Below, piece by piece: positions 1 through 64,000 of a stretch of DNA of 64,000 nt. The stretch's first letter is position 1. The number at the start of each line of letters is the position of its first letter. The notes under the pieces are model-generated. The model was not told where the DNA came from. It saw only the letters and a list, made by a program, of their open reading frames with translations, and searched no databases. Made by a program: the position numbers and the translations under genes. Origin of the DNA: Archangium violaceum (GTDB lineage Bacteria > Myxococcota > Myxococcia > Myxococcales > Myxococcaceae); the NCBI RefSeq assembly GCF_016859125.1, contig NZ_CP069338.1, positions 620,001 to 684,000 on the forward strand, given 5' to 3'.

Positions 1-192
1 GACGAGGAGGGCAACGTCTACGTCGCCCAGGCACCCGCCTCCCCCTCCTGGCTGACGGGCAGTGAGATCTTCGACGCGTTCTTCGACAGGAAGGGCAAGC
101 CCACCAGGGGCCCCGCGCCGCGCCAGAAGCCGCCCGCGCCGGAGAAGAAGCAGCGCGCCACCAAGGCCGCGAGCCGCACGAAGCGCAAGTGA
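1..192 (+). CDS. C-terminal end of a hypothetical protein (5' end outside window)
   Basis: The reading frame is open from base 1 and stops with TGA at 190-192, giving the last 63 residues of a protein. The visible part begins DEEGNVYVAQAP and ends in a strongly basic, Ala/Pro/Lys-rich tail (KKQRATKAASRTKRK). Such a tail often belongs to a disordered nucleic-acid- or membrane-contacting extension, but no domain can be recognised. Third-position GC is very high, as in neighbouring real genes, which supports coding. No function is assigned. Confidence 0.55.
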   Translation, partial: DEEGNVYVAQAPASPSWLTGSEIFDAFFDRKGKPTRGPAPRQKPPAPEKKQRATKAASRTKRK

Positions 193-208
193 GGGCTGTC
201 CGCGGGTG

Positions 209-246
209 CCCTCCCTCGCCCTCCGGGAGAGGGTCGGGGTGAGGGT
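209..246. repeat. Dispersed intergenic hairpin repeat, copy 1
   Basis: A run of the form CCCTCC..CCCTC / GGGAGAGGGTCGGGGTGAGGGT lies 17 bases after the stop of the preceding gene. The right half (GAGAGGGTCGGGGTGAGGG) is repeated at 4198-4214 and appears in reverse complement at 5798-5815. The left arm here is less perfect than in the other copies. It is a small non-coding dispersed repeat of this genome, and it may also act as a transcript-end hairpin. Confidence 0.7.
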
Positions 247-262
247 ACCCCGCGCCCCGGGT

Positions 263-715
263 TCAATCCGCCTGCGAGAAGTAACGATGGATCTCCTCCT
301 CGTCGGTCGTCACCAGGCGCTTGATGCCATCGTGCCGGGCGTAGCGCTGGATCTGCATCATTCCGACCGTCGTCTGGACGAGCACGCCCACTTTTCGAAA
401 GCCTCCGAGCCAGCGCGGGCGCATGCGAAGGATGCCGGCTTCGAACTCGGGATCGTTCCGGCCCGGAGCGGCCCGCATATCGGCGATGATCACATACCGG
501 GCCCGGTCCAGACGATCCAGGGCCTCGCCGAGCTCCATGAAGACGCGATCGAACTCCGACATCGAGGCGAACGGCTTGTCGCTGCGAACGGTGCGGACGA
601 GGCGCATCCGCTCATCGACATAGACGGTGAAATGCTCGTTCCGGAAGACCTGATTCGGAACGGCGGGAATCTCTCCGGTCGAACCTGGGCGACGCCACGA
701 AGAAGACTGGGTCAT
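263..715 (-). CDS. Hypothetical protein, 150 aa
   Basis: A soluble protein without signal peptide or membrane segment. Its central part alternates strands and helices (RNEHFTVYVDERMRLVRTVRS, YVIIADMRAAPGRND, VGVLVQTTVGMMQIQR). This layout resembles the small STAS-like proteins common in myxobacteria that have no known function, although no diagnostic motif is visible. The ATG at 715 has only a weak ribosome binding site, so the true start may be a few codons downstream. The gene follows the EamA transporter gene on the same strand with a gap of 72 bases and could be cotranscribed with it. Confidence 0.6.
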   Translation of the reverse strand: MTQSSSWRRPGSTGEIPAVPNQVFRNEHFTVYVDERMRLVRTVRSDKPFASMSEFDRVFMELGEALDRLDRARYVIIADMRAAPGRNDPEFEAGILRMRPRWLGGFRKVGVLVQTTVGMMQIQRYARHDGIKRLVTTDEEEIHRYFSQAD

Positions 716-787
716 TGATGAAGGGGCTCTCGCTGTTCCGTTGGAGGAACGCTTGCACGGAGAGGGGGACGGAGGGAAGTCCCGGTT

Positions 788-1642
788 TCAAGTCCGTGGC
801 CCCCCCAACATCACGGCCCCGAGCATCACCAGCCCGGCGCCGACGAGCTGCCGCCGTCCCATCCGCTCTCCCTGGAGCGCACCGAGCCCCAGCGCGAACG
901 CGATGGACGTATTGCGCAGGGTGAGCACGGCCCCTGTCCCACTGCTCACGAGTGCGATGAGCAGCAACGAGAAGGACAGCGTGCACAGGACGCCGGCGGT
1001 GACGAGCAGCAGGGGCCGGGTCATCACCTTGCGGGCCAGCGCGCCCCAACCCGCCTCTTCCCGGCGGCGCATGAGGACGAGCAGGGGAAGGGCCACGCCG
1101 AGCGACAGGGTGAAGAGGGCCGGAGGCTGCGCGCCCGCGCCGAGGGCCCGCTTGTAGCTGAGGTTGAACCCGGCGATGCACGCGGCACACACGATGGCCC
1201 AGAGCACGCCCTCGCCCACCGCGCCCCGCGGCAGCACGAGGTTCATCCCCGCCATGCCCAGGGCCACGGTGGCCGCGCCAGCCACGGACCAGGGCGTGAG
1301 CTGCTCGCCCAACCACAGCACGGACACGGGCCACACGAGCAGCAGCGCCCCACCGCGAGACACCGTGTACGCGAGCCCCAGCGGAGCCCGGCGCAGCGCC
1401 CGCGTGAGCGTGACCAGGTACCCGCTCTCCAGCACGCCGGCCACGAGCGACCAGAGCAGGGCCCCGGACGTGGGGAACGCCGCGCCCTGAAGGCCGAGCG
1501 CCCACAGCCCTCCGCACACCACGGTGACGGCGATGACGCCCACCACGGCGGACTCGGGGTCCTCGTGACGCTTGAGGAGCGCGTTCCACAGCGCATGGAA
1601 GAACGCGGACGACAGCACCAACACCAGCGCGACAGGGCTCAA
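788..1642 (-). CDS. EamA/DMT-family transporter
   Basis: A 284-residue integral membrane protein with about ten hydrophobic helices in two halves, the length and layout of the drug/metabolite transporter (EamA) family. The N-terminus (SPVALVLVLSSAFFHALWNALLKR) is typical of the first EamA helix. The substrate cannot be read from sequence. The start was placed at the TTG at 1642 because GGAG lies six bases upstream and the open frame beyond it (up to 1858) codes for an unlikely Pro/Gly-rich segment. The gene is divergent from the nitric oxide reductase gene and shares the intergenic region holding an NsrR-like palindrome, so common control is possible but not shown. Confidence 0.8.
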   Translation of the reverse strand: MSPVALVLVLSSAFFHALWNALLKRHEDPESAVVGVIAVTVVCGGLWALGLQGAAFPTSGALLWSLVAGVLESGYLVTLTRALRRAPLGLAYTVSRGGALLLVWPVSVLWLGEQLTPWSVAGAATVALGMAGMNLVLPRGAVGEGVLWAIVCAACIAGFNLSYKRALGAGAQPPALFTLSLGVALPLLVLMRRREEAGWGALARKVMTRPLLLVTAGVLCTLSFSLLLIALVSSGTGAVLTLRNTSIAFALGLGALQGERMGRRQLVGAGLVMLGAVMLGGPRT

Positions 1643-1724
1643 CGCTTCTCCAGGGAATGAGCGCGGAGCGGGCGCCCACCCCACGCACCCTACCTCCCCG
1701 ACGCCTGCTCGCCCGCCCTCCTTC

Positions 1725-1749
1725 AACCATGCATGCCAGATGCATGGTT
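1725..1749. promoter_or_regulatory. NsrR-like operator (inverted repeat) before nitric oxide reductase
   Basis: AACCATGCAT and ATGCATGGTT form a perfect 10-base inverted repeat separated by five bases (GCCAG). The known NsrR consensus is two ATGCAT-type half sites separated by five bases, and this site has that core and spacing, although the flanks and centre differ from the AT-rich enterobacterial consensus. It lies 132 bases before the ATG of the NO reductase gene and 82 bases before the start of the divergent transporter gene. A GC hairpin (GCGGGG, loop CTTCAA, CCCCGC) follows at 1751-1768. Control by an NO-sensing Rrf2/NsrR repressor is an inference; no such gene is in the window. Confidence 0.6.
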
Positions 1750-1881
1750 TGCGGGGCTTCAACCCCGCGAACGCACCGCTTGCGCGCACGGAGCGTGAGG
1801 GCTCGGGGGAAGGGGCCTGGAACGGGGCTTGCTCTGGGAGGCCCCAACCCACTGACACCCTCCTTTGAGGAGCCCCCGGTC

Positions 1882-4179
1882 ATGCAACACCGCAAGCTCT
1901 GGCTCGGCCTAGGCCTCGTCGTCCTCCTTTCCTTCCTGGTGCTGGGAGGCCAGGGAGTCCGCATCTCGCGCACGCTGCCACCCATCCCCGAGAAGGTGAT
2001 GACGACGGAGGGCACGGTGCTGCTCACGGGCGAGTCCATCATGCGTGGGCAGAACGTGTGGCAGTCCATTGGAGGCCAGCAGGTGGGCTCGGTGTGGGGC
2101 CACGGCGCGTACGTGGCGCCGGACTGGAGCGCGGACTGGCTGCACCGCGAGGCCACCTTCGTGCTGGACACCTGGGCGCGAGCCGAGGGCAGCACCGCCT
2201 ATGCCCAGGCCCCGGCCGAGAAGCAGGCGGCCCTGCGCGAGCGGCTCACCGCGCTGATGCGCACCAACACGTATGACGCGAGCACGGGCACGGTGACGCT
2301 GGCCCCCGAGCGCGCCGAGGCGATGCGGGACAACGCCGCGCACTACGCGGACGTCTTCGCGAAGGGCCGCTCGGCCTACGCCATCCCCGAGGGCGCCCTC
2401 ACGAATCCCGAGAAGCTGAAGGACCTGGCGGCCTTCTTCTGGTGGACGAGCTGGGTGGCCTCGACGACGCGGCCCGGAGACACCGTCAGCTATACGCAGA
2501 ACTGGCCGCACGAGCCGCTCGTGGGCAACCAGCCCACGGCCGGCATGACGCTGTGGAGCATGGCGTCGGTGGTGCTGCTGCTCGCCGGAGTGGGCGGGCT
2601 CGTCTGGTACCTGAGCGGCAAGAAGGAGGACGAGGAGCAGCCGCTGCCCGAGAAGGATCCGTTCTCCGGCCTCCAGCTCACCCCGAGCCAGAAGGCCACG
2701 GGCAAGTACTTCCTGGTGGTGGTGGCGCTCTTCCTGGCGCAGGTGGGTTTGGGCGGAGTGACGGCGCACTTCGGCGTGGAGGGGGCGGGCTTCTACGGCG
2801 TGCCACTGGCGAAGTACCTGCCCTACGCGGTGACGCGCAGCTGGCACACGCAGCTGGGCATCTTCTGGATTGCCACGGCGTGGCTGGCCACGGGCCTCTT
2901 CGTGGGCCCGGCGGTGAGCGGAGTGGAGCCGAAGTATCAGCGGCTCGGGGTCAACTTCCTCTTCGTGTGCCTGCTCATCATCGTGGTCGGGGCGCTCTTC
3001 GGGCAGTGGGCCTCGGTGCAGCAGCGCATGGGCAACGGGGATTATTGGTACTGGTTCGGCCACCAGGGCTGGGAGTACGTGGACCTGGGCCGCTTCTGGC
3101 AGATCTTCCTCTTCGTGGGCCTGTTCGTGTGGCTGTTCCTCACGGCGCGGGCGGTGTGGCCGGCGCTGAGGAAGCCGTCGGAGGGCCGGCCGCTGCTGGT
3201 GCTCTTCGTCATCTCCTCGATGGCCATCGCGTCCTTCTATGGAGCGGGCCTGATGTACGGGCAGCGCAGCCACATGGGCATGGTGGAGTACTGGCGCTGG
3301 TGGGTGGTGCACCTGTGGGTGGAGGGCTTCTTCGAGGTGTTCGCCACGGTGGTGATGGCGTTCCTCTTCACGCGGATGGGGGTGCTGTCGACGCGCACGG
3401 CGGTGCCCGCGGTGCTCTCCTCGACGATTCTCTTCCTGAGCAGCGGCATCATCGGCACGTTCCACCACCTGTACTTCTCGGGGACGCCGTCGGCGGCGAT
3501 GGCGCTGGGCGCGACGTTCAGCGCGCTGGAGGTGGTGCCGCTGGTGCTGGTGGGCCGCGAGGTGTGGAGCCACATCCGTCTGTCGCGGCTGCGGGGGTGG
3601 ATGGCGCAGTACCGCTGGCCCATCCTGTTCTTCATCGGGGTGGCGTTCTGGAACCTGGTGGGCGCGGGGCTGTTCGGCTTCCTCATCAACCCGCCGATCG
3701 CGCTCTACTACATGCAGGGCCTCAACCTGACGCCGCTGCACGGCCACACGGCGCTCTTCGGGGTGTACGGCATGCTGGGCATCGCGCTGATGCTCTTCTC
3801 GTTCCGGATGATGCAGCCGGAGGCGAGGTGGAAGACGAAGCCGCTGGCGTGGGCCTTCTGGAGCATCAACGCGGGCCTGGTGTTGATGGTGGTGCTGTCG
3901 CTGCTGCCCATCGGGGTGCTGCAGACGAAGGCGGCCATCGAGCAGGGGACGTGGTGGGCGCGCAGCGCGGAGTTCCTGCAGACGCCGCTGATGGACACGC
4001 TGAGGTGGCTGCGGGTGCCCGGGGACGTGCTCTTCGCGGTGGGGGCGCTGCTGCTCGCGTGGTTCGTGGTGGGGCTGAAGACGGGCTGGTCGCTCGAGCG
4101 GGCGGAGGAGCCCGGAAAGCAGCCCGCGCCCGAGCGACTGGGAGCCGCGGCCCCGGCCCACGCCGTGCTGCGCAAGTAA
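1882..4179 (+). CDS. norZ: Quinol-dependent nitric oxide reductase (single-subunit qNOR)
   Basis: A membrane enzyme that reduces two NO to N2O with quinol electrons, a detoxification step. At 765 residues it has the qNOR length: an N-terminal helix and extracellular NorC-like domain, then a NorB-like bundle of twelve helices. His477, His528, His529 and Glu481 keep the spacing of the non-haem FeB ligands and catalytic Glu of cytochrome c NOR. His322, His620 and His622 fit the haem b and b3 ligands. No haem-c CxxCH motif is seen in the N-terminal part, as expected for a quinol-type enzyme. The ATG at 1882 follows TTGAGGAG. The gene stands alone, with an NsrR-like palindrome upstream and a hairpin repeat directly after the stop. 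Confidence 0.95.
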   Translation: MQHRKLWLGLGLVVLLSFLVLGGQGVRISRTLPPIPEKVMTTEGTVLLTGESIMRGQNVWQSIGGQQVGSVWGHGAYVAPDWSADWLHREATFVLDTWARAEGSTAYAQAPAEKQAALRERLTALMRTNTYDASTGTVTLAPERAEAMRDNAAHYADVFAKGRSAYAIPEGALTNPEKLKDLAAFFWWTSWVASTTRPGDTVSYTQNWPHEPLVGNQPTAGMTLWSMASVVLLLAGVGGLVWYLSGKKEDEEQPLPEKDPFSGLQLTPSQKATGKYFLVVVALFLAQVGLGGVTAHFGVEGAGFYGVPLAKYLPYAVTRSWHTQLGIFWIATAWLATGLFVGPAVSGVEPKYQRLGVNFLFVCLLIIVVGALFGQWASVQQRMGNGDYWYWFGHQGWEYVDLGRFWQIFLFVGLFVWLFLTARAVWPALRKPSEGRPLLVLFVISSMAIASFYGAGLMYGQRSHMGMVEYWRWWVVHLWVEGFFEVFATVVMAFLFTRMGVLSTRTAVPAVLSSTILFLSSGIIGTFHHLYFSGTPSAAMALGATFSALEVVPLVLVGREVWSHIRLSRLRGWMAQYRWPILFFIGVAFWNLVGAGLFGFLINPPIALYYMQGLNLTPLHGHTALFGVYGMLGIALMLFSFRMMQPEARWKTKPLAWAFWSINAGLVLMVVLSLLPIGVLQTKAAIEQGTWWARSAEFLQTPLMDTLRWLRVPGDVLFAVGALLLAWFVVGLKTGWSLERAEEPGKQPAPERLGAAAPAHAVLRK

Positions 4180-4180
4180 C

Positions 4181-4215
4181 TCCCTCTCCCGCTGGGAGAG
4201 GGTCGGGGTGAGGGT
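4181..4215. repeat. Dispersed intergenic hairpin repeat, copy 2
   Basis: CCCTCTCCC, loop GCT, GGGAGAGGG form a perfect nine-base hairpin (4182-4202), followed by TCGGGGTGAGGGT. The element begins three bases after the stop of the NO reductase gene. There is no T-tract, so a role as intrinsic terminator is uncertain. Copies occur at 209, 5798, 38628 and 45453. Confidence 0.75.
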
Positions 4216-4356
4216 CTACCGGCCAGCTCGGAAATCCCGAGCACCCCCCTCGCCTCCCCAGCGTACGAGAGAAACGGGAGCGATTTGCCACACGAGGTCA
4301 TCGCCCCCAGCGTGTGCCGGGTCGAAGCGGCGGACACCTACCCACGGAGACGGCAC

Positions 4357-4959
4357 ATGCGAATCCTGGTGATTGGCGCGACGGGGACCATCGGGCAGGC
4401 CATCGTGCAGGCGCTCGAGGGACGGCACGAAGTGCTGAAGGCGGCACGCAGCCATGGCACCCATCCCGTGGACATCACCTCGAAGGACTCACTGCTGAAG
4501 CTCTTCCGGTCCGTCGGTCCCGTGGATGTGATCATCTCGGCGACGGGCTCCGCGGCCTTCAAGCCACTCACGCAGCTGGGAGACGAGGACTTCCAGTTCA
4601 GCCTGGGCAACAAGCTGATGGGCCAGGTGAATGTCGCGCGGCTCGGGCTCGAGCACGTGCGAGACGGGGGCTCCATCACCCTCACCAGCGGAGTGCTCGC
4701 GCAGGAGCCGATGCCGGGCACCTCCGCCATCGCGCTCGTCAACGCGGCGCTCGAGGGCTTCACGCGCGCGGCGGCGCTGGAGATGCCACGAGGGGTACGC
4801 ATCAACGTCGTCAGCCCGCCCTGGGTGAACGAGACGCTGAATGCGCTCGGGATGAAGGACGTGCCGGGGATGCCCGCGGCCCAGGTGGCGCGTGCCTACG
4901 TGGAGAGCGTGGAGGGCAAGGGCAACGGGCAGGTGCTCGACGCACGCAAGTTCGCCTGA
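4357..4959 (+). CDS. Short-chain dehydrogenase, small atypical SDR
   Basis: A 200-residue Rossmann-fold protein. The N-terminus MRILVIGATGTIGQ carries the GxxGxxG dinucleotide motif, and SGVLAQ and RINVVSPPW match SDR strands 5 and 6. The usual catalytic YxxxK is absent: the expected position reads GTSAIALVNAALEGF. This matches a known group of short SDRs of about 200 residues that lack the tyrosine, so its reaction is unclear. The ATG at 4357 was chosen for its family-like N-terminus with CGGAGA upstream. It stands alone between a repeat and a convergent membrane-protein gene. Confidence 0.85.
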   Translation: MRILVIGATGTIGQAIVQALEGRHEVLKAARSHGTHPVDITSKDSLLKLFRSVGPVDVIISATGSAAFKPLTQLGDEDFQFSLGNKLMGQVNVARLGLEHVRDGGSITLTSGVLAQEPMPGTSAIALVNAALEGFTRAAALEMPRGVRINVVSPPWVNETLNALGMKDVPGMPAAQVARAYVESVEGKGNGQVLDARKFA

Positions 4960-5003
4960 GGGCCGGCCGGCTCGTGAGCGCGGATGAGGCCAGGTCGCGC
5001 CAG

Positions 5004-5732
5004 CTACGGGCCGAGGCGCCTGCGCAACGTGTGAAGGGCCCACGCGCTGAAGAGGATGCCGAGAGCACCCAGCCCCAGGAGCACGAGGGTCCGCCGAGCG
5101 AGGAGACTGGAGCCGAGATAGATCGTGCCCACGGCGTACGGCAGCTCCGCGAGGGCCAGGATGGCGAGGTACCTGCGGAGCCCATAGCGAGCCAGTCCGA
5201 GCACGTAGCCAGGAAGCTCGGAGGGCACCGCCAGCTGGAAGAGGAGCACCAGACCCCAGGTGCTATGCCGGGAGATGCGCTCCTCGTAGCGGGCGAGCAG
5301 GTCACTGGACACGAGCCGGCGGACGACCGGACGGCCCCAGAACCGGGCGAGGCCATAAGCGCAGGCGCCGCCCAGGATCCACCCGAGCCATAGCAGGAGC
5401 ACGCAAACAAGCTCGCCCCAGGTGTGGATGGCCACGGGCACGAGCACCGCGCTGGAGAAGAAGGCCAGCATGGCCGAGAGCGCGGACAAGAGGACGAAGA
5501 GCACCGCGCCCCAGAAGGGATGCTCCGCGACGAGGGGCCCGGTCGCCGAGAGGAACCGCGACAGGAGGGCCTGGAACGCGCTGGAGGAGGCGAGCAGGAC
5601 CAGGGCCCCGAGGAGGAGCAGGAGGAGGAGCACTCGCCTCCACCCCACGGGCAGCGGCCCTGACTGGTGGTTCGACGTCACTGACGTAAGGGTTCGCCCT
5701 TCCGTACCGGGCGTCAATACCTGTGAGGGCAT
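5004..5732 (-). CDS. TVP38/TMEM64-type (VTT/DedA-like) membrane protein
   Basis: A 242-residue inner-membrane protein with five or six hydrophobic segments. The region FQLAVPSELPGYVLGLARYGLRR followed by LPYAVGTIYLGSSLL is the conserved core of the VTT (SNARE-associated/DedA) family, whose members are linked to lipid scrambling and membrane homeostasis. Residues 1-30 are hydrophilic and may be partly untranslated. The ATG at 5732 is used because no better in-frame site with a clear ribosome binding site is visible. It converges with the SDR gene and has no obvious operon partner. Confidence 0.75.
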   Translation of the reverse strand: MPSQVLTPGTEGRTLTSVTSNHQSGPLPVGWRRVLLLLLLLGALVLLASSSAFQALLSRFLSATGPLVAEHPFWGAVLFVLLSALSAMLAFFSSAVLVPVAIHTWGELVCVLLLWLGWILGGACAYGLARFWGRPVVRRLVSSDLLARYEERISRHSTWGLVLLFQLAVPSELPGYVLGLARYGLRRYLAILALAELPYAVGTIYLGSSLLARRTLVLLGLGALGILFSAWALHTLRRRLGP

Positions 5733-5797
5733 GGGGACATGTCCCTCGGGTAGTCCTGCTCACGCTGTCGGCAGGCAGGGTCGAGAACCCCCTCCAG

Positions 5798-5831
5798 ACC
5801 CTCACCCCGACCCTCTCCCAGAGGGAGAGGG
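5798..5831. repeat. Dispersed intergenic hairpin repeat, copy 3 (inverted)
   Basis: ACCCTCACCCCGACCCTCTCCC followed by AGAGGGAGAGGG is the reverse-complement orientation of the copy at 4181-4215. It lies between the start of the VTT protein gene and the stop of the zinc-ribbon gene, both read on the minus strand. Confidence 0.7.
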
Positions 5832-5844
5832 AGGGAGGAACGGC

Positions 5845-6486
5845 TCAGCCACCTCGGGGCGTGCCGCAGTCGGAGCAGAACCGGGCGTTGGGCTTCAACT
5901 CCGTGCCGCACTGCGTGCAGTGCACCTTCGCCGCCGCCAGTGGCTTGCCGCACTCGGAACAGAACTTCCCGCCCTCGATACGGGCGTTGCAGTGGGGGCA
6001 GGACGAGGCCGCCACCGAGCGATGGGCCTTCATGTCCAGCGACTCCACCTGGTCCACCTTGCGCGCCTTGTCCCAGGCCTGCTCCACCGACACCTTCGCC
6101 TGGATGTGCGCGGCCTCCTCGTTCAGGTTCGGGGCGCACTCCTCGCACAGGCCACGCGCCTCGTTCCAGCACGCCTCCGGGCACACCCACTGGCCACAGC
6201 GGGTGCAGTGCTTGAAGTGCTTCTTTCCCTCCCCCACCGCCTCGGCGTAGGCGTCGTCCCAGGCACTCCCGCGCAGCGCGTCCTTCAGGTGATCGCCCGC
6301 GTAGGCCGCTCGCGACAGCGAGCCCCCGAAGAAGGAGCCCGCCGCGCGTAGGATGCCCGTCGCCATTCCTACCTTGTTGGCGATGAAGGGCGACATGTGC
6401 CCGTTGCGGCACTTGTCGCAATGGAACTCGAACTGAAAGCCGTAGTTGTTGGAGCGGTCGGTGTAGTTGCGGGTGAACTGGATCAT
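5845..6486 (-). CDS. Multi-zinc-ribbon protein
   Basis: A 213-residue soluble protein built of several Cys4 zinc ribbons. The pairs visible in order are CDKC near residue 23, CTRC and CPEAC with CEEC around residues 93-117, CPHC/CSEC around 163-180, and CTQC/CSDC at the C-terminus. The last two form a double zinc ribbon (DZR-like). A glycine-rich helical stretch (ATGILRAAGSFFGGSLSRAAYAG) lies between the first and second ribbons. The role is unknown; such proteins usually act as metal-stabilised protein- or RNA-binding modules. It starts at the ATG at 6486 and lies 34 bases downstream of the amylase gene on the same strand. Confidence 0.8.
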   Translation of the reverse strand: MIQFTRNYTDRSNNYGFQFEFHCDKCRNGHMSPFIANKVGMATGILRAAGSFFGGSLSRAAYAGDHLKDALRGSAWDDAYAEAVGEGKKHFKHCTRCGQWVCPEACWNEARGLCEECAPNLNEEAAHIQAKVSVEQAWDKARKVDQVESLDMKAHRSVAASSCPHCNARIEGGKFCSECGKPLAAAKVHCTQCGTELKPNARFCSDCGTPRGG

Positions 6487-6520
6487 CGCACCCGCGACCC
6501 TACCACGACCCCCCTCGGGC

Positions 6521-7783
6521 CTACTTCTTCCAGACGGCCCAGTTGGTGCCGGAGTTGACCAGGGTCCAGCCGGTGCCCGGGGACCACGAGCCGTAGCCGA
6601 TCTTTATCGCCAGGCTGCCGCTGTTGCCCGTGATGATGGCGGCGTACTTGCTCGTGTCCGCGGCCTGGATGCTCACCGCCGACGTGGAGGTGACTCCCTT
6701 CTCCTTGCGCGCCGCGATGAGGCTCTTGATGGCGGCCGCGTGGCCCCAATCATAGAAGTGCACCCAGTAGACGCAGGGGATGCCCGGGTGCGTCAGGATG
6801 TAGGCGTAGCCCTGCATCACCTTGTCGCTCGGGAAGGCCCAGTGGTTCTGGCCGCCACTCGGGGAGCTCGGGCCCGTGTCGTGGTTGTCGATGAAGGTCA
6901 CCGACTTCGCTGGCCACCAGCCGATGGCGCCCGAGGGCTTGCCCGCGCTGTCCTTCAGCCGCCAGAACTCGTTGTACTGCACGGCCTGCTGGAGGATCCC
7001 CTTGGTGGTGAAGTCGAACGCCGTCGACTTGCCGCCCGTGGCGTCGATCCAGTTCATGAGCTGCTGCCGGTGGGCGTCGGGGTTGCCCAGGTTCAGGTCC
7101 GTCCACAGCTCGCCCACGGAGAAGTAGGGCACCGTGCCGGTGTTGTAGTTGCCCACGTACGAGCCGTTGAAGCCCTTCACGTAGTCGTAGCGCCAGCCGT
7201 CGTAGCCAATGCTGGACTTGAGCCAGTTCATCCAGCTCTTGAGGTCCGTCTGGACGGTGGCGTTGGTGTGGTCCAGGTCACGCGCGGCGCTGTAGCCATC
7301 ACCGGTGTCGTAGTTGCCGGTGGCACCGGTCCACTCATCGCCCCGCGTCACGGCCCACGAGCCCCAGGTGGGGTTGGAGAAGTCCGCCCAGTTGGTGGTG
7401 CCCACGCGGTGATTGACGACGATGTCCGCGATGGCCTTCACACCGTAGGTGTGCAGCGCGCCGATGGCCGACTTGAGTTGCGCCTCGGTGCCGTACTTGC
7501 TGCTCTGCACGTAGAGCTGCCGCGGCAGGTAGCCCTCGTTGGAGGCCGCGTCGCTCGAGGGCGGGAACCACACCATCGTGAAGCCGCTGTTCTTGATGTC
7601 CGCGGCCTTGCCCTGGATGACGCCCCACCATGGGGACGTCTCGGTGGACCGCCAGTGGAAGCCCTGCAGCATCACGTCGCTGCTGTTGCCATCCATCGGG
7701 CCCGCGTACGCGGCCGACGACGCCGCCAGGCCCAGGGCCCACGACAACGACACAACCGCGCCCAACACCTTCTTCTTGAACAT
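6521..7783 (-). CDS. Secreted alpha-amylase (GH13)
   Basis: A 420-residue exported enzyme that cleaves internal alpha-1,4 bonds in starch or glycogen. Residues 1-27 are a signal peptide (MFKKK, hydrophobic core, AAYA). The four GH13 regions are visible: DIVVNH (120-125), GWRYDYVKG with nucleophile Asp200, FSVGELW with acid/base Glu225, and FIDNHDTG with His301/Asp302. The GWRYDYVKG and FIDNHDTG forms resemble the plant-type GH13_6 group. A C-terminal beta domain ends in a Trp-rich sheet (WSPGTGW..NWAVWKK). The start is the ATG at 7783 with GGAG upstream. It probably feeds maltodextrin into the glucan metabolism also represented here by GlgX, GlgA and polyphosphate glucokinase. Confidence 0.93.
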   Translation of the reverse strand: MFKKKVLGAVVSLSWALGLAASSAAYAGPMDGNSSDVMLQGFHWRSTETSPWWGVIQGKAADIKNSGFTMVWFPPSSDAASNEGYLPRQLYVQSSKYGTEAQLKSAIGALHTYGVKAIADIVVNHRVGTTNWADFSNPTWGSWAVTRGDEWTGATGNYDTGDGYSAARDLDHTNATVQTDLKSWMNWLKSSIGYDGWRYDYVKGFNGSYVGNYNTGTVPYFSVGELWTDLNLGNPDAHRQQLMNWIDATGGKSTAFDFTTKGILQQAVQYNEFWRLKDSAGKPSGAIGWWPAKSVTFIDNHDTGPSSPSGGQNHWAFPSDKVMQGYAYILTHPGIPCVYWVHFYDWGHAAAIKSLIAARKEKGVTSTSAVSIQAADTSKYAAIITGNSGSLAIKIGYGSWSPGTGWTLVNSGTNWAVWKK

Positions 7784-7975
7784 TGGGAGTTTCTCCGGGG
7801 GTAAGAAGATGAAGCGGACAGGCGCTTTACCGTTTCCGTGCTTGTCAGGCGAGCGGACGATCTCCTCGAACCCGTGACGTGGCGCATCATGTCGGATGCC
7901 CAACTACTCCACCCTGGGCGCATCAGGGGCGCGGGGAGGGATTGAGGTAAGACAGCGCGACTCGGGGGGGTTAGG

Positions 7976-8329
7976 ATGAAAGCAATGGCCGAACAGTCCC
8001 CCCCCTATTGGGTCCTCATCTCGGTCCTGTTCAGCTCGCAGCCGCTGTCGCCCACGCTCGCCATGACGCTGCACCAGGCGGCGTTCGACCTCTACCGGCG
8101 CGGCGAGTCGGTGCAGCCGGTGGCGGGAGATCTGCTCACCGGCAAGGTGCACAACCTGCGCAAGGACGTGCAGATGGGGAGCATCTCGGGTCCCGCCTTC
8201 GAGGCGGAGATCGAAACGGAGCGCGGCTCCGGCATCGTGCGCTTCCTGCTCACCCGCCAGGGGCTGGAGATGATGCAGGCCCAGCCGCCCGAGCCGCCCC
8301 CGCCGCCCCGCCCGAAGTACCTCAACTGA
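7976..8329 (+). CDS. Hypothetical protein, 117 aa
   Basis: A small soluble protein of unknown function. The body (residues 30-95) predicts short strands and helices, and the C-terminus is a proline run (PPEPPPPPRPKYLN). No known domain is recognised. ATG codons at 7976 and 7985 are both possible; GGGGGG lies seven to twelve bases before the first. It is divergent from the amylase gene and converges with the metallopeptidase-like gene, leaving 15 bases between stops. Confidence 0.65.
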   Translation: MKAMAEQSPPYWVLISVLFSSQPLSPTLAMTLHQAAFDLYRRGESVQPVAGDLLTGKVHNLRKDVQMGSISGPAFEAEIETERGSGIVRFLLTRQGLEMMQAQPPEPPPPPRPKYLN

Positions 8330-8344
8330 GCGGCGCGGCGAGCC

Positions 8345-9025
8345 TCAGTGCAGCCGCGCCTTCTCCACGCCCGCCTTGCGCTGGGGCTTGGGCTTCGAGG
8401 GACGGGGCCGCTTGTGCGTCACCATGCGGGCGATGCCGTAGTAGAGCTGATCCTCGGTGTACACCTTGCGCACCCGGGGCGTGCCGGGGACGTAGGCGGG
8501 CCCGGGCCGCTCCAGCCACTGCAGCACCTTCAGCTCCCCCGAGTACGCGAAGGGCTCGAGCACTTCCTTCGGGCACTGCTTGAGGTAGCGGCGCACCAGC
8601 GGGCGCAGGCGGCGGGTGAAGTCCTTGCCCAGCACCGAGTGCCTCCGCCCCGCGTGCAGCGTGCCGTCGAAGCGCCGCGACATGTGGAAGAGCTCGTGCA
8701 TCACCGTCTCGACGCGGCCCTTGGGCGTGGAGGAGCGGAAGAAGAGTGGGCGCAGGGTGATGCAGTAGAGCATCCGCCGGCCCTTGATGCGGATGATGGG
8801 CTTGCGGCGTCCGGTGCGGTCCGTGCTGCGCCCGCCCCGGAAGCACAGCGGCTTCACCGTGCCGCGCGAGGCCCGCCTCGCCTCGCCAGCGATGACCAGG
8901 ATGCGGCTGGCCCTCACGTGGGAGAACTCGGGCATCTTCGCGGCGATATCGCGAATGAGCGCGCGGACGGCCTTGTTGAAGTTCGGGCGGCGTGTGGCCA
9001 CGGTGTAGTCAACAGTGTACAGCAA
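8345..9025 (-). CDS. Putative zinc metallopeptidase-like protein (HELFH motif)
   Basis: A basic protein of about 226 residues. The segment VMHELFHMSRRFDGTLH contains an HExxH zincin motif, followed further on by GRRH, which could supply another ligand. The arrangement recalls SprT-like or minimal metalloprotease domains, but no family can be named with certainty. The rest is Arg/Lys-rich (for example HKRPRPSKPKPQRK), which suggests nucleic-acid contact. The start is uncertain: no ATG fits, so the TTG at 9025 behind AAGGGG was chosen, and the frame stays open to 9115. The divergent lipoprotein gene begins at 9067. Confidence 0.65.
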   Translation of the reverse strand: MLYTVDYTVATRRPNFNKAVRALIRDIAAKMPEFSHVRASRILVIAGEARRASRGTVKPLCFRGGRSTDRTGRRKPIIRIKGRRMLYCITLRPLFFRSSTPKGRVETVMHELFHMSRRFDGTLHAGRRHSVLGKDFTRRLRPLVRRYLKQCPKEVLEPFAYSGELKVLQWLERPGPAYVPGTPRVRKVYTEDQLYYGIARMVTHKRPRPSKPKPQRKAGVEKARLH

Positions 9026-9066
9026 AACCCCTTGAGGCCAGCCGGAACCCGCCACACCTTCGCGCC

Positions 9067-9903
9067 ATGCGTTCCGCCCCGCGTGCCATCGTCCACCTCC
9101 TGACGCTCGCCGCATGGGTCGCCGGGTGTGCCTCCACGCCGTCCGCGGCCCCCATGGCTCCCGTCTCGCTCGGCGCCGAGGAGACCCGCGTCACCACGCA
9201 GGGCCTCACCGAGATGGGACTGAGCTACTCCGGCCAGCTCACCAGCCCCGGACCCGCAGTGCTGGAGAAGGCCGACTACGAGCTCGTCTCCGATGGGCAG
9301 GTGGTGGAGACGGGCACGGCGCCGTTGGGCGTCACCCTCACCCCGGGTGCGCCCACGCCCTTCTCCTTCCAGGCGGATGCCGCCTACGTGCGCACCCCGG
9401 AGGACCTGCGGGCGCTGAGCGAGCGGGGGGGCACCCTGCTCGTGGCGCTGCGTGGCACGCTGACGGTGCGCTCGGGTGACGCCGTCCAGACGCTCCCCTT
9501 CGCCGCCTCCCGGCAGGTGCGCGTGCCCCGGCTGCCCGTGGTGAAGCTGGAGGGCCTGGATGGAGCGCGCTACTCGGAGGAGAAGGTGGACCTCATGGTG
9601 CGCCTGGCGGTGGAGAACCCCAACCCCTTCCCCCTGCGGCTGGAGGGGCTCAGCTGGGCCCTCACCGTGGGGGGCCGGAAGTTGAGCCAAGGCACGCAGG
9701 GCAGGTACGACACCGTGGACGCGGCGGCCACCGGGGTGTATCCCCTGGAGGTGGCGGTGACGAAGGAGACGTGGGGGCAGGACGTGAGGGCGCTCATCGC
9801 CAAGGGGACACTGCCGTATGAGATCGCGGGCGAGCTCACCGGCCCGCTGGTGCGTGTCTCCTACTCGCTGTCCGGAGACGTGAAGCTCAACGTGTCGCGG
9901 TAG
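9067..9903 (+). CDS. LEA-type-2 (WHy-like) lipoprotein
   Basis: A 278-residue exported lipoprotein. The signal peptide ends in a lipobox (LAAWVAGC, Cys at 21). The mature part holds two similar beta-sandwich repeats. The second includes the LEA14 signature VRLAVENPNPFPLRLEGLSW, where the family's NPNxxPL motif is clear. LEA-2 lipoproteins are common and functionally undefined in myxobacteria. The ATG at 9067 was chosen because the signal peptide begins there. The stop TAG overlaps the GTG of aat by one base, so the two are translationally coupled. A shorter paralogue lies at 22967-23437. Confidence 0.85.
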   Translation: MRSAPRAIVHLLTLAAWVAGCASTPSAAPMAPVSLGAEETRVTTQGLTEMGLSYSGQLTSPGPAVLEKADYELVSDGQVVETGTAPLGVTLTPGAPTPFSFQADAAYVRTPEDLRALSERGGTLLVALRGTLTVRSGDAVQTLPFAASRQVRVPRLPVVKLEGLDGARYSEEKVDLMVRLAVENPNPFPLRLEGLSWALTVGGRKLSQGTQGRYDTVDAAATGVYPLEVAVTKETWGQDVRALIAKGTLPYEIAGELTGPLVRVSYSLSGDVKLNVSR

Positions 9904-10589
9904 TGCCCATCTATCTGCTCGGAGAAGACCCGGAGCTCTTCCCTCCTCCGGAGAGGGCGGACCGCAGCGGACTGCTGGCGGTGGGGGGAGACTTGAGCCC
10001 CGAGCGCCTGCTCGCCGCCTACTCAAGGGGCATCTTCCCCTGGTACAGCCCGGGCCAGCCCATCCTCTGGCACTCGCCGGAGCCGCGCTTCGTGCTGACG
10101 CCGGACAAGCTCCACGTGGGCCGCTCGCTGCGCAAGACGCTCAAGGCCGGCCTCTACGACATCCGCTGGGACACCGCCTTCGAGGACGTCATCACCGCGT
10201 GCGCCAGCATGCCGCGCCCCGGACAGGACGGCACCTGGATTACCGACGAGATGCTCGAGGCCTATGTCACCCTGCACGAGCTGGGCTTCGCGCACTCGGT
10301 GGAGGCGTGGGCGGAGGGCGAGCTCAAGGGCGGCTTCTACGGCGTGTCGCTGGGGGCGGCCTTCTTCGGCGAGAGCATGTTCGCCCGCGCGCCGGATGCC
10401 TCGAAGGTGGCCTTCGTCACGGCGGTGGAGCGCTTCCGCGAGTGGGGCTTCCACTTCATCGACTGCCAGGTGGAGACGGAGCACCTGGCGCGCTTCGGCG
10501 CGGAGCACTGGCCGAGGAAGCGCTTCCTCCAGGCGCTCGGCAGGGCCCTGGAGGAGCCCACCCGCCGCGGCAGGTGGACGAACCCCTGA
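9903..10589 (+). CDS. aat: Leucyl/phenylalanyl-tRNA--protein transferase
   Basis: Transfers Leu or Phe from aminoacyl-tRNA to N-terminal Arg or Lys of proteins, creating N-degrons for ClpS/ClpAP in the cytoplasm. At 228 residues it has the family length. The motif GIFPWYSPGQPILWHSPEPR and the later GGFYGVSLGAAFFGESMF are hallmark segments. The GTG start at 9903 overlaps the stop of the preceding lipoprotein gene (TAGTG), and the first residues PIYLLGEDPELFPPP fit the family N-terminus. It converges with the kinase gene, with three bases between stops. Confidence 0.95.
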   Translation: MPIYLLGEDPELFPPPERADRSGLLAVGGDLSPERLLAAYSRGIFPWYSPGQPILWHSPEPRFVLTPDKLHVGRSLRKTLKAGLYDIRWDTAFEDVITACASMPRPGQDGTWITDEMLEAYVTLHELGFAHSVEAWAEGELKGGFYGVSLGAAFFGESMFARAPDASKVAFVTAVERFREWGFHFIDCQVETEHLARFGAEHWPRKRFLQALGRALEEPTRRGRWTNP

Positions 10590-10592
10590 GCC

Positions 10593-12443
10593 TCACGTCA
10601 GGGGCAGTTCGAGCGTGAAGGTGGCACCCTGGCCGGGGCCTCCGCTCTCGCACATGAGGGCCCCGCCCATCTCCTCGGCCGCCAGCGCGCTGATGTGCAG
10701 CCCGAAGCCGTGGCCCTCCTTCTTCGTCGTGAAGCCCTGTGTGAAGAGCCTCGACACGTTCTCCGGGGCGATCCCCACCCCATTGTCCGCCACGGAGATG
10801 CGCAGCTTCTCCCCCACCCGCTCCACGCTCAGGGTGAGCTGCTTGTCCTGTCTCCCGCTCTCCAGCAGCGCATGCCGCGCGTTGCTCACCAGGTTCACAA
10901 GGATCTGCAGCAGCTTGTGCCGGTCCACCAGCACCGGAGGAATCTGGGCGCCGTACTCGCGCCGCAGCTGGATGCCCAGACGCTCGATGGCCACGGCGTG
11001 CAGGCGCAACGCATCGTCGATGAGCCCGGGCACCTCCACCCGCTCCAGGATGCCGGAGAAGCGCGCGTGCTTCTGCTGCATGCTCACCACGGACTTGATG
11101 TGGTCCACGCTCTCGCCCAACCGCCGCATCTCCTCCAGCACGCCCTCCCGCTCCTGTTTGAGCTGGGCCGAGAGCGCCTCGAGGTAGGCCGGGAGCTGCC
11201 GGCCCCGGGGGTCCTCCGTGAGGAAGGCCGCGAGCTTCGGGCCGTTCTCGCGCAGCAGCTCCACGGCCCGCTCCAGGCCCGCGACGCGCGAGCCGCGCAC
11301 CCGCTCGCTCACGAGGTTGGCCGACACGTTCACGCTGTTGAGCGTGTTCCCCACGTTGTGCAGCACACCCGTGGCGATCTCCGCCATGCCCGCGTGGCGC
11401 GACACGTCCAGCAGGCTTCGGTGCATCTCCTCCAGCCGCGCCTCGGCCTCCTTGCGCTCGGAGATGTCCCGGCTGAAGACGGTCATCCCCACCACCCGCT
11501 CCCCTTCCCGCACCGGGTTGAAGGTGATCTCCAACGTCCGGAGCCGATCCGCCAGGGGAAGAGCCGCCTCGAACTTCAGACGCTGGCCCTCCAGGGCCCG
11601 CGCCATGTGCTCCTGGAACATCGTCCGCAGAGCTGGAGGCGCCAGCTCGAAGAAGGACACGCCCGGCTGGAACTCCTGGCCGGTGATCGCGTGGAACAGC
11701 CCCTTGGCCACGTGGTTGGTCGCCACCACGCGCCCCTCCAGGTCGAGCGCCAGCACCACGTCATCCGTGCTGTCGATGAGACTGAGCAGCTTGCCCTCGC
11801 TCTCGCGCAACGTCCTCAGCGCCCGCTCCAGCGCCGCGTGGGACTCCTCGCGCGTGGTGCTGTGCAACCAGTTCAGCAACCACCCGCCCAGCAGGGAGAC
11901 GCCCGCCAGGAGGTGGTCCACCTCGAACCACTCGCTGGCGAGAGCGGGGAGCGGCCGGCCGAGAATCCAGTGGCCGAGCTCATGGAAGAGCGCGGCGTTG
12001 AGGACGAAGAGCGTGGTGAAGACGAGCCCCGGGACGGGCCCCAGCAGATACACGGTCAGGGCTGGGATCAACATGGTCGCCGCGTGCACGGCCGTGCCGG
12101 GCTCGCCCATGACGAGCGTGGTCAGGATGAACACCGTGGAAAGGGACGCGCACAGCAGGAAGGCCGGAAGCGTGGGTGAGCGCAACCGGCGCACCAGCCA
12201 CAACACGCCCCCGGAGCAGAGCCCGTTCACCAGCACCGACAGCCCCACGGGCAGGCGCTCCGCGGGAGGATACGAGGCGAGTGCGGGCAGGAGGAGGAGG
12301 TTGAGCACCAGCAGCAGGCCCGTGGCCCCCACCACCACCCGGAACCGGCCGAGCTCGGCTGGAGGCAACTGGCGTTGCTCGTCCGTCAGCCATGCATCCA
12401 GCAATCCCAGCACCCGGTCACGCGGGGACCCGCGCCCGTGCAT
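10593..12443 (-). CDS. Membrane PAS sensor histidine kinase
   Basis: A 616-residue sensor kinase. Residues 35-190 form about six transmembrane helices without a known ligand domain, residues 210-335 a PAS domain ending in SRDISERKEAE, then a dimerisation helix with phospho-acceptor His362 in GVLHNVGNTLNS, and a HATPase domain with NLVSNARHAL (N box), DNGVGI and GHGFGLH (G boxes). The ATG at 12443 was chosen because GGAG lies six bases upstream; GTG codons at 12461 and 12476 are alternatives, the latter overlapping the stop of the preceding kinase gene. It forms an operon with that gene. No DNA-binding response regulator is nearby, so the output is unknown. Confidence 0.88.
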   Translation of the reverse strand: MHGRGSPRDRVLGLLDAWLTDEQRQLPPAELGRFRVVVGATGLLLVLNLLLLPALASYPPAERLPVGLSVLVNGLCSGGVLWLVRRLRSPTLPAFLLCASLSTVFILTTLVMGEPGTAVHAATMLIPALTVYLLGPVPGLVFTTLFVLNAALFHELGHWILGRPLPALASEWFEVDHLLAGVSLLGGWLLNWLHSTTREESHAALERALRTLRESEGKLLSLIDSTDDVVLALDLEGRVVATNHVAKGLFHAITGQEFQPGVSFFELAPPALRTMFQEHMARALEGQRLKFEAALPLADRLRTLEITFNPVREGERVVGMTVFSRDISERKEAEARLEEMHRSLLDVSRHAGMAEIATGVLHNVGNTLNSVNVSANLVSERVRGSRVAGLERAVELLRENGPKLAAFLTEDPRGRQLPAYLEALSAQLKQEREGVLEEMRRLGESVDHIKSVVSMQQKHARFSGILERVEVPGLIDDALRLHAVAIERLGIQLRREYGAQIPPVLVDRHKLLQILVNLVSNARHALLESGRQDKQLTLSVERVGEKLRISVADNGVGIAPENVSRLFTQGFTTKKEGHGFGLHISALAAEEMGGALMCESGGPGQGATFTLELPLT

Positions 12444-12472
12444 CCACCGCTCCTGACTCACGCGCCCCTCGC

Positions 12473-13804
12473 TCACGCCGAACGCGTCCGCTCCAGGGGG
12501 GCCGGTTCCACCTCCGCCGACTCCGGAGCGGCGGGCAGCACCACCCGGAAGGTGGTGCCCTTGCCCGGAGCGCTGTGCACGGTGATGTCGCCGCCGAGCC
12601 GCGTCACGATGCCATGGCAGATGGACAGGCCGAGCCCCGTGCCCGTGCCCACAGGCTTCGTCGTGAAGAAGGGCTCGAAGAGGCGCCCCAGGTTCTCCGC
12701 CGGAATGCCGCAGCCGTTGTCCTGCACCTCCACCGCGACCCGGCCATCCCCCCCACGCATCACGCCGAGCCGGATGAACGGATCCTCCCGGCCCCTCAGC
12801 GCATGGGCGGCGTTGACGATCAGGTTGAGGAACACCTGCCCCAGGCCGTGCTCGCTGCCCAGCACGCGCGGCACCTCCTGGAAGTCCCGGACGAGCCGGA
12901 CGCCCGAGCGCAGGGCCTCCGACGCCATGGAGATGGAGAGCTCCGCCACCGCGCGCACGTCCACCGGATCCCTCGGCGGCTCGTCCACCCGGGCGAAGAC
13001 GCGCACGTCCTGGACGATGCGCTCGATGCGCTCGGCGCCGAGGATGGCGTCGCGGCAGGCCTCCCGCAGATCGTCCCGCGCCGCCATCGACTCGGGCGGG
13101 CACGGCAGCTTCTCGAGCCCCCGCACCGCGTGGCGCAGGTTGGACAGGATGAAGCTCAGCGGGTTGTTGACCTCGTGGGCCAGGCCCGCCGACATGCGCC
13201 CCAGCGCCTCCAGCTTCTGCGCATGCATGAGCCGGGCATTGGCCTCCGCCAGCGCCCGCGTCCGCTCCTGCACGATGCGCTCCAGGTCCTCCATGCGCTG
13301 GTGGCTCGCACGCAGCAGCTCCCACTTCTCGCAGAGCGCGTGCGCCATCTGCCGCACCTCGATGTTGTCGAAGGGCTTGCGCAGGATGAGCAGCCGCTCG
13401 CTCTGGCCCAGCTTCCGCGACAGCTCGTCCCACGAATAGTCGGAGTGCGCCGAGCAGAGCACCACCTGGAGATCCGCCTCCTCGCGCCACATGTGCAGCG
13501 TCGTCTCCACGCCGTCCATGCCCGGAGGCATGCGGATGTCCACGAAGGCCATCGCATAGGGACGCCCCTCGCGCACCGCGTCCTTCACGCGCCGCACGCC
13601 CTCCTCCCCGCCCAACGCGAAGTCCAGCTCGAAGCGGCTGGTGCCACTCCGGGGCGGTGCCTCGCCGAAGAGCATGGACTCCATCGCGTCCAGCTCCTCG
13701 ACGTCGTCATCGGGCCTGGCGAGGATCTTCCGGAAGTCCTGGTGGATGGATGGGTTGTCGTCGACCACCAGAATCCGGCGGCGCTCCCCCGCGGGAGGAC
13801 TCAT
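12473..13804 (-). CDS. Receiver-histidine kinase hybrid
   Basis: A cytoplasmic 443-residue protein with a receiver domain (VVDDNP at 13-18, phospho-acceptor Asp89 in FVDIRMPPGMDG, Lys143 in LRKPF), a coiled coil (165-195) and an NtrB-like kinase: His210 in GRMSAGLAHEVNNPLS, NLIVNAAHAL, DNGCGI and GTGTGLGLSI. The receiver in front of the kinase suggests that an upstream kinase modulates its activity. The start is the ATG at 13804, behind AGGAGG. It lies upstream of the membrane kinase gene in the same operon, with coupled or very close start signals, so the two probably work in one phosphorelay. Confidence 0.9.
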   Translation of the reverse strand: MSPPAGERRRILVVDDNPSIHQDFRKILARPDDDVEELDAMESMLFGEAPPRSGTSRFELDFALGGEEGVRRVKDAVREGRPYAMAFVDIRMPPGMDGVETTLHMWREEADLQVVLCSAHSDYSWDELSRKLGQSERLLILRKPFDNIEVRQMAHALCEKWELLRASHQRMEDLERIVQERTRALAEANARLMHAQKLEALGRMSAGLAHEVNNPLSFILSNLRHAVRGLEKLPCPPESMAARDDLREACRDAILGAERIERIVQDVRVFARVDEPPRDPVDVRAVAELSISMASEALRSGVRLVRDFQEVPRVLGSEHGLGQVFLNLIVNAAHALRGREDPFIRLGVMRGGDGRVAVEVQDNGCGIPAENLGRLFEPFFTTKPVGTGTGLGLSICHGIVTRLGGDITVHSAPGKGTTFRVVLPAAPESAEVEPAPLERTRSA

Positions 13805-14146
13805 GAAAGGGCCTCCTGCCCACACATGGGCAGCTCGATGATTCGTGGTGAAACCGTGGGCGAACAGCCGCGACGGGTACTCCGCGGTGCGCGGAGGAAG
13901 GAGCAATTCATGGAATGGGCGTCGGTCCGCGGGTTCAGCAAGATCCTCAACAGTTTATGCCGGTCCGGCAAAACCAGGGGAACCTGCTGAAAGTCCGAGG
14001 CGAGAAGACGCGGGAAGCGGGCGCACCCAGGGGCCGTCCGCCAGGATGCTCCCCGGGCTCGACGTGAAAAGCCACGGACCCTGGGTGGCCCGTGGCTTCT
14101 CCCTGGCTGCTCTCCCCCTTCTGGTATGGCAACAGCGCCTGCACGC
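13805..14146. other. Intergenic region of 342 bases
   Basis: No gene is supported here. The part next to 13804 is the upstream region of the two-kinase operon and should hold its promoter, though no clear -35/-10 pair stands out. The only defined element is the hairpin at 14066-14097. Confidence 0.5.
14066..14097 (-). terminator. Rho-independent terminator of the hemerythrin gene
   Basis: Read on the minus strand, AGCCACGGGCC, loop ACCCAG, GGTCCGTGGCT forms an 11-base stem with one G-T pair, followed by a TTTT tract. It lies 50 bases after the stop of the hemerythrin gene and is the most convincing intrinsic terminator for that transcript. Confidence 0.7.
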
Positions 14147-14632
14147 CTACATCAAGGCGGGAGGAGGAGGGGATTCCTGGTGCTCGGCCATGCGCAGCAG
14201 CTCGCTGTTGCGCCAGTTGTCGATGGCCTGCAGCATGCCATCGCGCATGGAGACGAGGTCCTCGCGATTGGCGAGGGACTCCACCTTGGGCATCAGCGTG
14301 CGCTCCTCGTGGCTGACGTGCTCGGTCACCATCCGTTCCAGGCGGCCACACAGCTCGTTCAACCGGGGATCCGTCTGCTTGACCTGGAGGATCTCCGAGA
14401 TGAGGTGCTTCACCTCGGCGTGGTCCTTGAACGACTCGTCGATGATGCCGTCCACGCCCTGCTCGCGGGCGAAGGGATAGAAGAACTGCTCCTCCAGCGC
14501 CGCGTGGATGGTGAGGGCCTCGGCCACCTTGCCGAGCAGGGAGATGCGCTCGTCCCCCTCGCTGGACTTGATGCGCAGGAACAGGTCATCGACTTCCCGG
14601 TGCTGTTGCTTGAGTAGATCGATCGCGCTCAC
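14147..14632 (-). CDS. Hemerythrin HHE domain protein
   Basis: A 161-residue four-helix protein of the hemerythrin/HHE family. Putative di-iron ligands are spread over the helices: HREVDDLF (helix 1), TIHAALEEQFFYP (helix 2), DHAEVKHLI (helix 3) and HVSHEERTLMPKV (helix 4). Bacterial HHE proteins bind O2 or NO or protect iron centres. The GTG at 14632 was selected because AAGGAG stands eight bases upstream; the open frame to 14686 reads as Gly/Gln-rich leader. The gene is monocistronic with its own terminator. A link to NO stress is only a possibility. Confidence 0.88.
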   Translation of the reverse strand: MSAIDLLKQQHREVDDLFLRIKSSEGDERISLLGKVAEALTIHAALEEQFFYPFAREQGVDGIIDESFKDHAEVKHLISEILQVKQTDPRLNELCGRLERMVTEHVSHEERTLMPKVESLANREDLVSMRDGMLQAIDNWRNSELLRMAEHQESPPPPALM

Positions 14633-14784
14633 GGTATCGGCTCCTTGCTGTCCCCCCCCCTCGGGGTGCTGTCGTCTCAGCGACACACACTCCGCATGAA
14701 GGGGACGGGAGACAAGCGCGGAGCCGGCGCCGTGACGCTATTCCCCAGGGGCGGGTGGGTGCCCGCCCGCTGGAGCACCGGGCC

Positions 14785-16917
<2,133 letters not shown>

Positions 16918-17038
16918 ACGCGTCGGAATCCTTTCAAACCGAATGCCCACCAAATCTGGAGGTGATGGCACGGGACCGCACGTTCCGTCCGACCCGGGAC
17001 AGAACGAACGTCCACCATCCATCAGGAGATAAGGCCCG

Positions 17039-17056
17039 CCGTGCGGTTCCGCACGG
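17039..17056. promoter_or_regulatory. Perfect inverted repeat upstream of DUF4142 gene
   Basis: CCGTGCGG, TT, CCGCACGG is a perfect 18-base palindrome in the 218-base region between the divergent glgX and DUF4142 genes, 80 bases before the ATG at 17136. It could be an operator or a 5'-leader hairpin. No regulator family is recognised from it. Confidence 0.35.
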
Positions 17057-17135
17057 ATGAGACTCCAGGCCGATGAACCCCCTTCGGTGGCCCGACCAAC
17101 GTGCGCCCCGCTTTCCACGGAAGGGAGCACACACA

Positions 17136-17849
17136 ATGAAGCGCACGATTCAGGGGTTCCTCGTCGCTGGCACGCTGGTCATCGGTGGTTCCGCGCTCGC
17201 GCAGCAGGCAGGCAAGGCGGAGGGCAACAAGAAGGGAACGGCCGAGCTCCGCGGGTTCGTGGTGCCCACCGACGAGAGGGCCTTCCTCGAGCGGCTGCAC
17301 TACACCAACCAACTGGAGATCAAGCTGGGCCAGCTCGCCCAGCAGAACTCCATGAACCCGGACGTGAAGGCCTTTGGTGAGAGCATGGTGCGCGAGCACA
17401 CCGCCGCCGACCAGAAGCTGATGAGCATGGCGCGGAGCCGGGGCCTGAAGCTCTCCGACACGCCCAAGCCGCTCAACGACATGGAGAAGAAGATGATCTC
17501 CGCCGACAAGGCCGTCATGGAGGAGCTCCAGGCGCTCAAGGGCGATGCGTTCGACTCCGTCTACATCGCCAACCAGGTGGGGGACCATGACGCCACGCTC
17601 GGCAAGCTGATGGCCGGCCGGCAGGCGCTCAGCGGCAATGCCCAGCTCACCTCGATGATGGATGAGCTGTCCCAGAACATCGCCCAGCACCGCCAGCAGG
17701 CGTACTCCGTGCTCGGCAAGCTGGGCCAGGCCATGACGACCGGCGTCGGCGGCGCGGGCAGCCAGGGCACCAGCCCGGCGGGCTCCACGGGCACGGGTAC
17801 CACCGATATGGGCGGCACCCCCGGCACCGGCACGCAGCCGAGGAAGTAG
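17136..17849 (+). CDS. Exported DUF4142 (ferritin-like) protein
   Basis: A 237-residue exported protein with a signal peptide (MKRTIQGFLVAGTLVIGGSALAQ, cleavage after Ala22). Residues 50-200 are a helical DUF4142 domain: FLERLHYTNQLEIKLGQLAQ, VKAFGESMVREH, and IANQVGDHDATLGKLM. Such domains fold like ferritin, but their role in the periplasm is undefined. The tail after residue 200 is Gly/Thr/Ser-rich and probably disordered. The start ATG follows GAAGGGAGC. It is divergent from glgX, with a palindrome in between. Confidence 0.88.
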   Translation: MKRTIQGFLVAGTLVIGGSALAQQAGKAEGNKKGTAELRGFVVPTDERAFLERLHYTNQLEIKLGQLAQQNSMNPDVKAFGESMVREHTAADQKLMSMARSRGLKLSDTPKPLNDMEKKMISADKAVMEELQALKGDAFDSVYIANQVGDHDATLGKLMAGRQALSGNAQLTSMMDELSQNIAQHRQQAYSVLGKLGQAMTTGVGGAGSQGTSPAGSTGTGTTDMGGTPGTGTQPRK

Positions 17850-17897
17850 CGCACCCCTCGCTGGCACCGGCGTGACGGGAGGCGCGTCGCGCCGGTG

Positions 17898-18446
17898 TCA
17901 GACCACGGACGGGGACGGCCGCAGGTGGCTGTAGGCGATGTCGGCCAGCTCGTCGAAGGTGGGCGTACGCCAGGGGAGCGACCGCATCACGCGGCGCTCC
18001 TCGGACCAGGCGATGAAGGTCTCGAGCTGCTCGGGACTGGGCGACACGCGCGGGCGCGCACGCTTGGCCAGGGAGAGCGCGTCCAGCGGTGCATGGCCGA
18101 GGTCCACCAGCACGCAGAGGGCCAGCAGCGCGCTGCGGCCGATTCCGTGCTCGCAGTGGATGTAGACCTTGTTTCCCCGCGACAGGTGGCCGTTCACCCA
18201 TCGCACCCCCTGCTCGAGCATGTGCCGGCTGATGGAGCACAGGTCCTCCGTGGGCAGGTGCAGCAGGGAAATGCCGTGCTCGCGCAGGACCCGCTCGTCA
18301 TCACAGGCCTCGCGGCGAACGTCGACGACGTGACGGATGGAGAGACTCCGGGCCAGGTGCTCCGCGGCCTCGATGGGGAAGCGGCCCCCCACGGCCAGCT
18401 CGGGTGTCACCCAGTCCAGATTCAATGACCAGCCGTGTTGAAGCAT
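17898..18446 (-). CDS. Dual-specificity/tyrosine phosphatase-like protein
   Basis: A cytoplasmic 182-residue phosphatase of the DSP/PTP type. The P-loop IHCEHGIGRS contains the catalytic Cys-x5-Arg (HCEHGIGR) near residue 97. Upstream, VVDVRREACDDE and HLPTEDLCSI supply the general-acid region expected in DSPs. Substrates may be phosphoproteins or small molecules; none is indicated. The ATG at 18446 follows GGGAGGGG. It is divergent from the Kef-type antiporter gene. Confidence 0.85.
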   Translation of the reverse strand: MLQHGWSLNLDWVTPELAVGGRFPIEAAEHLARSLSIRHVVDVRREACDDERVLREHGISLLHLPTEDLCSISRHMLEQGVRWVNGHLSRGNKVYIHCEHGIGRSALLALCVLVDLGHAPLDALSLAKRARPRVSPSPEQLETFIAWSEERRVMRSLPWRTPTFDELADIAYSHLRPSPSVV

Positions 18447-18531
18447 CCGTACGCCCCTCCCCTGCCCGCGACTCCCGGGCTCGTGCGCTTCCGCCGACGA
18501 AGCTAGTCACCCGACCTGCCGTGCGGATCGA

Positions 18532-18543
18532 GTACCGCGGTAC
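18532..18543. promoter_or_regulatory. 12-base palindrome in divergent promoter region
   Basis: GTACCGCGGTAC is a perfect palindrome in the 276-base gap between the divergent phosphatase and antiporter genes. The rest of that gap holds no gene. A palindrome this short can occur by chance in GC-rich DNA, so an operator role is only a possibility. Confidence 0.2.
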
Positions 18544-18722
18544 GATGCCAATTCGCCTGCCTGGTTGAGTTGGGCGCGGCCATCGCGTACGAGAAGTCCG
18601 GCTGACAGGCCGGGCCAGCGCTGCCCACCTCGTCCGCACGGGGACCGCCCACGCACCGCGCGGGTGGTCCCGCGATTCCCTTCCTCCCATCCGTTTCCCT
18701 CCCAGGGAGAGTGATTCAGCCG

Positions 18723-20807
18723 ATGCACGATGCACACGACTTCCTCCTGGCCCTGGCGATGGTCCTCTGCGTCGCGGCGGTGACGTCCGTCGTCTTCCAA
18801 CGGCTGCATCAACCCATCGTGCTCGGGTACATCATCGCGGGGCTCATCATCGGTCCTCACGTCCCCATCCCCCTCGTCGCGGACGCCGCCATCGTCCACA
18901 CGCTGTCGGAGCTGGGCGTCATCCTCCTCATGTTCTCGCTCGGGCTGGAGTTCAGCCTGCGCAAGCTGTGGCAGGTGGGGCCCACCGCGGGGCTCACCGC
19001 CATCATCCAGTGCAGCCTGATGATCTGGCTGGGCTTCGTCGTGGGCCGGGCCTTCGGCTGGACGTCACGCGAGAGCATCTTCACGGGCGCCATCATCGCC
19101 ATCTCCAGCACGACCATCATCGCCAAGGCCTTCGACGAGCAGGGCATCCAGGGCAAGCTGCGGGAGATCGTCGTCGGCGTGCTCATCGTCGAGGACCTCA
19201 TCGCCATCCTGCTGATGGCGACCCTCACGGCCATCTCCACCGGCGCGGGCCTGTCGGCGGGGCAGTTGACCCTCACCGTCGGCCGGCTGGCCCTGTTCCT
19301 GGTGGGGCTCGTCGGAGTGGGGCTGCTGGTCATCCCCCGCACCGTGCGCGCCGTCCATCGACTCCAGCGCCCGGAGACGCTGCTGGTGGCGAGCATCGGC
19401 ATCTGCTTCGCCATCGCGCTGCTCGCGCAGTCCTTCGGCTACTCGGTGGCGCTCGGCGCGTTCCTGGCGGGCTCGCTCGTCGCCGAGTCCGGCAAGGAGA
19501 AGGACGTCGAGCACCTCGTCCAACCGGTGCGGGACATGTTCGCCGCCATCTTCTTCGTCTCGGTGGGAATGATCATCGACCCGGCGCTCATCGCCCAACA
19601 CTGGCTGGCGGTGGTCGTGCTGACCGTGGTGGTCATCCTCGGCAAGCTCGTGGGGGTCGCCCTGGGCGTGTTCCTCACGGGCAGCGGGACGCGCACCGCG
19701 ATCCAATCGGGCATGAGCCTGGCGCAGATTGGCGAGTTCTCCTTCATCATCGCGGGCCTGGGCCTGTCGCTGAACGCCACGGGGCAGTTCCTCTACCCCA
19801 TCGCCGTGGCCGTGTCGGCGATCACCACCCTCACCACGCCCTTCCTCATCCGGGCCTCGGGTCCGGTCGCCAACATGGTGGACCGCAAGCTGCCCAAGCC
19901 GCTCCAGACCTTCGCGGTCCTCTATGGGAGCTGGGTGGAGGAGCTCCGCTCCGCGCCGCCCCGGCAGACCGCCGGCGCGAAGATCCGCCGGAAGATCCGC
20001 CTCCTGCTGCTCGATGCGGCCCTGCTCGCGGCGATCATCATCGGGACGTCCGTGTGGCTCGACAGGATCGCCGCGGCCGTCGAGAGCTCGATCGGACTGG
20101 ACGCCCCGGTGGCGCGGCTGCTCGTCATCGGGCTGGCCTCCGCCCTCGCGACTCCGTTCTGCGTGGGTGTCGTCCAGGTGGCCCGGGCCCTGGGGACGCT
20201 GCTCGCGGAGACGGCCTTTCCGGCGGCGGAGGGCCGGTTGGACAGGGCCGCCGCGCCACGCCGCGCGCTCCTCGTGACGCTCCAGCTGGCGAGCGTCCTC
20301 ATCGTGGGCGCGCCCCTCGTCGCCCTCACCCAGCCCTTCCTCCCGGGCATCCTCGGCGCGGCCGCGCTGCTCGTCCTGCTCATCGTGCTCGGCGTGGCGT
20401 TCTGGCGCAGCGCCACCAACCTCCAGGGGCATGTCCGCGCGGGCTCACAGGTCATCGTCGCGGCACTCGCCGCCCAGGCCCACCACGACAGGAAGGCGGC
20501 GCCACATGGCAGGGCGCTGAAGACCGTTCATGCCATCCTCCCCGGCCTTGGCGAGCCGACTCCCGTGCGGCTCGAGCGCTCCAGCCCGGCCGTGGGACGG
20601 ACGCTCGCGGAGCTGAACCTGCGCGGGATGACGGGCGCCACGGTGCTCGCCATCCGGCGCGGAGAGGAACAGGTGGTCGTTCCCACCGCGAACGAGCTGC
20701 TGCGAGCGGGAGATGTCCTCGCGCTGGCCGGCACGCACGAGGCCATCGACGCGGCCAGGGCCGTGCTCGACGGGAGCCCCCCGCCCGAGCAGGCCGCTCC
20801 CGCCTGA
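18723..20807 (+). CDS. Kef-type cation/proton antiporter with C-terminal TrkA-C domain
   Basis: A 694-residue inner-membrane protein. Residues 1-375 form the CPA2 Na+/H+ exchanger fold (VLGYIIAGLIIGPH near the start; later FGYSVALGAFLAGSLVAES and SLAQIGEFSFIIAGLGL). Residues 415-560 add four further hydrophobic segments, and residues 620-690 are a TrkA-C (RCK_C) ligand domain with LRAGDVLALAGT. The nucleotide-binding TrkA-N domain that usually sits between channel and TrkA-C is absent; extra membrane segments stand there instead. The ATG at 18723 lies 12 bases after AGGGAGA, and the GTG at 18711 is an alternative. The transported ion is probably K+ or Na+, by family. Confidence 0.9.
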   Translation: MHDAHDFLLALAMVLCVAAVTSVVFQRLHQPIVLGYIIAGLIIGPHVPIPLVADAAIVHTLSELGVILLMFSLGLEFSLRKLWQVGPTAGLTAIIQCSLMIWLGFVVGRAFGWTSRESIFTGAIIAISSTTIIAKAFDEQGIQGKLREIVVGVLIVEDLIAILLMATLTAISTGAGLSAGQLTLTVGRLALFLVGLVGVGLLVIPRTVRAVHRLQRPETLLVASIGICFAIALLAQSFGYSVALGAFLAGSLVAESGKEKDVEHLVQPVRDMFAAIFFVSVGMIIDPALIAQHWLAVVVLTVVVILGKLVGVALGVFLTGSGTRTAIQSGMSLAQIGEFSFIIAGLGLSLNATGQFLYPIAVAVSAITTLTTPFLIRASGPVANMVDRKLPKPLQTFAVLYGSWVEELRSAPPRQTAGAKIRRKIRLLLLDAALLAAIIIGTSVWLDRIAAAVESSIGLDAPVARLLVIGLASALATPFCVGVVQVARALGTLLAETAFPAAEGRLDRAAAPRRALLVTLQLASVLIVGAPLVALTQPFLPGILGAAALLVLLIVLGVAFWRSATNLQGHVRAGSQVIVAALAAQAHHDRKAAPHGRALKTVHAILPGLGEPTPVRLERSSPAVGRTLAELNLRGMTGATVLAIRRGEEQVVVPTANELLRAGDVLALAGTHEAIDAARAVLDGSPPPEQAAPA

Positions 20808-20808
20808 C

Positions 20809-21555
20809 TCAGCGTCCGGCGTCGGCGGGAGTGCCGGCGTCGGGGCTCGCCGGCCGCTCCACGGTGACGCGGTCCTCCAGCGGCACGCGGCCCAGGGACT
20901 GGCGGAACAGCTCCCACAGCGCGCGGCGGTGCCCCTCCGGCGAGGTGGTGCCCTCCAGCACCAGCCCCGCCCCGCGATAGCTCGCGCCGAGGCCCAGGCC
21001 CTTCAGCACGGGCGACAGGGTGGTGAGCTGCTCCTGCAGCAGGGGCAGCTCGAAGGTCAGCTCCAGCTCGCGCGCGAGGTACGCGTCCGTCTTCAGCAAG
21101 GCGCGCAGGGCCTCGCGGCAGCGCGCGTTCTTCACCTCGGCCATCAGCGTGCGCTCGGAGCCCTCGGTGGTCCTCAGCCCCGGGCAGGCCTTGCGCGCGG
21201 CGGCCAGCGGCTCCGTGAAGGGCTCGGGCTCGGGAGGCCGGCCCGGCGCGCCCACCGACAGCCGCCACACCGCGAACTTCCCCTCCGCGTACAGCAGCAG
21301 CAGCGTGCGCCCGGGCTTCACGCCCGTGAGCAGCAGCTCGTTGCTCCCCGCGAGCACCTCCGCCGTGGCGATGGACGGGTCCTCCACCTCCACCCACTCC
21401 ACCGCGCTCAACTTGTGGAAGCGCTCCTTGCCGGCCTCCAGTGGCACCGACACGTCCACCGGCCAGGCGGCGGCAGGAGGAGGAAGCAGGCCCAGCAGGA
21501 GCGCGGCCAACGGGACGAACAGGGAAAAGCGGCTCACTGGTGGACGGATCCCCAT
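20809..21555 (-). CDS. Exported protein with CpaC/secretin-N-like domain
   Basis: A 248-residue exported protein. Its signal peptide reads FSLFVPLAALLLGLLPPPAAA. Residues 40-95 (LSAVEWVEVEDPSIATAEVL, then LLLTGVKPGRTLLLLYAEG) match the N-terminal domain of pilus assembly proteins CpaC/RcpA, in which a short beta domain precedes the secretin channel. Here no secretin domain follows. The remaining 150 residues are helical with a C-terminal EDRVTVERP tail and no known family. The start is the ATG at 21555 with GAGAGGG upstream. It converges with the Kef-type gene (one base between stops). A secretion-linked role is an inference from one domain only. Confidence 0.75.
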   Translation of the reverse strand: MGIRPPVSRFSLFVPLAALLLGLLPPPAAAWPVDVSVPLEAGKERFHKLSAVEWVEVEDPSIATAEVLAGSNELLLTGVKPGRTLLLLYAEGKFAVWRLSVGAPGRPPEPEPFTEPLAAARKACPGLRTTEGSERTLMAEVKNARCREALRALLKTDAYLARELELTFELPLLQEQLTTLSPVLKGLGLGASYRGAGLVLEGTTSPEGHRRALWELFRQSLGRVPLEDRVTVERPASPDAGTPADAGR

Positions 21556-21613
21556 CCAGACCCTCTCGGAAAGTGTGCGAGTCCTCTTACCACGGGGTAT
21601 GTAGAGAAACCCT

Positions 21614-22963
21614 ATGCCTACCTGGGTCCTCTGGACCGCCTGCCTGGCCCTCGTCTTCCTCCGGGGCTTCATCGCCGCCGCCGAGTCCGCCCTCTATGGG
21701 ACCTCCGATCTGCGCGCGCAGGAGTTGGCGCAGTCCCAACCGGGCGCGGGCGGCCGCGTGCTCCGCCACAAGACCGAGCGCGAGGCCACCGCCACCGCCC
21801 TGCGCGTGGGCATGGTCCTCAGTGGTTTCCTCGCCGCCGCCATCGGCTCCTTCGTGCCACCGCAGCTGCTCGACTTCACCCGCTGGGGCGAGTCCGCCTG
21901 GCTGGACGTGGCCACCGTGCTCGCGGGGGCCCTCCTGGTGGGCGTGCTCGCCACCCTCATCGAGGTGACGATGCGGGGCCTGGCCAACGCGGGTGCCGAG
22001 CGCTGGGCGCTGCGCCTGTCCTGGCTCGTCTCGCTGCTCGTCTTCCTCTTCTACCCGCCCATGCGTCTGCTCATGGGTCCCATCAACCTCGTGGCCCGTG
22101 GCTTCGGCCGCACCCTGCGCTTCGAGCCCCCGCCTCCACCCCTCGAGGAGCTGGAGAAGCTGCTCGCCGCCCAGGCCGCCAAGGAGGAGGTGGATCAGAG
22201 CGCGCCCCAGCTCATCCGCTCCATCTTCGAGCTGTCCGACAAGCGCTGCCGCGACGTGATGGTGCCCCGCACCGAGGTGGTGTGCGTGGACATCTCCACC
22301 CCGTCCGAGGAGGTGCTGCGCCTGCTCGCGGAGGAGAACCACTCGCGCATCCCCGTCTACCGGGACGACGTGGACCACATCCTCGGCGTCCTCCACGCGC
22401 GAGACCTGATTCCGCTGCTCCAGCACCCCGAGCTCATCGTCCTTCAGGACACCATCCGTCCCGCCCACTTCGTGCCGTGGCTCAAGCCGATTGGAGATCT
22501 GCTGCGCGAGATGCAGCGCAAGAAGATCCACATGGCCATCGTCGTGGACGAGTACGGCGGCTTCATGGGGATCGTCACGCTGGAGGACATCCTCCGGGAG
22601 ATCGTCGGCGACATCGGCGACGAGTTCGAGGTGGAGGAGAAGCAGGTCGAGAAGCAGCAGGATGGCAGCTACCTGGTGGACGCGGCCCTGGAGGTGGAGC
22701 AGTTCACCCAGACGTTCGGCTTCGAGCTGCCGGAAGGCGACTTCGACACCCTGGGCGGCTTCCTGTCATCGCTGGCCGGCCACCTGCCGGACGTGGGCGA
22801 GCGCTTCGTCTACGACGGCTGGGCCTTCATCGTTCACGCCAAGGAGGGCGCGCGCATCGACCGCGTGCGGATGACGAAGCTCAAGGCGACCACCAAGGAG
22901 CCCACGTCTCCCAAGGACAGCTCGGGCACCAAGGAGGCCGCGGGCCAGGAGCTCAAGGCCTGA
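21614..22963 (+). CDS. CNNM/CorC-HlyC family membrane protein
   Basis: A 449-residue membrane protein: an N-terminal CNNM (DUF21) domain with four hydrophobic helices (residues 1-180, including FIAAAESALYGTSDLR), two CBS domains (about 205-325; VMVPRTEVVCVD, HSRIPVYRDDVDHILGVLH, AIVVDEYGGFMGIVTLEDILREIVGDI) and a CorC_HlyC C-terminal domain (345-425). Family members export Mg2+ or act in magnesium/cobalt homeostasis; hemolysin annotation is historical. The start is the ATG at 21614. It converges with the lipoprotein/kinase operon, leaving three bases between stops. Confidence 0.92.
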   Translation: MPTWVLWTACLALVFLRGFIAAAESALYGTSDLRAQELAQSQPGAGGRVLRHKTEREATATALRVGMVLSGFLAAAIGSFVPPQLLDFTRWGESAWLDVATVLAGALLVGVLATLIEVTMRGLANAGAERWALRLSWLVSLLVFLFYPPMRLLMGPINLVARGFGRTLRFEPPPPPLEELEKLLAAQAAKEEVDQSAPQLIRSIFELSDKRCRDVMVPRTEVVCVDISTPSEEVLRLLAEENHSRIPVYRDDVDHILGVLHARDLIPLLQHPELIVLQDTIRPAHFVPWLKPIGDLLREMQRKKIHMAIVVDEYGGFMGIVTLEDILREIVGDIGDEFEVEEKQVEKQQDGSYLVDAALEVEQFTQTFGFELPEGDFDTLGGFLSSLAGHLPDVGERFVYDGWAFIVHAKEGARIDRVRMTKLKATTKEPTSPKDSSGTKEAAGQELKA

Positions 22964-22966
22964 GCC

Positions 22967-23437
22967 TCAGTCCGACTCGGGCACCATGGGCCGGAAGTAC
23001 GGGAGCCGCAGGTAGCGCTCGGCCCGGAAGGGCAGCAGGCGCACCGTCTCCCCGAAGGTCAGCGCCACCCCGCCCCCCACCTCCACCCGCCACGTGCGCG
23101 GTGTGAAGTCGGACCCGACGGGCTCGGAGCGCAGCGGGAAGGACACCGTGAGGGTGTGTCGCGCGTCCGCGGCCAGCGGTTGGCTCACCCCGCGCGTGCC
23201 CACCGCGTAGCGCCGCCCGTCCAGGCGCAGCTCGAAGTCCACCCCCGTCACCTCCGCGTCCCAGAAGGTGGGGTTCTCCACGTCCAGGCGCAGGGTGAGC
23301 GCCCCCGCGCCGTCCGGTGTGAAGGCCAGGCCCACCTCCTCCACCCGCACCGCGTGGTCCATGGCATGCGGGCGCAGCGTCACCCCGGCGCACCCGGCCA
23401 TCCACGGCAACAGCAGCAGCGACACGAGCCGGTGCAT
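22967..23437 (-). CDS. LEA-type-2 lipoprotein, short
   Basis: A 156-residue lipoprotein. The lipobox is MAGC (Cys16) after LLLLPWM. The mature part is a single LEA-2 beta sandwich (LTLRLDVENPTFWDAEVTGV). It is half the size of the related two-repeat protein at 9067-9903. The ATG overlaps the stop of the upstream Ser/Thr kinase gene (TGATG), so the two are translationally coupled. A functional link to the kinase is inferred from this overlap only. Confidence 0.82.
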   Translation of the reverse strand: MHRLVSLLLLPWMAGCAGVTLRPHAMDHAVRVEEVGLAFTPDGAGALTLRLDVENPTFWDAEVTGVDFELRLDGRRYAVGTRGVSQPLAADARHTLTVSFPLRSEPVGSDFTPRTWRVEVGGGVALTFGETVRLLPFRAERYLRLPYFRPMVPESD

Positions 23438-24357
23438 CAGCCCCCCAGCAGTGGCTTGAGCGCCTCCACCCCGAGCGGCCACCCGGTGCGGCGCGACAGT
23501 GCCTCCAACGCACGGATGAACTCCGAGGCCGACTGGAAGCGCCGCGCCTTGTCCGCGAAGAGGGCCTTGCGCACCACCTGCACCGCGTAGTCCGGCAGCT
23601 CCGGCTGGAGCGTGGACAGCAGCGGCGCCCGCGCGTCCCGCACCCGGTACATCAACTCCGCCTCGCCGTCCGCGGTGTACAGGCGCCGGTTGGCCAGCAG
23701 CTCCCAGAGGATGACGCCCACCGAGTACAGATCGCTGCGCGCATCCACCGGCTGCCCCAGCACCTGCTCCGGGCTCATGTACGGCAGCGTGCCGCGCAGC
23801 GCGCCCGTGTCCCCGCGCATCACGCCCTCCACGTCCGCCACGCCGAAGTCGGTGAGCTTCACCTCCCCCGTCACGCTCAGCAGGATGTTGGTGGGGTTGA
23901 CGTCGCGGTGGATGACGGTGGCACCGCCCTCGCCCACCTTCGCCCGGTGGATGTAGTCCAGCGCCTTGAGGATGCACCAGGAGATGTAGCAGGCGGCCGC
24001 CGGCGGCATCGCCGCTCCCGCCTTCACCAGCAGCTCCTGCATGAAGCCCAGCGTGCGGCCCGGCACCAGCTCCTGCACCATCAGGTAGTCCGGCCCCGCC
24101 TTGAAGAGGCGGAAGGTGCGCACGATGTTCGGGTGGCGCAGGCGCACGGTGAGCCTCGCCTCGTCGACGAAGGCCTTCACGTACGCGCCATCGTTGCGGT
24201 ACGTGGGCAACAGCCGCTTGAGCACCACTTCGTCCGGCTCACCCGGCGAGCGCTGCGTCGAGGACTTCGCACGCACCTGGTACACCTCGGCCATCCCGCC
24301 TACCGCGAGACGGCCAACGACCTCGTACCCGCCCAGGTCTCCTGCTTGCTGCGACAC
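23437..24357 (-). CDS. Ser/Thr protein kinase (Pkn type)
   Basis: A 306-residue cytoplasmic Hanks-type kinase with little beyond the catalytic domain. The Gly-rich loop is VGGMAEVYQV (19-28), the ATP lysine Lys47 (EVVLKRLLP), the catalytic loop VIHRDVNPTNILL, the DFG motif TDFGVAD, and the activation segment ends LPYMSPEQ. HRDVNPTN differs from the usual HRDLKPxN in the Lys position (Asn-Pro preceded by Val), a variant seen in several myxobacterial kinases. There is no transmembrane segment. The GTG at 24357 has a weak ribosome site. It is followed by a coupled LEA lipoprotein gene. Confidence 0.9.
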   Translation of the reverse strand: MSQQAGDLGGYEVVGRLAVGGMAEVYQVRAKSSTQRSPGEPDEVVLKRLLPTYRNDGAYVKAFVDEARLTVRLRHPNIVRTFRLFKAGPDYLMVQELVPGRTLGFMQELLVKAGAAMPPAAACYISWCILKALDYIHRAKVGEGGATVIHRDVNPTNILLSVTGEVKLTDFGVADVEGVMRGDTGALRGTLPYMSPEQVLGQPVDARSDLYSVGVILWELLANRRLYTADGEAELMYRVRDARAPLLSTLQPELPDYAVQVVRKALFADKARRFQSASEFIRALEALSRRTGWPLGVEALKPLLGG

Positions 24358-24401
24358 GTGCCCAGCCTACCCCGCTTTTCGCTGAAGCCCCACTATTCCG
24401 T

Positions 24402-25823
24402 TCACAAGGAAGCGAAGAGGCGCTCGTACTTGCGAGCCGACGCCGCCCAGGAGAAGTCCTTGCCCATGCCCCTGCGCCGGAAGGCCAGCAGGCGCTCGGG
24501 CTCGGCGTAGAGGGCTTGCGCCCGCCGCAGTGCCGCCAGCAGCGCCGTGGGGTGGAAGGCCTCGAAGAGGATGCCGTTGCCGTCCAGCCCCCCTTCCACC
24601 GTGTCCACCAGACCTCCCGTGGCCCGGACGATGGGCACGGTGCCGTAGCGCAGCGAGTACATCTGGTTGAGGCCACACGGCTCGTAGCGGCTGGGCATGA
24701 TGAAGAAGTCCGCCCCCGCCTCCACCAGGTGGGACAGCCCCTGGTCGAAGCCGATGAACGTCCCCACCTGCTGGGGGAAGTGGTGCTGGAGGGCGCGCAG
24801 CCCATCCTCGTAGTGGCCCTCGCCGCTGCCCACCGCGATGAAGCGGATGTCCGAGTGGAGCGCCTGGGGCATCACCTCCAGCAGCAGATCAATCCCCTTC
24901 TGCCAGGCCAGCCGCGAGACGATGCCGAACACCGGGGCCGAGGTGTCCTCCCTCAACCCGAAGCGGCGCAGCAGCTCGCGCCGGCAGACGGCCTTCCCCG
25001 ACAGATCGTTCGCCCCGTAGCGCGCCGGGAGGTACGTGTCCGTCTCCGGGCTCCACTCGTGCACGTCGATGCCATTGAGGATGCCGGTGAGCACCCCCTG
25101 CCGCCGGCGCAGCAACCCGTCCAGGCTGGCCCCGCCCTCCGGCTGTTGAATCTCCTTCGCGTAGGTGGGCGACACGGTGGTGAGGGCATCGGCGAACTGG
25201 ATGCCGCCCTTGAGGAAGTTGACCGTGTCGTAGAACTCGAGCCCATGCTCGGCGTTGAAGAGCTCCCAGGGCAGCCCCAGGTCCTCCATGACGTGCTTGT
25301 TGAACTGTCCCTGGTAGGCGAGGTTGTGGATGGTGAACACGCTGCGTGCCCGCGCCAGGGGCGTCCCCTGGTAGCCGCGCTGGAGCGCCACCGGCACCAG
25401 TCCCGTCTGCCAGTCGTTGACGTGGATGATGTCCGGGTGGAACCCCAGGCGCTGGGCGGCCTGGAGCGCGCCGAGCGACAGGTAGGCGAAGCGCCGGTGG
25501 TTGTCACCGAACTCGCCCCAGGCGTCCCCGTAGATGCCGCCCCGGCCGTAGAAGTGCTCGTTCTCCAGGAAGAGGACCTCCAGGGTGGGGGACTGACGCA
25601 GGGAGAGGATGGGCCCGCGCTCGATGCCGAAGGGGAAGCGCAACTCCAGGTGATGGCCGGTGGGGGTGAGGCGATCCGTTTTGATGGACGCGTAACGAGG
25701 AGTGACGATCTTCACCTCGTGGCCCAGCTCCGCGAGCGCCGCGGGCAGGGAGCCGGCCACGTCTCCGAGTCCGCCCGTCTTGGAGAAGGGCGTTACTTCG
25801 GAGGCCACGTAGAGAATCTTCAT
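24402..25823 (-). CDS. glgA: Glycogen synthase
   Basis: A GT5 enzyme that transfers glucose from ADP-glucose to the growing alpha-1,4-glucan. It is 473 residues, the standard length. KTGGLGDV (15-22) is the ADP-glucose lysine motif, HVNDWQTGLVP the conserved mid-N-domain motif, and PSRYEPCGLNQ with YGTVPIVRATGGLVDTV the C-terminal nucleotide-binding and catalytic glutamate region. The start is the ATG at 25823 (MKILYVASEVTPF). It stands divergent from pdxH with a 73-base gap. Confidence 0.96.
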   Translation of the reverse strand: MKILYVASEVTPFSKTGGLGDVAGSLPAALAELGHEVKIVTPRYASIKTDRLTPTGHHLELRFPFGIERGPILSLRQSPTLEVLFLENEHFYGRGGIYGDAWGEFGDNHRRFAYLSLGALQAAQRLGFHPDIIHVNDWQTGLVPVALQRGYQGTPLARARSVFTIHNLAYQGQFNKHVMEDLGLPWELFNAEHGLEFYDTVNFLKGGIQFADALTTVSPTYAKEIQQPEGGASLDGLLRRRQGVLTGILNGIDVHEWSPETDTYLPARYGANDLSGKAVCRRELLRRFGLREDTSAPVFGIVSRLAWQKGIDLLLEVMPQALHSDIRFIAVGSGEGHYEDGLRALQHHFPQQVGTFIGFDQGLSHLVEAGADFFIMPSRYEPCGLNQMYSLRYGTVPIVRATGGLVDTVEGGLDGNGILFEAFHPTALLAALRRAQALYAEPERLLAFRRRGMGKDFSWAASARKYERLFASL

Positions 25824-25896
25824 GGAATGAGACGATGCCGTGTGGGATGGGCGAGTCAACCCAAACACGCGACTCGCACTCCCGGAGCGGGTTGGT

Positions 25897-26493
25897 ATGG
25901 TGGAGGGCGTGGAGCTACCCCAGGATCCCATCCAACGCTTCGCGGCCCTCTTCGAGGAAGCGAAGCGAGTCATCCCCGTGGACCCCAACGCCGTGATCGT
26001 GGCGTCCGTGGGGCCCGAGGGCAGGCCGTCCTCGCGCGTGGTGCTGCTCAAGGACTTCGACGAGCGAGGCTTCGTCTTCTACACCAACCTCCAGAGCCGC
26101 AAGGGGCGGGAGCTGCTGGCCCACCCGTGGGCGGCGCTCTGCTTCTTCTGGCAGCCGCTGGAACGCCAGGTGCGGGTGGAGGGGCGAGTGGAGCGCGTGT
26201 CGGACGAGGAGGCGGACGCGTACTTCCAGAGCCGGCCCCGCGGAAGCCAGGTGGGCGCGTGGGCGAGCCTGCAGAGCCAGCCTTTGCCCTCGCGCGAGCT
26301 GCTGGAGTCGCGCGTGGAGGAGCTCACGCGCAAGTACGAGGGGCAGACCGTGCCCCGGCCGCCGCACTGGTCCGGCCTGCGGGTGGTGCCCGACCGCATC
26401 GAGTTCTGGCACGCGCGTCCGAGCCGGCTCCACGATCGGCTCGTCTACCTGCGCGAGGGCAAAGGCTGGAAGACGGACATCCTCTATCCGTGA
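25897..26493 (+). CDS. pdxH: Pyridoxamine 5'-phosphate oxidase
   Basis: FMN enzyme oxidising pyridoxamine or pyridoxine phosphate to PLP. It is 198 residues. Conserved stretches are DPNAVIVASVGPEGRPSSRVVLLKDFDERGFVFYTN (split FMN site), CFFWQPLERQVRVEGRVERV, FQSRPRGSQVGAWAS, and the C-terminal WHARPSRLHDRLVY. The ATG at 25897 lies 10 bases after CGGAG; a GTG at 25909 is a less likely start. It converges with the CsgA-like SDR gene, with four bases between stops. Confidence 0.94.
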   Translation: MVEGVELPQDPIQRFAALFEEAKRVIPVDPNAVIVASVGPEGRPSSRVVLLKDFDERGFVFYTNLQSRKGRELLAHPWAALCFFWQPLERQVRVEGRVERVSDEEADAYFQSRPRGSQVGAWASLQSQPLPSRELLESRVEELTRKYEGQTVPRPPHWSGLRVVPDRIEFWHARPSRLHDRLVYLREGKGWKTDILYP

Positions 26494-26497
26494 GCCG

Positions 26498-27190
26498 CTA
26501 CCAGGAAATCTCCTGGCCCTCGTAGCTGAAGAACCGGCCCCCGTCCTGCGCGCGGAGCCGGTCGATGACGTTGAGCATCCCGCGCACGGAGTCCTCGGGG
26601 CGCAGCGGCGCCTGGGGGCCGCCCATGTCCGTCTGCACCCAGCCCGGGTGCAGGGAGACGGTGACGAAGCCCTCGCGGTGCAGCTCCAGGTGCATGTTGC
26701 GCATGGCCATGTTCATGGCGGCCTTGGAGATGCGGTAGGCGTAGGAGCCCCCCTCTCCGTTGTCGCCGATGGAGCCCATCTTCGAGGTGATGTGGATGAT
26801 GCGGCGCGCCGAGCCCCGCCGCAGGGCCGGCAGCAGCGCGGCGGACAGGCGCAGGGGGCCCAGCGTGTTGACGGAGAAGGTGTCGGCCAGCGACTCGTAG
26901 TCGAGCGCGGTCAGCGTCCCCTCCTTCCCGTACACGCCCGCGTTGTTGATGAGCACATCCAGGGGCTGGCCCTCCCCCACCGCGGCGGCGAAGGCGTCCA
27001 CGCTCCTGGCGTCGGAGATGTCGAGCGCATGAATCCGGAGCCGGCCCCCCGCCTCATGGGCGAGTGACTGGAGTTGTTTCGCCTCGGAGGGTGAGCGGAC
27101 TCCCGCGTCGATGGAGTCACCACGGTTGAGCAGCTGACGAACGAACTCGAGACCCAGACCCCGGCTGGCACCGGTGATGGCATAGCGCAT
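26498..27190 (-). CDS. CsgA-like short-chain dehydrogenase
   Basis: A 230-residue SDR. MRYAITGASRGLGLEF carries the TGxxxGxG dinucleotide motif, LINNAG the NNAG motif, and YAYRISK the catalytic YxxxK. Several segments (LHPGWVQTDMGGP, SVRGMLNVID, GRFF then YEGQEISW at the end) resemble the developmental C-factor CsgA of Myxococcus xanthus as I remember it. Whether this is the CsgA orthologue or one of several SDR paralogues cannot be settled here. The ATG at 27190 was chosen from the Rossmann start. It is divergent from the protoporphyrinogen oxidase gene, and no fruiting-body gene adjoins. Confidence 0.88.
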   Translation of the reverse strand: MRYAITGASRGLGLEFVRQLLNRGDSIDAGVRSPSEAKQLQSLAHEAGGRLRIHALDISDARSVDAFAAAVGEGQPLDVLINNAGVYGKEGTLTALDYESLADTFSVNTLGPLRLSAALLPALRRGSARRIIHITSKMGSIGDNGEGGSYAYRISKAAMNMAMRNMHLELHREGFVTVSLHPGWVQTDMGGPQAPLRPEDSVRGMLNVIDRLRAQDGGRFFSYEGQEISW

Positions 27191-27202
27191 GAGCCCCATT
27201 AA

Positions 27203-28663
<1,461 letters not shown>

Positions 28664-28714
28664 GCAACGCCATGCCCAGGCTCATTGCTCATCTTCCACT
28701 CCAATGGGTGAAGC

Positions 28715-29185
28715 TCAGACCCCCTCGTCGGGCAGGAGCGTCAGCAGCAACTCATCGTCGGGCCCGTGCGGGAGCCAACCGGGCGGTGGTGGCGTGGCAC
28801 GAAGCGCTGCCCGAGCCTGCTCGACGCGCTTCTCATGGGTTGTTGGGGTAAGGGAACTCCACAATCCGATTGCCTTGGCAACCTTGAAACGGTTGGCGTC
28901 ATCCATAACGGTCGGCCAGCCGTTTGGGAGACATGCCCACAGTTCTCGCACGAGTTGTCCGCGGACAAGGCGAGTGACCCGATGGCTTCGCTCCGCCTCG
29001 GCAAGCAACCCGCTGAACACCTGCACCCCGGCGACGTCGTCCTTGCCAAGCTCCTCGGCCAGCGCCACCAGCGAAGCGGTCGGACGAGCATCTGCGAAGG
29101 CGGAGAGCGAGTCGTAGCCCCGCTCGCGGACCCGCTCGTACAGGCGCACCTTCCAGTTGCCCTCCCAGGAACGTCCGTCGGTCAT
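28715..29185 (-). CDS. Putative immunity protein of the adjacent lipoprotein toxin
   Basis: A 156-residue soluble, mainly helical protein with no recognised domain (SWEGNWKVRLYERVRERG, ASLVALAEELGKDDVAGVQV, PNGWPTVMDDANRFKVAKAIGLW). The ATG at 29185 overlaps the toxin stop (TGATG) and has GGAG within the toxin 3' end, so synthesis is coupled. A small unrelated soluble gene tightly coupled downstream of a polymorphic-toxin lipoprotein is the usual place for the immunity partner. The immunity role is therefore inferred from position only. Codon use is less extreme in GC than in the flanking genes, which is consistent with transfer. Confidence 0.7.
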   Translation of the reverse strand: MTDGRSWEGNWKVRLYERVRERGYDSLSAFADARPTASLVALAEELGKDDVAGVQVFSGLLAEAERSHRVTRLVRGQLVRELWACLPNGWPTVMDDANRFKVAKAIGLWSSLTPTTHEKRVEQARAALRATPPPPGWLPHGPDDELLLTLLPDEGV

Positions 29186-30699
29186 CACCTTCTCCAAGGA
29201 GTGAAATTCATCGGGATGTCGTAGAACTTCATACGATCCGCGACGATGTCCATGACCTCGTTCCGCGTCAACATCCGGCCAGCTTCAAACTCGGCGTCGC
29301 GCAGCGCCTTCATGATCATCCGGTTCCATTCACCGGGCCATGTGCGCCCCAGTTTCCAGTTCCCACCGCCGTGGATGGCCTCGTGGTGCGCCTGCTCCAG
29401 CCTGACGCAGAACTCGTCGATGTCCATCTCGCCGGTGAAGCCGCGCTTCTCGAACCACTCGCGGAACTCCTTCGGCAGGACGTGGTGCCGCGGCGGCTCG
29501 GCCATGCCAGCCCCCGCCTTGCCCGTCTCGTGCATGGCCCCCACCTCGGGCCCATCGCCCAGCGCGTCGCGCACGCCCCTCGGCAGCTCGCCATGCGCCT
29601 GCGCGAGCATCACCTGGCCCGCCTGAATCCGCACGGCGGCGCTGACAACGGGCAGGGAGAGGACACCCGCGCGCACCAACTGGCGCACCCTCTCCACCCA
29701 CTCGGCGGACACGACAATCCGCGTACCCATCATCACCCCGTCGCCGCCTACCGCCAGGCCAATACCCACCAGGGCGGGCGCGGACGGAGGCGCCGAGGGC
29801 AGCGAGAACCTCATCGTCGAGAGCATCGTGACAGTCTCGATGGCTTCCTTGAGCACCAGCATCTTCTGGAGGTGCTCCGCCGCCACGCGCATTCTCTCCA
29901 CGGTGGTGGCGAATTCGTCGGTGAGATGGCCTACCAGCAGCGGCACGTCTCGCGCCGCGGCCTCCACCTGCTCGTGCTCTCGCGAGGAGAGCGCCCGCAT
30001 GGCGGGCTCAAGCATTTCCTGCCTGCGCCACATGTCCGCGAAGAGCGTCTCCACGGGGTAGAGGTGCTGTTCGAGCGCGACGTCAGCGAGGTTGAGGAAA
30101 TCGAGCCAGACGGCGAGCAGGAGCGAGCCCACCATGGCGGCTTCCAGCCGTGGGCCGGCCACGCGCAGCAGGGCGAGCTGAATGTCCGGGTCCTCCACCT
30201 CCGACGCGGCGCTGGCCAGCCGGGTGGCGGCGGTGAGCTGGGCCTCCATCCACCTCAGTTGCGTGGCGCCGTAGTCGGCGTAGCGGAGGAAGACACCGTT
30301 TCCACTGGCGAGGCCCCGGCCACTGGCGTTGAGCCGGGCGAACTCTCTGGAGATGCGGCGGGTGGTGCCTGACACTTCGCGAAGAGCACCGCGAAACGCC
30401 AGCTGGGCCGCGAGGGCCCGCTGCCGCGCCTCCCTTTCCGCGCGGTCCAGGCCCGCCGCCGTCACCTCCCCGCGGGCGGCCCGGTGCCGGTGCAACCGCT
30501 CCGGTGTCTCGGACTCGGGCGTTGAGGCGAGGAGGCGGGGAGACTCGACACCCGGCCCCTGGGCCGATGCAGGCCCCGTGGCCTCGCCCGACGTGTAGCG
30601 CAGGCTCATCCCCCTGCCGGGTGGTGGCGTCAGCGACACGCAGCCGGTGGACAGCAGGGCCATGGCGGAGAGCAGCAGCACCAGCAGCGCGGACGTCAT
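29185..30699 (-). CDS. SitA-like/DUF2380 lipoprotein, probable nuclease toxin
   Basis: A 504-residue lipoprotein. The signal peptide MTSALLVLLLSAMALLSTGC ends in lipobox STGC. Residues 60-400 are helical, Ala/Arg-rich, with a membrane-like stretch (VGIGLAVGGDGVMMGTRI). The last 110 residues begin RHHVLPKEFREWFEKRG and continue AHHEAIHGGGNWKL, W and WN residues. This is a His-rich pattern like the HNH/treble-clef nuclease end of DUF2380 or SitA6-type myxobacterial lipoproteins. Known SitA toxins are passed between cells by outer-membrane exchange and kill kin that lack the immunity gene. The ATG at 30699 follows GGAGG. The toxin assignment is by family resemblance. Confidence 0.75.
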   Translation of the reverse strand: MTSALLVLLLSAMALLSTGCVSLTPPPGRGMSLRYTSGEATGPASAQGPGVESPRLLASTPESETPERLHRHRAARGEVTAAGLDRAEREARQRALAAQLAFRGALREVSGTTRRISREFARLNASGRGLASGNGVFLRYADYGATQLRWMEAQLTAATRLASAASEVEDPDIQLALLRVAGPRLEAAMVGSLLLAVWLDFLNLADVALEQHLYPVETLFADMWRRQEMLEPAMRALSSREHEQVEAAARDVPLLVGHLTDEFATTVERMRVAAEHLQKMLVLKEAIETVTMLSTMRFSLPSAPPSAPALVGIGLAVGGDGVMMGTRIVVSAEWVERVRQLVRAGVLSLPVVSAAVRIQAGQVMLAQAHGELPRGVRDALGDGPEVGAMHETGKAGAGMAEPPRHHVLPKEFREWFEKRGFTGEMDIDEFCVRLEQAHHEAIHGGGNWKLGRTWPGEWNRMIMKALRDAEFEAGRMLTRNEVMDIVADRMKFYDIPMNFTPWRR

Positions 30700-30981
30700 C
30701 AGCGCCTCCAATGGGGAACTCCCACTCTAGCGGGCACCTCCGACGAATCCGGATAGACGAGAAAAGACGGGTGAATGCGGACGGATTCCCTGGCCCGGTG
30801 ATTCCAACCGCTCAGGTCACCTGGGGCCAATTGATGAAGCCACGGCGCCCTCGTTTCCGCCCTGGCATGCCACTGGGGAAGACCGTTCATCCCCGGTTTC
30901 CGACTGCTCGCCCGCCCGGCTCCCCATGTCAGGGGCAGACGAGACACTCTCCGGATGACCCCCTCTCCTCCGGAGCACACC
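30700..30981. other. Intergenic region upstream of toxin operon
   Basis: No gene is supported. It should contain the promoter of the minus-strand toxin/immunity operon and possibly that of the plus-strand small ORF and kinase gene. Base composition from about 30740 to 30840 is slightly richer in A/T than coding DNA. No clear operator or terminator was seen. Confidence 0.4.
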
Positions 30982-31095
30982 ATGGCCTCGCCCCGCCGTG
31001 CCCTGCTCGTCCCCCTCGCCGTCCTCCTCTTCCCGTTCGTCCTGCTGGGCGCGCTGGCGCTCGGCGTCAGCGGGACACGACACGCCCACTCCTGA
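30982..31095 (+). CDS. Possible 37-residue single-helix membrane protein
   Basis: A short frame reads MASPRRALLVPLAVLLFP then FVLLGALALGVSGTRHAHS: a basic start, one hydrophobic helix of about 20 residues and a short polar end. CCGGAGC stands seven bases before the ATG, a good ribosome site. An earlier in-frame ATG at 30955 lacks one. It lies 51 bases before the LytS-type kinase gene on the same strand. Small membrane proteins next to sensor kinases can modulate them, but that is speculation, and a frame this short could be chance. Confidence 0.35.
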   Translation: MASPRRALLVPLAVLLFPFVLLGALALGVSGTRHAHS

Positions 31096-31146
31096 GCCCC
31101 ACCGCCCGGGCCCGGCCCGGGTGATATACTCACGCCCCGGTCCGTC

Positions 31147-32193
31147 ATGAACGAAGGCTCCATCGTCCGCGCCACCCTCAAGGCGCTCTTCGTGCCCAGG
31201 CGGCTGCTCCCCATCATCCTCATCAGCGTGCCGCTGGTGGCCGCCCAGGCCCGCTTCAGCTACGAGCCGATGGCCGCCCACCTGGGGATTCTCCTGTGCG
31301 CCGTGTGCGTGGCCGTGGCCCCGGTGTCCTACCGCGTCATCTTCCCCGAGGGCCTCGACTTCAGCCACGGCGGCATCCGCCTGCTGCTCTACGCCACCGT
31401 GGGCGTGGGCGTCGTGCTGTCCACGGGTGTCGTGCTGCCCAAGCTGATCGGCATGGGACCCACCTTCCTCACCGACCGCTACAGCCTCGCCATCTGCATG
31501 GCCCTCTTCCTCGTGGGCGGCTGGGGCCTGGGCCGGGACATCGGCTTCGAGGAGAGCCTCGCCCGTGAGCGCGCCCGCGCCGCCCGGCTCGCGCTCGAGG
31601 CCGAGCAGGCACAGTTGCTCGCCCTGCGCAGCCACCTGGACCCGCATTTCCTCTTCAACACGCTCAACGCCATCGCCGAGTGGTGCCAGACGGACGGTGC
31701 CGTGGCCGAGGCCGCCGTGCTGCGGCTGTCCTCCATGCTGCGCAGTGTGCTCGCCGGCGTGCGCGCCGCCACCTGGCCCCTGGAGCGCGAGCTGGAGTTG
31801 GTGCGCACCCTCTTCGAGCTGCACCTGCTGCGCGACCCGGACCTCTTCCATCTCTCCGTGCAGGTGGAGCCCGGCCTCGAGTCCTTCCCCGTGCCACCCC
31901 TCGTCCTGCTGCCGCTGGCGGAGAACGCGGTGAAGCACGGGCCCGCCGCCGGCCACCGCGGCTCCATCTCCCTCTCCGTCCAGACCCGAGGCGACACGCT
32001 CCTCTTCTCTCTGGAGAACCCCGGTGCCTCCAAGGGTCCTCGTGAGGGCAGCAGTGGCCTGCCCACCGTGGAGCGCCGGCTCGCCCTCGCCTACGCTGGC
32101 GGCGCGAGCCTCGCCCTCGACAGCCAGGAAGCTCGCACCCGCGTCACCGTCACCCTGCCCCGCTGCGGCCCCGTGCCCGGCATCGTCACCTGA
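31147..32193 (+). CDS. LytS/His_kinase-family sensor kinase
   Basis: A 348-residue membrane sensor kinase. About four hydrophobic helices occupy residues 17-130, followed by a linker and the His_kinase domain: LRSHLDPHFLFNTLNAIAEWC is the phospho-acceptor box (His in DPHFLFN), and PLVLLPLAENAVKHG the N box of the HATPase. Such kinases usually pair with a LytTR response regulator encoded next door. None adjoins here; the nearest is at 51102-51878. Its ATG is 51 bases downstream of a possible small membrane protein. Confidence 0.9.
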   Translation: MNEGSIVRATLKALFVPRRLLPIILISVPLVAAQARFSYEPMAAHLGILLCAVCVAVAPVSYRVIFPEGLDFSHGGIRLLLYATVGVGVVLSTGVVLPKLIGMGPTFLTDRYSLAICMALFLVGGWGLGRDIGFEESLARERARAARLALEAEQAQLLALRSHLDPHFLFNTLNAIAEWCQTDGAVAEAAVLRLSSMLRSVLAGVRAATWPLERELELVRTLFELHLLRDPDLFHLSVQVEPGLESFPVPPLVLLPLAENAVKHGPAAGHRGSISLSVQTRGDTLLFSLENPGASKGPREGSSGLPTVERRLALAYAGGASLALDSQEARTRVTVTLPRCGPVPGIVT

Positions 32194-32324
32194 GTCGCGT
32201 CTCGTTCTGACCCACCAGGTGTCCTGGGGCTCGTCCGTGTCCGAGAACGTGACGTAATCGGTCCTTGTCCCGGAAAAAGGGAACCATTTAAAAGCCGCCA
32301 TAGCTCCAAAAAAGGAAAAACCGT

Positions 32325-33302
32325 ATGCGCGGCATGTGGTTCATGGCGGCAGTGATGGCTTCGTCGTGGGTGGGGACCGAGGCACGAGCGCAGGCGCAGG
32401 ACGACTGGGAGTCGCCGGTCGCGCTGAGAGGGGAGCGCTATCTGCCGTATGGCCAGCCCATCCCGCCGGAGGAGGCCATCGACGCGCCTCCCCAGCCGTA
32501 TGACGAGGCCGTTCACGGTCCCGCCCATCCCAACACCCAGCCCCAGGTCAACGAAGTCAGCCGCAACCGGGCCCGCCTGCCGGAGCGCGCCCGCAAGCCG
32601 CGCCCGGACGGGCAGATCCCCGACATCTTCCCGGGCTCGGGAGACCGCGGGTTCTGGATCTGGAGCGGCCAGGGCGTCTTCGCCGCCAACGATGTCCAGA
32701 CGGACCTGGTCATCCCCGACAACGCCATCGGCACCACCATCTACGCGCCCACGCACATGCCCGCCGGCAACGCCTGCGTGGAGACGGTGACGGCGCACTG
32801 GCGCTACAGCGGCATGGCCACCACCGCGCACGCGCATGGCTTCTGGGACCACTGCGGCCTGGACGGCGCCACGGGCTGGCAGAACTTCGAGGACATGGAC
32901 GCGGCGTGGAAGAGCAAATACGCGCGCGTCTACGACGGCGAGGAGCGCTACTTCACCGAGGCCTACAAGGACGGCAACGGCTGCTGGCACGGGCTGATGT
33001 ACAACTTCAACCTCGGAATCTGGGAGGAGAAGGTGTCTCCCGCCATCTGCGGCTCGTCCACCTTCGCCACCGGCTGGACCATGTGGGAGTCGCATCACCT
33101 GATGGACCAGGCCCAGGTGTGCCCCACCTTCCCGCGCATCCGCGCCTCGGGCCTCCAGCTGATGACGAGCTCCTTCGCATGGGTGACGTTGGACGCGAGC
33201 AACACCAGCGACCTCGGGCCCTACGGCCTGTGCTGGACCAACGGCGCCTACAACTTCCAGGTGAACGTGGCCAACTCCGACTGGACGGCCCTCACGCCGT
33301 GA
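32325..33302 (+). CDS. Secreted hypothetical protein, 325 aa
   Basis: An exported protein of unknown function. The signal peptide is weakly hydrophobic (MWFMAAVMASSWVGTEARAQA). Residues 25-100 are Pro/Arg-rich. Residues 105-325 form a compact region rich in Trp, Gly, Asn and aromatic residues with several cysteines (ETVTAHWRYSG, HGFWDHCGLDG, GCWHGLMYNFNLG, MWESHHLM), typical of an extracellular beta domain with disulphides. AAGGA precedes the ATG at a normal distance. Upstream, TTGTCC and TTTAAA (32265, 32287; 16-base spacer) make a passable sigma-70 promoter in an A-rich stretch. A perfect terminator follows. Confidence 0.75.
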   Translation: MRGMWFMAAVMASSWVGTEARAQAQDDWESPVALRGERYLPYGQPIPPEEAIDAPPQPYDEAVHGPAHPNTQPQVNEVSRNRARLPERARKPRPDGQIPDIFPGSGDRGFWIWSGQGVFAANDVQTDLVIPDNAIGTTIYAPTHMPAGNACVETVTAHWRYSGMATTAHAHGFWDHCGLDGATGWQNFEDMDAAWKSKYARVYDGEERYFTEAYKDGNGCWHGLMYNFNLGIWEEKVSPAICGSSTFATGWTMWESHHLMDQAQVCPTFPRIRASGLQLMTSSFAWVTLDASNTSDLGPYGLCWTNGAYNFQVNVANSDWTALTP

Positions 33303-33310
33303 CATGAAGC

Positions 33311-33334
33311 GGGGACCGCGGGCTCGCGGTCCCC
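33311..33334. terminator. Bidirectional terminator hairpin
   Basis: GGGGACCGCG, loop GGCT, CGCGGTCCCC form a perfect ten-base stem between two converging genes (stops at 33302 and 33340). The symmetric hairpin can end transcripts from both sides, although T-tracts are weak. Confidence 0.75.
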
Positions 33335-33339
33335 TGCCC

Positions 33340-34521
33340 TCACCGGCGCTCCAGCTGCTCGAGCTCCCCCAACTGGCGCTGATAGCCGCTCTGGAGCTGC
33401 ACCACCTTGCCGATGTTGGTGGCGAAGAGGAACACCGACAGCAGGGCGATGATCACGAACATCAACGTCCGCAGCCAGCGCATCGCCGTGTCCGCGTGCT
33501 CCCGCGACAACCCGGTGAGCACGGGCTCCAGGTCCCCCGTGCGCTCCCCTGTGGCGACGCGCTGGAGCGACTCCCCATCGAACACGTCGAGCCACTCCAC
33601 CACGTCCGTCAGGGTGGCACCGGTGCGGAGGCGATGGAGCGCCAGGTTGGCGCGAGCACGGAGCCGCGCGCTCCCCGTGGCCTCGAGCGCCATCTGAAGG
33701 CTCCGGCCCACCTCCAGCCCCGCCCCGAGCGTCGCGCCCAGCACGAGGCTGAAGCGGCTGGCCTGGAGCTCCCGGTGGACGCGGCCCAGCAGGGGAACGC
33801 GCATGCGGAAGTCCGACCAGAGGGGCGCGATGCCCGGAGCCGCCAGCACCAGCGGCGCCAGGAACGCCGCCAACCCGGCCGAGCCCACCTGCAGCACCTT
33901 GCGAATGAAATGGGACAGGAACATCCCGAGGATGTCGTTCACGCGCCCGGAGGCACTGAGGCTGCCCGCGGTATCCAGCAGGGCGCCCCCGAAAACGAAC
34001 GCGACGAGCAGGTAGGCCGGATAGGCGCAGAGTGAGACGGCGCGCCAACGCATGCGCTGCGCTTCCTCCATCTGCTCGACGATGCGCTCCAGGGCCGACT
34101 CGAGCGTTCCCGCCGCCTCCGCCGCGCCCAGCAACTCCACCGTCTGGGATTCGAACCAGCGCGGATGCCGCCGCATCGCATCGGCCAGGCTGGAGCCCGC
34201 CGCCACGGCCTCGCCCACCTGGGCCACGGCGCGACGGAAGGGATCTCTCGCCGCGCCACGTGACAGCTCCGAGAAGGCGATGGGCAGGCCGATCCCCGCG
34301 CGGATCATCCGGTGCAGCCCCTGGAAGAAGGTGAGCCGCGGCCGGTGCCGCACCATCGCCACGAGCGGATGCCGTGCCCACGCCCGGGCCAGCCACTCGC
34401 GCTCCTCGTGGGCCGGGGCGGCGCGCAGTGCCGAACGCACGCCATCGCGGACCGGAGCCCTGGCCTGGGAACCGACACTGGGGGACGGAGACGCCGTCCG
34501 GGGAGACCGTGGCTCGTTCAT
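33340..34521 (-). CDS. GspF/PilC-type type II secretion F-domain protein, orphan
   Basis: A 393-residue inner-membrane protein with two T2SSF domains. The first (residues 62-185) contains FFQGLHRMIRAGIGLPIAFSELS and MRRHPRWFESQTVELLGAAEAAGTL. The second (260-375) has RFSLVLGATLGAGLEVGRSLQMA and VATGERTGDLEPVL. Three hydrophobic helices sit at about 163-180, 205-225 and 365-385. GspF/PilC forms the platform of type II secretion or type IV pilus machines. No GspE/PilB ATPase or other machine gene is near, so this is an orphan. The start is the ATG at 34521. It is divergent from the Rieske operon. Confidence 0.85.
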   Translation of the reverse strand: MNEPRSPRTASPSPSVGSQARAPVRDGVRSALRAAPAHEEREWLARAWARHPLVAMVRHRPRLTFFQGLHRMIRAGIGLPIAFSELSRGAARDPFRRAVAQVGEAVAAGSSLADAMRRHPRWFESQTVELLGAAEAAGTLESALERIVEQMEEAQRMRWRAVSLCAYPAYLLVAFVFGGALLDTAGSLSASGRVNDILGMFLSHFIRKVLQVGSAGLAAFLAPLVLAAPGIAPLWSDFRMRVPLLGRVHRELQASRFSLVLGATLGAGLEVGRSLQMALEATGSARLRARANLALHRLRTGATLTDVVEWLDVFDGESLQRVATGERTGDLEPVLTGLSREHADTAMRWLRTLMFVIIALLSVFLFATNIGKVVQLQSGYQRQLGELEQLERR

Positions 34522-34590
34522 GGGAGTGCCTTCTCGCGCTGAAGTCCCATCAGGTTAGACCACCCGGTGAGCATCCAGTAGGGTCACCCC

Positions 34591-35577
34591 ATGGCGGTGA
34601 ATGTCGTGGCGTGGACGGATCCGGTCCGTCGCTCCGAGCCGGCACGGCTGCGCTCCTGGTACCTCGCGTGTCCCTCCGAAGCCCTCCGGCCCGGACAGGT
34701 GCGGGGCTGGAGCCTCGGAGGGCGGGAGCTCGTGCTCTTCCGCGGCCAGAGTGGCCGCGTCCAGGCGCTCTCGGCCCATTGCGCCCACATGGGGGCCCAC
34801 CTCGCGCACGGCACCGTCATCGGCGAGCACCTGCGCTGCCCCCTGCACCACTGGCGGTTCGACGGCAGTGGCATCTGCCGCGCGGCGCCAGGACACTCGA
34901 ATCCCACCGGCAGGCCCGGACAGCGGGCGTTCCCCGTGGTGGAGCGCTACGGCGCCATCCTCGTGTTCAACGGGCCCGTGAGCCTCTTCCCCCCACCCGA
35001 GGTGGGCGAGCCCGGCCTGCTGTGGCGCACCGGACCGCCGGTGACCGTGCGGTGCTCGTGGCTCCCGCTCGCGGCGAACTCCTTCGACATCGAGCACCTG
35101 CGCACCGTGCACCACCGCGAGCTCTGGGATGCCCCCGTCGTGGAGCGCCCGGATCCTTTCACGCTCCGGCTGCGCTACACCTCGCGCGTCATCGGCACCG
35201 GAGCCAGCGACCGGTTGATGAAGGCGCTGTCGGGCAATCGCATCGGCGTGACCATCACCCTCCACGGAGGCACGCTCCTGTCCGTGGAGAGCGACCTCGG
35301 CCGCACCCGGAGCGCCCTGCTCGCCGGCTTCCGCCCCGCCCCCGACGGCGTGTCGGTGTTGATGTCGTTCGCCGCGCGCCCGGGCCGCGTCCCGGGACTG
35401 GAGCGCCTGCGCCTCGCCGTGTCGCGGTGGCTCTTCACCTCGTTCCTGCGCAGGGACCTGTCCGTGCTCGAGGGGATGCGCTTCAACCCCGCCGCCGCCG
35501 CGGCCGATCCCGTGCTGCGCCACCTGCTCGACTTCGCCGCCCAGCTCCCGGAGGACTCCGATGCCGAGCACGGGTGA
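34591..35577 (+). CDS. Rieske non-haem iron oxygenase
   Basis: A 328-residue oxygenase component. The Rieske [2Fe-2S] ligands are CAH (Cys64, His66) and CPLHH (Cys83, His86). The catalytic part shows NSFDIEHLRTVHH, with Asp166, His169 and His174 as likely bridging and mononuclear iron ligands. Family members insert oxygen into aromatic, sterol or lipid substrates using a separate reductase. It is the first gene of a three-gene operon: its 3' end overlaps the desaturase gene by 17 bases, and that gene overlaps the PAP2-synthase gene by four. This suggests that its substrate is a lipid or isoprenoid made by those partners. No ferredoxin reductase gene adjoins. Confidence 0.92.
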   Translation: MAVNVVAWTDPVRRSEPARLRSWYLACPSEALRPGQVRGWSLGGRELVLFRGQSGRVQALSAHCAHMGAHLAHGTVIGEHLRCPLHHWRFDGSGICRAAPGHSNPTGRPGQRAFPVVERYGAILVFNGPVSLFPPPEVGEPGLLWRTGPPVTVRCSWLPLAANSFDIEHLRTVHHRELWDAPVVERPDPFTLRLRYTSRVIGTGASDRLMKALSGNRIGVTITLHGGTLLSVESDLGRTRSALLAGFRPAPDGVSVLMSFAARPGRVPGLERLRLAVSRWLFTSFLRRDLSVLEGMRFNPAAAAADPVLRHLLDFAAQLPEDSDAEHG

Positions 35578-36481
35578 GGACGTCCCCATTCCGGCCACGC
35601 TCAACACCGTGCTCCTCGCCACCGCCCTGCTCACCTGCGCCGGGTGTCTCTGGCTCGCCTCGCACGCGGAGTCGCTCACCGTGCGGCTGCTGTCCGCGGG
35701 TGCGTTCTCCTATGTGAACAACACCGTCTTCTCGCTGCTCCACGAGGCGACCCACGGCGTACTCCATACGTCCCGGCGCGCCAATGACTGGCTCGGACGG
35801 CTCGCGGCGGCCTTCTTTCCCACGTCGTACACGCTGCAGCGCACCTTCCACCTCACCCACCACCGCAACAACCGCACCGAGCTGGAGCAGTTCGACTACC
35901 TGCGCCCCGGGGACAACCGCTTCCTCAAGCACGCGCAGTGGTACTCCATCCTCACCGGGCTCTACTGGGCCTTCGTCCCGCTGGGCTGCATCGCCTTCGC
36001 GCTCTTCCCCGGGCTGCTGCGACGGCTCCGCGGCACCGGCACCCGCTATGGCGAGCAGACCGGGGCCGAGGCCTACCTCGGACGGCTCGAGGACGCGCCG
36101 GGCTCCACCATCCGGCTCGAAGCGCTGCTCACGCTGGCCGTGCAGGTGGGGCTGGTGCTCGGGCTGGACCTCACCGCATCCGGATGGGCGCTGTGCTACG
36201 CGGCGTTCGCGATCAACTGGAGCTCGCTCCAATACGCGGACCATGCCTGGTCTCCGCTGGACGTGCGCGATGGGGCGTGGGACCTGCGTGTGGCCGCTCC
36301 CGTGCGCTGGCTGTTCCTCAACTACCACTACCACCGCGCCCACCACCGGCACCCCCGCGTGCCCTGGCTCTACCTGGGCCGCTACGTGGACCCGGAGGTG
36401 CCCCGGCCCTCGTTCCTGCGCATCTGGCTGTCCATGTGGCGCGGCCCCCGGCCCCTCCCGAGCCCCGTGGAGGAGCGATGA
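35561..36481 (+). CDS. Membrane fatty-acid-desaturase-family protein
   Basis: A 306-residue di-iron membrane enzyme. The three histidine boxes are HEATH (61-65), HLTHH (97-101) and HYHRAHH (256-262), ending in the HxxHH box. Four or more hydrophobic helices surround them. The family includes acyl desaturases and also carotenoid ketolases and hydroxylases, so desaturation, hydroxylation or ketolation of a lipid is possible. The ATG at 35561 lies inside the end of the Rieske gene, and its TGA overlaps the next ATG (ATGA). The three products are probably made together and act on one membrane substrate. Confidence 0.9.
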   Translation: MPSTGEDVPIPATLNTVLLATALLTCAGCLWLASHAESLTVRLLSAGAFSYVNNTVFSLLHEATHGVLHTSRRANDWLGRLAAAFFPTSYTLQRTFHLTHHRNNRTELEQFDYLRPGDNRFLKHAQWYSILTGLYWAFVPLGCIAFALFPGLLRRLRGTGTRYGEQTGAEAYLGRLEDAPGSTIRLEALLTLAVQVGLVLGLDLTASGWALCYAAFAINWSSLQYADHAWSPLDVRDGAWDLRVAAPVRWLFLNYHYHRAHHRHPRVPWLYLGRYVDPEVPRPSFLRIWLSMWRGPRPLPSPVEER

Positions 36482-37995
36482 GCGCGAGGACTCCCCTCTG
36501 CGGCTGGCCCCGCCGTGACGAGCTTCTCCTCACGGGCTCGATGGCGTTCGGCTTCGCGCTCTTCTTCCTCGTCGTCTACGGCGGCGCGAGCGCGGTGACC
36601 GGCTTCTACACCTGGGGCGTGCGCGTGGACCTGCCCTTCGAGCGCCACATCCCCTTCGTGCCCGCCTGGGCCGCCGTCTACGTGAGCATGGACCTGCTGC
36701 TCCTGCTCTCGCTGCTCGTCTTCCGGACGTGGCGCGAGATGGCGCCCTTCGTGCTCGCGCTCTGCCTGGAGACCGTGCTGGGCGCCGCGTGCTTCCTGCT
36801 CCTCCCCGTCGAGGTGGCCTGGCCTCCCCGCGAGGTCTCCGGAGGATGGGCCAGCGTCTTCTTCCTCGCCGACACGATGAACCTCGAGCGCAACTACCTG
36901 CCCTCGCTGCACGTGGCCTTCGCGTGTACCGCCGCCCTGGCCTATGGCGAGCGTGGAGGCTGGCTCGCGCGGAGTCTGTTCGGCCTCTGGGCCATGGCCA
37001 TCACCGCGTCCACCCTGCTCATCCACGAGCACCACCTGGCCGATGTGCTCGCGGGTGCGATCCTCGCGTGGGGCACGTGGCGCGTCGTGGCGTCTCGTGC
37101 CTCCCGCGCGGACTTCCTCGAGGCCATCCGGGTCGAGGCCCTCTGCGCTCGGGAGCTGTACCTCTTCTCCCGCCGCCACCTGCGCTACCTGCTGATCGCC
37201 CTGGGCCTCTACCGCTACTCTCTGCCCCGGTGGCGCGCCACGCGCGTGGCCCGAGCCGGGTTCTGCTTCCTCCAGCTCGTGGATGACGTGCTGGACGGAG
37301 ATCGCCCCATCGACGGAGAGCCGCTCGACCAGGTGGACGCCCTCCTCGGCCAGATGGAGACCGGCCGCTGGAGCGACGAGGGCTCGGCCTCCACGCTGGG
37401 CCGGGTGTTCCTCACCGGGCTCGGGGACGACGGTGCGCGAGCCGAGGCGTTGCAGCTCGTGCGCACCATGCGGAAGGACCGCGAGCGCGTGCGGGAGCGC
37501 CGGGAGCTCGAGGCCGAGGCGCTCCGCTCGCACCACCGGGACACCTTCCGGTTGTCCGTGGGACTGATGCTGCACGTGGCCGGAGTCGAGGTCCGTGCGT
37601 CGGACTCGCCCGCCCTGCTCGATGCGTTCGGCTGGTGCTCCACGATGCGCGACCTGCGCGAGGACCTGGACAAGGGCCTGCTCAACGTGCCGGCCGAGGT
37701 ATGCCGGGCAGTGCGCGCGGAAGGCGTGGACCCGCTTCGCTACGAGGACCTGGTGGGCTCGGTGGCGGGACGGGCCTGGATGCTGGCCGAGTACGGCCGC
37801 GCGCGGGCCCTGCTCGAGCAGGCCGCGGTGGAGCTGTCCGCGCTCGAGGGCCGCTCCGGGGTGGGCCTGCTGCGGCTGTTCCACCGCTCCATCAGGGGCT
37901 TCTGGGCGAAGCGGCTGCCTCGGAAGATGCCCTTCCTTCGCGAGTCCTCCGAGGTCAGCTCGTGGCCTTCCGGCGCGCCGACAGGCGGCCGATGA
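36478..37995 (+). CDS. Fusion of PAP2-type lipid phosphatase/transferase and squalene/phytoene-synthase-like domain
   Basis: A 505-residue two-domain protein. Residues 15-205 are a membrane PAP2_3-like domain with five or six helices, NYLPSLHVAF (139-148) and HEHHLADV (183-190; His185-x3-Asp189), the signature of inositolphosphorylceramide-synthase-like PAP2 enzymes. Residues 215-480 are helical and carry LQLVDDVLDGD (Asp269, 270, 273, 275) and DLREDLDKGLLNVP (Asp392, 396, 398). These are the two Asp-rich motifs of squalene/phytoene-synthase-type prenyl transferases. The inferred job is making or rearranging a prenyl diphosphate and removing or swapping its phosphate. The ATG overlaps the desaturase stop. 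The 3' end overlaps the opposite gene by 41 bases. Confidence 0.88.
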   Translation: MSARTPLCGWPRRDELLLTGSMAFGFALFFLVVYGGASAVTGFYTWGVRVDLPFERHIPFVPAWAAVYVSMDLLLLLSLLVFRTWREMAPFVLALCLETVLGAACFLLLPVEVAWPPREVSGGWASVFFLADTMNLERNYLPSLHVAFACTAALAYGERGGWLARSLFGLWAMAITASTLLIHEHHLADVLAGAILAWGTWRVVASRASRADFLEAIRVEALCARELYLFSRRHLRYLLIALGLYRYSLPRWRATRVARAGFCFLQLVDDVLDGDRPIDGEPLDQVDALLGQMETGRWSDEGSASTLGRVFLTGLGDDGARAEALQLVRTMRKDRERVRERRELEAEALRSHHRDTFRLSVGLMLHVAGVEVRASDSPALLDAFGWCSTMRDLREDLDKGLLNVPAEVCRAVRAEGVDPLRYEDLVGSVAGRAWMLAEYGRARALLEQAAVELSALEGRSGVGLLRLFHRSIRGFWAKRLPRKMPFLRESSEVSSWPSGAPTGGR

Positions 37996-38572
37996 CGAGG
38001 CCGATGACGAGCATCCCCACCGTCCCGATGCCACCGAAGGTCACCGCCGCGATCTTCACCTTGTCGAGCACTGGGTTGTCGAACACGTTGGTCGAGTAGT
38101 GGAAGGCGGCGATGAGCCACTGGTCTCCCTCCTTGACCAGGGTGCAGGTCCATCGGCCGTTGACGACGATGTCCGTGCCGTCGGTGAGCAGGTAGTGATC
38201 GGTCGAGGAGCCCTGGGCGATGCCCGTGTTCCCGTACAGGCGGGTCAGCTCATCCACCTCGAACCTCGCGGTGATTTTCTGCACCACGCGGTCCGGGCCG
38301 TTCATCATCTGGTCGTAGTAGGCCCGGATGGAGTCCTTGCCCACGCGCACGTCGTTGTTCATCGTGGTGAAGACCACGTTCGGGTGCACGTGAGAGAGCA
38401 ACCGGTCGAGGTCCCGCGCGTTGAGCGCCTGCTCCATGTCGTTCTTGATGGTGCGCAGCGCCTGGTGGGTGGCCTCGACATCGGCCGTGTTCCCACCGGC
38501 CGCCTGTGCCCGAAGTGCCGCCGGCGAGAACAGCACCAGACACGCCATCACACAGCCGACAATCCGATTCAT
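37955..38572 (-). CDS. SnoaL/DUF4440-like (NTF2-fold) exported protein with C-terminal helix
   Basis: A 205-residue protein. The signal peptide ends in LRAQA. Residues 40-165 form an NTF2-like domain (NDMEQALNARDLDRLLSHVHPNVVFTT, GKDSIRAYYDQM, WTCTLVKEGDQWLIAAFHYS) as in SnoaL/DUF4440 proteins. The last 40 residues contain a hydrophobic helix (FGGIGTVGMLVIGLVIGRL) and a basic tail, so the domain is membrane-anchored on the periplasmic side. The start ATG at 38572 follows GGGAGG. The 3' end overlaps the PAP2-fusion gene by 41 bases in convergent orientation. Function unknown. Confidence 0.82.
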   Translation of the reverse strand: MNRIVGCVMACLVLFSPAALRAQAAGGNTADVEATHQALRTIKNDMEQALNARDLDRLLSHVHPNVVFTTMNNDVRVGKDSIRAYYDQMMNGPDRVVQKITARFEVDELTRLYGNTGIAQGSSTDHYLLTDGTDIVVNGRWTCTLVKEGDQWLIAAFHYSTNVFDNPVLDKVKIAAVTFGGIGTVGMLVIGLVIGRLSARRKATS

Positions 38573-38627
38573 GGGGCCTCCCGAAAGGGCGCCCATCCTA
38601 GTGGAGTGTCCACGTGTTGCGCATGCG

Positions 38628-38649
38628 CCCTCTCCCTCTGGGAGAGGGG
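38628..38649. repeat. Dispersed intergenic hairpin repeat, copy 4 (short)
   Basis: CCCTCTCCCTCTGGGAGAGGGG, the hairpin core of the repeat family without the TCGGGGTGAGGG flank. It lies between two minus-strand genes, 22 bases after the SDR stop. Confidence 0.65.
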
Positions 38650-38670
38650 ACATCCACGGAGCCCCGAGAA

Positions 38671-39462
38671 TCAGGCGATGGTCGGGGTGACTCCTCCGTC
38701 GACGCGCAGGGCCGCTCCGTTCGTGGCGGAAGACAGGGGGCTCGCCACATAGGCCACGAGGTTGGCGATCTCCTCCGGCTCGATCATCCGCTGGAGCAGC
38801 GAGGTGGGGCGCTCCTCGCGGAAGAACTCCGCCTCGATCTCGGCCGCTGGCGCATTCGGGTTGCTGGCGACGCTCTTCAGGAAGTCGACGATGCCCTCCG
38901 AGCGGGTCGTGCCCGGCAGGACGGAATTGACCGTGACCCGCGTGCCCTTCGTCAACTCGGCCAGGCCACGTGAGATCGTCAGCTGGGCGGTCTTGGTCAT
39001 CGCGTAGTGGATCATGTCCGGAGGCACCTTGAGCGCCGAGTCACTGGAGACGAAGATGATCCGCCCCCAGTTGCGCTCGAGCATCCCCTGAATGTACTGG
39101 CGCGCCAGACGCGCACCGCTGAGGACGTTCACCTCGAAGAGCTTCCGCCAGTCCTCGTCGGTGATGTCGGAGAAGGCCTTGGACTCGTAGATGCCGAGGT
39201 TGTTGACCAGGATGTCGATGCCAGGGGCCGCTTCCAGGAGGGCCTTCGCGCCCTCGGCGGTGGCCGGATCGGCCAGCACGCCACGGACCTTTCCGCCGCC
39301 CGAGGCGCTGAGCCGAGCAACCGCCTCGTCCAGTTTGGCCCGGTTGCGGCCACAGATGATCACGTCCGCGCCTTCGGCGGCCAACCGCCGGGCGATCTCC
39401 AGGCCAATGCCCGCGGTCGAGCCGGTGACGAGAGCCGTCTTTCCCTTCAGCTGCAGGTCCAT
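38671..39462 (-). CDS. SDR-family oxidoreductase
   Basis: A 263-residue classical SDR. TGSTAGIGLEIARRL gives the dinucleotide site, LVNNLG the NNAG-like motif (NNLG), Ser in VSSDSAL and Tyr-Lys in HYAMTKTAQL complete the catalytic set, and GAALRVDGGVTPTIA is the typical C-terminus. The substrate is unknown. The ATG at 39462 follows AAGGAG. It is divergent from a truncated LysR gene, the common arrangement in which a LysR regulator controls the facing SDR gene; with the regulator broken, control may be lost. Confidence 0.9.
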   Translation of the reverse strand: MDLQLKGKTALVTGSTAGIGLEIARRLAAEGADVIICGRNRAKLDEAVARLSASGGGKVRGVLADPATAEGAKALLEAAPGIDILVNNLGIYESKAFSDITDEDWRKLFEVNVLSGARLARQYIQGMLERNWGRIIFVSSDSALKVPPDMIHYAMTKTAQLTISRGLAELTKGTRVTVNSVLPGTTRSEGIVDFLKSVASNPNAPAAEIEAEFFREERPTSLLQRMIEPEEIANLVAYVASPLSSATNGAALRVDGGVTPTIA

Positions 39463-39541
39463 CGAGATTCTCCTTCTGGGTGACTTGAATCCCTTGGGTA
39501 CACACGCATCTTTCCTGGGGGAACAGCTCGAGAGGTCGTAA

Positions 39542-39566
39542 CACCTTGTCCTCCAATGACAAGGTG
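39542..39566. promoter_or_regulatory. LysR-type binding site candidate (inverted repeat)
   Basis: CACCTTGTC, seven bases CTCCAAT, GACAAGGTG form a perfect nine-base inverted repeat that ends five bases before the ATG of the LysR gene remnant. The inner TTGTC-N7-GACAA fits the T-N11-A dyad expected for LysR-type autoregulatory sites. It lies between the divergent SDR gene and the broken regulator. Confidence 0.55.
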
Positions 39567-39571
39567 ACCTC

Positions 39572-39787
39572 ATGAGCGATCAGCGAGCCTGGGTGATGAA
39601 GGTCTTCCTGCAGGTGGCGAAGACCGGCAGTTTCAGCGGCGCGGGCCGCGTGGTCGGCATGACGCCGTCCTCGACCGCCAAGCTGATCAGCCGCATCGAA
39701 GGCCGGCTCGGCGTGCGGCTGATCGAGCGTTCCACCCGGCGGCTGAGACTCACCGCCGAAGGCGAGCTCTACCGCGAACGCGCGGAG
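39572..39787 (+). pseudogene. Truncated LysR-family regulator (DNA-binding domain only)
   Basis: Residues 1-70 are a normal LysR winged helix-turn-helix (VFLQVAKTGSFSGAGRVVGMTP, IERSTRRLRLTAEGELYRER). After about residue 71 the family sequence ends abruptly. The frame runs on to 39916 through Arg/Pro-rich sequence that is out of frame with the CoA-binding fragment behind it. The effector-binding domain of about 220 residues is missing. A deletion joined this gene to the following one. The stub could still bind DNA, but the protein is most likely non-functional. Confidence 0.75.
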
Positions 39788-39788
39788 G

Positions 39789-40073
39789 GCGCCGGAGGAC
39801 GTGGGCCCCACCGAGCTCGGCCAGAAGCCCTACCACTCCGTCGCCGAGGTGCCCGGCCCCGTCGACATCGTCGAGGTCTTCCGCAAACCGGAGGACATCG
39901 GCCCGCACGTGGATGACCTGCTCGCCAAGAAGCCCAGGGCCGTCTGGTTCCAGCTCGGCATCCGCAACGACGCCGCCGCCGAGCAACTCGCTCGCGCTGG
40001 CATCCAGGTGGTCCAGGACCGATGCATGAAGCTCGAGCGCGGCCGGCTCTCCGAGTCACGCGCCTCTCCGTAG
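39789..40073 (+). pseudogene. 3' remnant of a CoA-binding (YccU-like) protein gene
   Basis: In a frame different from the LysR stub, the sequence PYHSVAEVPGPVDIVEVFR, AVWFQLGIRN and VVQDRCMKLERGRL matches the C-terminal half of single-domain CoA-binding proteins of the YccU family (about 135-150 residues). The N-terminal Rossmann start that should precede it is absent, and the first recognisable residues begin at the deletion junction near 39789. A GTG at 39801 could allow a 90-residue product, but that would lack the nucleotide-binding loop. Confidence 0.7.
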
Positions 40074-40180
40074 TCCACCCGACTTGTCCGCTCGCATACG
40101 CGCCCGTCCTCCAGCGACGACGGACCCGTTGCCGTTCGGGCAGTGGGCCCTACACTGACGCTCCACCGCTGGAGGAATGG

Positions 40181-40960
40181 ATGCCTCGCGTCGCCGCCGC
40201 CCCTCGCCCGTCTCCACGCAAGAAGACGCCCCGGGAGTCCTCCACGTCCGCCTCCGGTCCCCGGACGTTGGCCATCGACATCGGAGGCTCGGGACTCAAG
40301 GTGCTCGTCCTCGGGCCGGATGGAGCGCCGCTCTCCGAGCGCCAGCGCGTGGCCACGCCCAAGCCCGCCACCCCCCAGGCGGTGATGCGTGCGCTGATGA
40401 AGCTCATCAAACCGCTCGGCGATTTCGAGCGGGTGTCCGTGGGCTTCCCGGGCGTAGTGGAGGAAGGCGTGACGAAGACGGCCCAAAACCTCCACAAGAG
40501 CTGGGAGGACTTCGATCTCGCCCAGGCGCTGTCCAAGGCGACCGGCCGCCCCACCCGCGTGCTCAACGACGCCGGCGTGCAGGGGTTCGGCGTCATCGAG
40601 GGGCGCGGGGTGGAGATGGTCCTCACCCTGGGCACCGGCATGGGCTGCGCGCTGTATGTCGATGGCAAGTACGTGCCCAACCTGGAGCTCGCCCACCACC
40701 CGTTCCGGCATGGGAAGACCTATGAGGAGTACGTGGGCGATGCCGCGCTGAAGCGGGTCGGCAGGAAGAAGTGGAACAAGCACGTGCAGCGCGTGCTGGA
40801 GCAGGTCCAACCCATCTTCAACCCACGGAAGATCTACCTGGGCGGCGGAAACTCCAGGCTCGTCGACTTCCCGCTCCCCAAGAACGTGGAGCTCACCGAG
40901 AACATCGCCGGGCTCCTGGGCGGCAGCGCCCTCTGGAAGGACGAACCGGTTCCCCGCTGA
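40181..40960 (+). CDS. ppgK: Polyphosphate glucokinase (ROK family)
   Basis: Phosphorylates glucose with inorganic polyphosphate (or ATP) to glucose 6-phosphate in the cytoplasm. It is 259 residues. LAIDIGGSGLKVLVLGP is the phosphate-1 motif, VLNDAGVQGFGV holds the catalytic Asp, and LTLGTGMGCALYVDG the phosphate-2 motif. The segment LELAHHPFRHGKTYEEYVGDAAL is typical of PPGK. The first 25 residues are a basic Pro/Ser-rich extension. The ATG at 40181 follows GGAGG. It would return glucose released by the amylase and debranching enzyme to metabolism. Confidence 0.9.
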   Translation: MPRVAAAPRPSPRKKTPRESSTSASGPRTLAIDIGGSGLKVLVLGPDGAPLSERQRVATPKPATPQAVMRALMKLIKPLGDFERVSVGFPGVVEEGVTKTAQNLHKSWEDFDLAQALSKATGRPTRVLNDAGVQGFGVIEGRGVEMVLTLGTGMGCALYVDGKYVPNLELAHHPFRHGKTYEEYVGDAALKRVGRKKWNKHVQRVLEQVQPIFNPRKIYLGGGNSRLVDFPLPKNVELTENIAGLLGGSALWKDEPVPR

Positions 40961-40962
40961 GC

Positions 40963-42144
40963 TCAGCTTCCGCCAACACGGCAGAGCCCACGTGCCCGCA
41001 CGAGTGTGTCCTCGACCGCGCGGATCCACGAGGAGGGGAAACGAGAGGGCTCGCACATCCACGCGGCGAGGCTCGGAACGGCCTGCGTGAGTCCCCCGCA
41101 CTCGTCCGCCACGGCCGCCGCCAGCAGCTCGCCCGTGCGCCGCAGCCGCTGGCTCCACTCCGGCCCCACACGCTCATCGAAATCCACCGAGAGCATGCTC
41201 ATCGTCTCGTCATCGAGGAATTGGCGCCGCTCCCCGGCCATGCGCTCCGCCATTCGCGAGAGCACACCGTAGCGCTCCTGGAGCGCGGGCTTCGCGCGGA
41301 CGAGCTCCTGGTGGAGCACCCGCAGGTGTCGCTCGAGCAGGAGACGCGGCATGCCACGGGCGGCCAACAGCCGGCCCAGCCAGGAGATATGTTTCCATAC
41401 CGCGTCGTCGGACTCGTCTCCGAGCATCACCAGCCACGCGCTGTCGCTCCAGGAGAAGGGACGACCGTGCTCGCCATAGCGCCACGTGTAATAGGAGGAC
41501 GCTTCCCACGAGGCCTCGGCGGCGCGGATGGCGGCCCTCAGCTCGTCGACATCCGTGGTGATGGGCTGGCTCCCGGCATCACGGTTGAGCCAGTAGACGG
41601 GAGGGAGCGCGCTCGGAGGGTGGAGCGTGTCGAGCAGACCCTCGACCTGGGAGAAAGCCTCGGATACCGCGCGGACGAGCCCGTCTTCCTGGGCGGCCTC
41701 GAGGGAAACGCCCTCGAGCAGACGCGTGAGCTCGAGCCAGGGGGAGGTGTCTGGAAGGGGGAAGAGGGCCAGTCGCAACGCGTAGTGGTAGCCGAGCAGT
41801 GACAGGGGCTCCCGGTGGAGCGCGGAACGCATCCGCTCCCCGAGCGCGATGGCACGAATGAGCACAGGGCGCTGGTGTATTTCCCGAGGCGACTCGTGGA
41901 CGAGGCCAGGCTCGAGGAGCGGATGAAGCGGCGGGTCCTCCGCGCGGGCCGCGACCAGGGCGGGATGCGACGCGGCGGCGAGTGCCCACATCAAATCCCG
42001 ATTCAGGAGGGCGAGTGCTTGATGCAGGGCTCGCTGGCTCTCGGGAAGAAGGGTCCGCGACACGAGGGCCTGGAAGCAGGGAAGAACCTCGAGCCGGGCC
42101 TGGTGAGCAAGGGTCTCGTCGCGCAGGCGTTCAGCGAGCATCAT
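40963..42144 (-). CDS. Hypothetical helical protein, 393 aa
   Basis: A soluble, almost wholly helical protein without signal peptide. The N-terminus (MLAERLRDETLAHQARLEVLP) and the later LLGYHYALRLALF faintly recall the haem-oxygenase-like fold, where an N-terminal His is the haem ligand. No diagnostic second motif is seen, so this is only a hint. Other notable parts are Trp/Tyr-rich (WEASSYYTWRYGEHGRPFSWSDSAWLVML). The start is the ATG at 42144 (a second ATG follows directly) behind GGGGAAGAG. It converges with ppgK with two bases between stops. A perfect inverted repeat lies 46 bases upstream. Function not assigned. Confidence 0.7.
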   Translation of the reverse strand: MMLAERLRDETLAHQARLEVLPCFQALVSRTLLPESQRALHQALALLNRDLMWALAAASHPALVAARAEDPPLHPLLEPGLVHESPREIHQRPVLIRAIALGERMRSALHREPLSLLGYHYALRLALFPLPDTSPWLELTRLLEGVSLEAAQEDGLVRAVSEAFSQVEGLLDTLHPPSALPPVYWLNRDAGSQPITTDVDELRAAIRAAEASWEASSYYTWRYGEHGRPFSWSDSAWLVMLGDESDDAVWKHISWLGRLLAARGMPRLLLERHLRVLHQELVRAKPALQERYGVLSRMAERMAGERRQFLDDETMSMLSVDFDERVGPEWSQRLRRTGELLAAAVADECGGLTQAVPSLAAWMCEPSRFPSSWIRAVEDTLVRARGLCRVGGS

Positions 42145-42189
42145 CTCTTCCCCCGTGGCGCGTCCTCGCGCGCGGAGGCGAATCCTATA

Positions 42190-42217
42190 CGCCGCGTGTG
42201 CACACCTTCACGCGGCG
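42190..42217. promoter_or_regulatory. Inverted repeat in divergent promoter region
   Basis: CGCCGCGTG, ten bases, CACGCGGCG is a perfect nine-base inverted repeat next to CCTATAC, and it overlaps a ten-base palindrome GTGTGCACAC. It lies 46 bases upstream of the minus-strand gene starting at 42144 and on the other side faces the gene at 42401. It is a candidate operator or leader hairpin for the former. Confidence 0.35.
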
Positions 42218-42400
42218 TTGGCTCCGAACCGCGCTCCTCTGCCTTCCAGCCATCACATTGGGAATGGAGGATCTACAGGCAAAGCTCCGCCTTCCTGCTC
42301 GCCCTCCCTCCAGCCCCTGGCGCTCCAGGCGTCCAGCCCCCCGATGCCCGTCGCGATGCACACGATGAACGACACAAGCACTCACGAATGGAGCGACGCC

Positions 42401-42676
42401 ATGGACAAGAAGGAATTCCTCGAGCGGCCCATGGGCATCCCCCTGGATCCGGCGAAGCAGAAGGACCCAGAGGAACATGGTGACCGGGTCCCCGCCGAGG
42501 GCCGGTCCGAGCGACTCAACGATGTGACCGGACAGAACGGGGGTCAGCGCTCCGAGGTGGGCGAGCCATGGAACAGCAGCAGCCTCGAGAAGGGCCTGTC
42601 CGAGGAGTACGACAAGCACGGCGGCCGGGGTGAGCGCGGTGCGCCGGGCGCTCGGGGTGAGCCAACGGACGAGTGA
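42401..42676 (+). CDS. Small hydrophilic hypothetical protein, 91 aa
   Basis: A strongly polar, probably disordered protein rich in Glu, Gly, Arg and Asp (PMGIPLDPAKQKDPEEHGDR, SLEKGLSEEYDKHGGRGERG). No domain is recognised. The ATG at 42401 follows GGAGCGACGCC; an in-frame ATG lies upstream at 42365. The composition resembles small stress-linked hydrophilins, but that is only a resemblance. It lies about 100 bases before the DNA repair operon on the same strand. Confidence 0.5.
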   Translation: MDKKEFLERPMGIPLDPAKQKDPEEHGDRVPAEGRSERLNDVTGQNGGQRSEVGEPWNSSSLEKGLSEEYDKHGGRGERGAPGARGEPTDE

Positions 42677-42773
42677 TTCCCGGCCCCCCAGCAGGCGAGG
42701 GAAGAGGCGATCCCGGGCAGGCCCGCCCTCCCGTGGTCGTGCCTCGCCGTGACCGTTATCCCAAAGGGTCTGG

Positions 42774-43799
42774 ATGAACGTCTCGCCCTCGCTCGATAGA
42801 CAGCCTCTCGTCACGGTCACCCCCGACGGGCTCCATTGTCCGGCGGGGGGTTTCCACATCGACCCCTGGCGGCCCGTGGACCGCGCCCTCATCACCCACG
42901 CCCACGGCGACCATGCCCGATGGGGCAGCCAGCGCTACCTCGGCGCGAGCCCCGGTCTGGGCCTGCTGCGCAAACGTCTGGGCGCGGACGCGAACATCTC
43001 CACGCTGGGTTATGGCGAGCGCCTGTCCCTCGGCGAGGTGACGGTCAGCTTCCACCCTGCGGGCCACGTGCTGGGCAGCGCCCAAATCCGCATCGAGCAC
43101 CGGGGCGAGGTGTGGGTCGTGTCCGGCGACTACAAGCGCGACCCGGATCCGACGTGCGCGCCCTTCGAGCCCATCCGCTGCGACACCTTCATCACCGAGG
43201 CCACCTTCGCGCTCCCCATCTACCGCTGGGACGACACGCGGCTCGTCGCCGAGGAGGTTCTGCGCTGGTGGGACGGCAACCGCGAGGCGGGCCGGGCCTC
43301 GGTGCTCTTCTGCTACGCGCTGGGCAAGGCGCAGCGGTTGCTCGCGGAGCTCGCCCGGCTCACGGACCGCGAGGTGCTGGTGCACGGCGCCACACACGCG
43401 CTCGTGGAGTGCTACCGCGAGGCCGGCGTCCGCATGCTCCCCACCCGCCCCGTGTCCGAGATGGAGAAGGGCACCTCCTACGCCGGAGCGCTCGTGCTGG
43501 CCCCGCCCAGCGCCGCCGGCTCCACGTGGATGCGCCGCTTCGGCGAGCACGAGACGGGCTTCGCCTCGGGGTGGATGCGCGTGCGCGGCAACCGCCGCCG
43601 CCGGGGTCATGACCGCGGCTTCGTCCTCTCCGACCACGCGGACTGGCCGGGCCTCCTACGCACCGCGAAGGAGACGGGTGCCTCGCGCGTCCTCGTCACC
43701 CACGGCTCCAGCGACACGCTCGCGCGCTACCTGCGCGAGCACCAGGGCATCGACGCGGCGCCACTCGCCACCCCCTTCGAGGGCGAGACGGAGGACTGA
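42774..43799 (+). CDS. Ligase-associated DNA exonuclease (metallo-beta-lactamase fold)
   Basis: First gene of the four-gene ligase-associated DNA repair cluster. The 341-residue protein has the MBL/beta-CASP layout: ITHAHGDHARWGS is the HxHxDH metal motif, HPAGHVLGSAQIRIEH and VVSGDYKRDPDPTC supply further ligands, and LVTHGSSDTLARYL ends the fold. It belongs to the mRNA-processing-like exonuclease family found beside LigB/LigD-type bacterial ligases. The ATG is at 42774, and the next gene's GTG begins four bases after the stop. Confidence 0.92.
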   Translation: MNVSPSLDRQPLVTVTPDGLHCPAGGFHIDPWRPVDRALITHAHGDHARWGSQRYLGASPGLGLLRKRLGADANISTLGYGERLSLGEVTVSFHPAGHVLGSAQIRIEHRGEVWVVSGDYKRDPDPTCAPFEPIRCDTFITEATFALPIYRWDDTRLVAEEVLRWWDGNREAGRASVLFCYALGKAQRLLAELARLTDREVLVHGATHALVECYREAGVRMLPTRPVSEMEKGTSYAGALVLAPPSAAGSTWMRRFGEHETGFASGWMRVRGNRRRRGHDRGFVLSDHADWPGLLRTAKETGASRVLVTHGSSDTLARYLREHQGIDAAPLATPFEGETED

Positions 43800-43802
43800 C
43801 CC

Positions 43803-45398
43803 GTGCGACGACTCGCCGACCTCTACGACGCGCTCGACTCCACCACCTCCACCAACGCCAAGGTGGAGGCGATGGTGGCGTACTTCCGCGACACGCCTCC
43901 CGAGGACGCCGCGTGGGGACTGTTCTTCCTCACCGGCCGCCGCCTCAAGCGGCTCGTGGCCCCCAAGGCCCTCCGCCAGTGGATCCGCGAGCTGACCGAC
44001 ACCCCCGAGTGGCTCTTCGACGAGGCGTATGCCGTCGTGGGTGACCTCGCCGAGGTCATCGCGCTGCTGCTCGACCAGAACGAGCGCCCTCGCGAGCCCG
44101 AGGAGCTGCCCCTGTCCCGTTGGTTGGAGGAGCGTCTGCTGCCCCTGGCCGGGCTCTCCCTCCCCGAGCAGCGCGAGCGCATCACCGGCTGGTGGCACGT
44201 GCTCCCCCGCCGCGAGCTGTTCCTCTTCAACAAGATGCTCACCGGCGAGCTGCGCGTCGGCGTCTCCGACACGCTCGTGGTCCGCGCGCTCGCGCAGCAC
44301 GCGGGGTTGCCTCCGGCCTCCGTGTCCCACCGCCTCATGGGCACCTGGGCCCCCTCGCGCGCCTTCTTCGAGCAGCTCGTCGCCCCGGACGTCTCCGATG
44401 GCGACCGCTCGCGCCCTTATCCGTTCTACCTGGCCAGCCCCCTGGAGCAGCCCGTGGAACAGCTCGGCGAGCGCGAGGGCTGGCTCGTCGAGTGGAAGTG
44501 GGATGGCATCCGCGGTCAGCTCATCCGCCGTCAGGGCGGCGTCTTCCTGTGGAGCCGCGGCGAGGAGCTCATCACCGAGCGCTTCCCGGAGATCTCCGAG
44601 GCCGCCGCCTCCCTTCCCGATGGCACCGTGCTCGATGGTGAGGTGCTCGCCTATGAGAATGGGCAGCCGCTGCCCTTCAGCCGCCTCCAGCGCCGCATCG
44701 GGCGACAGAAGCTCACCCCCAAGGTGCTCGCCGAGGCCCCCGCCGCCTTCATGGCGTATGACCTGCTCGAGCAGGAGGGGCGGGATGTTCGCACCCTGCC
44801 TCTCCGCGAGCGCCGCGCCCGGTTGGAGGCGTTGCTTCGCGACAGGCCGATGTTTCCCGTGTCACCGGCCATCGAGGCGGGCTCGTGGGCCGCACTCGCC
44901 GAGGTCCGGCGCGAGTCCCGGTCTCGCAACGTCGAGGGCTTCATGCTCAAGCGGCTCGAGTCCCCCTACCAGCACGGCCGCAAGCGCGGGGATTGGTGGA
45001 AGTGGAAGATCGATCCCTTCACCGTGGATGCCATCCTGCTCTACGCGCACCCCGGTCATGGCCGCCGCGCCTCGCTCTATACGGACTACACCTTCGCCGT
45101 CTGGAACGGCGAGGAGTTGTTGCCCATCGCCAAGGCGTATTCCGGGCTGACCGACGAGGAGATTGGTCGGCTCGACCGGTGGATTCGTGCGCATACGCGG
45201 GAGAAGTTTGGTCCTGTTCGCTCCGTGGACCCCGTGCAGGTGTTCGAGCTTCACTTCGAGGGCATTGCAGCCTCTCCACGGCACAAGTCCGGCATTGCCC
45301 TGCGGTTCCCTCGCATCGCACGGTGGCGCTCGGACAAGACGCCTCGTGACGCGGACTCGCTCGCGCAGTTGAAGGAGTTGCTGCATGCCCCCGCGTAG
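43803..45398 (+). CDS. ATP-dependent DNA ligase (LigB/ligase-cluster type)
   Basis: A 531-residue ligase. Residues 1-205 form the N-terminal DNA-binding domain. Motif I is EWKWDGIRGQ with adenylated Lys232, motif III near DGTVLDGEVLAY, motif IV EGFMLKR, and motif V DWWKWKID. The C-terminal OB domain ends around HKSGIALRFPRIARW (motif VI region). It seals nicks with ATP, unlike the essential NAD-dependent LigA. It starts at GTG 43803 and is coupled behind the exonuclease gene. Its 3' end overlaps the long form of the helicase gene by 14 bases. Confidence 0.94.
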   Translation: MRRLADLYDALDSTTSTNAKVEAMVAYFRDTPPEDAAWGLFFLTGRRLKRLVAPKALRQWIRELTDTPEWLFDEAYAVVGDLAEVIALLLDQNERPREPEELPLSRWLEERLLPLAGLSLPEQRERITGWWHVLPRRELFLFNKMLTGELRVGVSDTLVVRALAQHAGLPPASVSHRLMGTWAPSRAFFEQLVAPDVSDGDRSRPYPFYLASPLEQPVEQLGEREGWLVEWKWDGIRGQLIRRQGGVFLWSRGEELITERFPEISEAAASLPDGTVLDGEVLAYENGQPLPFSRLQRRIGRQKLTPKVLAEAPAAFMAYDLLEQEGRDVRTLPLRERRARLEALLRDRPMFPVSPAIEAGSWAALAEVRRESRSRNVEGFMLKRLESPYQHGRKRGDWWKWKIDPFTVDAILLYAHPGHGRRASLYTDYTFAVWNGEELLPIAKAYSGLTDEEIGRLDRWIRAHTREKFGPVRSVDPVQVFELHFEGIAASPRHKSGIALRFPRIARWRSDKTPRDADSLAQLKELLHAPA

Positions 45399-47580
45399 GC
45401 GCTCTCAGGGCGGGCTCACGGGTCCTCGTGGGGGAACTCGAGTTCATCCCATACCCTCACCCCCGTCCCCTCTCCCAGAGGGAGAGGGTTCAACTCGAGT
45501 TTCTCTTTCCGTGGGTGTCGGGGAGGGACTCCTTTCCTGGTTTCGTTCTCAGGGATGGGCTCCTTTTCCCTTTCAGCTTCAGGCCTGGGAGGCCTACTCC
45601 CTCGGCCAGAGCGGCCTCATTCATGTCCCCACCGGCGCCGGGAAGACCTATGCCGCCTATATCGGCCCCCTCTCCGAGGTCGCTCATCATCGACAGAAGG
45701 GGTTGCAGATCCTCTATGTCACCCCGCTTCGCGCCGTCTCCCGTGACATCGAGCTCGCGTTGAATGCGCCTCTGTCCGCCCTCGATGTCGACCTCACCGT
45801 CGAGAGCCGCACCGGTGATACCTCCTCCTCCGTCCGCCGCCGCCAGCGCGAGCGTCTCCCCGAAGTCCTCATCACCACCCCCGAGTCCCTCTCCCTCCTG
45901 CTGTGCAACGAGCGCGCGCATGAGCTCTTCGCCACCCTGCGCTGTGTCATCGTCGACGAGTGGCATGAGCTCCTCGGCGTCCTCGCCCTCCACCATGGCT
46001 CCATCGACCGCGAGGCCCGTGAGCGCGTGGAGCGCGGGCTCAAGGACGGCAGCGTGCGGCTCGTCGTCTGTACCTCCTCGTTGGACCTCGGGGTGGACTT
46101 CGGCCCCGTCGAGCGCGTGGTGCAGGTGGGCAGCCCCAAGGGCATCGCCCGGACCCTCCAACGCGCCGGCCGCAGCGCCCACCGCCCCGGCGCCACCGCG
46201 CACCTCCTCTTCGTCCCCACTCATGCCCTCGAGCTGGTGGAGATGGCCGCCGCCCGCGAGGCGCTCGCCCACCGCGAGGTGGAGCCCCGCGCCCCCCTGC
46301 GTCAGCCCCTCGACGTGCTCGCCCAGCACCTCGTCACCTGTGCGCTCGGTGGCGGCTTCACCCGCGACAAGCTGTTCTCCGAGGTGCGAGACACGCTCGC
46401 CTACCAGGACCTTTCCGAGGAGGACTTCGACCGCACCCTGCTCCTCGTGACGGAGGGCGGCCCCACCCTGCGCGCCTATCCGCAGTTCCGCCGCGTCCAA
46501 CGGCTCGAGGACCGATACGTGGTGGCGGACGCGCGCATGGCCCGGCTCCACCGCCTCAACGTGGGCACCATCGCCTCGGACGCCACCGTGGAGCTGCGCT
46601 ACCTGAAGGGCGCCCGGCTCGGCACGGTGGAGGAGTCCTTCGTGAGCCGCCTCCGCCCCGGTGACACCTTCCTCTTCGCCGGCAAGCGGCTCGAGTTCCG
46701 CCTCATGAAGGACCTCACCGCCTATGTGAAGGCCGCGAAGGAGCGGGCCTCGGCCACGCCCCGCTGGAGCGGCGGACGTCTGCCCCTCTCCGGCTCGCTG
46801 GCCGCCGCCGTGCGCCGCGCCTTCCACGCCGCTCGCGAGGGCCGCCTCGACACCGCGGAGCTCGAAGCGGCTCGTCCCGTGTTGGAGGCCCAGGCCCGCC
46901 TGTCCCGCCTTCCCTCCCAGGACGCCTGCCTCGCCGAGCTGTGCCAGAGCCGTGAGGGCCACCACCTCTTCCTCTACCCCTTCGAGGGCCGCCTGGTGCA
47001 CGAGGGCCTCGCCGCGCTGCTCGCCCTGCGCCTCACCCGGCTGCGCAAGGCCACCTTCAGCCTCGCGGTGAATGACTATGGGCTGGAGTTGCTCACGCCC
47101 TCGCCCTTCCCCTTCGAGGAGGCGCTGCGTCCCGCGCTCTTCACCCGCGAGTGGCTGGTGGAGGACATCCTCGAGAGCGTCAACCTCGGCGAGCTGGCCC
47201 GGCGTCAGTTCCGCGACGTGGCCCGCGTGGCGGGGCTGGTGATGCCGGGGTTGCCCGGTGCGCGCAAATCCACCCGTCAGGTGCAGGCCAGCGCCGGTCT
47301 CCTCTATGACGTCTTCGCCCGCTACGAGCCGGACCACCTGCTGCTCTCCCAGGCACGGCGCGAGGTATTGGAGCAGCACTTCGAACAGGTGCGGCTCGTG
47401 CGCACCCTGGAGCGATTGGAGCGCTCGCCGCTGGAGTGCATCCACGTCCCACGGCCCACGCCGCTGGGCTTTCCGCTCGTCATCGAGCGCATCGGCGCCA
47501 CCCTCTCCAACGAATCCCTGGTGGATCGGGTGGAGCGCATGAAGGAGAAATGGCTGCGCGAGGACTCCCTGTCCGCCTAG
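45385..47580 (+). CDS. Ligase-associated Lhr-like DEXH helicase, internally deleted
   Basis: A 731-residue SF2 helicase. Walker A is HVPTGAGKT (82-88), and motif II is DEWHELLG (191-198). The next residues are already VLALHHGSIDREARERVERGL, the motif IV region of the second RecA domain. The stretch usually found between, including SAT motif III and about 180-200 residues, is missing in frame (junction near 45976-45984). Motifs V and VI (CTSSLDLGVDF, QRAGRSAHRPG) and the C-terminal Lhr domains are present. The ATG at 45385 has AAGGAG upstream, but its first 42 residues translate the hairpin repeat. A GTG at 45511 is a cleaner domain start. Confidence 0.85.
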   Translation: MPPRRRSQGGLTGPRGGTRVHPIPSPPSPLPEGEGSTRVSLSVGVGEGLLSWFRSQGWAPFPFQLQAWEAYSLGQSGLIHVPTGAGKTYAAYIGPLSEVAHHRQKGLQILYVTPLRAVSRDIELALNAPLSALDVDLTVESRTGDTSSSVRRRQRERLPEVLITTPESLSLLLCNERAHELFATLRCVIVDEWHELLGVLALHHGSIDREARERVERGLKDGSVRLVVCTSSLDLGVDFGPVERVVQVGSPKGIARTLQRAGRSAHRPGATAHLLFVPTHALELVEMAAAREALAHREVEPRAPLRQPLDVLAQHLVTCALGGGFTRDKLFSEVRDTLAYQDLSEEDFDRTLLLVTEGGPTLRAYPQFRRVQRLEDRYVVADARMARLHRLNVGTIASDATVELRYLKGARLGTVEESFVSRLRPGDTFLFAGKRLEFRLMKDLTAYVKAAKERASATPRWSGGRLPLSGSLAAAVRRAFHAAREGRLDTAELEAARPVLEAQARLSRLPSQDACLAELCQSREGHHLFLYPFEGRLVHEGLAALLALRLTRLRKATFSLAVNDYGLELLTPSPFPFEEALRPALFTREWLVEDILESVNLGELARRQFRDVARVAGLVMPGLPGARKSTRQVQASAGLLYDVFARYEPDHLLLSQARREVLEQHFEQVRLVRTLERLERSPLECIHVPRPTPLGFPLVIERIGATLSNESLVDRVERMKEKWLREDSLSA
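45453..45489. repeat. Dispersed hairpin repeat, copy 5, inside or before helicase gene
   Basis: ACCCTCACCCCCGTCCCC followed by TCTCCCAGAGGGAGAGGGT is a full copy in the same orientation as the one at 5798. It sits between the ligase stop and the recognisable helicase domain. If the long helicase start is used, the repeat is translated as PIPSPPSPLPEGEG. Confidence 0.7.
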
Positions 47581-48236
47581 GCGGCACCGAGCTGGAGCTG
47601 CGTCCCGAGCGCGCCCTCCACTGGCCTGGAGGCGGCGTGCTCGCGGTGGCGGACCTGCACTGGGGCAAGCCGGAGAGCTTCCACCAGCACGGCATTCCCC
47701 TGCCCCCCGAGGTACTGGAGGACGACCTCGCCCGCCTCTCCGCCGCCCTGCATGCCACCGGGGCCCGCCGGCTGTTGCTCGTGGGAGACCTCATCCACTC
47801 GCGCCGGGGCCTCACGCGAGAGGTGGTGGAGCGCGTGGCCGCCTGGCGCACCGGTCATGACGTGGAGATGGTGCTGGTGCGCGGCAACCATGACCGGCAC
47901 CTGGACGCACTGCCTGGCGCGTGGCGCATGTCGCTGGTGGAGCCGCACCTCGACGAGGGCCCCTTCCGCTTCGCCCACCACCCCGAGCCCGCCGAGGGGC
48001 GCTACGTCTGGGCGGGCCACCTCCACCCCACGGTGCGACTGAGCACTGGGGCAGACCGGCTGCGCCTGCCCTGCTTCCACCTGGGCACCGGAGTGGGCGT
48101 GCTGCCCGCCTTCAGTGCCTTCACGGGAGGCATGGACATCCGCCCGCGCACCGGCGAGCGCCTCTTCGCCATCGCCGGTGACTCCGTGGTGGAGGTGCCT
48201 CCTCCCCGCCGTCAACGCTCCTTCGCGGGAAGATGA
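47550..48236 (+). CDS. pdeM: Ligase-associated phosphoesterase/endonuclease PdeM
   Basis: The last gene of the repair cluster, a 228-residue calcineurin-like phosphoesterase. The metal motifs are visible in order: VADLHWGKPESF, LVGDLIHSR, VRGNHDRH and YVWAGHLHP, with HLGTGVGVLPAFSAFTGG at the end as in the PdeM group. The role is nucleolytic or phosphodiesterase action on DNA damage ends. The ATG at 47550 overlaps the helicase 3' end by 31 bases and has AAGGAG close upstream. The 3' end overlaps the opposite gene by 25 bases. Confidence 0.92.
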   Translation: MAARGLPVRLGGTELELRPERALHWPGGGVLAVADLHWGKPESFHQHGIPLPPEVLEDDLARLSAALHATGARRLLLVGDLIHSRRGLTREVVERVAAWRTGHDVEMVLVRGNHDRHLDALPGAWRMSLVEPHLDEGPFRFAHHPEPAEGRYVWAGHLHPTVRLSTGADRLRLPCFHLGTGVGVLPAFSAFTGGMDIRPRTGERLFAIAGDSVVEVPPPRRQRSFAGR

Positions 48237-49288
48237 CCGAGAATGCCGTCCCGAAGGGCTCGCGCGGTCCAAGGCTCCATGCCGCGACCGAAGGTTCTCA
48301 GGTTGAGGATCTCGCCGTACTTCGCATCCTGCGCCCGGGCCAGCCAGGCATCCTCCTCGCGATAGAAGATCTGGAACACCAGCTCGTCGCCTGGATCGAC
48401 TTCGCCCCTGAGTTCGCCCATCTGGGAAAGCGTCCGCTGGTTCACGGCCTCGACCGCATCTCCCAGTTGCTCCACGACCGTGAGGGCTTGATAGACCTCC
48501 ACCAGCCCCTCCTCCGGGTTGTATCGGGCCTCGAGCCGGCGACCCTCGCCGTAGTGCTTTCGGACCTCATCGCAGATGAAAGCCTCGAGGGCCGAGACTG
48601 CCGCCTCCCGGGTCAGGCCTTTCTCCTGAACCACGCGCCGCAGCACCCGCTCACAACGCGAGCCCGTGTCCGCGCCATCGGCACCCTCTCTGGGAAGCGC
48701 GGTGTGGCGGCGCTTGCGCCACGGGAAGGGGGGAATCTCGATGCGCGTCTTCACGCTTCCGTTCCACTCCGTCTGGACTCCGTGCCGCGAGAGGGTCTCT
48801 CGAACCTCGCGGGCAATGGCGAGGCTCGCCTCGTCGTGCAGCTTCGGATCATCCTCGAAGGCACCGAAGGCGAGCATGAGGCCCATGTCCAGCACTCCGC
48901 GTTCGACATCCTGGCCATGGAAGAAGGTGGCACCGCGCACGGGCTCGTAGCTCTCCGACGCGGCGGCCGCCACATCCTCCCAGCCCTCCGACAAGGTGTA
49001 GCCCGCGTTCTGCAGCGCGATGATGCCCTGGCGATTCAGCTTCTCGAAGGCACGGTCGATCGCATCGTTCGTCGTGGGCTCGGTCCAGCGGGCCTCCTCC
49101 GCGCGCTGCTCCTCGAGCAGGCGCCGGGCGTACGCCAGGAAGTCCTCCGTCTCGTCGCTCGTCCCCAGCTCGTCTTCCACGCGCTCCTCGACGAAGGCGA
49201 ATACCTTCGTCTCGTCCAGGTATCCCCCCAGGACCGCCGCCTCCACCTGCTGGCGGAGGTAGTCACGCAGCGCCTCATCCGTGGCCAT
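48212..49288 (-). CDS. DUF6891-like domain fused to NusA-N-like domain
   Basis: A 358-residue soluble protein. Residues 72-195 (NDAIDRAFEKLNRQGIIALQ, GYTLSEGWEDVAAAA, ATFFHGQDVERG, LMLAFGAFED) resemble DUF6891. Residues 215-330 (VLRRVVQEKGLTREAAVSAL, then RLEARYNPEEGLVEVYQ, VDPGDELVFQIFYREED, ARAQDAKYGEIL) resemble the N-terminal RNA-polymerase-binding domain of NusA. The S1 and KH domains of true NusA are absent. The combination is unusual and its function unknown; contact with RNA polymerase is an inference. The start is the ATG at 49288. It overlaps pdeM convergently. Confidence 0.75.
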   Translation of the reverse strand: MATDEALRDYLRQQVEAAVLGGYLDETKVFAFVEERVEDELGTSDETEDFLAYARRLLEEQRAEEARWTEPTTNDAIDRAFEKLNRQGIIALQNAGYTLSEGWEDVAAAASESYEPVRGATFFHGQDVERGVLDMGLMLAFGAFEDDPKLHDEASLAIAREVRETLSRHGVQTEWNGSVKTRIEIPPFPWRKRRHTALPREGADGADTGSRCERVLRRVVQEKGLTREAAVSALEAFICDEVRKHYGEGRRLEARYNPEEGLVEVYQALTVVEQLGDAVEAVNQRTLSQMGELRGEVDPGDELVFQIFYREEDAWLARAQDAKYGEILNLRTFGRGMEPWTARALRDGILGHLPAKER

Positions 49289-49334
49289 GGCCGCGAGTCT
49301 ACACAGTCGCGTCCCGGGTGAGGTGCCACCCGGG

Positions 49335-50996
49335 TCAGGTGCCCGTGCCTCGTGAGTGCACCAACCCCTCGTGAGCGTCGCCCTCCCCGCCCGCGATGAA
49401 CCCGGGGTCCGCGAGCACGGGGGAGCGCGAGACGAGGAATGGACGCGTGGGAGGCTCCTCCTCTTCCGCGCCGACCTGGAAGAACGCCACGAGCCGCCGC
49501 AGCGCCTCGGCTTGCGAGGCCACCTCTTCCGCCGTGGCCGAGAGCTCCTCGGCCGACGACGCGCTCGCCTGGGCCACCTGGTCCACCTGCCGCATCGCCT
49601 GGTCCATCTGCATCACCGCCTGGGACTCGCCGCCGCAGTCCGCCGCCACGTCCTGCACCAACGCGGCCGTCTGGCGGATGGCGGGCACCAGCTCATCGAG
49701 GAGCGCACTGGAGCTCTCGGCGACCTTCATGCTGGAGCCCGCCAGCTCCAGGATCTCCCGTGCGGCCGTCCGGCTGCGCTCGGCCAGCTTGCGCACCTCC
49801 GCGGCCACCACGGCGAAACCCCGGCCGTGCTCGCCCGCCCTCGCCGCCTCGATGGCGGCATTCAGCGCCAGCATGTGCGTCTGGTAGGCGATGTCATCGA
49901 TGACGGAGATCTTCTCGACGATCGTCTTCATCGCCCCCACCGTCTCACCCACCGCCCTGCCACTTGCCTCGGCGTCCTTCACGCCGCGCAGCGCCATCTG
50001 CTCCATCCTCTGGCTGTTGCTCGCCGTCCGCTCGATGGAGGCACGCATGAGGGACAGGCTCGCCGTGGACTCCTCGATCGAGGCGACCTGCTCGCGCGTC
50101 CCCATCGACAAGGCCTGGGACGTCCCGGAGAGCTGGCTGGCCGCCGATGCGAGCCCCTGAGCGCCGGTGCGCAGCTCCCCGATGATGCGCGAGAGGTAGC
50201 CGAGCATCTCGCCCATGGCCCCCATCAACACCCCCAGCTCGTCCTTCGAGCCCACCTCGATGCGCCGGGCCAGGTTGCCCCGGGAGATCTCCGTCAGCAC
50301 TCCCGCGGCCATCCGCAGCGGGCCCACCACGGAGCGCACGAGGGTCATCCCCAACACGCCGAGCACCAGGAGCGCGACGAACAACGCCGCGAGCGTCCAG
50401 GGAACCCATTGCGCGCCGAAGCGAGCCGTGGCCGCCACGAGCGCCAACTCGCGCTCGCGCTGGGCTGTCTCCGCGCGCTGGAAGAGGGAGATGGCGCGGC
50501 TGAAGGACTGGTCCATCATCACCATCCCCTGCCCGGCCCGGGCGATGGCGGACTCGACGGCGGCGCGGTCTCCCGCTCGCTCCGCCGCATCCCGCTCCCG
50601 CGCGGCGAGCAGGACCGCCTGGGCGTGGGAGCGCAGGAGCTCGACCTCGCGCCTCACCTGTTCCAGGATTCGCACCAGCTCCGGCCCGGAGGACGCGAAC
50701 GCCGCCTCGACCTCCTGGAAATGGCTCGCGTACTCCCCCACGGACTTCTCGAACTTCGCCAGTTCGCCCACCGCATCCTGGCGCTCGAGCACGTCGTTGC
50801 CGGGGCTTTCGAGCTGATGAAGCAGGTGGCCGACCTCGTCGAGCAACCCGGCCATCTTCATCGCAGCGGAGACGGTCATGTTGTTGCGACGGAAGAGGTC
50901 ACTCATCCAATACATCGTCCCCCAGAGACCAATGAGCAGCCCCGTCGCCAGCGACAGCAGGAGGAAGAGCTTGTGCTGGATGGAAAGCGTCCTCAT
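49335..50996 (-). CDS. Methyl-accepting chemotaxis protein
   Basis: A 553-residue receptor. One membrane helix (10-30), a four-helix-bundle-like sensor (35-190), a second helix (195-218), HAMP (220-270) and a long signalling coiled coil whose tip is [33 protein letters not shown], the conserved CheA/CheW contact. The C-terminus is acidic and lacks a pentapeptide for CheR. The ATG at 50996 was chosen because the first membrane helix begins there. No che genes adjoin, so it probably reports to a distant chemosensory array. Confidence 0.93.
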
Positions 50997-51101
50997 GGTG
51001 TACCCCCGTTCACATGCGGTCGAGGATAGGACCCGAGCGCAACGCGACGCACGGGGGTCCCCCCATGGAGCGTTGACTCGCGCTCGCTTACACTTGCTCC
51101 T

Positions 51102-51878
51102 GTGAACCTTCCTCTGCGCGTCCTCATCGCCGATGACGAGCTCGTCGCCCGCAAGCGGCTCACGCGCCTGCTCGCGGCCTTCCCCGATGTCTCCGTGAGC
51201 GGCGAGGCGGCCGATGGCGAGGCCGTGCTCCAGGCGGTGCGGGCTGGCGGCGTGGATGTGGTGCTGCTCGACATCCACATGCCCGGCCTGAGTGGCATGG
51301 ACGCGCTCGCGCTGCTCCCCGCGGGAGGCCCCCACGTCATCCTCGTCACCGCCCACGCCGACCACGCGGTGGAGGCCTTCGAGCACGGCGCCGTGGACTA
51401 CGTCCTCAAGCCCGTGGAGGCCTCGCGCCTGCAGAAGGCGCTGGAGCGGGCCCGCGCCCGGCTCGCGTCCAGGGCTCCCGAGCCAGCGAAGGGCTCCGCC
51501 GTCGAGCAGCTCGCGCGTCCACTCGCCCGGCTGCCCATCCCCACCCGCCAGGGCATCGTGCTGGTGGATCCGGAAACCATCTCCCACGCCACGCTCGAGG
51601 ACGAGCTCGTCACCGTCTTCACCTCACAGGGGGACTACCTCACCGACTTCACCCTGCAGGAGTTGGTGGATCGGCTCCCCACCGAGGGCTTCTACCGGGT
51701 GCATCGGCGCGCCCTGGTCAACCTCGCCCACGTCACCCGGCTGGAGCCGCTGGAGACGGGCGGTTACATGGCACGCACCGCGCGTGGACACACGGTGGAG
51801 GTGAGCCGCCAGTCCGCGCGCGAGCTGCGCCGGATGCTCGGCCTGCGCCGGGGCCTGGAGGACGAGCCCGGGGCTTGA
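51102..51878 (+). CDS. LytTR-family response regulator
   Basis: A 258-residue DNA-binding response regulator. The receiver (residues 5-120) has ADDE, phospho-acceptor Asp in [11 protein letters not shown] and Lys in VLKPVEA. The LytTR domain (about 155-250) shows [21 protein letters not shown] and [20 protein letters not shown]. It starts at GTG 51102. No kinase gene adjoins. A LytS-type kinase, the usual partner family, is 19 kb away at 31147, so the two may pair, though this is only inferred from family habit. Confidence 0.92.
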
Positions 51879-51902
51879 GGCCACGAGGCACGGGCTGCGA
51901 AC

Positions 51903-52535
51903 ATGCGCGCCATGCTTCCGCAGCCAGACCCCCTTCCCACCCAACGCTCGGGCGCGTTCTGCGCCACCCATGTCGATCGCCCGGCCGCCACCATCTGCAC
52001 CCGGTGCGGCGGCTATGCCTGCGATCTCTGCCTCCGGGTGGGGAGTGACCGCCAGGACTACTGCGTCAGCTGCATCCCGCTCCAGCACCAGCTGGCGGAG
52101 CCGGGCACCCGCTTCGTGGCCCTCCTCGTGGACCGTTTCTCCGTGGTCCTCCCCGTGATGGTCTCGGCCTTCATCGGAGCCCTGGTGGCCTCGACGACGC
52201 AAGAGGAAGGCAAGAGCGTCGTCTTCCTGCTGATGAGCGTGGGGTTCCTGGGGAGCCTCGGCGTGCTCGGCTACCAGCTCTACCTGCTCGTCACGACGCG
52301 CCAGAGCCTTGGCAAGCGCATGCTGGGCATCCAGGTGGTCCGCACCGACGGGAGCCCGATCGACCTCGGCCGGCTCATCCTCCTGCGCAACCTGGTGCCG
52401 GTGGTCATCAACTACGCCACCTGCGGCCTCTTCGACATCGTCGACGCACTCATGATCTTCACCAGCGACCGCCGCTGCCTCCACGATCACATCGCGGACA
52501 CCCGGGTGGTCACCGTGAACAAGTACGCGCGCTGA
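51903..52535 (+). CDS. RDD-family membrane protein with N-terminal zinc-finger-like motif
   Basis: A 210-residue protein. Residues 18-58 contain CATHVDRPAATICTRCGGYACDLCL and DYCVSC, a B-box-like Cys/His zinc motif. An RDD domain follows, with three hydrophobic helices (VALLVDRFSVVLPVMVSAF, VVFLLMSVGFLGSLGVLGYQLYLL) and the motif QSLGKRMLGIQVVRTDG. RDD proteins are small membrane proteins of unclear, sometimes transport-related, role; the zinc-finger plus RDD layout is common in myxobacteria. It starts at the ATG at 51903 or 51912. A terminator follows. Confidence 0.85.
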   Translation: MRAMLPQPDPLPTQRSGAFCATHVDRPAATICTRCGGYACDLCLRVGSDRQDYCVSCIPLQHQLAEPGTRFVALLVDRFSVVLPVMVSAFIGALVASTTQEEGKSVVFLLMSVGFLGSLGVLGYQLYLLVTTRQSLGKRMLGIQVVRTDGSPIDLGRLILLRNLVPVVINYATCGLFDIVDALMIFTSDRRCLHDHIADTRVVTVNKYAR

Positions 52536-52584
52536 CGGGGCTCGAGCGAGCGAGAGGCCGCGGCTCCACGGCCCCACGCCGACG

Positions 52585-52615
52585 CTGGGAGGGGGATTTG
52601 AATCCCCCATCCCAG
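52585..52615. terminator. Bidirectional terminator hairpin
   Basis: CTGGGAGGGGGATT, loop TG, AATCCCCC, one bulged A, TCCCAG form a long stem between the convergent RDD and GGDEF genes (stops at 52535 and 52623). It probably ends both transcripts. It looks superficially like a tRNA T-arm but no tRNA body is present. Confidence 0.7.
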
Positions 52616-52622
52616 GGAACCT

Positions 52623-53711
52623 TCACTTGACGGACAGCACCACACGGTTGGGGCCGTTCGCCTTGGACGCGCCGAGCGTCTTCTCCGCGGCGGAGATCAG
52701 CTCCTGCTCGTTGCGGGCCTGGTCCGGGAAGACGGCCACCGAGGCGGTCACCGTCACCTCGCCCGCGACGCCCTCGTCCTCGGGGAAGGCCATCTCCTCC
52801 ACCGCCTTGCGCAGCTTCTCCGCGTACGTGCGGGCCCGCTCCACGTCGGCGTTGCAGAGGATGACACCGAACACGTCCCAGTCGTACCGGGCGGCGATCT
52901 CCGAGGAGTTGTCGCTCCGGGCGTGCGTGACGGGATCTTCCATCATCTCCGTCACCAGCTGGGACACCCGGCGCAGCAGCTTGTCCCCCTCGGCGTAACC
53001 CCGCGAGAGGTTGAAGCGGCGGAAGCCGTCGATGTCGATGAGCACCAGGGCCAGCTTCTGCTCCCGACGCCGCGCGCTCAGGAGGCCCGCGCTCAGCGCC
53101 TCCTGGAAGTAGCGGTGGTTGTAGAGGCCCGTCAGGCCGTCACGGAACGCCAGCCGCTCGCTCTCGGGGATGAGCGACTGGGATGCCGCGCCCTTGGCTT
53201 CGGGCTTCGGTTCCACCGTCTTGACGCGCGAGCTCGGGGGCGACCCCGGTTTGCCGGCCGCCGGTTTGGCGGGACGCAAGCCGAGCTGCTCCTTCAGCTC
53301 CTGCACCATCTTGTCGCGGATCGCGACAAGGGCGGCATTGTGGACCGCCTGGCCCACGGTGTTCTTCAACTCCTGCTCGGTGAACGGCTTCGTCAAGAAG
53401 TGGTTCACCCGCGCTTCATTGATGGCTTTCTGGGCGTCCTCCAACTTCTGGGAGGCCGTCACCAGGATGCGCGCGGCATGGGGTTGAAGCTCGGAAACAC
53501 GCTTGAGGAGGTCTACCCCCATCAGGCCGTCCCCAAGGTTTTGATCCGATACGACCGCGTGCAGTTGTTCCCGCTGAAGCACTTCGAGCGCTTCTTCAGC
53601 GGACCGGGCAAGGAAGACCGTGAAGTCCTTGCTCAGGTAATACTGCATCAAGGCCAGCATCGTCCGGTTGTCCTCGACGACGAGGACCTTCGCAGCAACA
53701 GGCTCACTCAC
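52623..53711 (-). CDS. Receiver-GGDEF protein with degenerate active site
   Basis: A 362-residue protein: receiver domain (residues 5-125; VVEDNRTM, SDQNLGDGLMG, TKPFTEQEL), a Lys/Pro-rich linker (140-175) and a GGDEF-like domain (185-360; RDGLTGLYNHRYFQE, LVLIDIDGFRRFN). The signature motif reads YDWDVFGVIL where GG(D/E)EF is expected, so cyclic-di-GMP synthesis is unlikely and a binding or scaffold role is more probable. The GTG at 53711 was chosen because the receiver starts a few residues later; a TTG at 53729 is an alternative. Neither has a clear ribosome site. Confidence 0.85.
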   Translation of the reverse strand: MSEPVAAKVLVVEDNRTMLALMQYYLSKDFTVFLARSAEEALEVLQREQLHAVVSDQNLGDGLMGVDLLKRVSELQPHAARILVTASQKLEDAQKAINEARVNHFLTKPFTEQELKNTVGQAVHNAALVAIRDKMVQELKEQLGLRPAKPAAGKPGSPPSSRVKTVEPKPEAKGAASQSLIPESERLAFRDGLTGLYNHRYFQEALSAGLLSARRREQKLALVLIDIDGFRRFNLSRGYAEGDKLLRRVSQLVTEMMEDPVTHARSDNSSEIAARYDWDVFGVILCNADVERARTYAEKLRKAVEEMAFPEDEGVAGEVTVTASVAVFPDQARNEQELISAAEKTLGASKANGPNRVVLSVK

Positions 53712-53807
53712 CAGGGCAGACCAACGCAACGAGGGGCATGAAGATGGGCGAAGCGTCGCGCAGGTGAGGGCCTCGGGGCAAGTCCTCGAAGCAGGTTGAC
53801 CACCACT

Positions 53808-55292
53808 TCAGTCCATCGGCCACTCGTGGACCGGCCTGCCAGACGTGGAGTGGGCCATGTAACGCTCCAGCAAGGCCCCCAGGGCGTCCTGCCGGGGCAT
53901 GTGGGCTTCCAATCGCGCCAACATCTTCCGCTGCCACCGTGCCCCCGTACAACCCGCACGCAATCGGGCCTGGATAATGGAAAGGAGCGCGTCCGCCTCC
54001 TCGGCGGCCACGCCGGCGCCCACCAGGCCCTCCCTGGCCACGGGGAGCAGGCGCTCCACCAGGGCCACCGCCGGCACCGGCCGGGGAGAGGGAGCGTTGC
54101 GCTCGGGCCACAGCAGCATCGCGTCCAGGCCTTCCTTGGAGGCGCGGAGGAAGTTGCCCCGGGCACAGGCGAAGGGGATCCCCGGCAGCAGTGCCTCCAC
54201 CTCGTCGCTCAACCCCAGCGTGAGGCCCAGCAGCAGCGCCCCATTGGCGAGCATGTCCACCACCGAGGGGCCCGCGGGCAGCGCGCGCAGCTCGATGCGC
54301 ACGTGGCCGCCCCCGCTCGGATCGTAGATGGCGCGGTTCCAGCTCCACACGGTGCCCTGGTGCAGCCGCAGCTCGTCCAGGCGGGGCAGGCCCCCCGCGG
54401 CCAGACACTCCAGCGGCGACTCCGGGCCCAGCACCGGCAGCAGCGGCGAGTAGAGCGCCACCGACTCGGCGAACAGCTCCAGCGGGCCCTGGCGCACCCA
54501 GCCGTGGCCGAAGGTGACGCGCCCGTGCTGCGGGGCCTCCGACGAGGACTCGCCCCGGTCATCCACCGCCTGGCGGAAGAGCGCCACGCGCGTCTCGTCC
54601 CACAGCCGCCGCCCCACCAGGAAGGGCGAGTTGCTGCTCACCGCCAGCACCGGCGCCGTGGCCAGCTGGGCCGCGTTGTACATCCGCGCGAAGTCCGCCG
54701 GGTCCACGCGCAGGTGGTACTGCAGCGAGGTGTTGGCGCCCTCCAACGACACGTCGTCCCACTCCAGGGTGAGCGAGTCCTCGCCCTTGATGACCACGCG
54801 CAGCGGCTCCTGACGCCGGTTGCGGATGGCGGCCGACAGCGCCCGGTAGCGAGGCATCCCCGTCAGCGACGCGCTGCCCAGGTCCGCCTCGCGCAGCGTG
54901 GGGAGGATGCCCGTCACCGCCACCCGCGCCCCCTGCGTGGCCGCCGCGCGCCGCACCTCCGCCAGCGCGCTCTCGAACTCCTCGCGCAGCGCCGTGAAGG
55001 GACGCCCCGCCAGCGGCCCCGGCCGCAGGTTGACCTCGAGGTTGAACCGGTCGATCTCCACCGTCACCCGTGGGTCCACCGTCTGGCTCAGCACCTGCCG
55101 GTTCACCGGCAGCGGGAAGCCCGCGGCATCCACCAGGAACATCTCCAGCTCGGCGCCGATGGTCCGCGGGCCCACGCCGAACCCTGGCCGCTCCAACACG
55201 GTCCGGAGCACTTCCAGGCTCTCGGCGAGGCGCCGCGCGAACCGCTCGTGATCCTCGGCATCGAACGTCTCTTTGTGGATTTGGAGTCCCAT
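53808..55292 (-). CDS. GCS2-type glutamate-cysteine ligase family protein
   Basis: A 494-residue carboxylate-amine ligase of the GCS2/YbdK type. IGAELEMFLVDAAGFPLPVN is the N-terminal Glu-rich nucleotide and metal site, VEIDRFNLEVNLRPGPL and WDDVSLEGANTSLQYHLRVDP the next conserved stretches, and HVRIELRALPAGPS the later motif. It may make gamma-glutamyl-cysteine or another gamma-glutamyl amide. The ATG at 55292 follows GGGGAG. It lies 14 bases downstream of an FAD-protein gene in the same orientation and is probably cotranscribed with it. Confidence 0.88.
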   Translation of the reverse strand: MGLQIHKETFDAEDHERFARRLAESLEVLRTVLERPGFGVGPRTIGAELEMFLVDAAGFPLPVNRQVLSQTVDPRVTVEIDRFNLEVNLRPGPLAGRPFTALREEFESALAEVRRAAATQGARVAVTGILPTLREADLGSASLTGMPRYRALSAAIRNRRQEPLRVVIKGEDSLTLEWDDVSLEGANTSLQYHLRVDPADFARMYNAAQLATAPVLAVSSNSPFLVGRRLWDETRVALFRQAVDDRGESSSEAPQHGRVTFGHGWVRQGPLELFAESVALYSPLLPVLGPESPLECLAAGGLPRLDELRLHQGTVWSWNRAIYDPSGGGHVRIELRALPAGPSVVDMLANGALLLGLTLGLSDEVEALLPGIPFACARGNFLRASKEGLDAMLLWPERNAPSPRPVPAVALVERLLPVAREGLVGAGVAAEEADALLSIIQARLRAGCTGARWQRKMLARLEAHMPRQDALGALLERYMAHSTSGRPVHEWPMD

Positions 55293-55306
55293 ATGGCGGC
55301 ACTCCC

Positions 55307-56734
55307 CTAGGGGAAGGTCGGCGAGGGCGAGAGGAGGGTTTCGGGCACGTCCGCGCGGGAGGCGAGCTGCTCCAGCAGCCGTCGCGACAGGGCGAGCGCC
55401 TGCACGCGGATCTCCGGAATGGCCGTGCTCTCCCACAGGACACCCCGGCGCAGGGGGCCCAGGGTGAAGAGCACGCGCGAGGCCCGGCCCTCCGCGTCGA
55501 GCAACGCGCCTTCGGTGTCCGTGGCCAGGCCGAGCCCCAGCGCATCCGCCTGGACGAGCCCGGATTCCATGAGCCCGCGCAGCAGCGGGTGCGCCCGGCC
55601 GATACAGGCGTCCGGTCCGGTGCAGTTGATGACGTGCTGGACACGGAAGGTGGCCTCGCGCTCCACCCCTCGGGGCCGGACTCGCGCCATCACCCATCCC
55701 TCGCCCGTCACCTGGAAGCCGCGCACGCGGGCCGCGTGGACGCGCAGCACACCGGCGCTCTGGAGTTGCTGGAGGATGTCGTGCACCCCGGGCGCCATCC
55801 GGTGACGGTGCACGTCCCAGAGGGCGCGCAGGTGGCGGAGGAAACGGCGCCGCTCGGGCACCGGCAGGCCGCGCCACAGAGAGGCCGTCAGGGGCCGCAG
55901 GCCGTCCATCACACCGCGCCAGTCCGCGCCCTCGTCCGTGGTGCGCCGGGCCTCGCGGCGCAGCGCGCTCAGGACGGAGCGGACGCGGGAGGGCTCCGAG
56001 AGGCTCACGGGCGGGCCCGCCACCACCCCGGGACGATGGACGTGCGGCAGCAGCCCGTGCCGGGAGATGGCGTGGATGCGCCCCTCATGGTTGTGCTCGG
56101 CCAGCGAGAGCACCGTGTCCACCATCGTCAGGCCCGTGCCGATGAGCAGCACCGAGTGGTGGGGCTGGACGTGGCGCAGGGCGCCCTCGGCCCAGGGGGA
56201 ACGGATGTAGCGGCGGCTCGAGTACAGCCCCCCATCCGGCACCGGCAGGTCCGCGGGGATCGCATTGCCCACCGCCAGCGCCACCGTCCGCGCCAGGAGC
56301 CGCGTGCCATCGGCGAGCACCAACCGGACGTCGTCCCCCTCCTGGGACAGGGACGCGGCCTCGCCCTCGAGGAGCGCCAGGCCCACGCCCGGCGCGGCCT
56401 TCTCGCGGGCCTCGCGGAGCACCGCCTCCAGGTACTGGCCGTAGCGCCTGCGCTGGACGAAGTCACCCGGGCCTGTGTCCGGCTCGACGCGGCGAATCCA
56501 CCGCAGGAAGTGTTCGGGATCGTCCGGGAAGGCGCTCATCCGCCCGGCGGGGGCGTTCAGCAGGTGGCTGGCGCTGTCCGTGGAGTAGGCGAGGCCGGGC
56601 CCCACACGCCCCGAGCGCTCCAGCAGGGCCACCCGCAGGGGACCCGAGGCGTTCCGCAAGAGCTGGGCCGCCAACAGTGTGCCACTTGCTCCCCCACCTA
56701 CTATGAGTACGTCCCACCGCGACTCGATTCGCAC
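55307..56734 (-). CDS. FAD/NAD(P)-binding oxidoreductase-like protein
   Basis: A 475-residue flavoprotein. VLIVGGGASGTLLAAQLLR (Gly13-Gly18) is the N-terminal dinucleotide site, and VLLIGTGLTMVDTVLSL a second Rossmann motif around residue 195. This is the layout of the FAD-NAD(P)-binding (HI0933/YdhS-like) family. The middle part (HLLNAPAGRMSAFPDDPEHFLRW) is typical for that group. Substrate unknown. It starts at GTG 56734. It is the first gene of a pair with the GCS2 ligase. It is divergent from rlmN; 195 bases separate them, with no obvious operator. Confidence 0.85.
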   Translation of the reverse strand: MRIESRWDVLIVGGGASGTLLAAQLLRNASGPLRVALLERSGRVGPGLAYSTDSASHLLNAPAGRMSAFPDDPEHFLRWIRRVEPDTGPGDFVQRRRYGQYLEAVLREAREKAAPGVGLALLEGEAASLSQEGDDVRLVLADGTRLLARTVALAVGNAIPADLPVPDGGLYSSRRYIRSPWAEGALRHVQPHHSVLLIGTGLTMVDTVLSLAEHNHEGRIHAISRHGLLPHVHRPGVVAGPPVSLSEPSRVRSVLSALRREARRTTDEGADWRGVMDGLRPLTASLWRGLPVPERRRFLRHLRALWDVHRHRMAPGVHDILQQLQSAGVLRVHAARVRGFQVTGEGWVMARVRPRGVEREATFRVQHVINCTGPDACIGRAHPLLRGLMESGLVQADALGLGLATDTEGALLDAEGRASRVLFTLGPLRRGVLWESTAIPEIRVQALALSRRLLEQLASRADVPETLLSPSPTFP

Positions 56735-56929
56735 ATGGAGAGTTTAATCCTCGAGTGCAGGTCCTACATCCCCCCTTGACTGTCTACTCTCCAGGGGGAC
56801 GTGTACGAATTTCGAGGGAGCACCTCCCGGGCTGGAATCCGGCCTCCCTATATAAGGAGGGGAGACGCACTCGGGCTCGCTCGGCCGCCCGCGCCCCATG
56901 AGTCGGGCGTCGGGGTGTGTTATCGCTCG

Positions 56930-58024
56930 ATGACGATGGAGCCCACGCCCGCCACCTCTCCGGTCAACCTGTATGACCTGCCGCGTGCCGCCCTTGGCGA
57001 GCTGCTCGCCGGCTGGGGTTACAGCGCCTATTACCGCGACCTGCTCTGGGAAGCCCTCTACCGCCAGCAGGTGGAGTCGTTCGACGCCCTCACCGGGCTG
57101 AAGCCGGAGCTCGTCCAGACCCTCCGCGAGCGCACGCGCCTGGAGCGGCCCGTCACCCACCACGAGGTCCACAGCACGGACGGCTACACCCGGAAGCTGC
57201 TGCTGAAGCTGCGCGACGGGCAGACCGTGGAGACGGTGCTCATGCGTTTCAAGGGCCGGGCCACGGTGTGCCTGAGCACGCAGGCCGGCTGCGCCATGGG
57301 GTGCGTCTTCTGCGCCACGGGGCAGATGGGCTTCGTGCGCCACCTGTCGCCCGGGGAAATCATCGGCCAGGTGCTGCACGTCACGCGAATCCTCCGCGAG
57401 ACGGACGAGTCGCTGCGCAACGTGGTGTTGATGGGCATGGGCGAGCCCCTGCACAACTACGAAGGCACGATGGCGGCGGTGGACATCATGGTGGATCAGC
57501 TGGGGCTGGCGCTGGCCCCGCGCTTCATCACCCTGAGCACCGTGGGCGTGGTGCCCGGTATCCGCCGGCTCGCGGACGAGGACCGGCCGGTGCAGCTCGC
57601 CGTCAGCCTGCACGGCGCCACGGACGCGGAGCGCGGCGCGCTGGTGCCCGCGGCCCGCAAGTGGCCACTCGCCGAGCTGGTGGACGCCTGCCGCTACTAC
57701 GCGGAGAAGCGCAAGCGCCGCATCTTCTACGAGTGGGCGCTCATCGCCGGGCAGAACGACACGCCCGAGCAGGCCCACGCGCTGGGCCAGTTGCTGAAGG
57801 GGATGGAGGCACACGTGAACCTCATCCCGCTCAACCCCACGGTGGGCTACGGCGAGCGCCCCAGCGGCCCCGACGCCGTGCGCGCCTTCCAGGACATCCT
57901 GGCCAGCTACGGCCTGCCCAGCACCGTGCGCCAGCGCCGGGGCATCGACATCGACGCGGGCTGTGGCCAGCTCAAGGCCGCCGTGGAGCGGCAGCGACCC
58001 TCGCGTCAGCCCACGGCTCCCTGA
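56930..58024 (+). CDS. rlmN: 23S rRNA (adenine-2503) / tRNA methyltransferase RlmN
   Basis: A radical-SAM methyltransferase of 364 residues. QAGCAMGCVFCATGQMGF holds the CxxxCxxC cluster (Cys121, 125, 128). VVLMGMGEPLHNYE, STVGVVPGIRRLA and SLHGATDAERGALVP are family motifs. The C-terminal RQRRGIDIDAGCGQL includes the Cys that forms the methyl-transfer intermediate. It methylates C2 of A2503 in 23S rRNA and A37 of some tRNAs. ATG codons at 56930 and 56936 are the candidates; neither has a good ribosome site. The upstream region is unusually A/T-rich for this genome (CTATATAAGG at 56847). Confidence 0.93.
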   Translation: MTMEPTPATSPVNLYDLPRAALGELLAGWGYSAYYRDLLWEALYRQQVESFDALTGLKPELVQTLRERTRLERPVTHHEVHSTDGYTRKLLLKLRDGQTVETVLMRFKGRATVCLSTQAGCAMGCVFCATGQMGFVRHLSPGEIIGQVLHVTRILRETDESLRNVVLMGMGEPLHNYEGTMAAVDIMVDQLGLALAPRFITLSTVGVVPGIRRLADEDRPVQLAVSLHGATDAERGALVPAARKWPLAELVDACRYYAEKRKRRIFYEWALIAGQNDTPEQAHALGQLLKGMEAHVNLIPLNPTVGYGERPSGPDAVRAFQDILASYGLPSTVRQRRGIDIDAGCGQLKAAVERQRPSRQPTAP

Positions 58025-58032
58025 GGGCCGGG

Positions 58033-58368
58033 GTGACGGCGCTCCTGGGCCTCGCGGGCTTCGCCGGCTACTTCTTCCTCCAGCCGCTGCTGCTCGGAAA
58101 GCAGTTCGACCACCTCATCGACGCGTCGCACCTGGACTGGATTCCGGACGAGGCCCGGGTCATCGGGGCTCCCGCCGCCGTGCTGGAGCTCCTGCGCACC
58201 GCGCACCCCGTGCGGCTCTACTCCGCGGGCATCCAACCGGAGCCGCCCGCCTTCGACTACCTCGTGTACAACCCCAAGGGCTGGGAGCCATTGCCGCCTT
58301 CGCTCGAGCAGCTCACCGAGCCGTGCCACCCCTCTGGAGGCTGGGTGGTGCGCTGTCCGAAGCGCTGA
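58033..58368 (+). CDS. Small membrane-anchored hypothetical protein, 111 aa
   Basis: A hydrophobic N-terminal helix (LLGLAGFAGYFFLQPLLL) is followed by a soluble part with alternating strands (VIGAPAAVLELLRTAHPVRLYSAGI, FDYLVYNPKGWEPLPPS) ending CHPSGGWVVRC with two cysteines. No family is recognised. The GTG at 58033 was chosen because CTGAGGG lies just upstream and the helix begins directly after. It follows rlmN by eight bases and is probably cotranscribed with it. Confidence 0.6.
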   Translation: MTALLGLAGFAGYFFLQPLLLGKQFDHLIDASHLDWIPDEARVIGAPAAVLELLRTAHPVRLYSAGIQPEPPAFDYLVYNPKGWEPLPPSLEQLTEPCHPSGGWVVRCPKR

Positions 58369-58454
58369 CTCCGGGCCTTCTCCCGTTGGCCAGCAGGCGC
58401 CCGGCCCCACACGTCAGACATGCGGTAGCCCGCCTCGTGGCATAAACCTCCCCC

Positions 58455-60377
58455 ATGCCTCGCGACGTCTCCTTCTTCGACTCCCTTGGCCGCCTTCTCG
58501 CCCTCGAGCGCGACGCCGAGCGCGCCCGCATGGAAGCGCTCGCCGAGGGCATGTCCCTCCAGCAGCGCGCCGAGCAGGGGCTCTCCTTCCTCGACCTGGA
58601 GAGCATCGAGGAAGAGGTAGGCCTCGGTGGCCGCGTCCTGGTGACGCTCGCTCGCAAGGACAGGGCCCGCTTCCCCGCCCGCCTGGACAACGGCGACCAG
58701 GTGGCCGTCTTCCCCCGCCGCTCCGAAATCAAGGAGCCCGCGCGCGCCCTCGTCGCCCGCGCCACCGCCACCCGCGTCCAGCTCGCCTTCGACCGCGAGC
58801 CCCCTCCCTTCGTGCACGAGGGCCTGCTGCGCCTCGATCGCGTCCCCAACGACGTCACCTACGAGCGCGTCCGCGCGGGCCTCTCGCGCGTGAAGGCGCT
58901 CGACAAGGGAGCCGCCCGCCACAAGCGCGAGGTGCTCCTGGGCAACGAGCCCCCTCGCTTCGACTCCCTCCGCGAGCTCACCCCCACCCGTGCCCTCAAC
59001 CCCGAGCAGCATGACGCCGTCGCCCGAGCCCTCGCCGCCGAGGACTTCTTCCTCGTCCACGGCCCGCCCGGCACCGGAAAGAGCACCGTGCTCGCCGAGG
59101 TGGCCGCCCAGGCCGTCGCCCGGGGCCAGCGCCTGCTGTGCACCGCCGCCAGCAACGCCGCCGTGGATCACCTCACCGACCTCTGCCTCGACAAGGGCCT
59201 GCGCGCCATCCGCGTCGGCCACCCGGCCCGCGTCACGCCCCGTCTCCAGGAGCACACGTTGGACCTCGTGGTGGAGGAGCACCCGGACCGCGTGCTCTCC
59301 CGCGAGCTCTTCGACGAGGCCTTTTCCCTGCTCGGCTACGCCCGCCGCCAGCGAAACCAGGGCCGCAGCCGCGAGCGCTTCGCCAACGCCCGCGCCTCCA
59401 CCACCGAGGCCAAGAGCCTCCTCGACGAGGCCCGCGCCCTCGAGCGCAAGGCCCTGCGCGGTGTGCTGGAGCGTGCCCAGGTGGTGTGCGTGACGCTCGC
59501 AAGCCTCGAGTCCGGCATCCTCTCCCACGAGGAGTTCGACCTCGCGCTGCTCGACGAGGCCACCCAGGCCACCGAGCCGCTCGCCCTGCTCGGCTTCCTG
59601 CGCGCCCCCAAGGTGGTGCTCGCTGGAGATCCACAGCAGCTCCCGCCCACCGTGCTCTCCCCCGAGGCCGCGAAGGCCGGTCTCGCCGTCAGCCTCTTCG
59701 AGCGCCTGCTCGCGGACCACGGCGAGGGCGTCAAGCGCATGCTCCGAGAGCAGTACCGGATGAACACCACCATCATGACCTTCCCCTCGAAGGAGATGTA
59801 CGGCGGCGAGCTGCGCGCCCACCCCAGCGTGGCGGACCGGACGCTCGCGGACGTGCTACCTCCGGACACGAGCGTGGACGCCCCACCCGTCCTCTTCCTC
59901 GACACCGCCGGCAAGGGCTTCGAGGAGGAGCAGGAGAAGGACACGGGCAGCCTCTTCAACACCGGCGAGGCGGACCTGGTCGTCGCCCGGGTGAAGGAGC
60001 TGCTCGCCGCCGGGCTCGAGCCCCGGGAGCTCGCCGTCATCACCCCCTACCGCGCACAGGCCCACGCCCTGCGCGAGCGCGTGGAGCCCCTCTCCGCCGA
60101 CGTGGAGGTGGACACCGTGGACGCCTTCCAGGGCCGCGAGAAGGACGCCATCCTCGTCACCCTCACCCGCTCGAACTCCGAGGGGCAGATCGGCTTCCTC
60201 TCGGACCTGCGCCGCATGAACGTGGCCCTCACCCGAGCGCGCCGGCACCTGTTCGTGGTGGGTGACTCGGCCACGCTCAGCGGCCATCCCTTCTACGCGC
60301 GCTTCATCGAGTCCACCCAGGAGGGCGGCGGCTACCGCTCCGCCTGGGAGTGGCCCGATCCCTCCGAAGCCGCCTGA
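58455..60377 (+). CDS. UPF1/IGHMBP2-like SF1 helicase
   Basis: A 640-residue superfamily 1B helicase with an N-terminal beta-barrel-like extension (residues 45-175). Walker A is HGPPGTGKSTVLAE, motif Ia TAASNAAVDHL, motif II LLDEATQATEP, motif III GDPQQLPPT, motif IV region REQYRMN, motif V VDTVDAFQGREKDAI and motif VI NVALTRAR. Relatives (UPF1, SMUBP2, Dna2-like) unwind RNA or DNA 5' to 3'. The nucleic-acid partner is unknown. It starts at the ATG at 58455 and has no operon partner. Confidence 0.92.
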   Translation: MPRDVSFFDSLGRLLALERDAERARMEALAEGMSLQQRAEQGLSFLDLESIEEEVGLGGRVLVTLARKDRARFPARLDNGDQVAVFPRRSEIKEPARALVARATATRVQLAFDREPPPFVHEGLLRLDRVPNDVTYERVRAGLSRVKALDKGAARHKREVLLGNEPPRFDSLRELTPTRALNPEQHDAVARALAAEDFFLVHGPPGTGKSTVLAEVAAQAVARGQRLLCTAASNAAVDHLTDLCLDKGLRAIRVGHPARVTPRLQEHTLDLVVEEHPDRVLSRELFDEAFSLLGYARRQRNQGRSRERFANARASTTEAKSLLDEARALERKALRGVLERAQVVCVTLASLESGILSHEEFDLALLDEATQATEPLALLGFLRAPKVVLAGDPQQLPPTVLSPEAAKAGLAVSLFERLLADHGEGVKRMLREQYRMNTTIMTFPSKEMYGGELRAHPSVADRTLADVLPPDTSVDAPPVLFLDTAGKGFEEEQEKDTGSLFNTGEADLVVARVKELLAAGLEPRELAVITPYRAQAHALRERVEPLSADVEVDTVDAFQGREKDAILVTLTRSNSEGQIGFLSDLRRMNVALTRARRHLFVVGDSATLSGHPFYARFIESTQEGGGYRSAWEWPDPSEAA

Positions 60378-60403
60378 GCGCCGGATCCGAGAAGCGAGAC
60401 GGG

Positions 60404-61477
60404 TCAAAGCCACAGCTGGAGTCCAGGCCGTACCGTGCCCAGGCGCCGCAGGAAGTCACCCGGCTGCACGAACTGCTCGACGTGCAGCACCCCACCCGGA
60501 CGGTGACCGGAGAGCAGCAGCCGCGCGACCTCCGCCGCGACCAGACCGGTGAGCTCCGCCTCGCGTCGGCCCGAGAGCGCGAGCTCCCGGGTGGCGGGCT
60601 CCGTCCCGATGAAGCCCTCGGCCCGGGCCACGACGGCGCAGGTATCCGAACCGAAGTGCACGGCCCGGAGCGCGCGGATCGCACCGCGACGGAACAGGGG
60701 TGCGCGTAACGAACGCGACAAACGCAACCGCGAGGCGAGGCCCACCACCGAAGTCAGCAACGCCGAGTCGAAGCACATCCAGGTGGAGACGGTGGGAATG
60801 GCGAGCGTACGAGCCACCACGCGCTGATCAGGGAAGTTGAACCTGTAGGCGCGCCGCTCCCGTGGGAGGCCGGGAAAACGAACGCGCGCGTGCTCGCCAA
60901 AACCACGGACACGGCGAAGACGACCGTCCTGGAACACGTCGAACCCGCCATCCAGGTTGTCCAGGGTCCACCCGATGGCCGCCTCGCCATGCTCATCGCC
61001 GGCCCCGAGCATCAGGAAGAGGTCCATCTTCGCCACCCGGTCGAACCGCCCGACCGCATGGGCCGCCAGGAGGTTCGTCAATCCCGGGGCCACCCCCACG
61101 CTGAGGATCGCCGTGCTTCCGTTCCGTCTGGCCAGGGGGTCGAGTCGCTCGAAGGACGTCAGTGATTCCTGCTTCGCGGTCACGTCGATGTAGTCGACGC
61201 CCGCGGCGAGGCAGTGCTCGACGACATCCGAGCCCTCCTGGTCCACGCACATGATGACGAGCCGCGCCCGAGCCAGAACGGGATGCGGACGACCCACCGC
61301 GAGCTCGAGGCCCGTTGCCTGGACTCCATTGCCGAGCGTGGCGGCGAAGGCCTCGGCCTTCACCCGATGACGACCCGCGATGACGACCTGCCCGGGAAAG
61401 GCGGGGGCCAGGGAGCGGGCCACGGCCTGTCCGACCTGCCCATAGCCTCCCACGATCACGATGGCCTCCCCCTTCAT
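60404..61477 (-). CDS. Saccharopine-dehydrogenase-family oxidoreductase
   Basis: A 357-residue protein. IVIVGGYGQVGQAVARSLAPAF carries a GGxGxxG dinucleotide site. GVDYIDVTAKQESL and the region VGVAPGLTNLLAAHAV are typical of the saccharopine dehydrogenase NADP-binding family, whose members include lysine-pathway and lipid-modifying reductases. Substrate unknown. The ATG at 61477 overlaps the stop of the preceding membrane-protein gene (ATGA) and has GGGAGG upstream. The pair faces the LysR gene at 62086, which is a likely regulator. Confidence 0.85.
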   Translation of the reverse strand: MKGEAIVIVGGYGQVGQAVARSLAPAFPGQVVIAGRHRVKAEAFAATLGNGVQATGLELAVGRPHPVLARARLVIMCVDQEGSDVVEHCLAAGVDYIDVTAKQESLTSFERLDPLARRNGSTAILSVGVAPGLTNLLAAHAVGRFDRVAKMDLFLMLGAGDEHGEAAIGWTLDNLDGGFDVFQDGRLRRVRGFGEHARVRFPGLPRERRAYRFNFPDQRVVARTLAIPTVSTWMCFDSALLTSVVGLASRLRLSRSLRAPLFRRGAIRALRAVHFGSDTCAVVARAEGFIGTEPATRELALSGRREAELTGLVAAEVARLLLSGHRPGGVLHVEQFVQPGDFLRRLGTVRPGLQLWL

Positions 61478-61950
61478 CGCCCAGACCTCCCACGGAGAAG
61501 GAGCCAGTGCGCCCGAACCACCCACGCCGCGAGGGGGACCTGCAAGACACCGGTGAGCTCGAAGAGCAGATCATCGGGCGGGGAATAGACGGAGGCCGGG
61601 AACAGACGGCCCATCACCTGGGGACTGGCGCCCGCCAGGAACAAGAGATCCTTGAGGACATGGCTGTACAGCCCCTCGAAGGCACCGATCCACCCCACCG
61701 GGAAGGCGGCCGTCAGGAGTGTGAACACGGCGAGGGCCACACCGCGGTGGGAGACGGCCAGCGCGCTCGCCCCGAGAATCAAGGCTCCGGCGACCACGGC
61801 GATCCCCACCACGTGCAGGCGCCAGGGAGTGGCATACAGCCACGCCCCGTAGACGTGATGGACGATGGTGAGCAACAGGACGCCCAGGGACGCACGGGTG
61901 GAGCGTCGGGCCAGGAGTCGGAAATCGGTCGGGTTCTCATGAGCAGGCAT
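61474..61950 (-). CDS. Small integral membrane protein
   Basis: A 158-residue protein with four hydrophobic helices (LGVLLLTIVHHVYGAWLY, VVGIAVVAGALILGASALAV, VALAVFTLLTAAFPVGWIGA, LTGVLQVPLAAWVVRAHWLLL). No named family is recognised. The ATG at 61950 follows GGAGG. The last bases overlap the start of the saccharopine-dehydrogenase-like gene, so the two are translationally coupled. Its divergent neighbour is a LysR regulator gene. Confidence 0.75.
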   Translation of the reverse strand: MPAHENPTDFRLLARRSTRASLGVLLLTIVHHVYGAWLYATPWRLHVVGIAVVAGALILGASALAVSHRGVALAVFTLLTAAFPVGWIGAFEGLYSHVLKDLLFLAGASPQVMGRLFPASVYSPPDDLLFELTGVLQVPLAAWVVRAHWLLLRGRSGR

Positions 61951-62085
61951 CGCTTCCTCCGGCTTTGACGACGGGGCCAGGTACTTGAGACTTTTCTGTT
62001 CCGTGCGAGTCACGAACACCAGCGAGCATCGGGAAGCTCACTTGTGCGAGCGGCGCATCAATCAGGAGACGAGGAGACCCTCCAG

Positions 62086-62970
62086 GTGAAATCCCTCGCG
62101 AACATCGAAGCCTTCGTCCGAGCCGTGGAGCAGGGCGACTTCACCCGCGCGGCCCGGACACTCGGACTCACGCCCTCGGCGGTCAGCCGGCGGATCGCCC
62201 GTCTGGAAGAGGAGCTGGGACTGGCGTTGTTCCGCCGGACGACGCGCGCCTTGCGACTCACGGATGACGGCCGTGCGTTCTACGAACGATGCAGGCGCAT
62301 CCTGGGCGAGCTCGAAGAAGCGCAGGAGGCCATGACCCGCGTGCGAACCCGACCCACGGGCAGGCTCCGGGTGGACGCTCCGCAGGTGCTCGGACAGCTC
62401 ATCCTGGTCCCTTTCCTTCCGAGGTTCTTCAAGCAATACCCGGGCATCGAGCTCGAGCTCACCCTCAGGGATTACCTGGTGGATCCGGTCACCGAGGGCA
62501 TCGACGTGCTCCTGCGCATCGGAACGCTCCGGGACTCGGGGATGATGGCGCGGAAGCTGGGCGTCACCCGGATGGTGGCATGCGCCGCGCCGGGCTACCT
62601 GAAACACCACGGGCGTCCCCGAACACCCGAGGACCTCGCCAAGCATCACTGCCTCGGGTTCCTGCGTGAATCAGGTCCCGTTCCGTGGCGGATGCGCACC
62701 GGCGAGTACGAAGTGAAGGGCCCGTTTCACGTGAACCAGGGAGCGTCGCTCCGCGATTCCGCCGTGGCCGGCCTGGGAATCTGCTGGCTCTTCGACTTCA
62801 TGGTCACCGAGGAGCTCGCATCCGGGAAGTTGGTGCCGGTCCTGGAGGAGTACGCGTGCGACGAGCGGCCCATCCACGCGCTCTATTCTGAGAACCGGCA
62901 CCTGCTGCCAAAGGTGCGCGTCTTCCTCGACTTCGCGGCGTCGCTCCTGGCGAAGACCCGGCGGAGTTGA
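62086..62970 (+). CDS. LysR-family transcriptional regulator
   Basis: A 294-residue regulator. Residues 5-65 are the winged helix (FVRAVEQGDFTRAARTLGLTPSAVSRRIARLEEELG, split by helices), followed by the periplasmic-binding-like effector domain (TGRLRVDAPQVLGQLILVP, GIDVLLRIGTLRDSGMMARKL) typical of the CrgA/DmlR-type subgroup. The GTG at 62086 is preferred because GAGGAG lies 10 bases upstream and the family N-terminus follows; the GTG at 62044 is the alternative. It is divergent from the membrane-protein/oxidoreductase operon, its probable target. Confidence 0.92.
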   Translation: MKSLANIEAFVRAVEQGDFTRAARTLGLTPSAVSRRIARLEEELGLALFRRTTRALRLTDDGRAFYERCRRILGELEEAQEAMTRVRTRPTGRLRVDAPQVLGQLILVPFLPRFFKQYPGIELELTLRDYLVDPVTEGIDVLLRIGTLRDSGMMARKLGVTRMVACAAPGYLKHHGRPRTPEDLAKHHCLGFLRESGPVPWRMRTGEYEVKGPFHVNQGASLRDSAVAGLGICWLFDFMVTEELASGKLVPVLEEYACDERPIHALYSENRHLLPKVRVFLDFAASLLAKTRRS

Positions 62971-63024
62971 GTGCAGGACCTCATCCGCCGTTCAACGGCC
63001 TCGGCGTTGCACGGCGCGGAGGTC

Positions 63025-63648
63025 ATGCGGAAGATCTCCCTCATGGTCACCCGTCGCCCTCCCGAATCCGAGTCCACCGAGCGAAACGCTCCGTCCGTCG
63101 AAGCGGCCTTTCAGTCGGCTCCAGAGGAGATGGTGGCGGAGATCCTCGACGGAGAGCTGTACCTCGGCCCGCGCCCGGCACGACCGCATGCCAACGTGGC
63201 GTCGAATCTTGGCGGCCTCCTCACCGCGCCTTTCAAGTTTGGCAGGGGCGGACCGGGAGGGTGGGTCCTCATCGATGAGCCGGAGCTGCACCTTGGCCCG
63301 CGTCCGGACAAGCTCGTGCCAGACCTCGCCGGGTGGAGGCGCGAACGTCTGCCACGCGCCGTGGGAGGAGACGAGGCTCCGGCCCATTACGACCTCGCCC
63401 CGGATTGGGCCTGCGAGCTCCTCTCCCAACGCACGCGGAGCAGGGACAAGGGCCAGAAGATGCGCATCTACGCCCGGGAAGGAGTGCGGCACCTGTGGCA
63501 CGTGGATCCGCTTGCCCGCACGCTCGAGATCTTCCGGCTCACCGAGGGCGAGTGGCACCTCGTCCACTCCTTCACCGGAGAAGAGCCGGTGCGTGCCGAA
63601 CCCTTCGAGGCCATCGAGCTCGAACTGGCGCTCGTCTGGTCCGAATGA
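63025..63648 (+). CDS. Uma2-family putative nuclease
   Basis: A 207-residue protein of the Uma2 (DUF820) family, which has a PD-(D/E)xK nuclease fold. AEILDGELYLGPRP is the N-terminal motif, and VPDLAGWRRERLP, WACELLSQRTRSRDKGQKMRIYAREG and HLWHVDP carry the catalytic Asp, Glu and Lys region (PDLA, CELLS, DKGQK). Substrate and role are unknown; copies are often numerous in genomes. ATG codons at 63025 and 63043 are both plausible starts. It lies directly behind the LysR gene on the same strand. Confidence 0.87.
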   Translation: MRKISLMVTRRPPESESTERNAPSVEAAFQSAPEEMVAEILDGELYLGPRPARPHANVASNLGGLLTAPFKFGRGGPGGWVLIDEPELHLGPRPDKLVPDLAGWRRERLPRAVGGDEAPAHYDLAPDWACELLSQRTRSRDKGQKMRIYAREGVRHLWHVDPLARTLEIFRLTEGEWHLVHSFTGEEPVRAEPFEAIELELALVWSE

Positions 63649-63980
63649 CGATGGAGTGAAAATCCTCACGGCACCCTTCCAGGCATGGGTGGAGGTGAAG
63701 TCCGCCTATGTGCGCCTGGAACCCGCTCCCGACTCCCACGCTGACGACGCGCGCTCGTCATCCCTCACATTCCGAGCAAACGAGATGCTCTCGCGCGTCG
63801 AATTCACTCGAAGAGCTTCGAGTGAAGTCCGCGTACGATGGTCGACGCGCCAGGCGCCCAGGACGGGTGCCCGGGCGTGAGGTGTATGCCCCAGCCGAAT
63901 CGTTCGCGACATGCGTTGATGGAACACGCTCACGACGACGGGGCATCGCCACTCGACTCAGCCACACACCCAGGAGCGTC
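63649..63980 (+). other. Intergenic region of 332 bases with a palindrome
   Basis: No gene is supported. Base composition from 63760 to 63850 is lower in GC than the coding surroundings. The segment GTGAAGTCCGC occurs twice, at 63694-63704 and 63822-63832. A perfect palindrome is at 63803-63826. The region is probably the promoter area of the gene beginning at 63981. Confidence 0.45.
63803..63826. promoter_or_regulatory. Perfect 24-base palindrome
   Basis: TTCACTCGAAG, AG, CTTCGAGTGAA is a perfect inverted repeat with a two-base centre, in a region with moderate AT content, 155 bases before the ATG at 63981. Length and lack of GC bias argue for a protein binding site rather than a terminator. 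No regulator is identified. Confidence 0.5.
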
Positions 63981-64000
63981 ATGCCGCATTCCCCCCCCGC
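63981..64000 (+). CDS. 5' end of a gene cut off by the window edge
   Basis: AGGAG followed by CGTC and ATG gives a strong ribosome site and start. Only MPHSPP is visible before the window ends. Nothing can be said about the product; the assignment depends on the start signal and the long upstream gene-free region. Confidence 0.4.

Follow-up and report, generated by a model that had tools for sequence, protein, structure and literature searches.

A four-gene cassette encoding a fused PAP2 and squalene/phytoene-synthase-fold protein in Myxococcota, and its possible role in an isoprenoid-type lipid pathway

Introduction

Myxobacteria have been heavily mined for natural products. Two of the enzyme groups considered here are recognized by short motifs: PSxH and HxxxD are the catalytic motifs of the PAP2 superfamily, to which the polyisoprenoid/presqualene diphosphate phosphatase PDP1 belongs, and Rieske non-heme iron oxygenases have a CxH...CxxH cluster motif, a bridging Asp and an HxxxxH iron site. 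PDP1 is described as a membrane enzyme that converts prenyl diphosphates to alcohols (PMC8641950). The carbazole prenyltransferases NzsG, CqsB4 and LvqB4 are a reported case in which the squalene/phytoene-synthase fold has been recruited for acceptor prenylation with its two Asp-rich motifs kept (PMC7466098).

Here we describe a locus of Archangium violaceum, in a 64,000-nucleotide stretch of DNA analysed as a whole (the window), where a PAP2 domain and a divergent domain of this fold are fused, and where the fusion is accompanied by a Rieske oxygenase, a membrane desaturase and a DUF4440 protein. An earlier note on this DNA recognized no described pathway with its gene set, and a literature search aimed at the set found no description either, although most subscription journals lay outside the coverage of the search and this is weak evidence of absence.

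Organization of the cassette

The features of the locus, in window coordinates, are as follows.

34591..35577, plus strand: Rieske oxygenase gene, 328 aa, KshA-like fold
35550..35554, plus strand: ribosome-binding-like site (GGAGG) of the desaturase, lying within the Rieske coding sequence
35561..36481, plus strand: membrane di-iron desaturase/hydroxylase family gene, 306 aa, three His boxes
36469..36473, plus strand: ribosome-binding-like site (GGAGG) of gene 3, lying within the desaturase coding sequence
36478..37995, plus strand: gene 3, fusion of PAP2 and a divergent squalene/phytoene-synthase fold, 505 aa
36478..37101, plus strand: PAP2_3 domain of gene 3, about residues 1-208
37099..37995, plus strand: prenyl-synthase-fold domain of gene 3, about residues 208-505
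37282..37296, plus strand: first Asp-rich motif of gene 3, D269-D270-V-L-D273; Q266 before the motif replaces the usual Arg
37648..37665, plus strand: second Asp-rich motif of gene 3, R391-D-L-R-E-D396; S388 before the motif replaces the usual Asn
37955..38653, minus strand: DUF4440/SnoaL-like (NTF2-like) gene, fourth cassette member, convergent to gene 3

The three plus-strand genes overlap by 17 bp (Rieske/desaturase) and 4 bp (desaturase/gene 3), as the earlier note had read them; in the list of open reading frames gene 3 has a natural ATG at 36478 and ends at 37995, and the desaturase and gene 3 each have a GGAGG ahead of the start codon, which the Rieske gene lacks. Both overlaps are seen again in relatives and are therefore not due to chance. 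Wherever it could be measured, in the window and 25 relatives (26 of 26 loci), the first is 11-20 bp long and keeps its frame relation, and the 4-bp overlap is present in 22 of the 26, the other four having gaps of 26-64 bp. For these measurements the start codon was taken as the one nearest the expected place, and 26 of 28 loci were measured, with L029 left out and L074 having no desaturase. A promoter and terminator scan gave nothing above chance.

The three genes stand as originally described, but the set omitted the convergent fourth gene, whose product matches DUF4440 (PF14534) at 41.6 bits against a Pfam cut-off of 25.2. It overlaps the end of gene 3 by 41 bp; its start is likely to be the ATG at 38572, and the shorter form of the protein has a hydrophobic stretch at each end. 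In myxobacteria this gene is on the opposite strand and in two genomes it is 5-15 kb away; at four g26 loci a further gene, which is DUF418 at the one locus tested, is located between it and the rest.

The oxidative enzymes and the PAP2 domain

The enzyme classes named in the earlier note are correct, by Pfam for the most part and by fold and profile for the synthase part. The Rieske protein matches PF00355 (4.6e-21) and has both the cluster motif (C64-H66/C83-H86) and the iron site (D166-x2-H169-x4-H174), with all seven residues invariant across a 32-row alignment that excludes one truncated Rieske-like gene of L136. Its full-length predicted fold is closest to KshA (Z 27.2, rmsd 3.6, 312 aligned), which is also its best profile match (9.8e-28). 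The desaturase matches FA_desaturase (PF00487; 6.3e-28, 98.6 bits against a cut-off of 29.7) and has the His boxes of that superfamily, HEATH at 61, HLTHH at 97 and HRAHH at 258-262. Membership of a carotenoid or sterol pathway was considered and rejected on NCBIfam scores far under the equivalog cut-offs: the desaturase reaches 25.3 of 350 bits for the CrtW ketolase and 17.5 of 475 for the CrtR hydroxylase, and the Rieske protein 53.8 bits against 600 for the 4beta-methylsterol monooxygenase SdmA (NF052579).

The N-terminal part of gene 3 matches PAP2_3 (PF14378; 9.2e-9, 35.8 bits against a cut-off of 27), and the catalytic motifs P142-S-L-H145 and H185-x3-D189 are nearly invariant across 30 aligned rows, of which the Elusimicrobiota one lacks the PAP2 portion. 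The PAP2 region is of poor quality in the two-domain structure model. Predicted topology weakly suggests that the PAP2 catalytic residues and the synthase domain are on opposite faces of the membrane, so that a direct hand-over between the domains is not obvious. PAP2 is dispensable to the cassette, being absent from the Elusimicrobiota version and from the locus in genome G124.

A divergent squalene/phytoene-synthase fold

PF00494 (squalene/phytoene synthase) does not match gene 3 or its C-terminal half, nor does a whole-genome search with it find the locus, and the C-terminal domain has no notable Pfam, NCBIfam or PDB sequence match. With no meaningful matches by sequence, structure and profile comparison were used instead. 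The predicted fold of the domain best matches HpnC (Z 18.0, rmsd 3.9, 252 aligned), followed by LvqB4 (17.4), CqsB4 (17.3), a CrtM-like protein (17.3), CrtM (16.8) and human squalene synthase (15.8), and over 251-256 residues it is predicted to be the class I isoprenoid-synthase alpha-helical fold of the PF00494 family. These Z scores come from a second look by the structural aligner; Foldseek alone gave no PDB match for the two-domain model at E <= 0.001 (best 2.7e-3). A profile of the domain aligns to the PF00494 family at 93.6-94.8%, whereas four control alignments reach 0.1-0.4%. For this comparison 18 of 38 PF00494 matches were taken and the final run had 16 rows, without L088 (an out-of-frame, truncated locus) and L087; before these were left out the values were 92.3-93.5%. 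The description of the domain as squalene/phytoene-synthase-like is thus upheld by fold and profile, but not by any PF00494, NCBIfam or PDB sequence match.

Both Asp-rich motifs (D269/D270/D273 and D392/E395/D396) are invariant in 30 rows. The domain has Q266, G/A385 and S388 where the PF00494 rows have Arg, Gln and Asn; these canonical residues (Arg three before DDxxD, Gln and Asn before RDxxED) are present in 17/17 in-frame PF00494 rows compared, from which this criterion, not a published rule, was taken. Their replacement makes classical head-to-head coupling doubtful. Two other proteins of the genome are above the PF00494 cut-off, with HpnD/CrtB-like and squalene-synthase-like genes lying elsewhere, and the synthase domain is therefore unlikely to serve the genome as its squalene or phytoene synthase. 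A weak PF00494 match at 48428-48622 of the window (15.4 bits) falls within a 358-aa ORF that looks unrelated, and we discarded it as a chance hit.

Distribution and neighbourhood

Of 195 Myxococcota genomes, 36 have the synthase domain, and the same 36 have the DUF4440 partner; the Rieske gene is in these and two distant relatives, and the desaturase in 35 of the 36. Unrelated distributions of the genes had been named at the outset as a point that would count against a joint role, and what we find over the 195 genomes is one common distribution. The same-genus relatives G003 and G005 have the same flanking genes without the block, at a T2SSF-ROK distance of about 1.16 kb; in G002 and G004 this distance is 4.1-4.7 kb. 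The block is likewise absent between SDR and ROK in G032 and G123. The G124 locus has lost the desaturase and PAP2 and keeps Rieske, synthase domain and DUF4440. Outside the phylum, one Elusimicrobiota genome has Rieske, DUF4440, desaturase and synthase domain together in a different order and without PAP2. Profile searches covered Myxococcota and Elusimicrobiota, and a broad scan by short peptide patterns gave three loci. Among 20 stretches compared in an untargeted way, no gene for making prenyl diphosphates or for desaturating carotenes is a recurrent neighbour of the block. We note that Rieske and desaturase distances correlate with r 0.96 over 19 loci; we do not count this as evidence, because it is expected for any vertically inherited pair.

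A second family of desaturases, 36-42% identical to that of the window, lies directly behind a PAP2 gene in 11/11 loci fetched, and at L131 and L134 is in one open frame with it; Pfam confirmed PAP2_3 for one such locus, L126. The 11 stretches contain no match to the window's Rieske protein, synthase domain or DUF4440. On an Elusimicrobiota contig another desaturase homologue faces a DUF4440 gene and adjoins radical-SAM genes.

Discussion

We regard it as an even prospect that the four genes form a self-contained, patchily distributed pathway dedicated to an isoprenoid-type lipid. The genes themselves, their common distribution, the presence or absence of the block, the motifs and the predicted folds of the synthase domain and the Rieske protein are results; what kind of substrate is used, on which side of the membrane and in what order the steps take place, and every activity are inferred. 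The C-terminal domain of gene 3 would act first, coupling or rearranging allylic prenyl diphosphates (one or two) with the help of Mg2+ bound at both Asp-rich motifs, and it is plausible that this domain builds the prenyl chain. The fused PAP2 domain, its catalytic residues probably facing the periplasm, would then remove or transfer the (di)phosphate and leave an alcohol or head-group ester in the membrane. Two oxidations of the product would follow this dephosphorylation or transfer, in which the membrane di-iron desaturase and the KshA-like Rieske oxygenase would add unsaturation and oxygen as steps three and four, and lastly the product may be bound, carried or isomerised by the DUF4440 (NTF2-like) protein, which is probably exported and anchored in the membrane. 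More speculatively, and with considerable doubt, the synthase domain could found a new prenyl-coupling class that releases its product still as a diphosphate (for example, a cyclopropyl diphosphate of presqualene type), with PAP2 yielding the alcohol or phospho-ester and the desaturase and KshA-like Rieske protein oxidising it. If true, there would be a terpenoid membrane lipid family across Archangium and three further myxobacterial genera.

It is unlikely, though deserving of attention, that the substrate is a lipid other than an isoprenoid. A PAP2_3 and desaturase core would modify a glycero- or sphingolipid, PAP2_3 acting as head-group phosphatase or transferase and the Rieske protein hydroxylating the acyl chain or head; the synthase-fold domain would have been co-opted for binding or for non-prenyl catalysis. 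The position of second-family desaturases behind PAP2 in 11/11 loci, with no synthase-domain match, is in keeping with this, and together with the DUF4440-facing homologue suggests that part of the cassette may act on a non-isoprenoid lipid; the replaced canonical Arg and Asn positions point the same way. However, the Elusimicrobiota version keeps Rieske, DUF4440, desaturase and synthase domain together without PAP2, and both Asp-rich motifs are unchanged in 30/30 rows. Prenylation of a small aromatic or other acceptor in the manner of NzsG, CqsB4 and LvqB4, followed by oxidation by the Rieske protein and desaturase, seems rather improbable: the 20 stretches (untargeted) show no recurrent gene for ring or carbazole construction with the block, even though LvqB4 (17.4) and CqsB4 (17.3) are within one Z unit of HpnC (18.0) and the carbazole enzymes provide a precedent for such recruitment with both Asp-rich motifs kept (PMC7466098).

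We consider it very unlikely that the genes serve ordinary tailoring of carotenoids or hopanoids, as variants of crtB/crtW/hydroxylase or hpnC in a known pathway. HpnC is the best fold match, and the desaturase has weak scores to CrtW and CrtR (25.3 and 17.5 bits), but these are far under 350 and 475 bits, the Rieske protein is at 53.8 of 600 bits for SdmA, and HpnD/CrtB-like and squalene-synthase-like genes are elsewhere in the same genome. It is scarcely credible that there is no pathway and that the genes are neighbours merely transcribed together, as the opposite strand of DUF4440 in myxobacteria, its distance of 5-15 kb in two genomes and the extra gene in four g26 loci might suggest; this is already contradicted by the common distribution over 195 genomes, and the four genes occur in another phylum in a different order and the block is present or absent in close relatives.

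Returning to the dedicated isoprenoid-type pathway, a conserved oxidative cassette of four genes in 36/195 Myxococcota genomes would be a sign of a product that has been missed in genera already well studied. Its central enzyme escapes the standard family model, and because PF00494 misses this enzyme, mining by family profiles could overlook such lipids. Close relatives with and without the block between the same neighbouring genes offer a clean genetic test. In the synthase domain, nature provides a squalene-synthase fold with altered active-site residues that may inform chemistry beyond head-to-head coupling.

Comparison with known systems

HpnC and the HpnCDE squalene route, CrtM, CrtB and squalene synthase share the fold and two Asp-rich motifs with the synthase domain, which differs in being outside the PF00494 model, in its replaced Arg and Asn, and in its fusion to PAP2; in addition, no recurring HpnE-type partner was noticed beside the cassette, and PF00494 relatives are elsewhere in the genome. 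The carbazole prenyltransferases CqsB4, LvqB4 and NzsG are alike in fold (Z 17.3-17.4) and Asp-rich motifs, but are 15-16% identical and differ in gene neighbourhood, with no acceptor pathway seen with the cassette. KshA, a 3-ketosteroid 9alpha-hydroxylase, is closest in fold and profile to the Rieske protein, which is 17% identical to it over the model, and the predicted likeness is one of fold. The PAP2 and desaturase pair of other myxobacterial loci has the same two families adjacent (11/11 loci), but lacks Rieske, synthase domain and DUF4440, and its desaturases are 36-42% identical to that of the cassette. PDP1 resembles the phosphatase part of gene 3 as a membrane phosphatase acting on prenyl diphosphates, and its active site is reported to be in the cytosol (PMC8641950), whereas the PAP2 catalytic residues of gene 3 probably face outward; the gene 3 part differs further in belonging to PAP2_3 and in being fused to a synthase domain.

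Organization and distribution of the four-gene cassette

The genome carrying the window (G000) is 12.68 Mb, and four adjacent genes make up the cassette:

34591-35577, + strand, Rieske protein gene
35561-36481, + strand, membrane desaturase-family protein gene, start downstream of GGAGG
36478-37995, + strand, gene 3, coding for a 505-aa fusion of PAP2 and synthase domains, start downstream of GGAGG
37955-38653, - strand, DUF4440/SnoaL-like gene, converging on gene 3 and overlapping its end

The 17-bp and 4-bp overlaps that the earlier note described among the three plus-strand genes are real and its coordinates are right. Its three genes all belong to the set, but the set does not end at 37995, as the DUF4440 gene is a missed fourth member. 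Read from the ATG at 38572, the DUF4440 protein is hydrophobic at residues 4-22, which may represent a signal peptide, and at residues 176-194, which may anchor the C-terminus.

Profile searches for all four genes used one set of 195 Myxococcota genomes. The synthase-domain profile has matches in 36 of these (E 1e-5), and the DUF4440 profile in the identical 36 (E 1e-20). The Rieske profile finds the same genomes plus two with distant relatives (G023 and G175; E 1e-45), and the desaturase profile finds 35 of the 36, each at >580 bits, with G124 missing (E 1e-60); this last search also gave eleven further matches at 212-259 bits that constitute a second desaturase family. Conservation of the neighbourhood, which the earlier note had proposed examining, is borne out by the coordinates, with the Rieske, desaturase and gene 3 reading frames contiguous in 35 of the 36 genomes. 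G124 (loci L047/L074) is a natural variant without the desaturase and the PAP2 domain, in which the synthase domain directly follows the Rieske gene. In 31/36 genomes no more than about 1.5 kb separates the DUF4440 gene from gene 3; it is about 5 kb away in G034, about 15 kb away in G116, and on a different contig in G111, G113 and G117. Four loci of genus g26 have an extra gene between gene 3 and DUF4440 (DUF418 in L066, the one tested). Among ORFs of at least 90 aa in 20 stretches, no neighbour besides the four genes is common to all genera; the only ORFs that recur more widely in these stretches run antisense to the Rieske gene and were taken as shadow frames.

Presence and absence of the cassette

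Two genomes of the window's genus, G003 and G005, have no matches to any of the four cassette profiles, and in them 1.16-1.17 kb separates the two flanking genes, T2SSF-like and ROK. Where the cassette is present this distance is 4.1 kb (G002) or 4.7 kb (G004), with only the four genes found between, and 5.5 kb in the window, which has an SDR gene and a LysR-like gene in addition. The T2SSF gene of G001 is farther off, at 10 kb. The 1.16-kb stretch (L149 11398-12565; L150 6335-7497) is 91% identical between G003 and G005, and contains no meaningful match to the cassette (the longest-scoring DNA hit covers 51 bases at E 0.001, and proteins match at E 0.07 at best). In genus g11, the SDR gene is about 0.6-0.7 kb from ROK in G032 and G123, and the 97%-identical SDR and ROK genes flank the cassette in G124. 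These flank comparisons show that the set is present or absent as one block in two genera.

A pattern scan over 84,980 species genomes returned three loci, one of them in an Elusimicrobia MAG, where genes for Rieske, DUF4440, desaturase and a synthase domain lacking PAP2 follow one another on one strand (34%, 49%, 59% and 43% BLAST identity to the window's proteins, respectively). The synthase domain is present in just 1 of 247 Elusimicrobiota genomes, which suggests that this cassette was acquired by transfer.

Two other regions of the window are of note. At 28715-30711 a lipoprotein-like gene lies beside a small gene, and compared with L021 the lipoprotein-like gene shows 88% identity in its C-terminal part and 63% in an N-terminal part; this resembles a toxin/partner pair with domain exchange. 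At 42774-48236 there is a row of nuclease-like, ATP-dependent-ligase-like, helicase-like and phosphoesterase-like genes, presumably the known ligase-associated DNA-repair set; the first three also occur together in the partial stretches L021, L074 and L149-L152.

The synthase domain of gene 3

The C-terminal domain of gene 3 is not recognized by Pfam, NCBIfam or PDB sequences. A structure model built from 30 homologues has a mean pLDDT per ten residues of 88-97 across 261-480, and aligns with HpnC over 252 residues (Z 18.0, rmsd 3.9). LvqB4, CrtM-like, CqsB4, CrtM and human squalene synthase match at Z 15.8-17.4, and with matches no more than 1 Z unit apart counted as tied, HpnC is not singled out. 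Support is good for the predicted general fold and weaker for the subfamily, because terpene cyclases and a GGPP synthase rank next at Z 14.0-15.1; Foldseek by itself gave a best E-value of 2.7e-3. Profile-profile comparison with 16 proteins matching PF00494 (squalene/phytoene synthase), drawn from G000 and relatives, gave 93.6-94.8%, where four control alignments gave 0.1-0.4%.

DDVLD (269-273) and R391/D392/E395/D396 are conserved, the acidic residues being invariant in 30 rows. Gln266 replaces the Arg three residues ahead of DDxxD, and the Gln and Asn ahead of RDxxED are replaced by Gly/Ala and Ser388; the canonical Arg, Gln and Asn are present in all 17 in-frame PF00494 comparison rows. 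The earlier label of squalene/phytoene-synthase-like thus fits the fold and metal motifs and fails at the canonical active-site positions, so we do not file the domain as a squalene/phytoene synthase, although it may nonetheless work like one. Two more proteins in G000 exceed the PF00494 cut-off, one scoring highest to HpnD and CrtB and the other to squalene synthase, and both fall below the NCBIfam equivalog cut-offs.

PAP2, desaturase and Rieske components

The PAP2 part of gene 3 scores above the PF14378 (PAP2_3) cut-off, and its motifs, PSLH at 142-145 and H185-x3-D189, hardly vary. Of the membrane helices, only the first three exceed the hydropathy threshold, and the model, which is poor in this region, has helices at 136-181 and 187-208. 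Together with the positive charges, these tentatively favour six helices, both ends and the synthase domain being cytosolic and the PAP2 site outside. PDP1 is an example of enzymes converting prenyl diphosphates to alcohols (PMC8641950). The desaturase has all three His boxes. The Rieske model (pLDDT 86.4) is closest in fold to the steroid hydroxylase KshA (Z 27.2, 312 aligned), with SxtT next (25.1), and its profile is likewise closest to KshA (9.8e-28). Distant relatives of the window's Rieske gene are present in the 1.6 Mb genome G175, where two such genes, a truncated third, a no-Pfam protein and an SDR-like gene are in a row (L136 7080-11767).

In all eleven second-family desaturase loci fetched (L124-L134) a PAP2 homologue is directly upstream, and in L131 and L134 the two share one open frame; Pfam confirms PAP2_3 in one such unit (L126 7067-8744). 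The unit recurs in myxobacteria both with and without the cassette. In the Elusimicrobiota genome G408 (L141 680-8246), a desaturase that shares 43% identity with the window's is preceded by three radical-SAM genes, of which one has a B12-binding domain over cut-off; two ORFs without family match are also present. The desaturase faces a convergent DUF4440-like gene (29% identity to that of the window, just under the Pfam cut-off), and the locus reads as another version of the desaturase and DUF4440 partnership. In G195 (L142, about 1400-9300), a second desaturase is in a gene run with Rieske, GH3-family and AurF-family proteins, about 32 kb from the Elusimicrobia cassette on the same contig.

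Predicted pathway and comparison with known systems

The cassette families recur as partners, a pattern that supports a common pathway logic and does not fix the substrate. Such partnerships are also compatible with a non-isoprenoid product; we regard this as less likely than an isoprenoid, and it carries weight mainly because the other desaturase contexts leave the substrate open. The best-supported reading is a predicted pathway in which the synthase domain would carry out prenyl-diphosphate chemistry, PAP2 would dephosphorylate or transfer, the desaturase and Rieske proteins would oxidize, and DUF4440 would bind or isomerize.

Presqualene diphosphate is an intermediate of head-to-head prenyl synthases, and HpnD and HpnC are separate enzymes in the bacterial three-step squalene route (PMC7839719; PMC10152446). 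A putative synthase that halts at a diphosphate and carries a fused phosphatase would therefore make chemical sense. Carbazole prenyltransferases, with the same fold as the synthase domain, illustrate a different outcome of that fold (PMC7466098). We found no description of the four-gene set in the literature covered, which leaves out most subscription journals; the set brings known enzyme superfamilies into a new combination that includes a new PAP2-synthase fusion and a divergent synthase clade.
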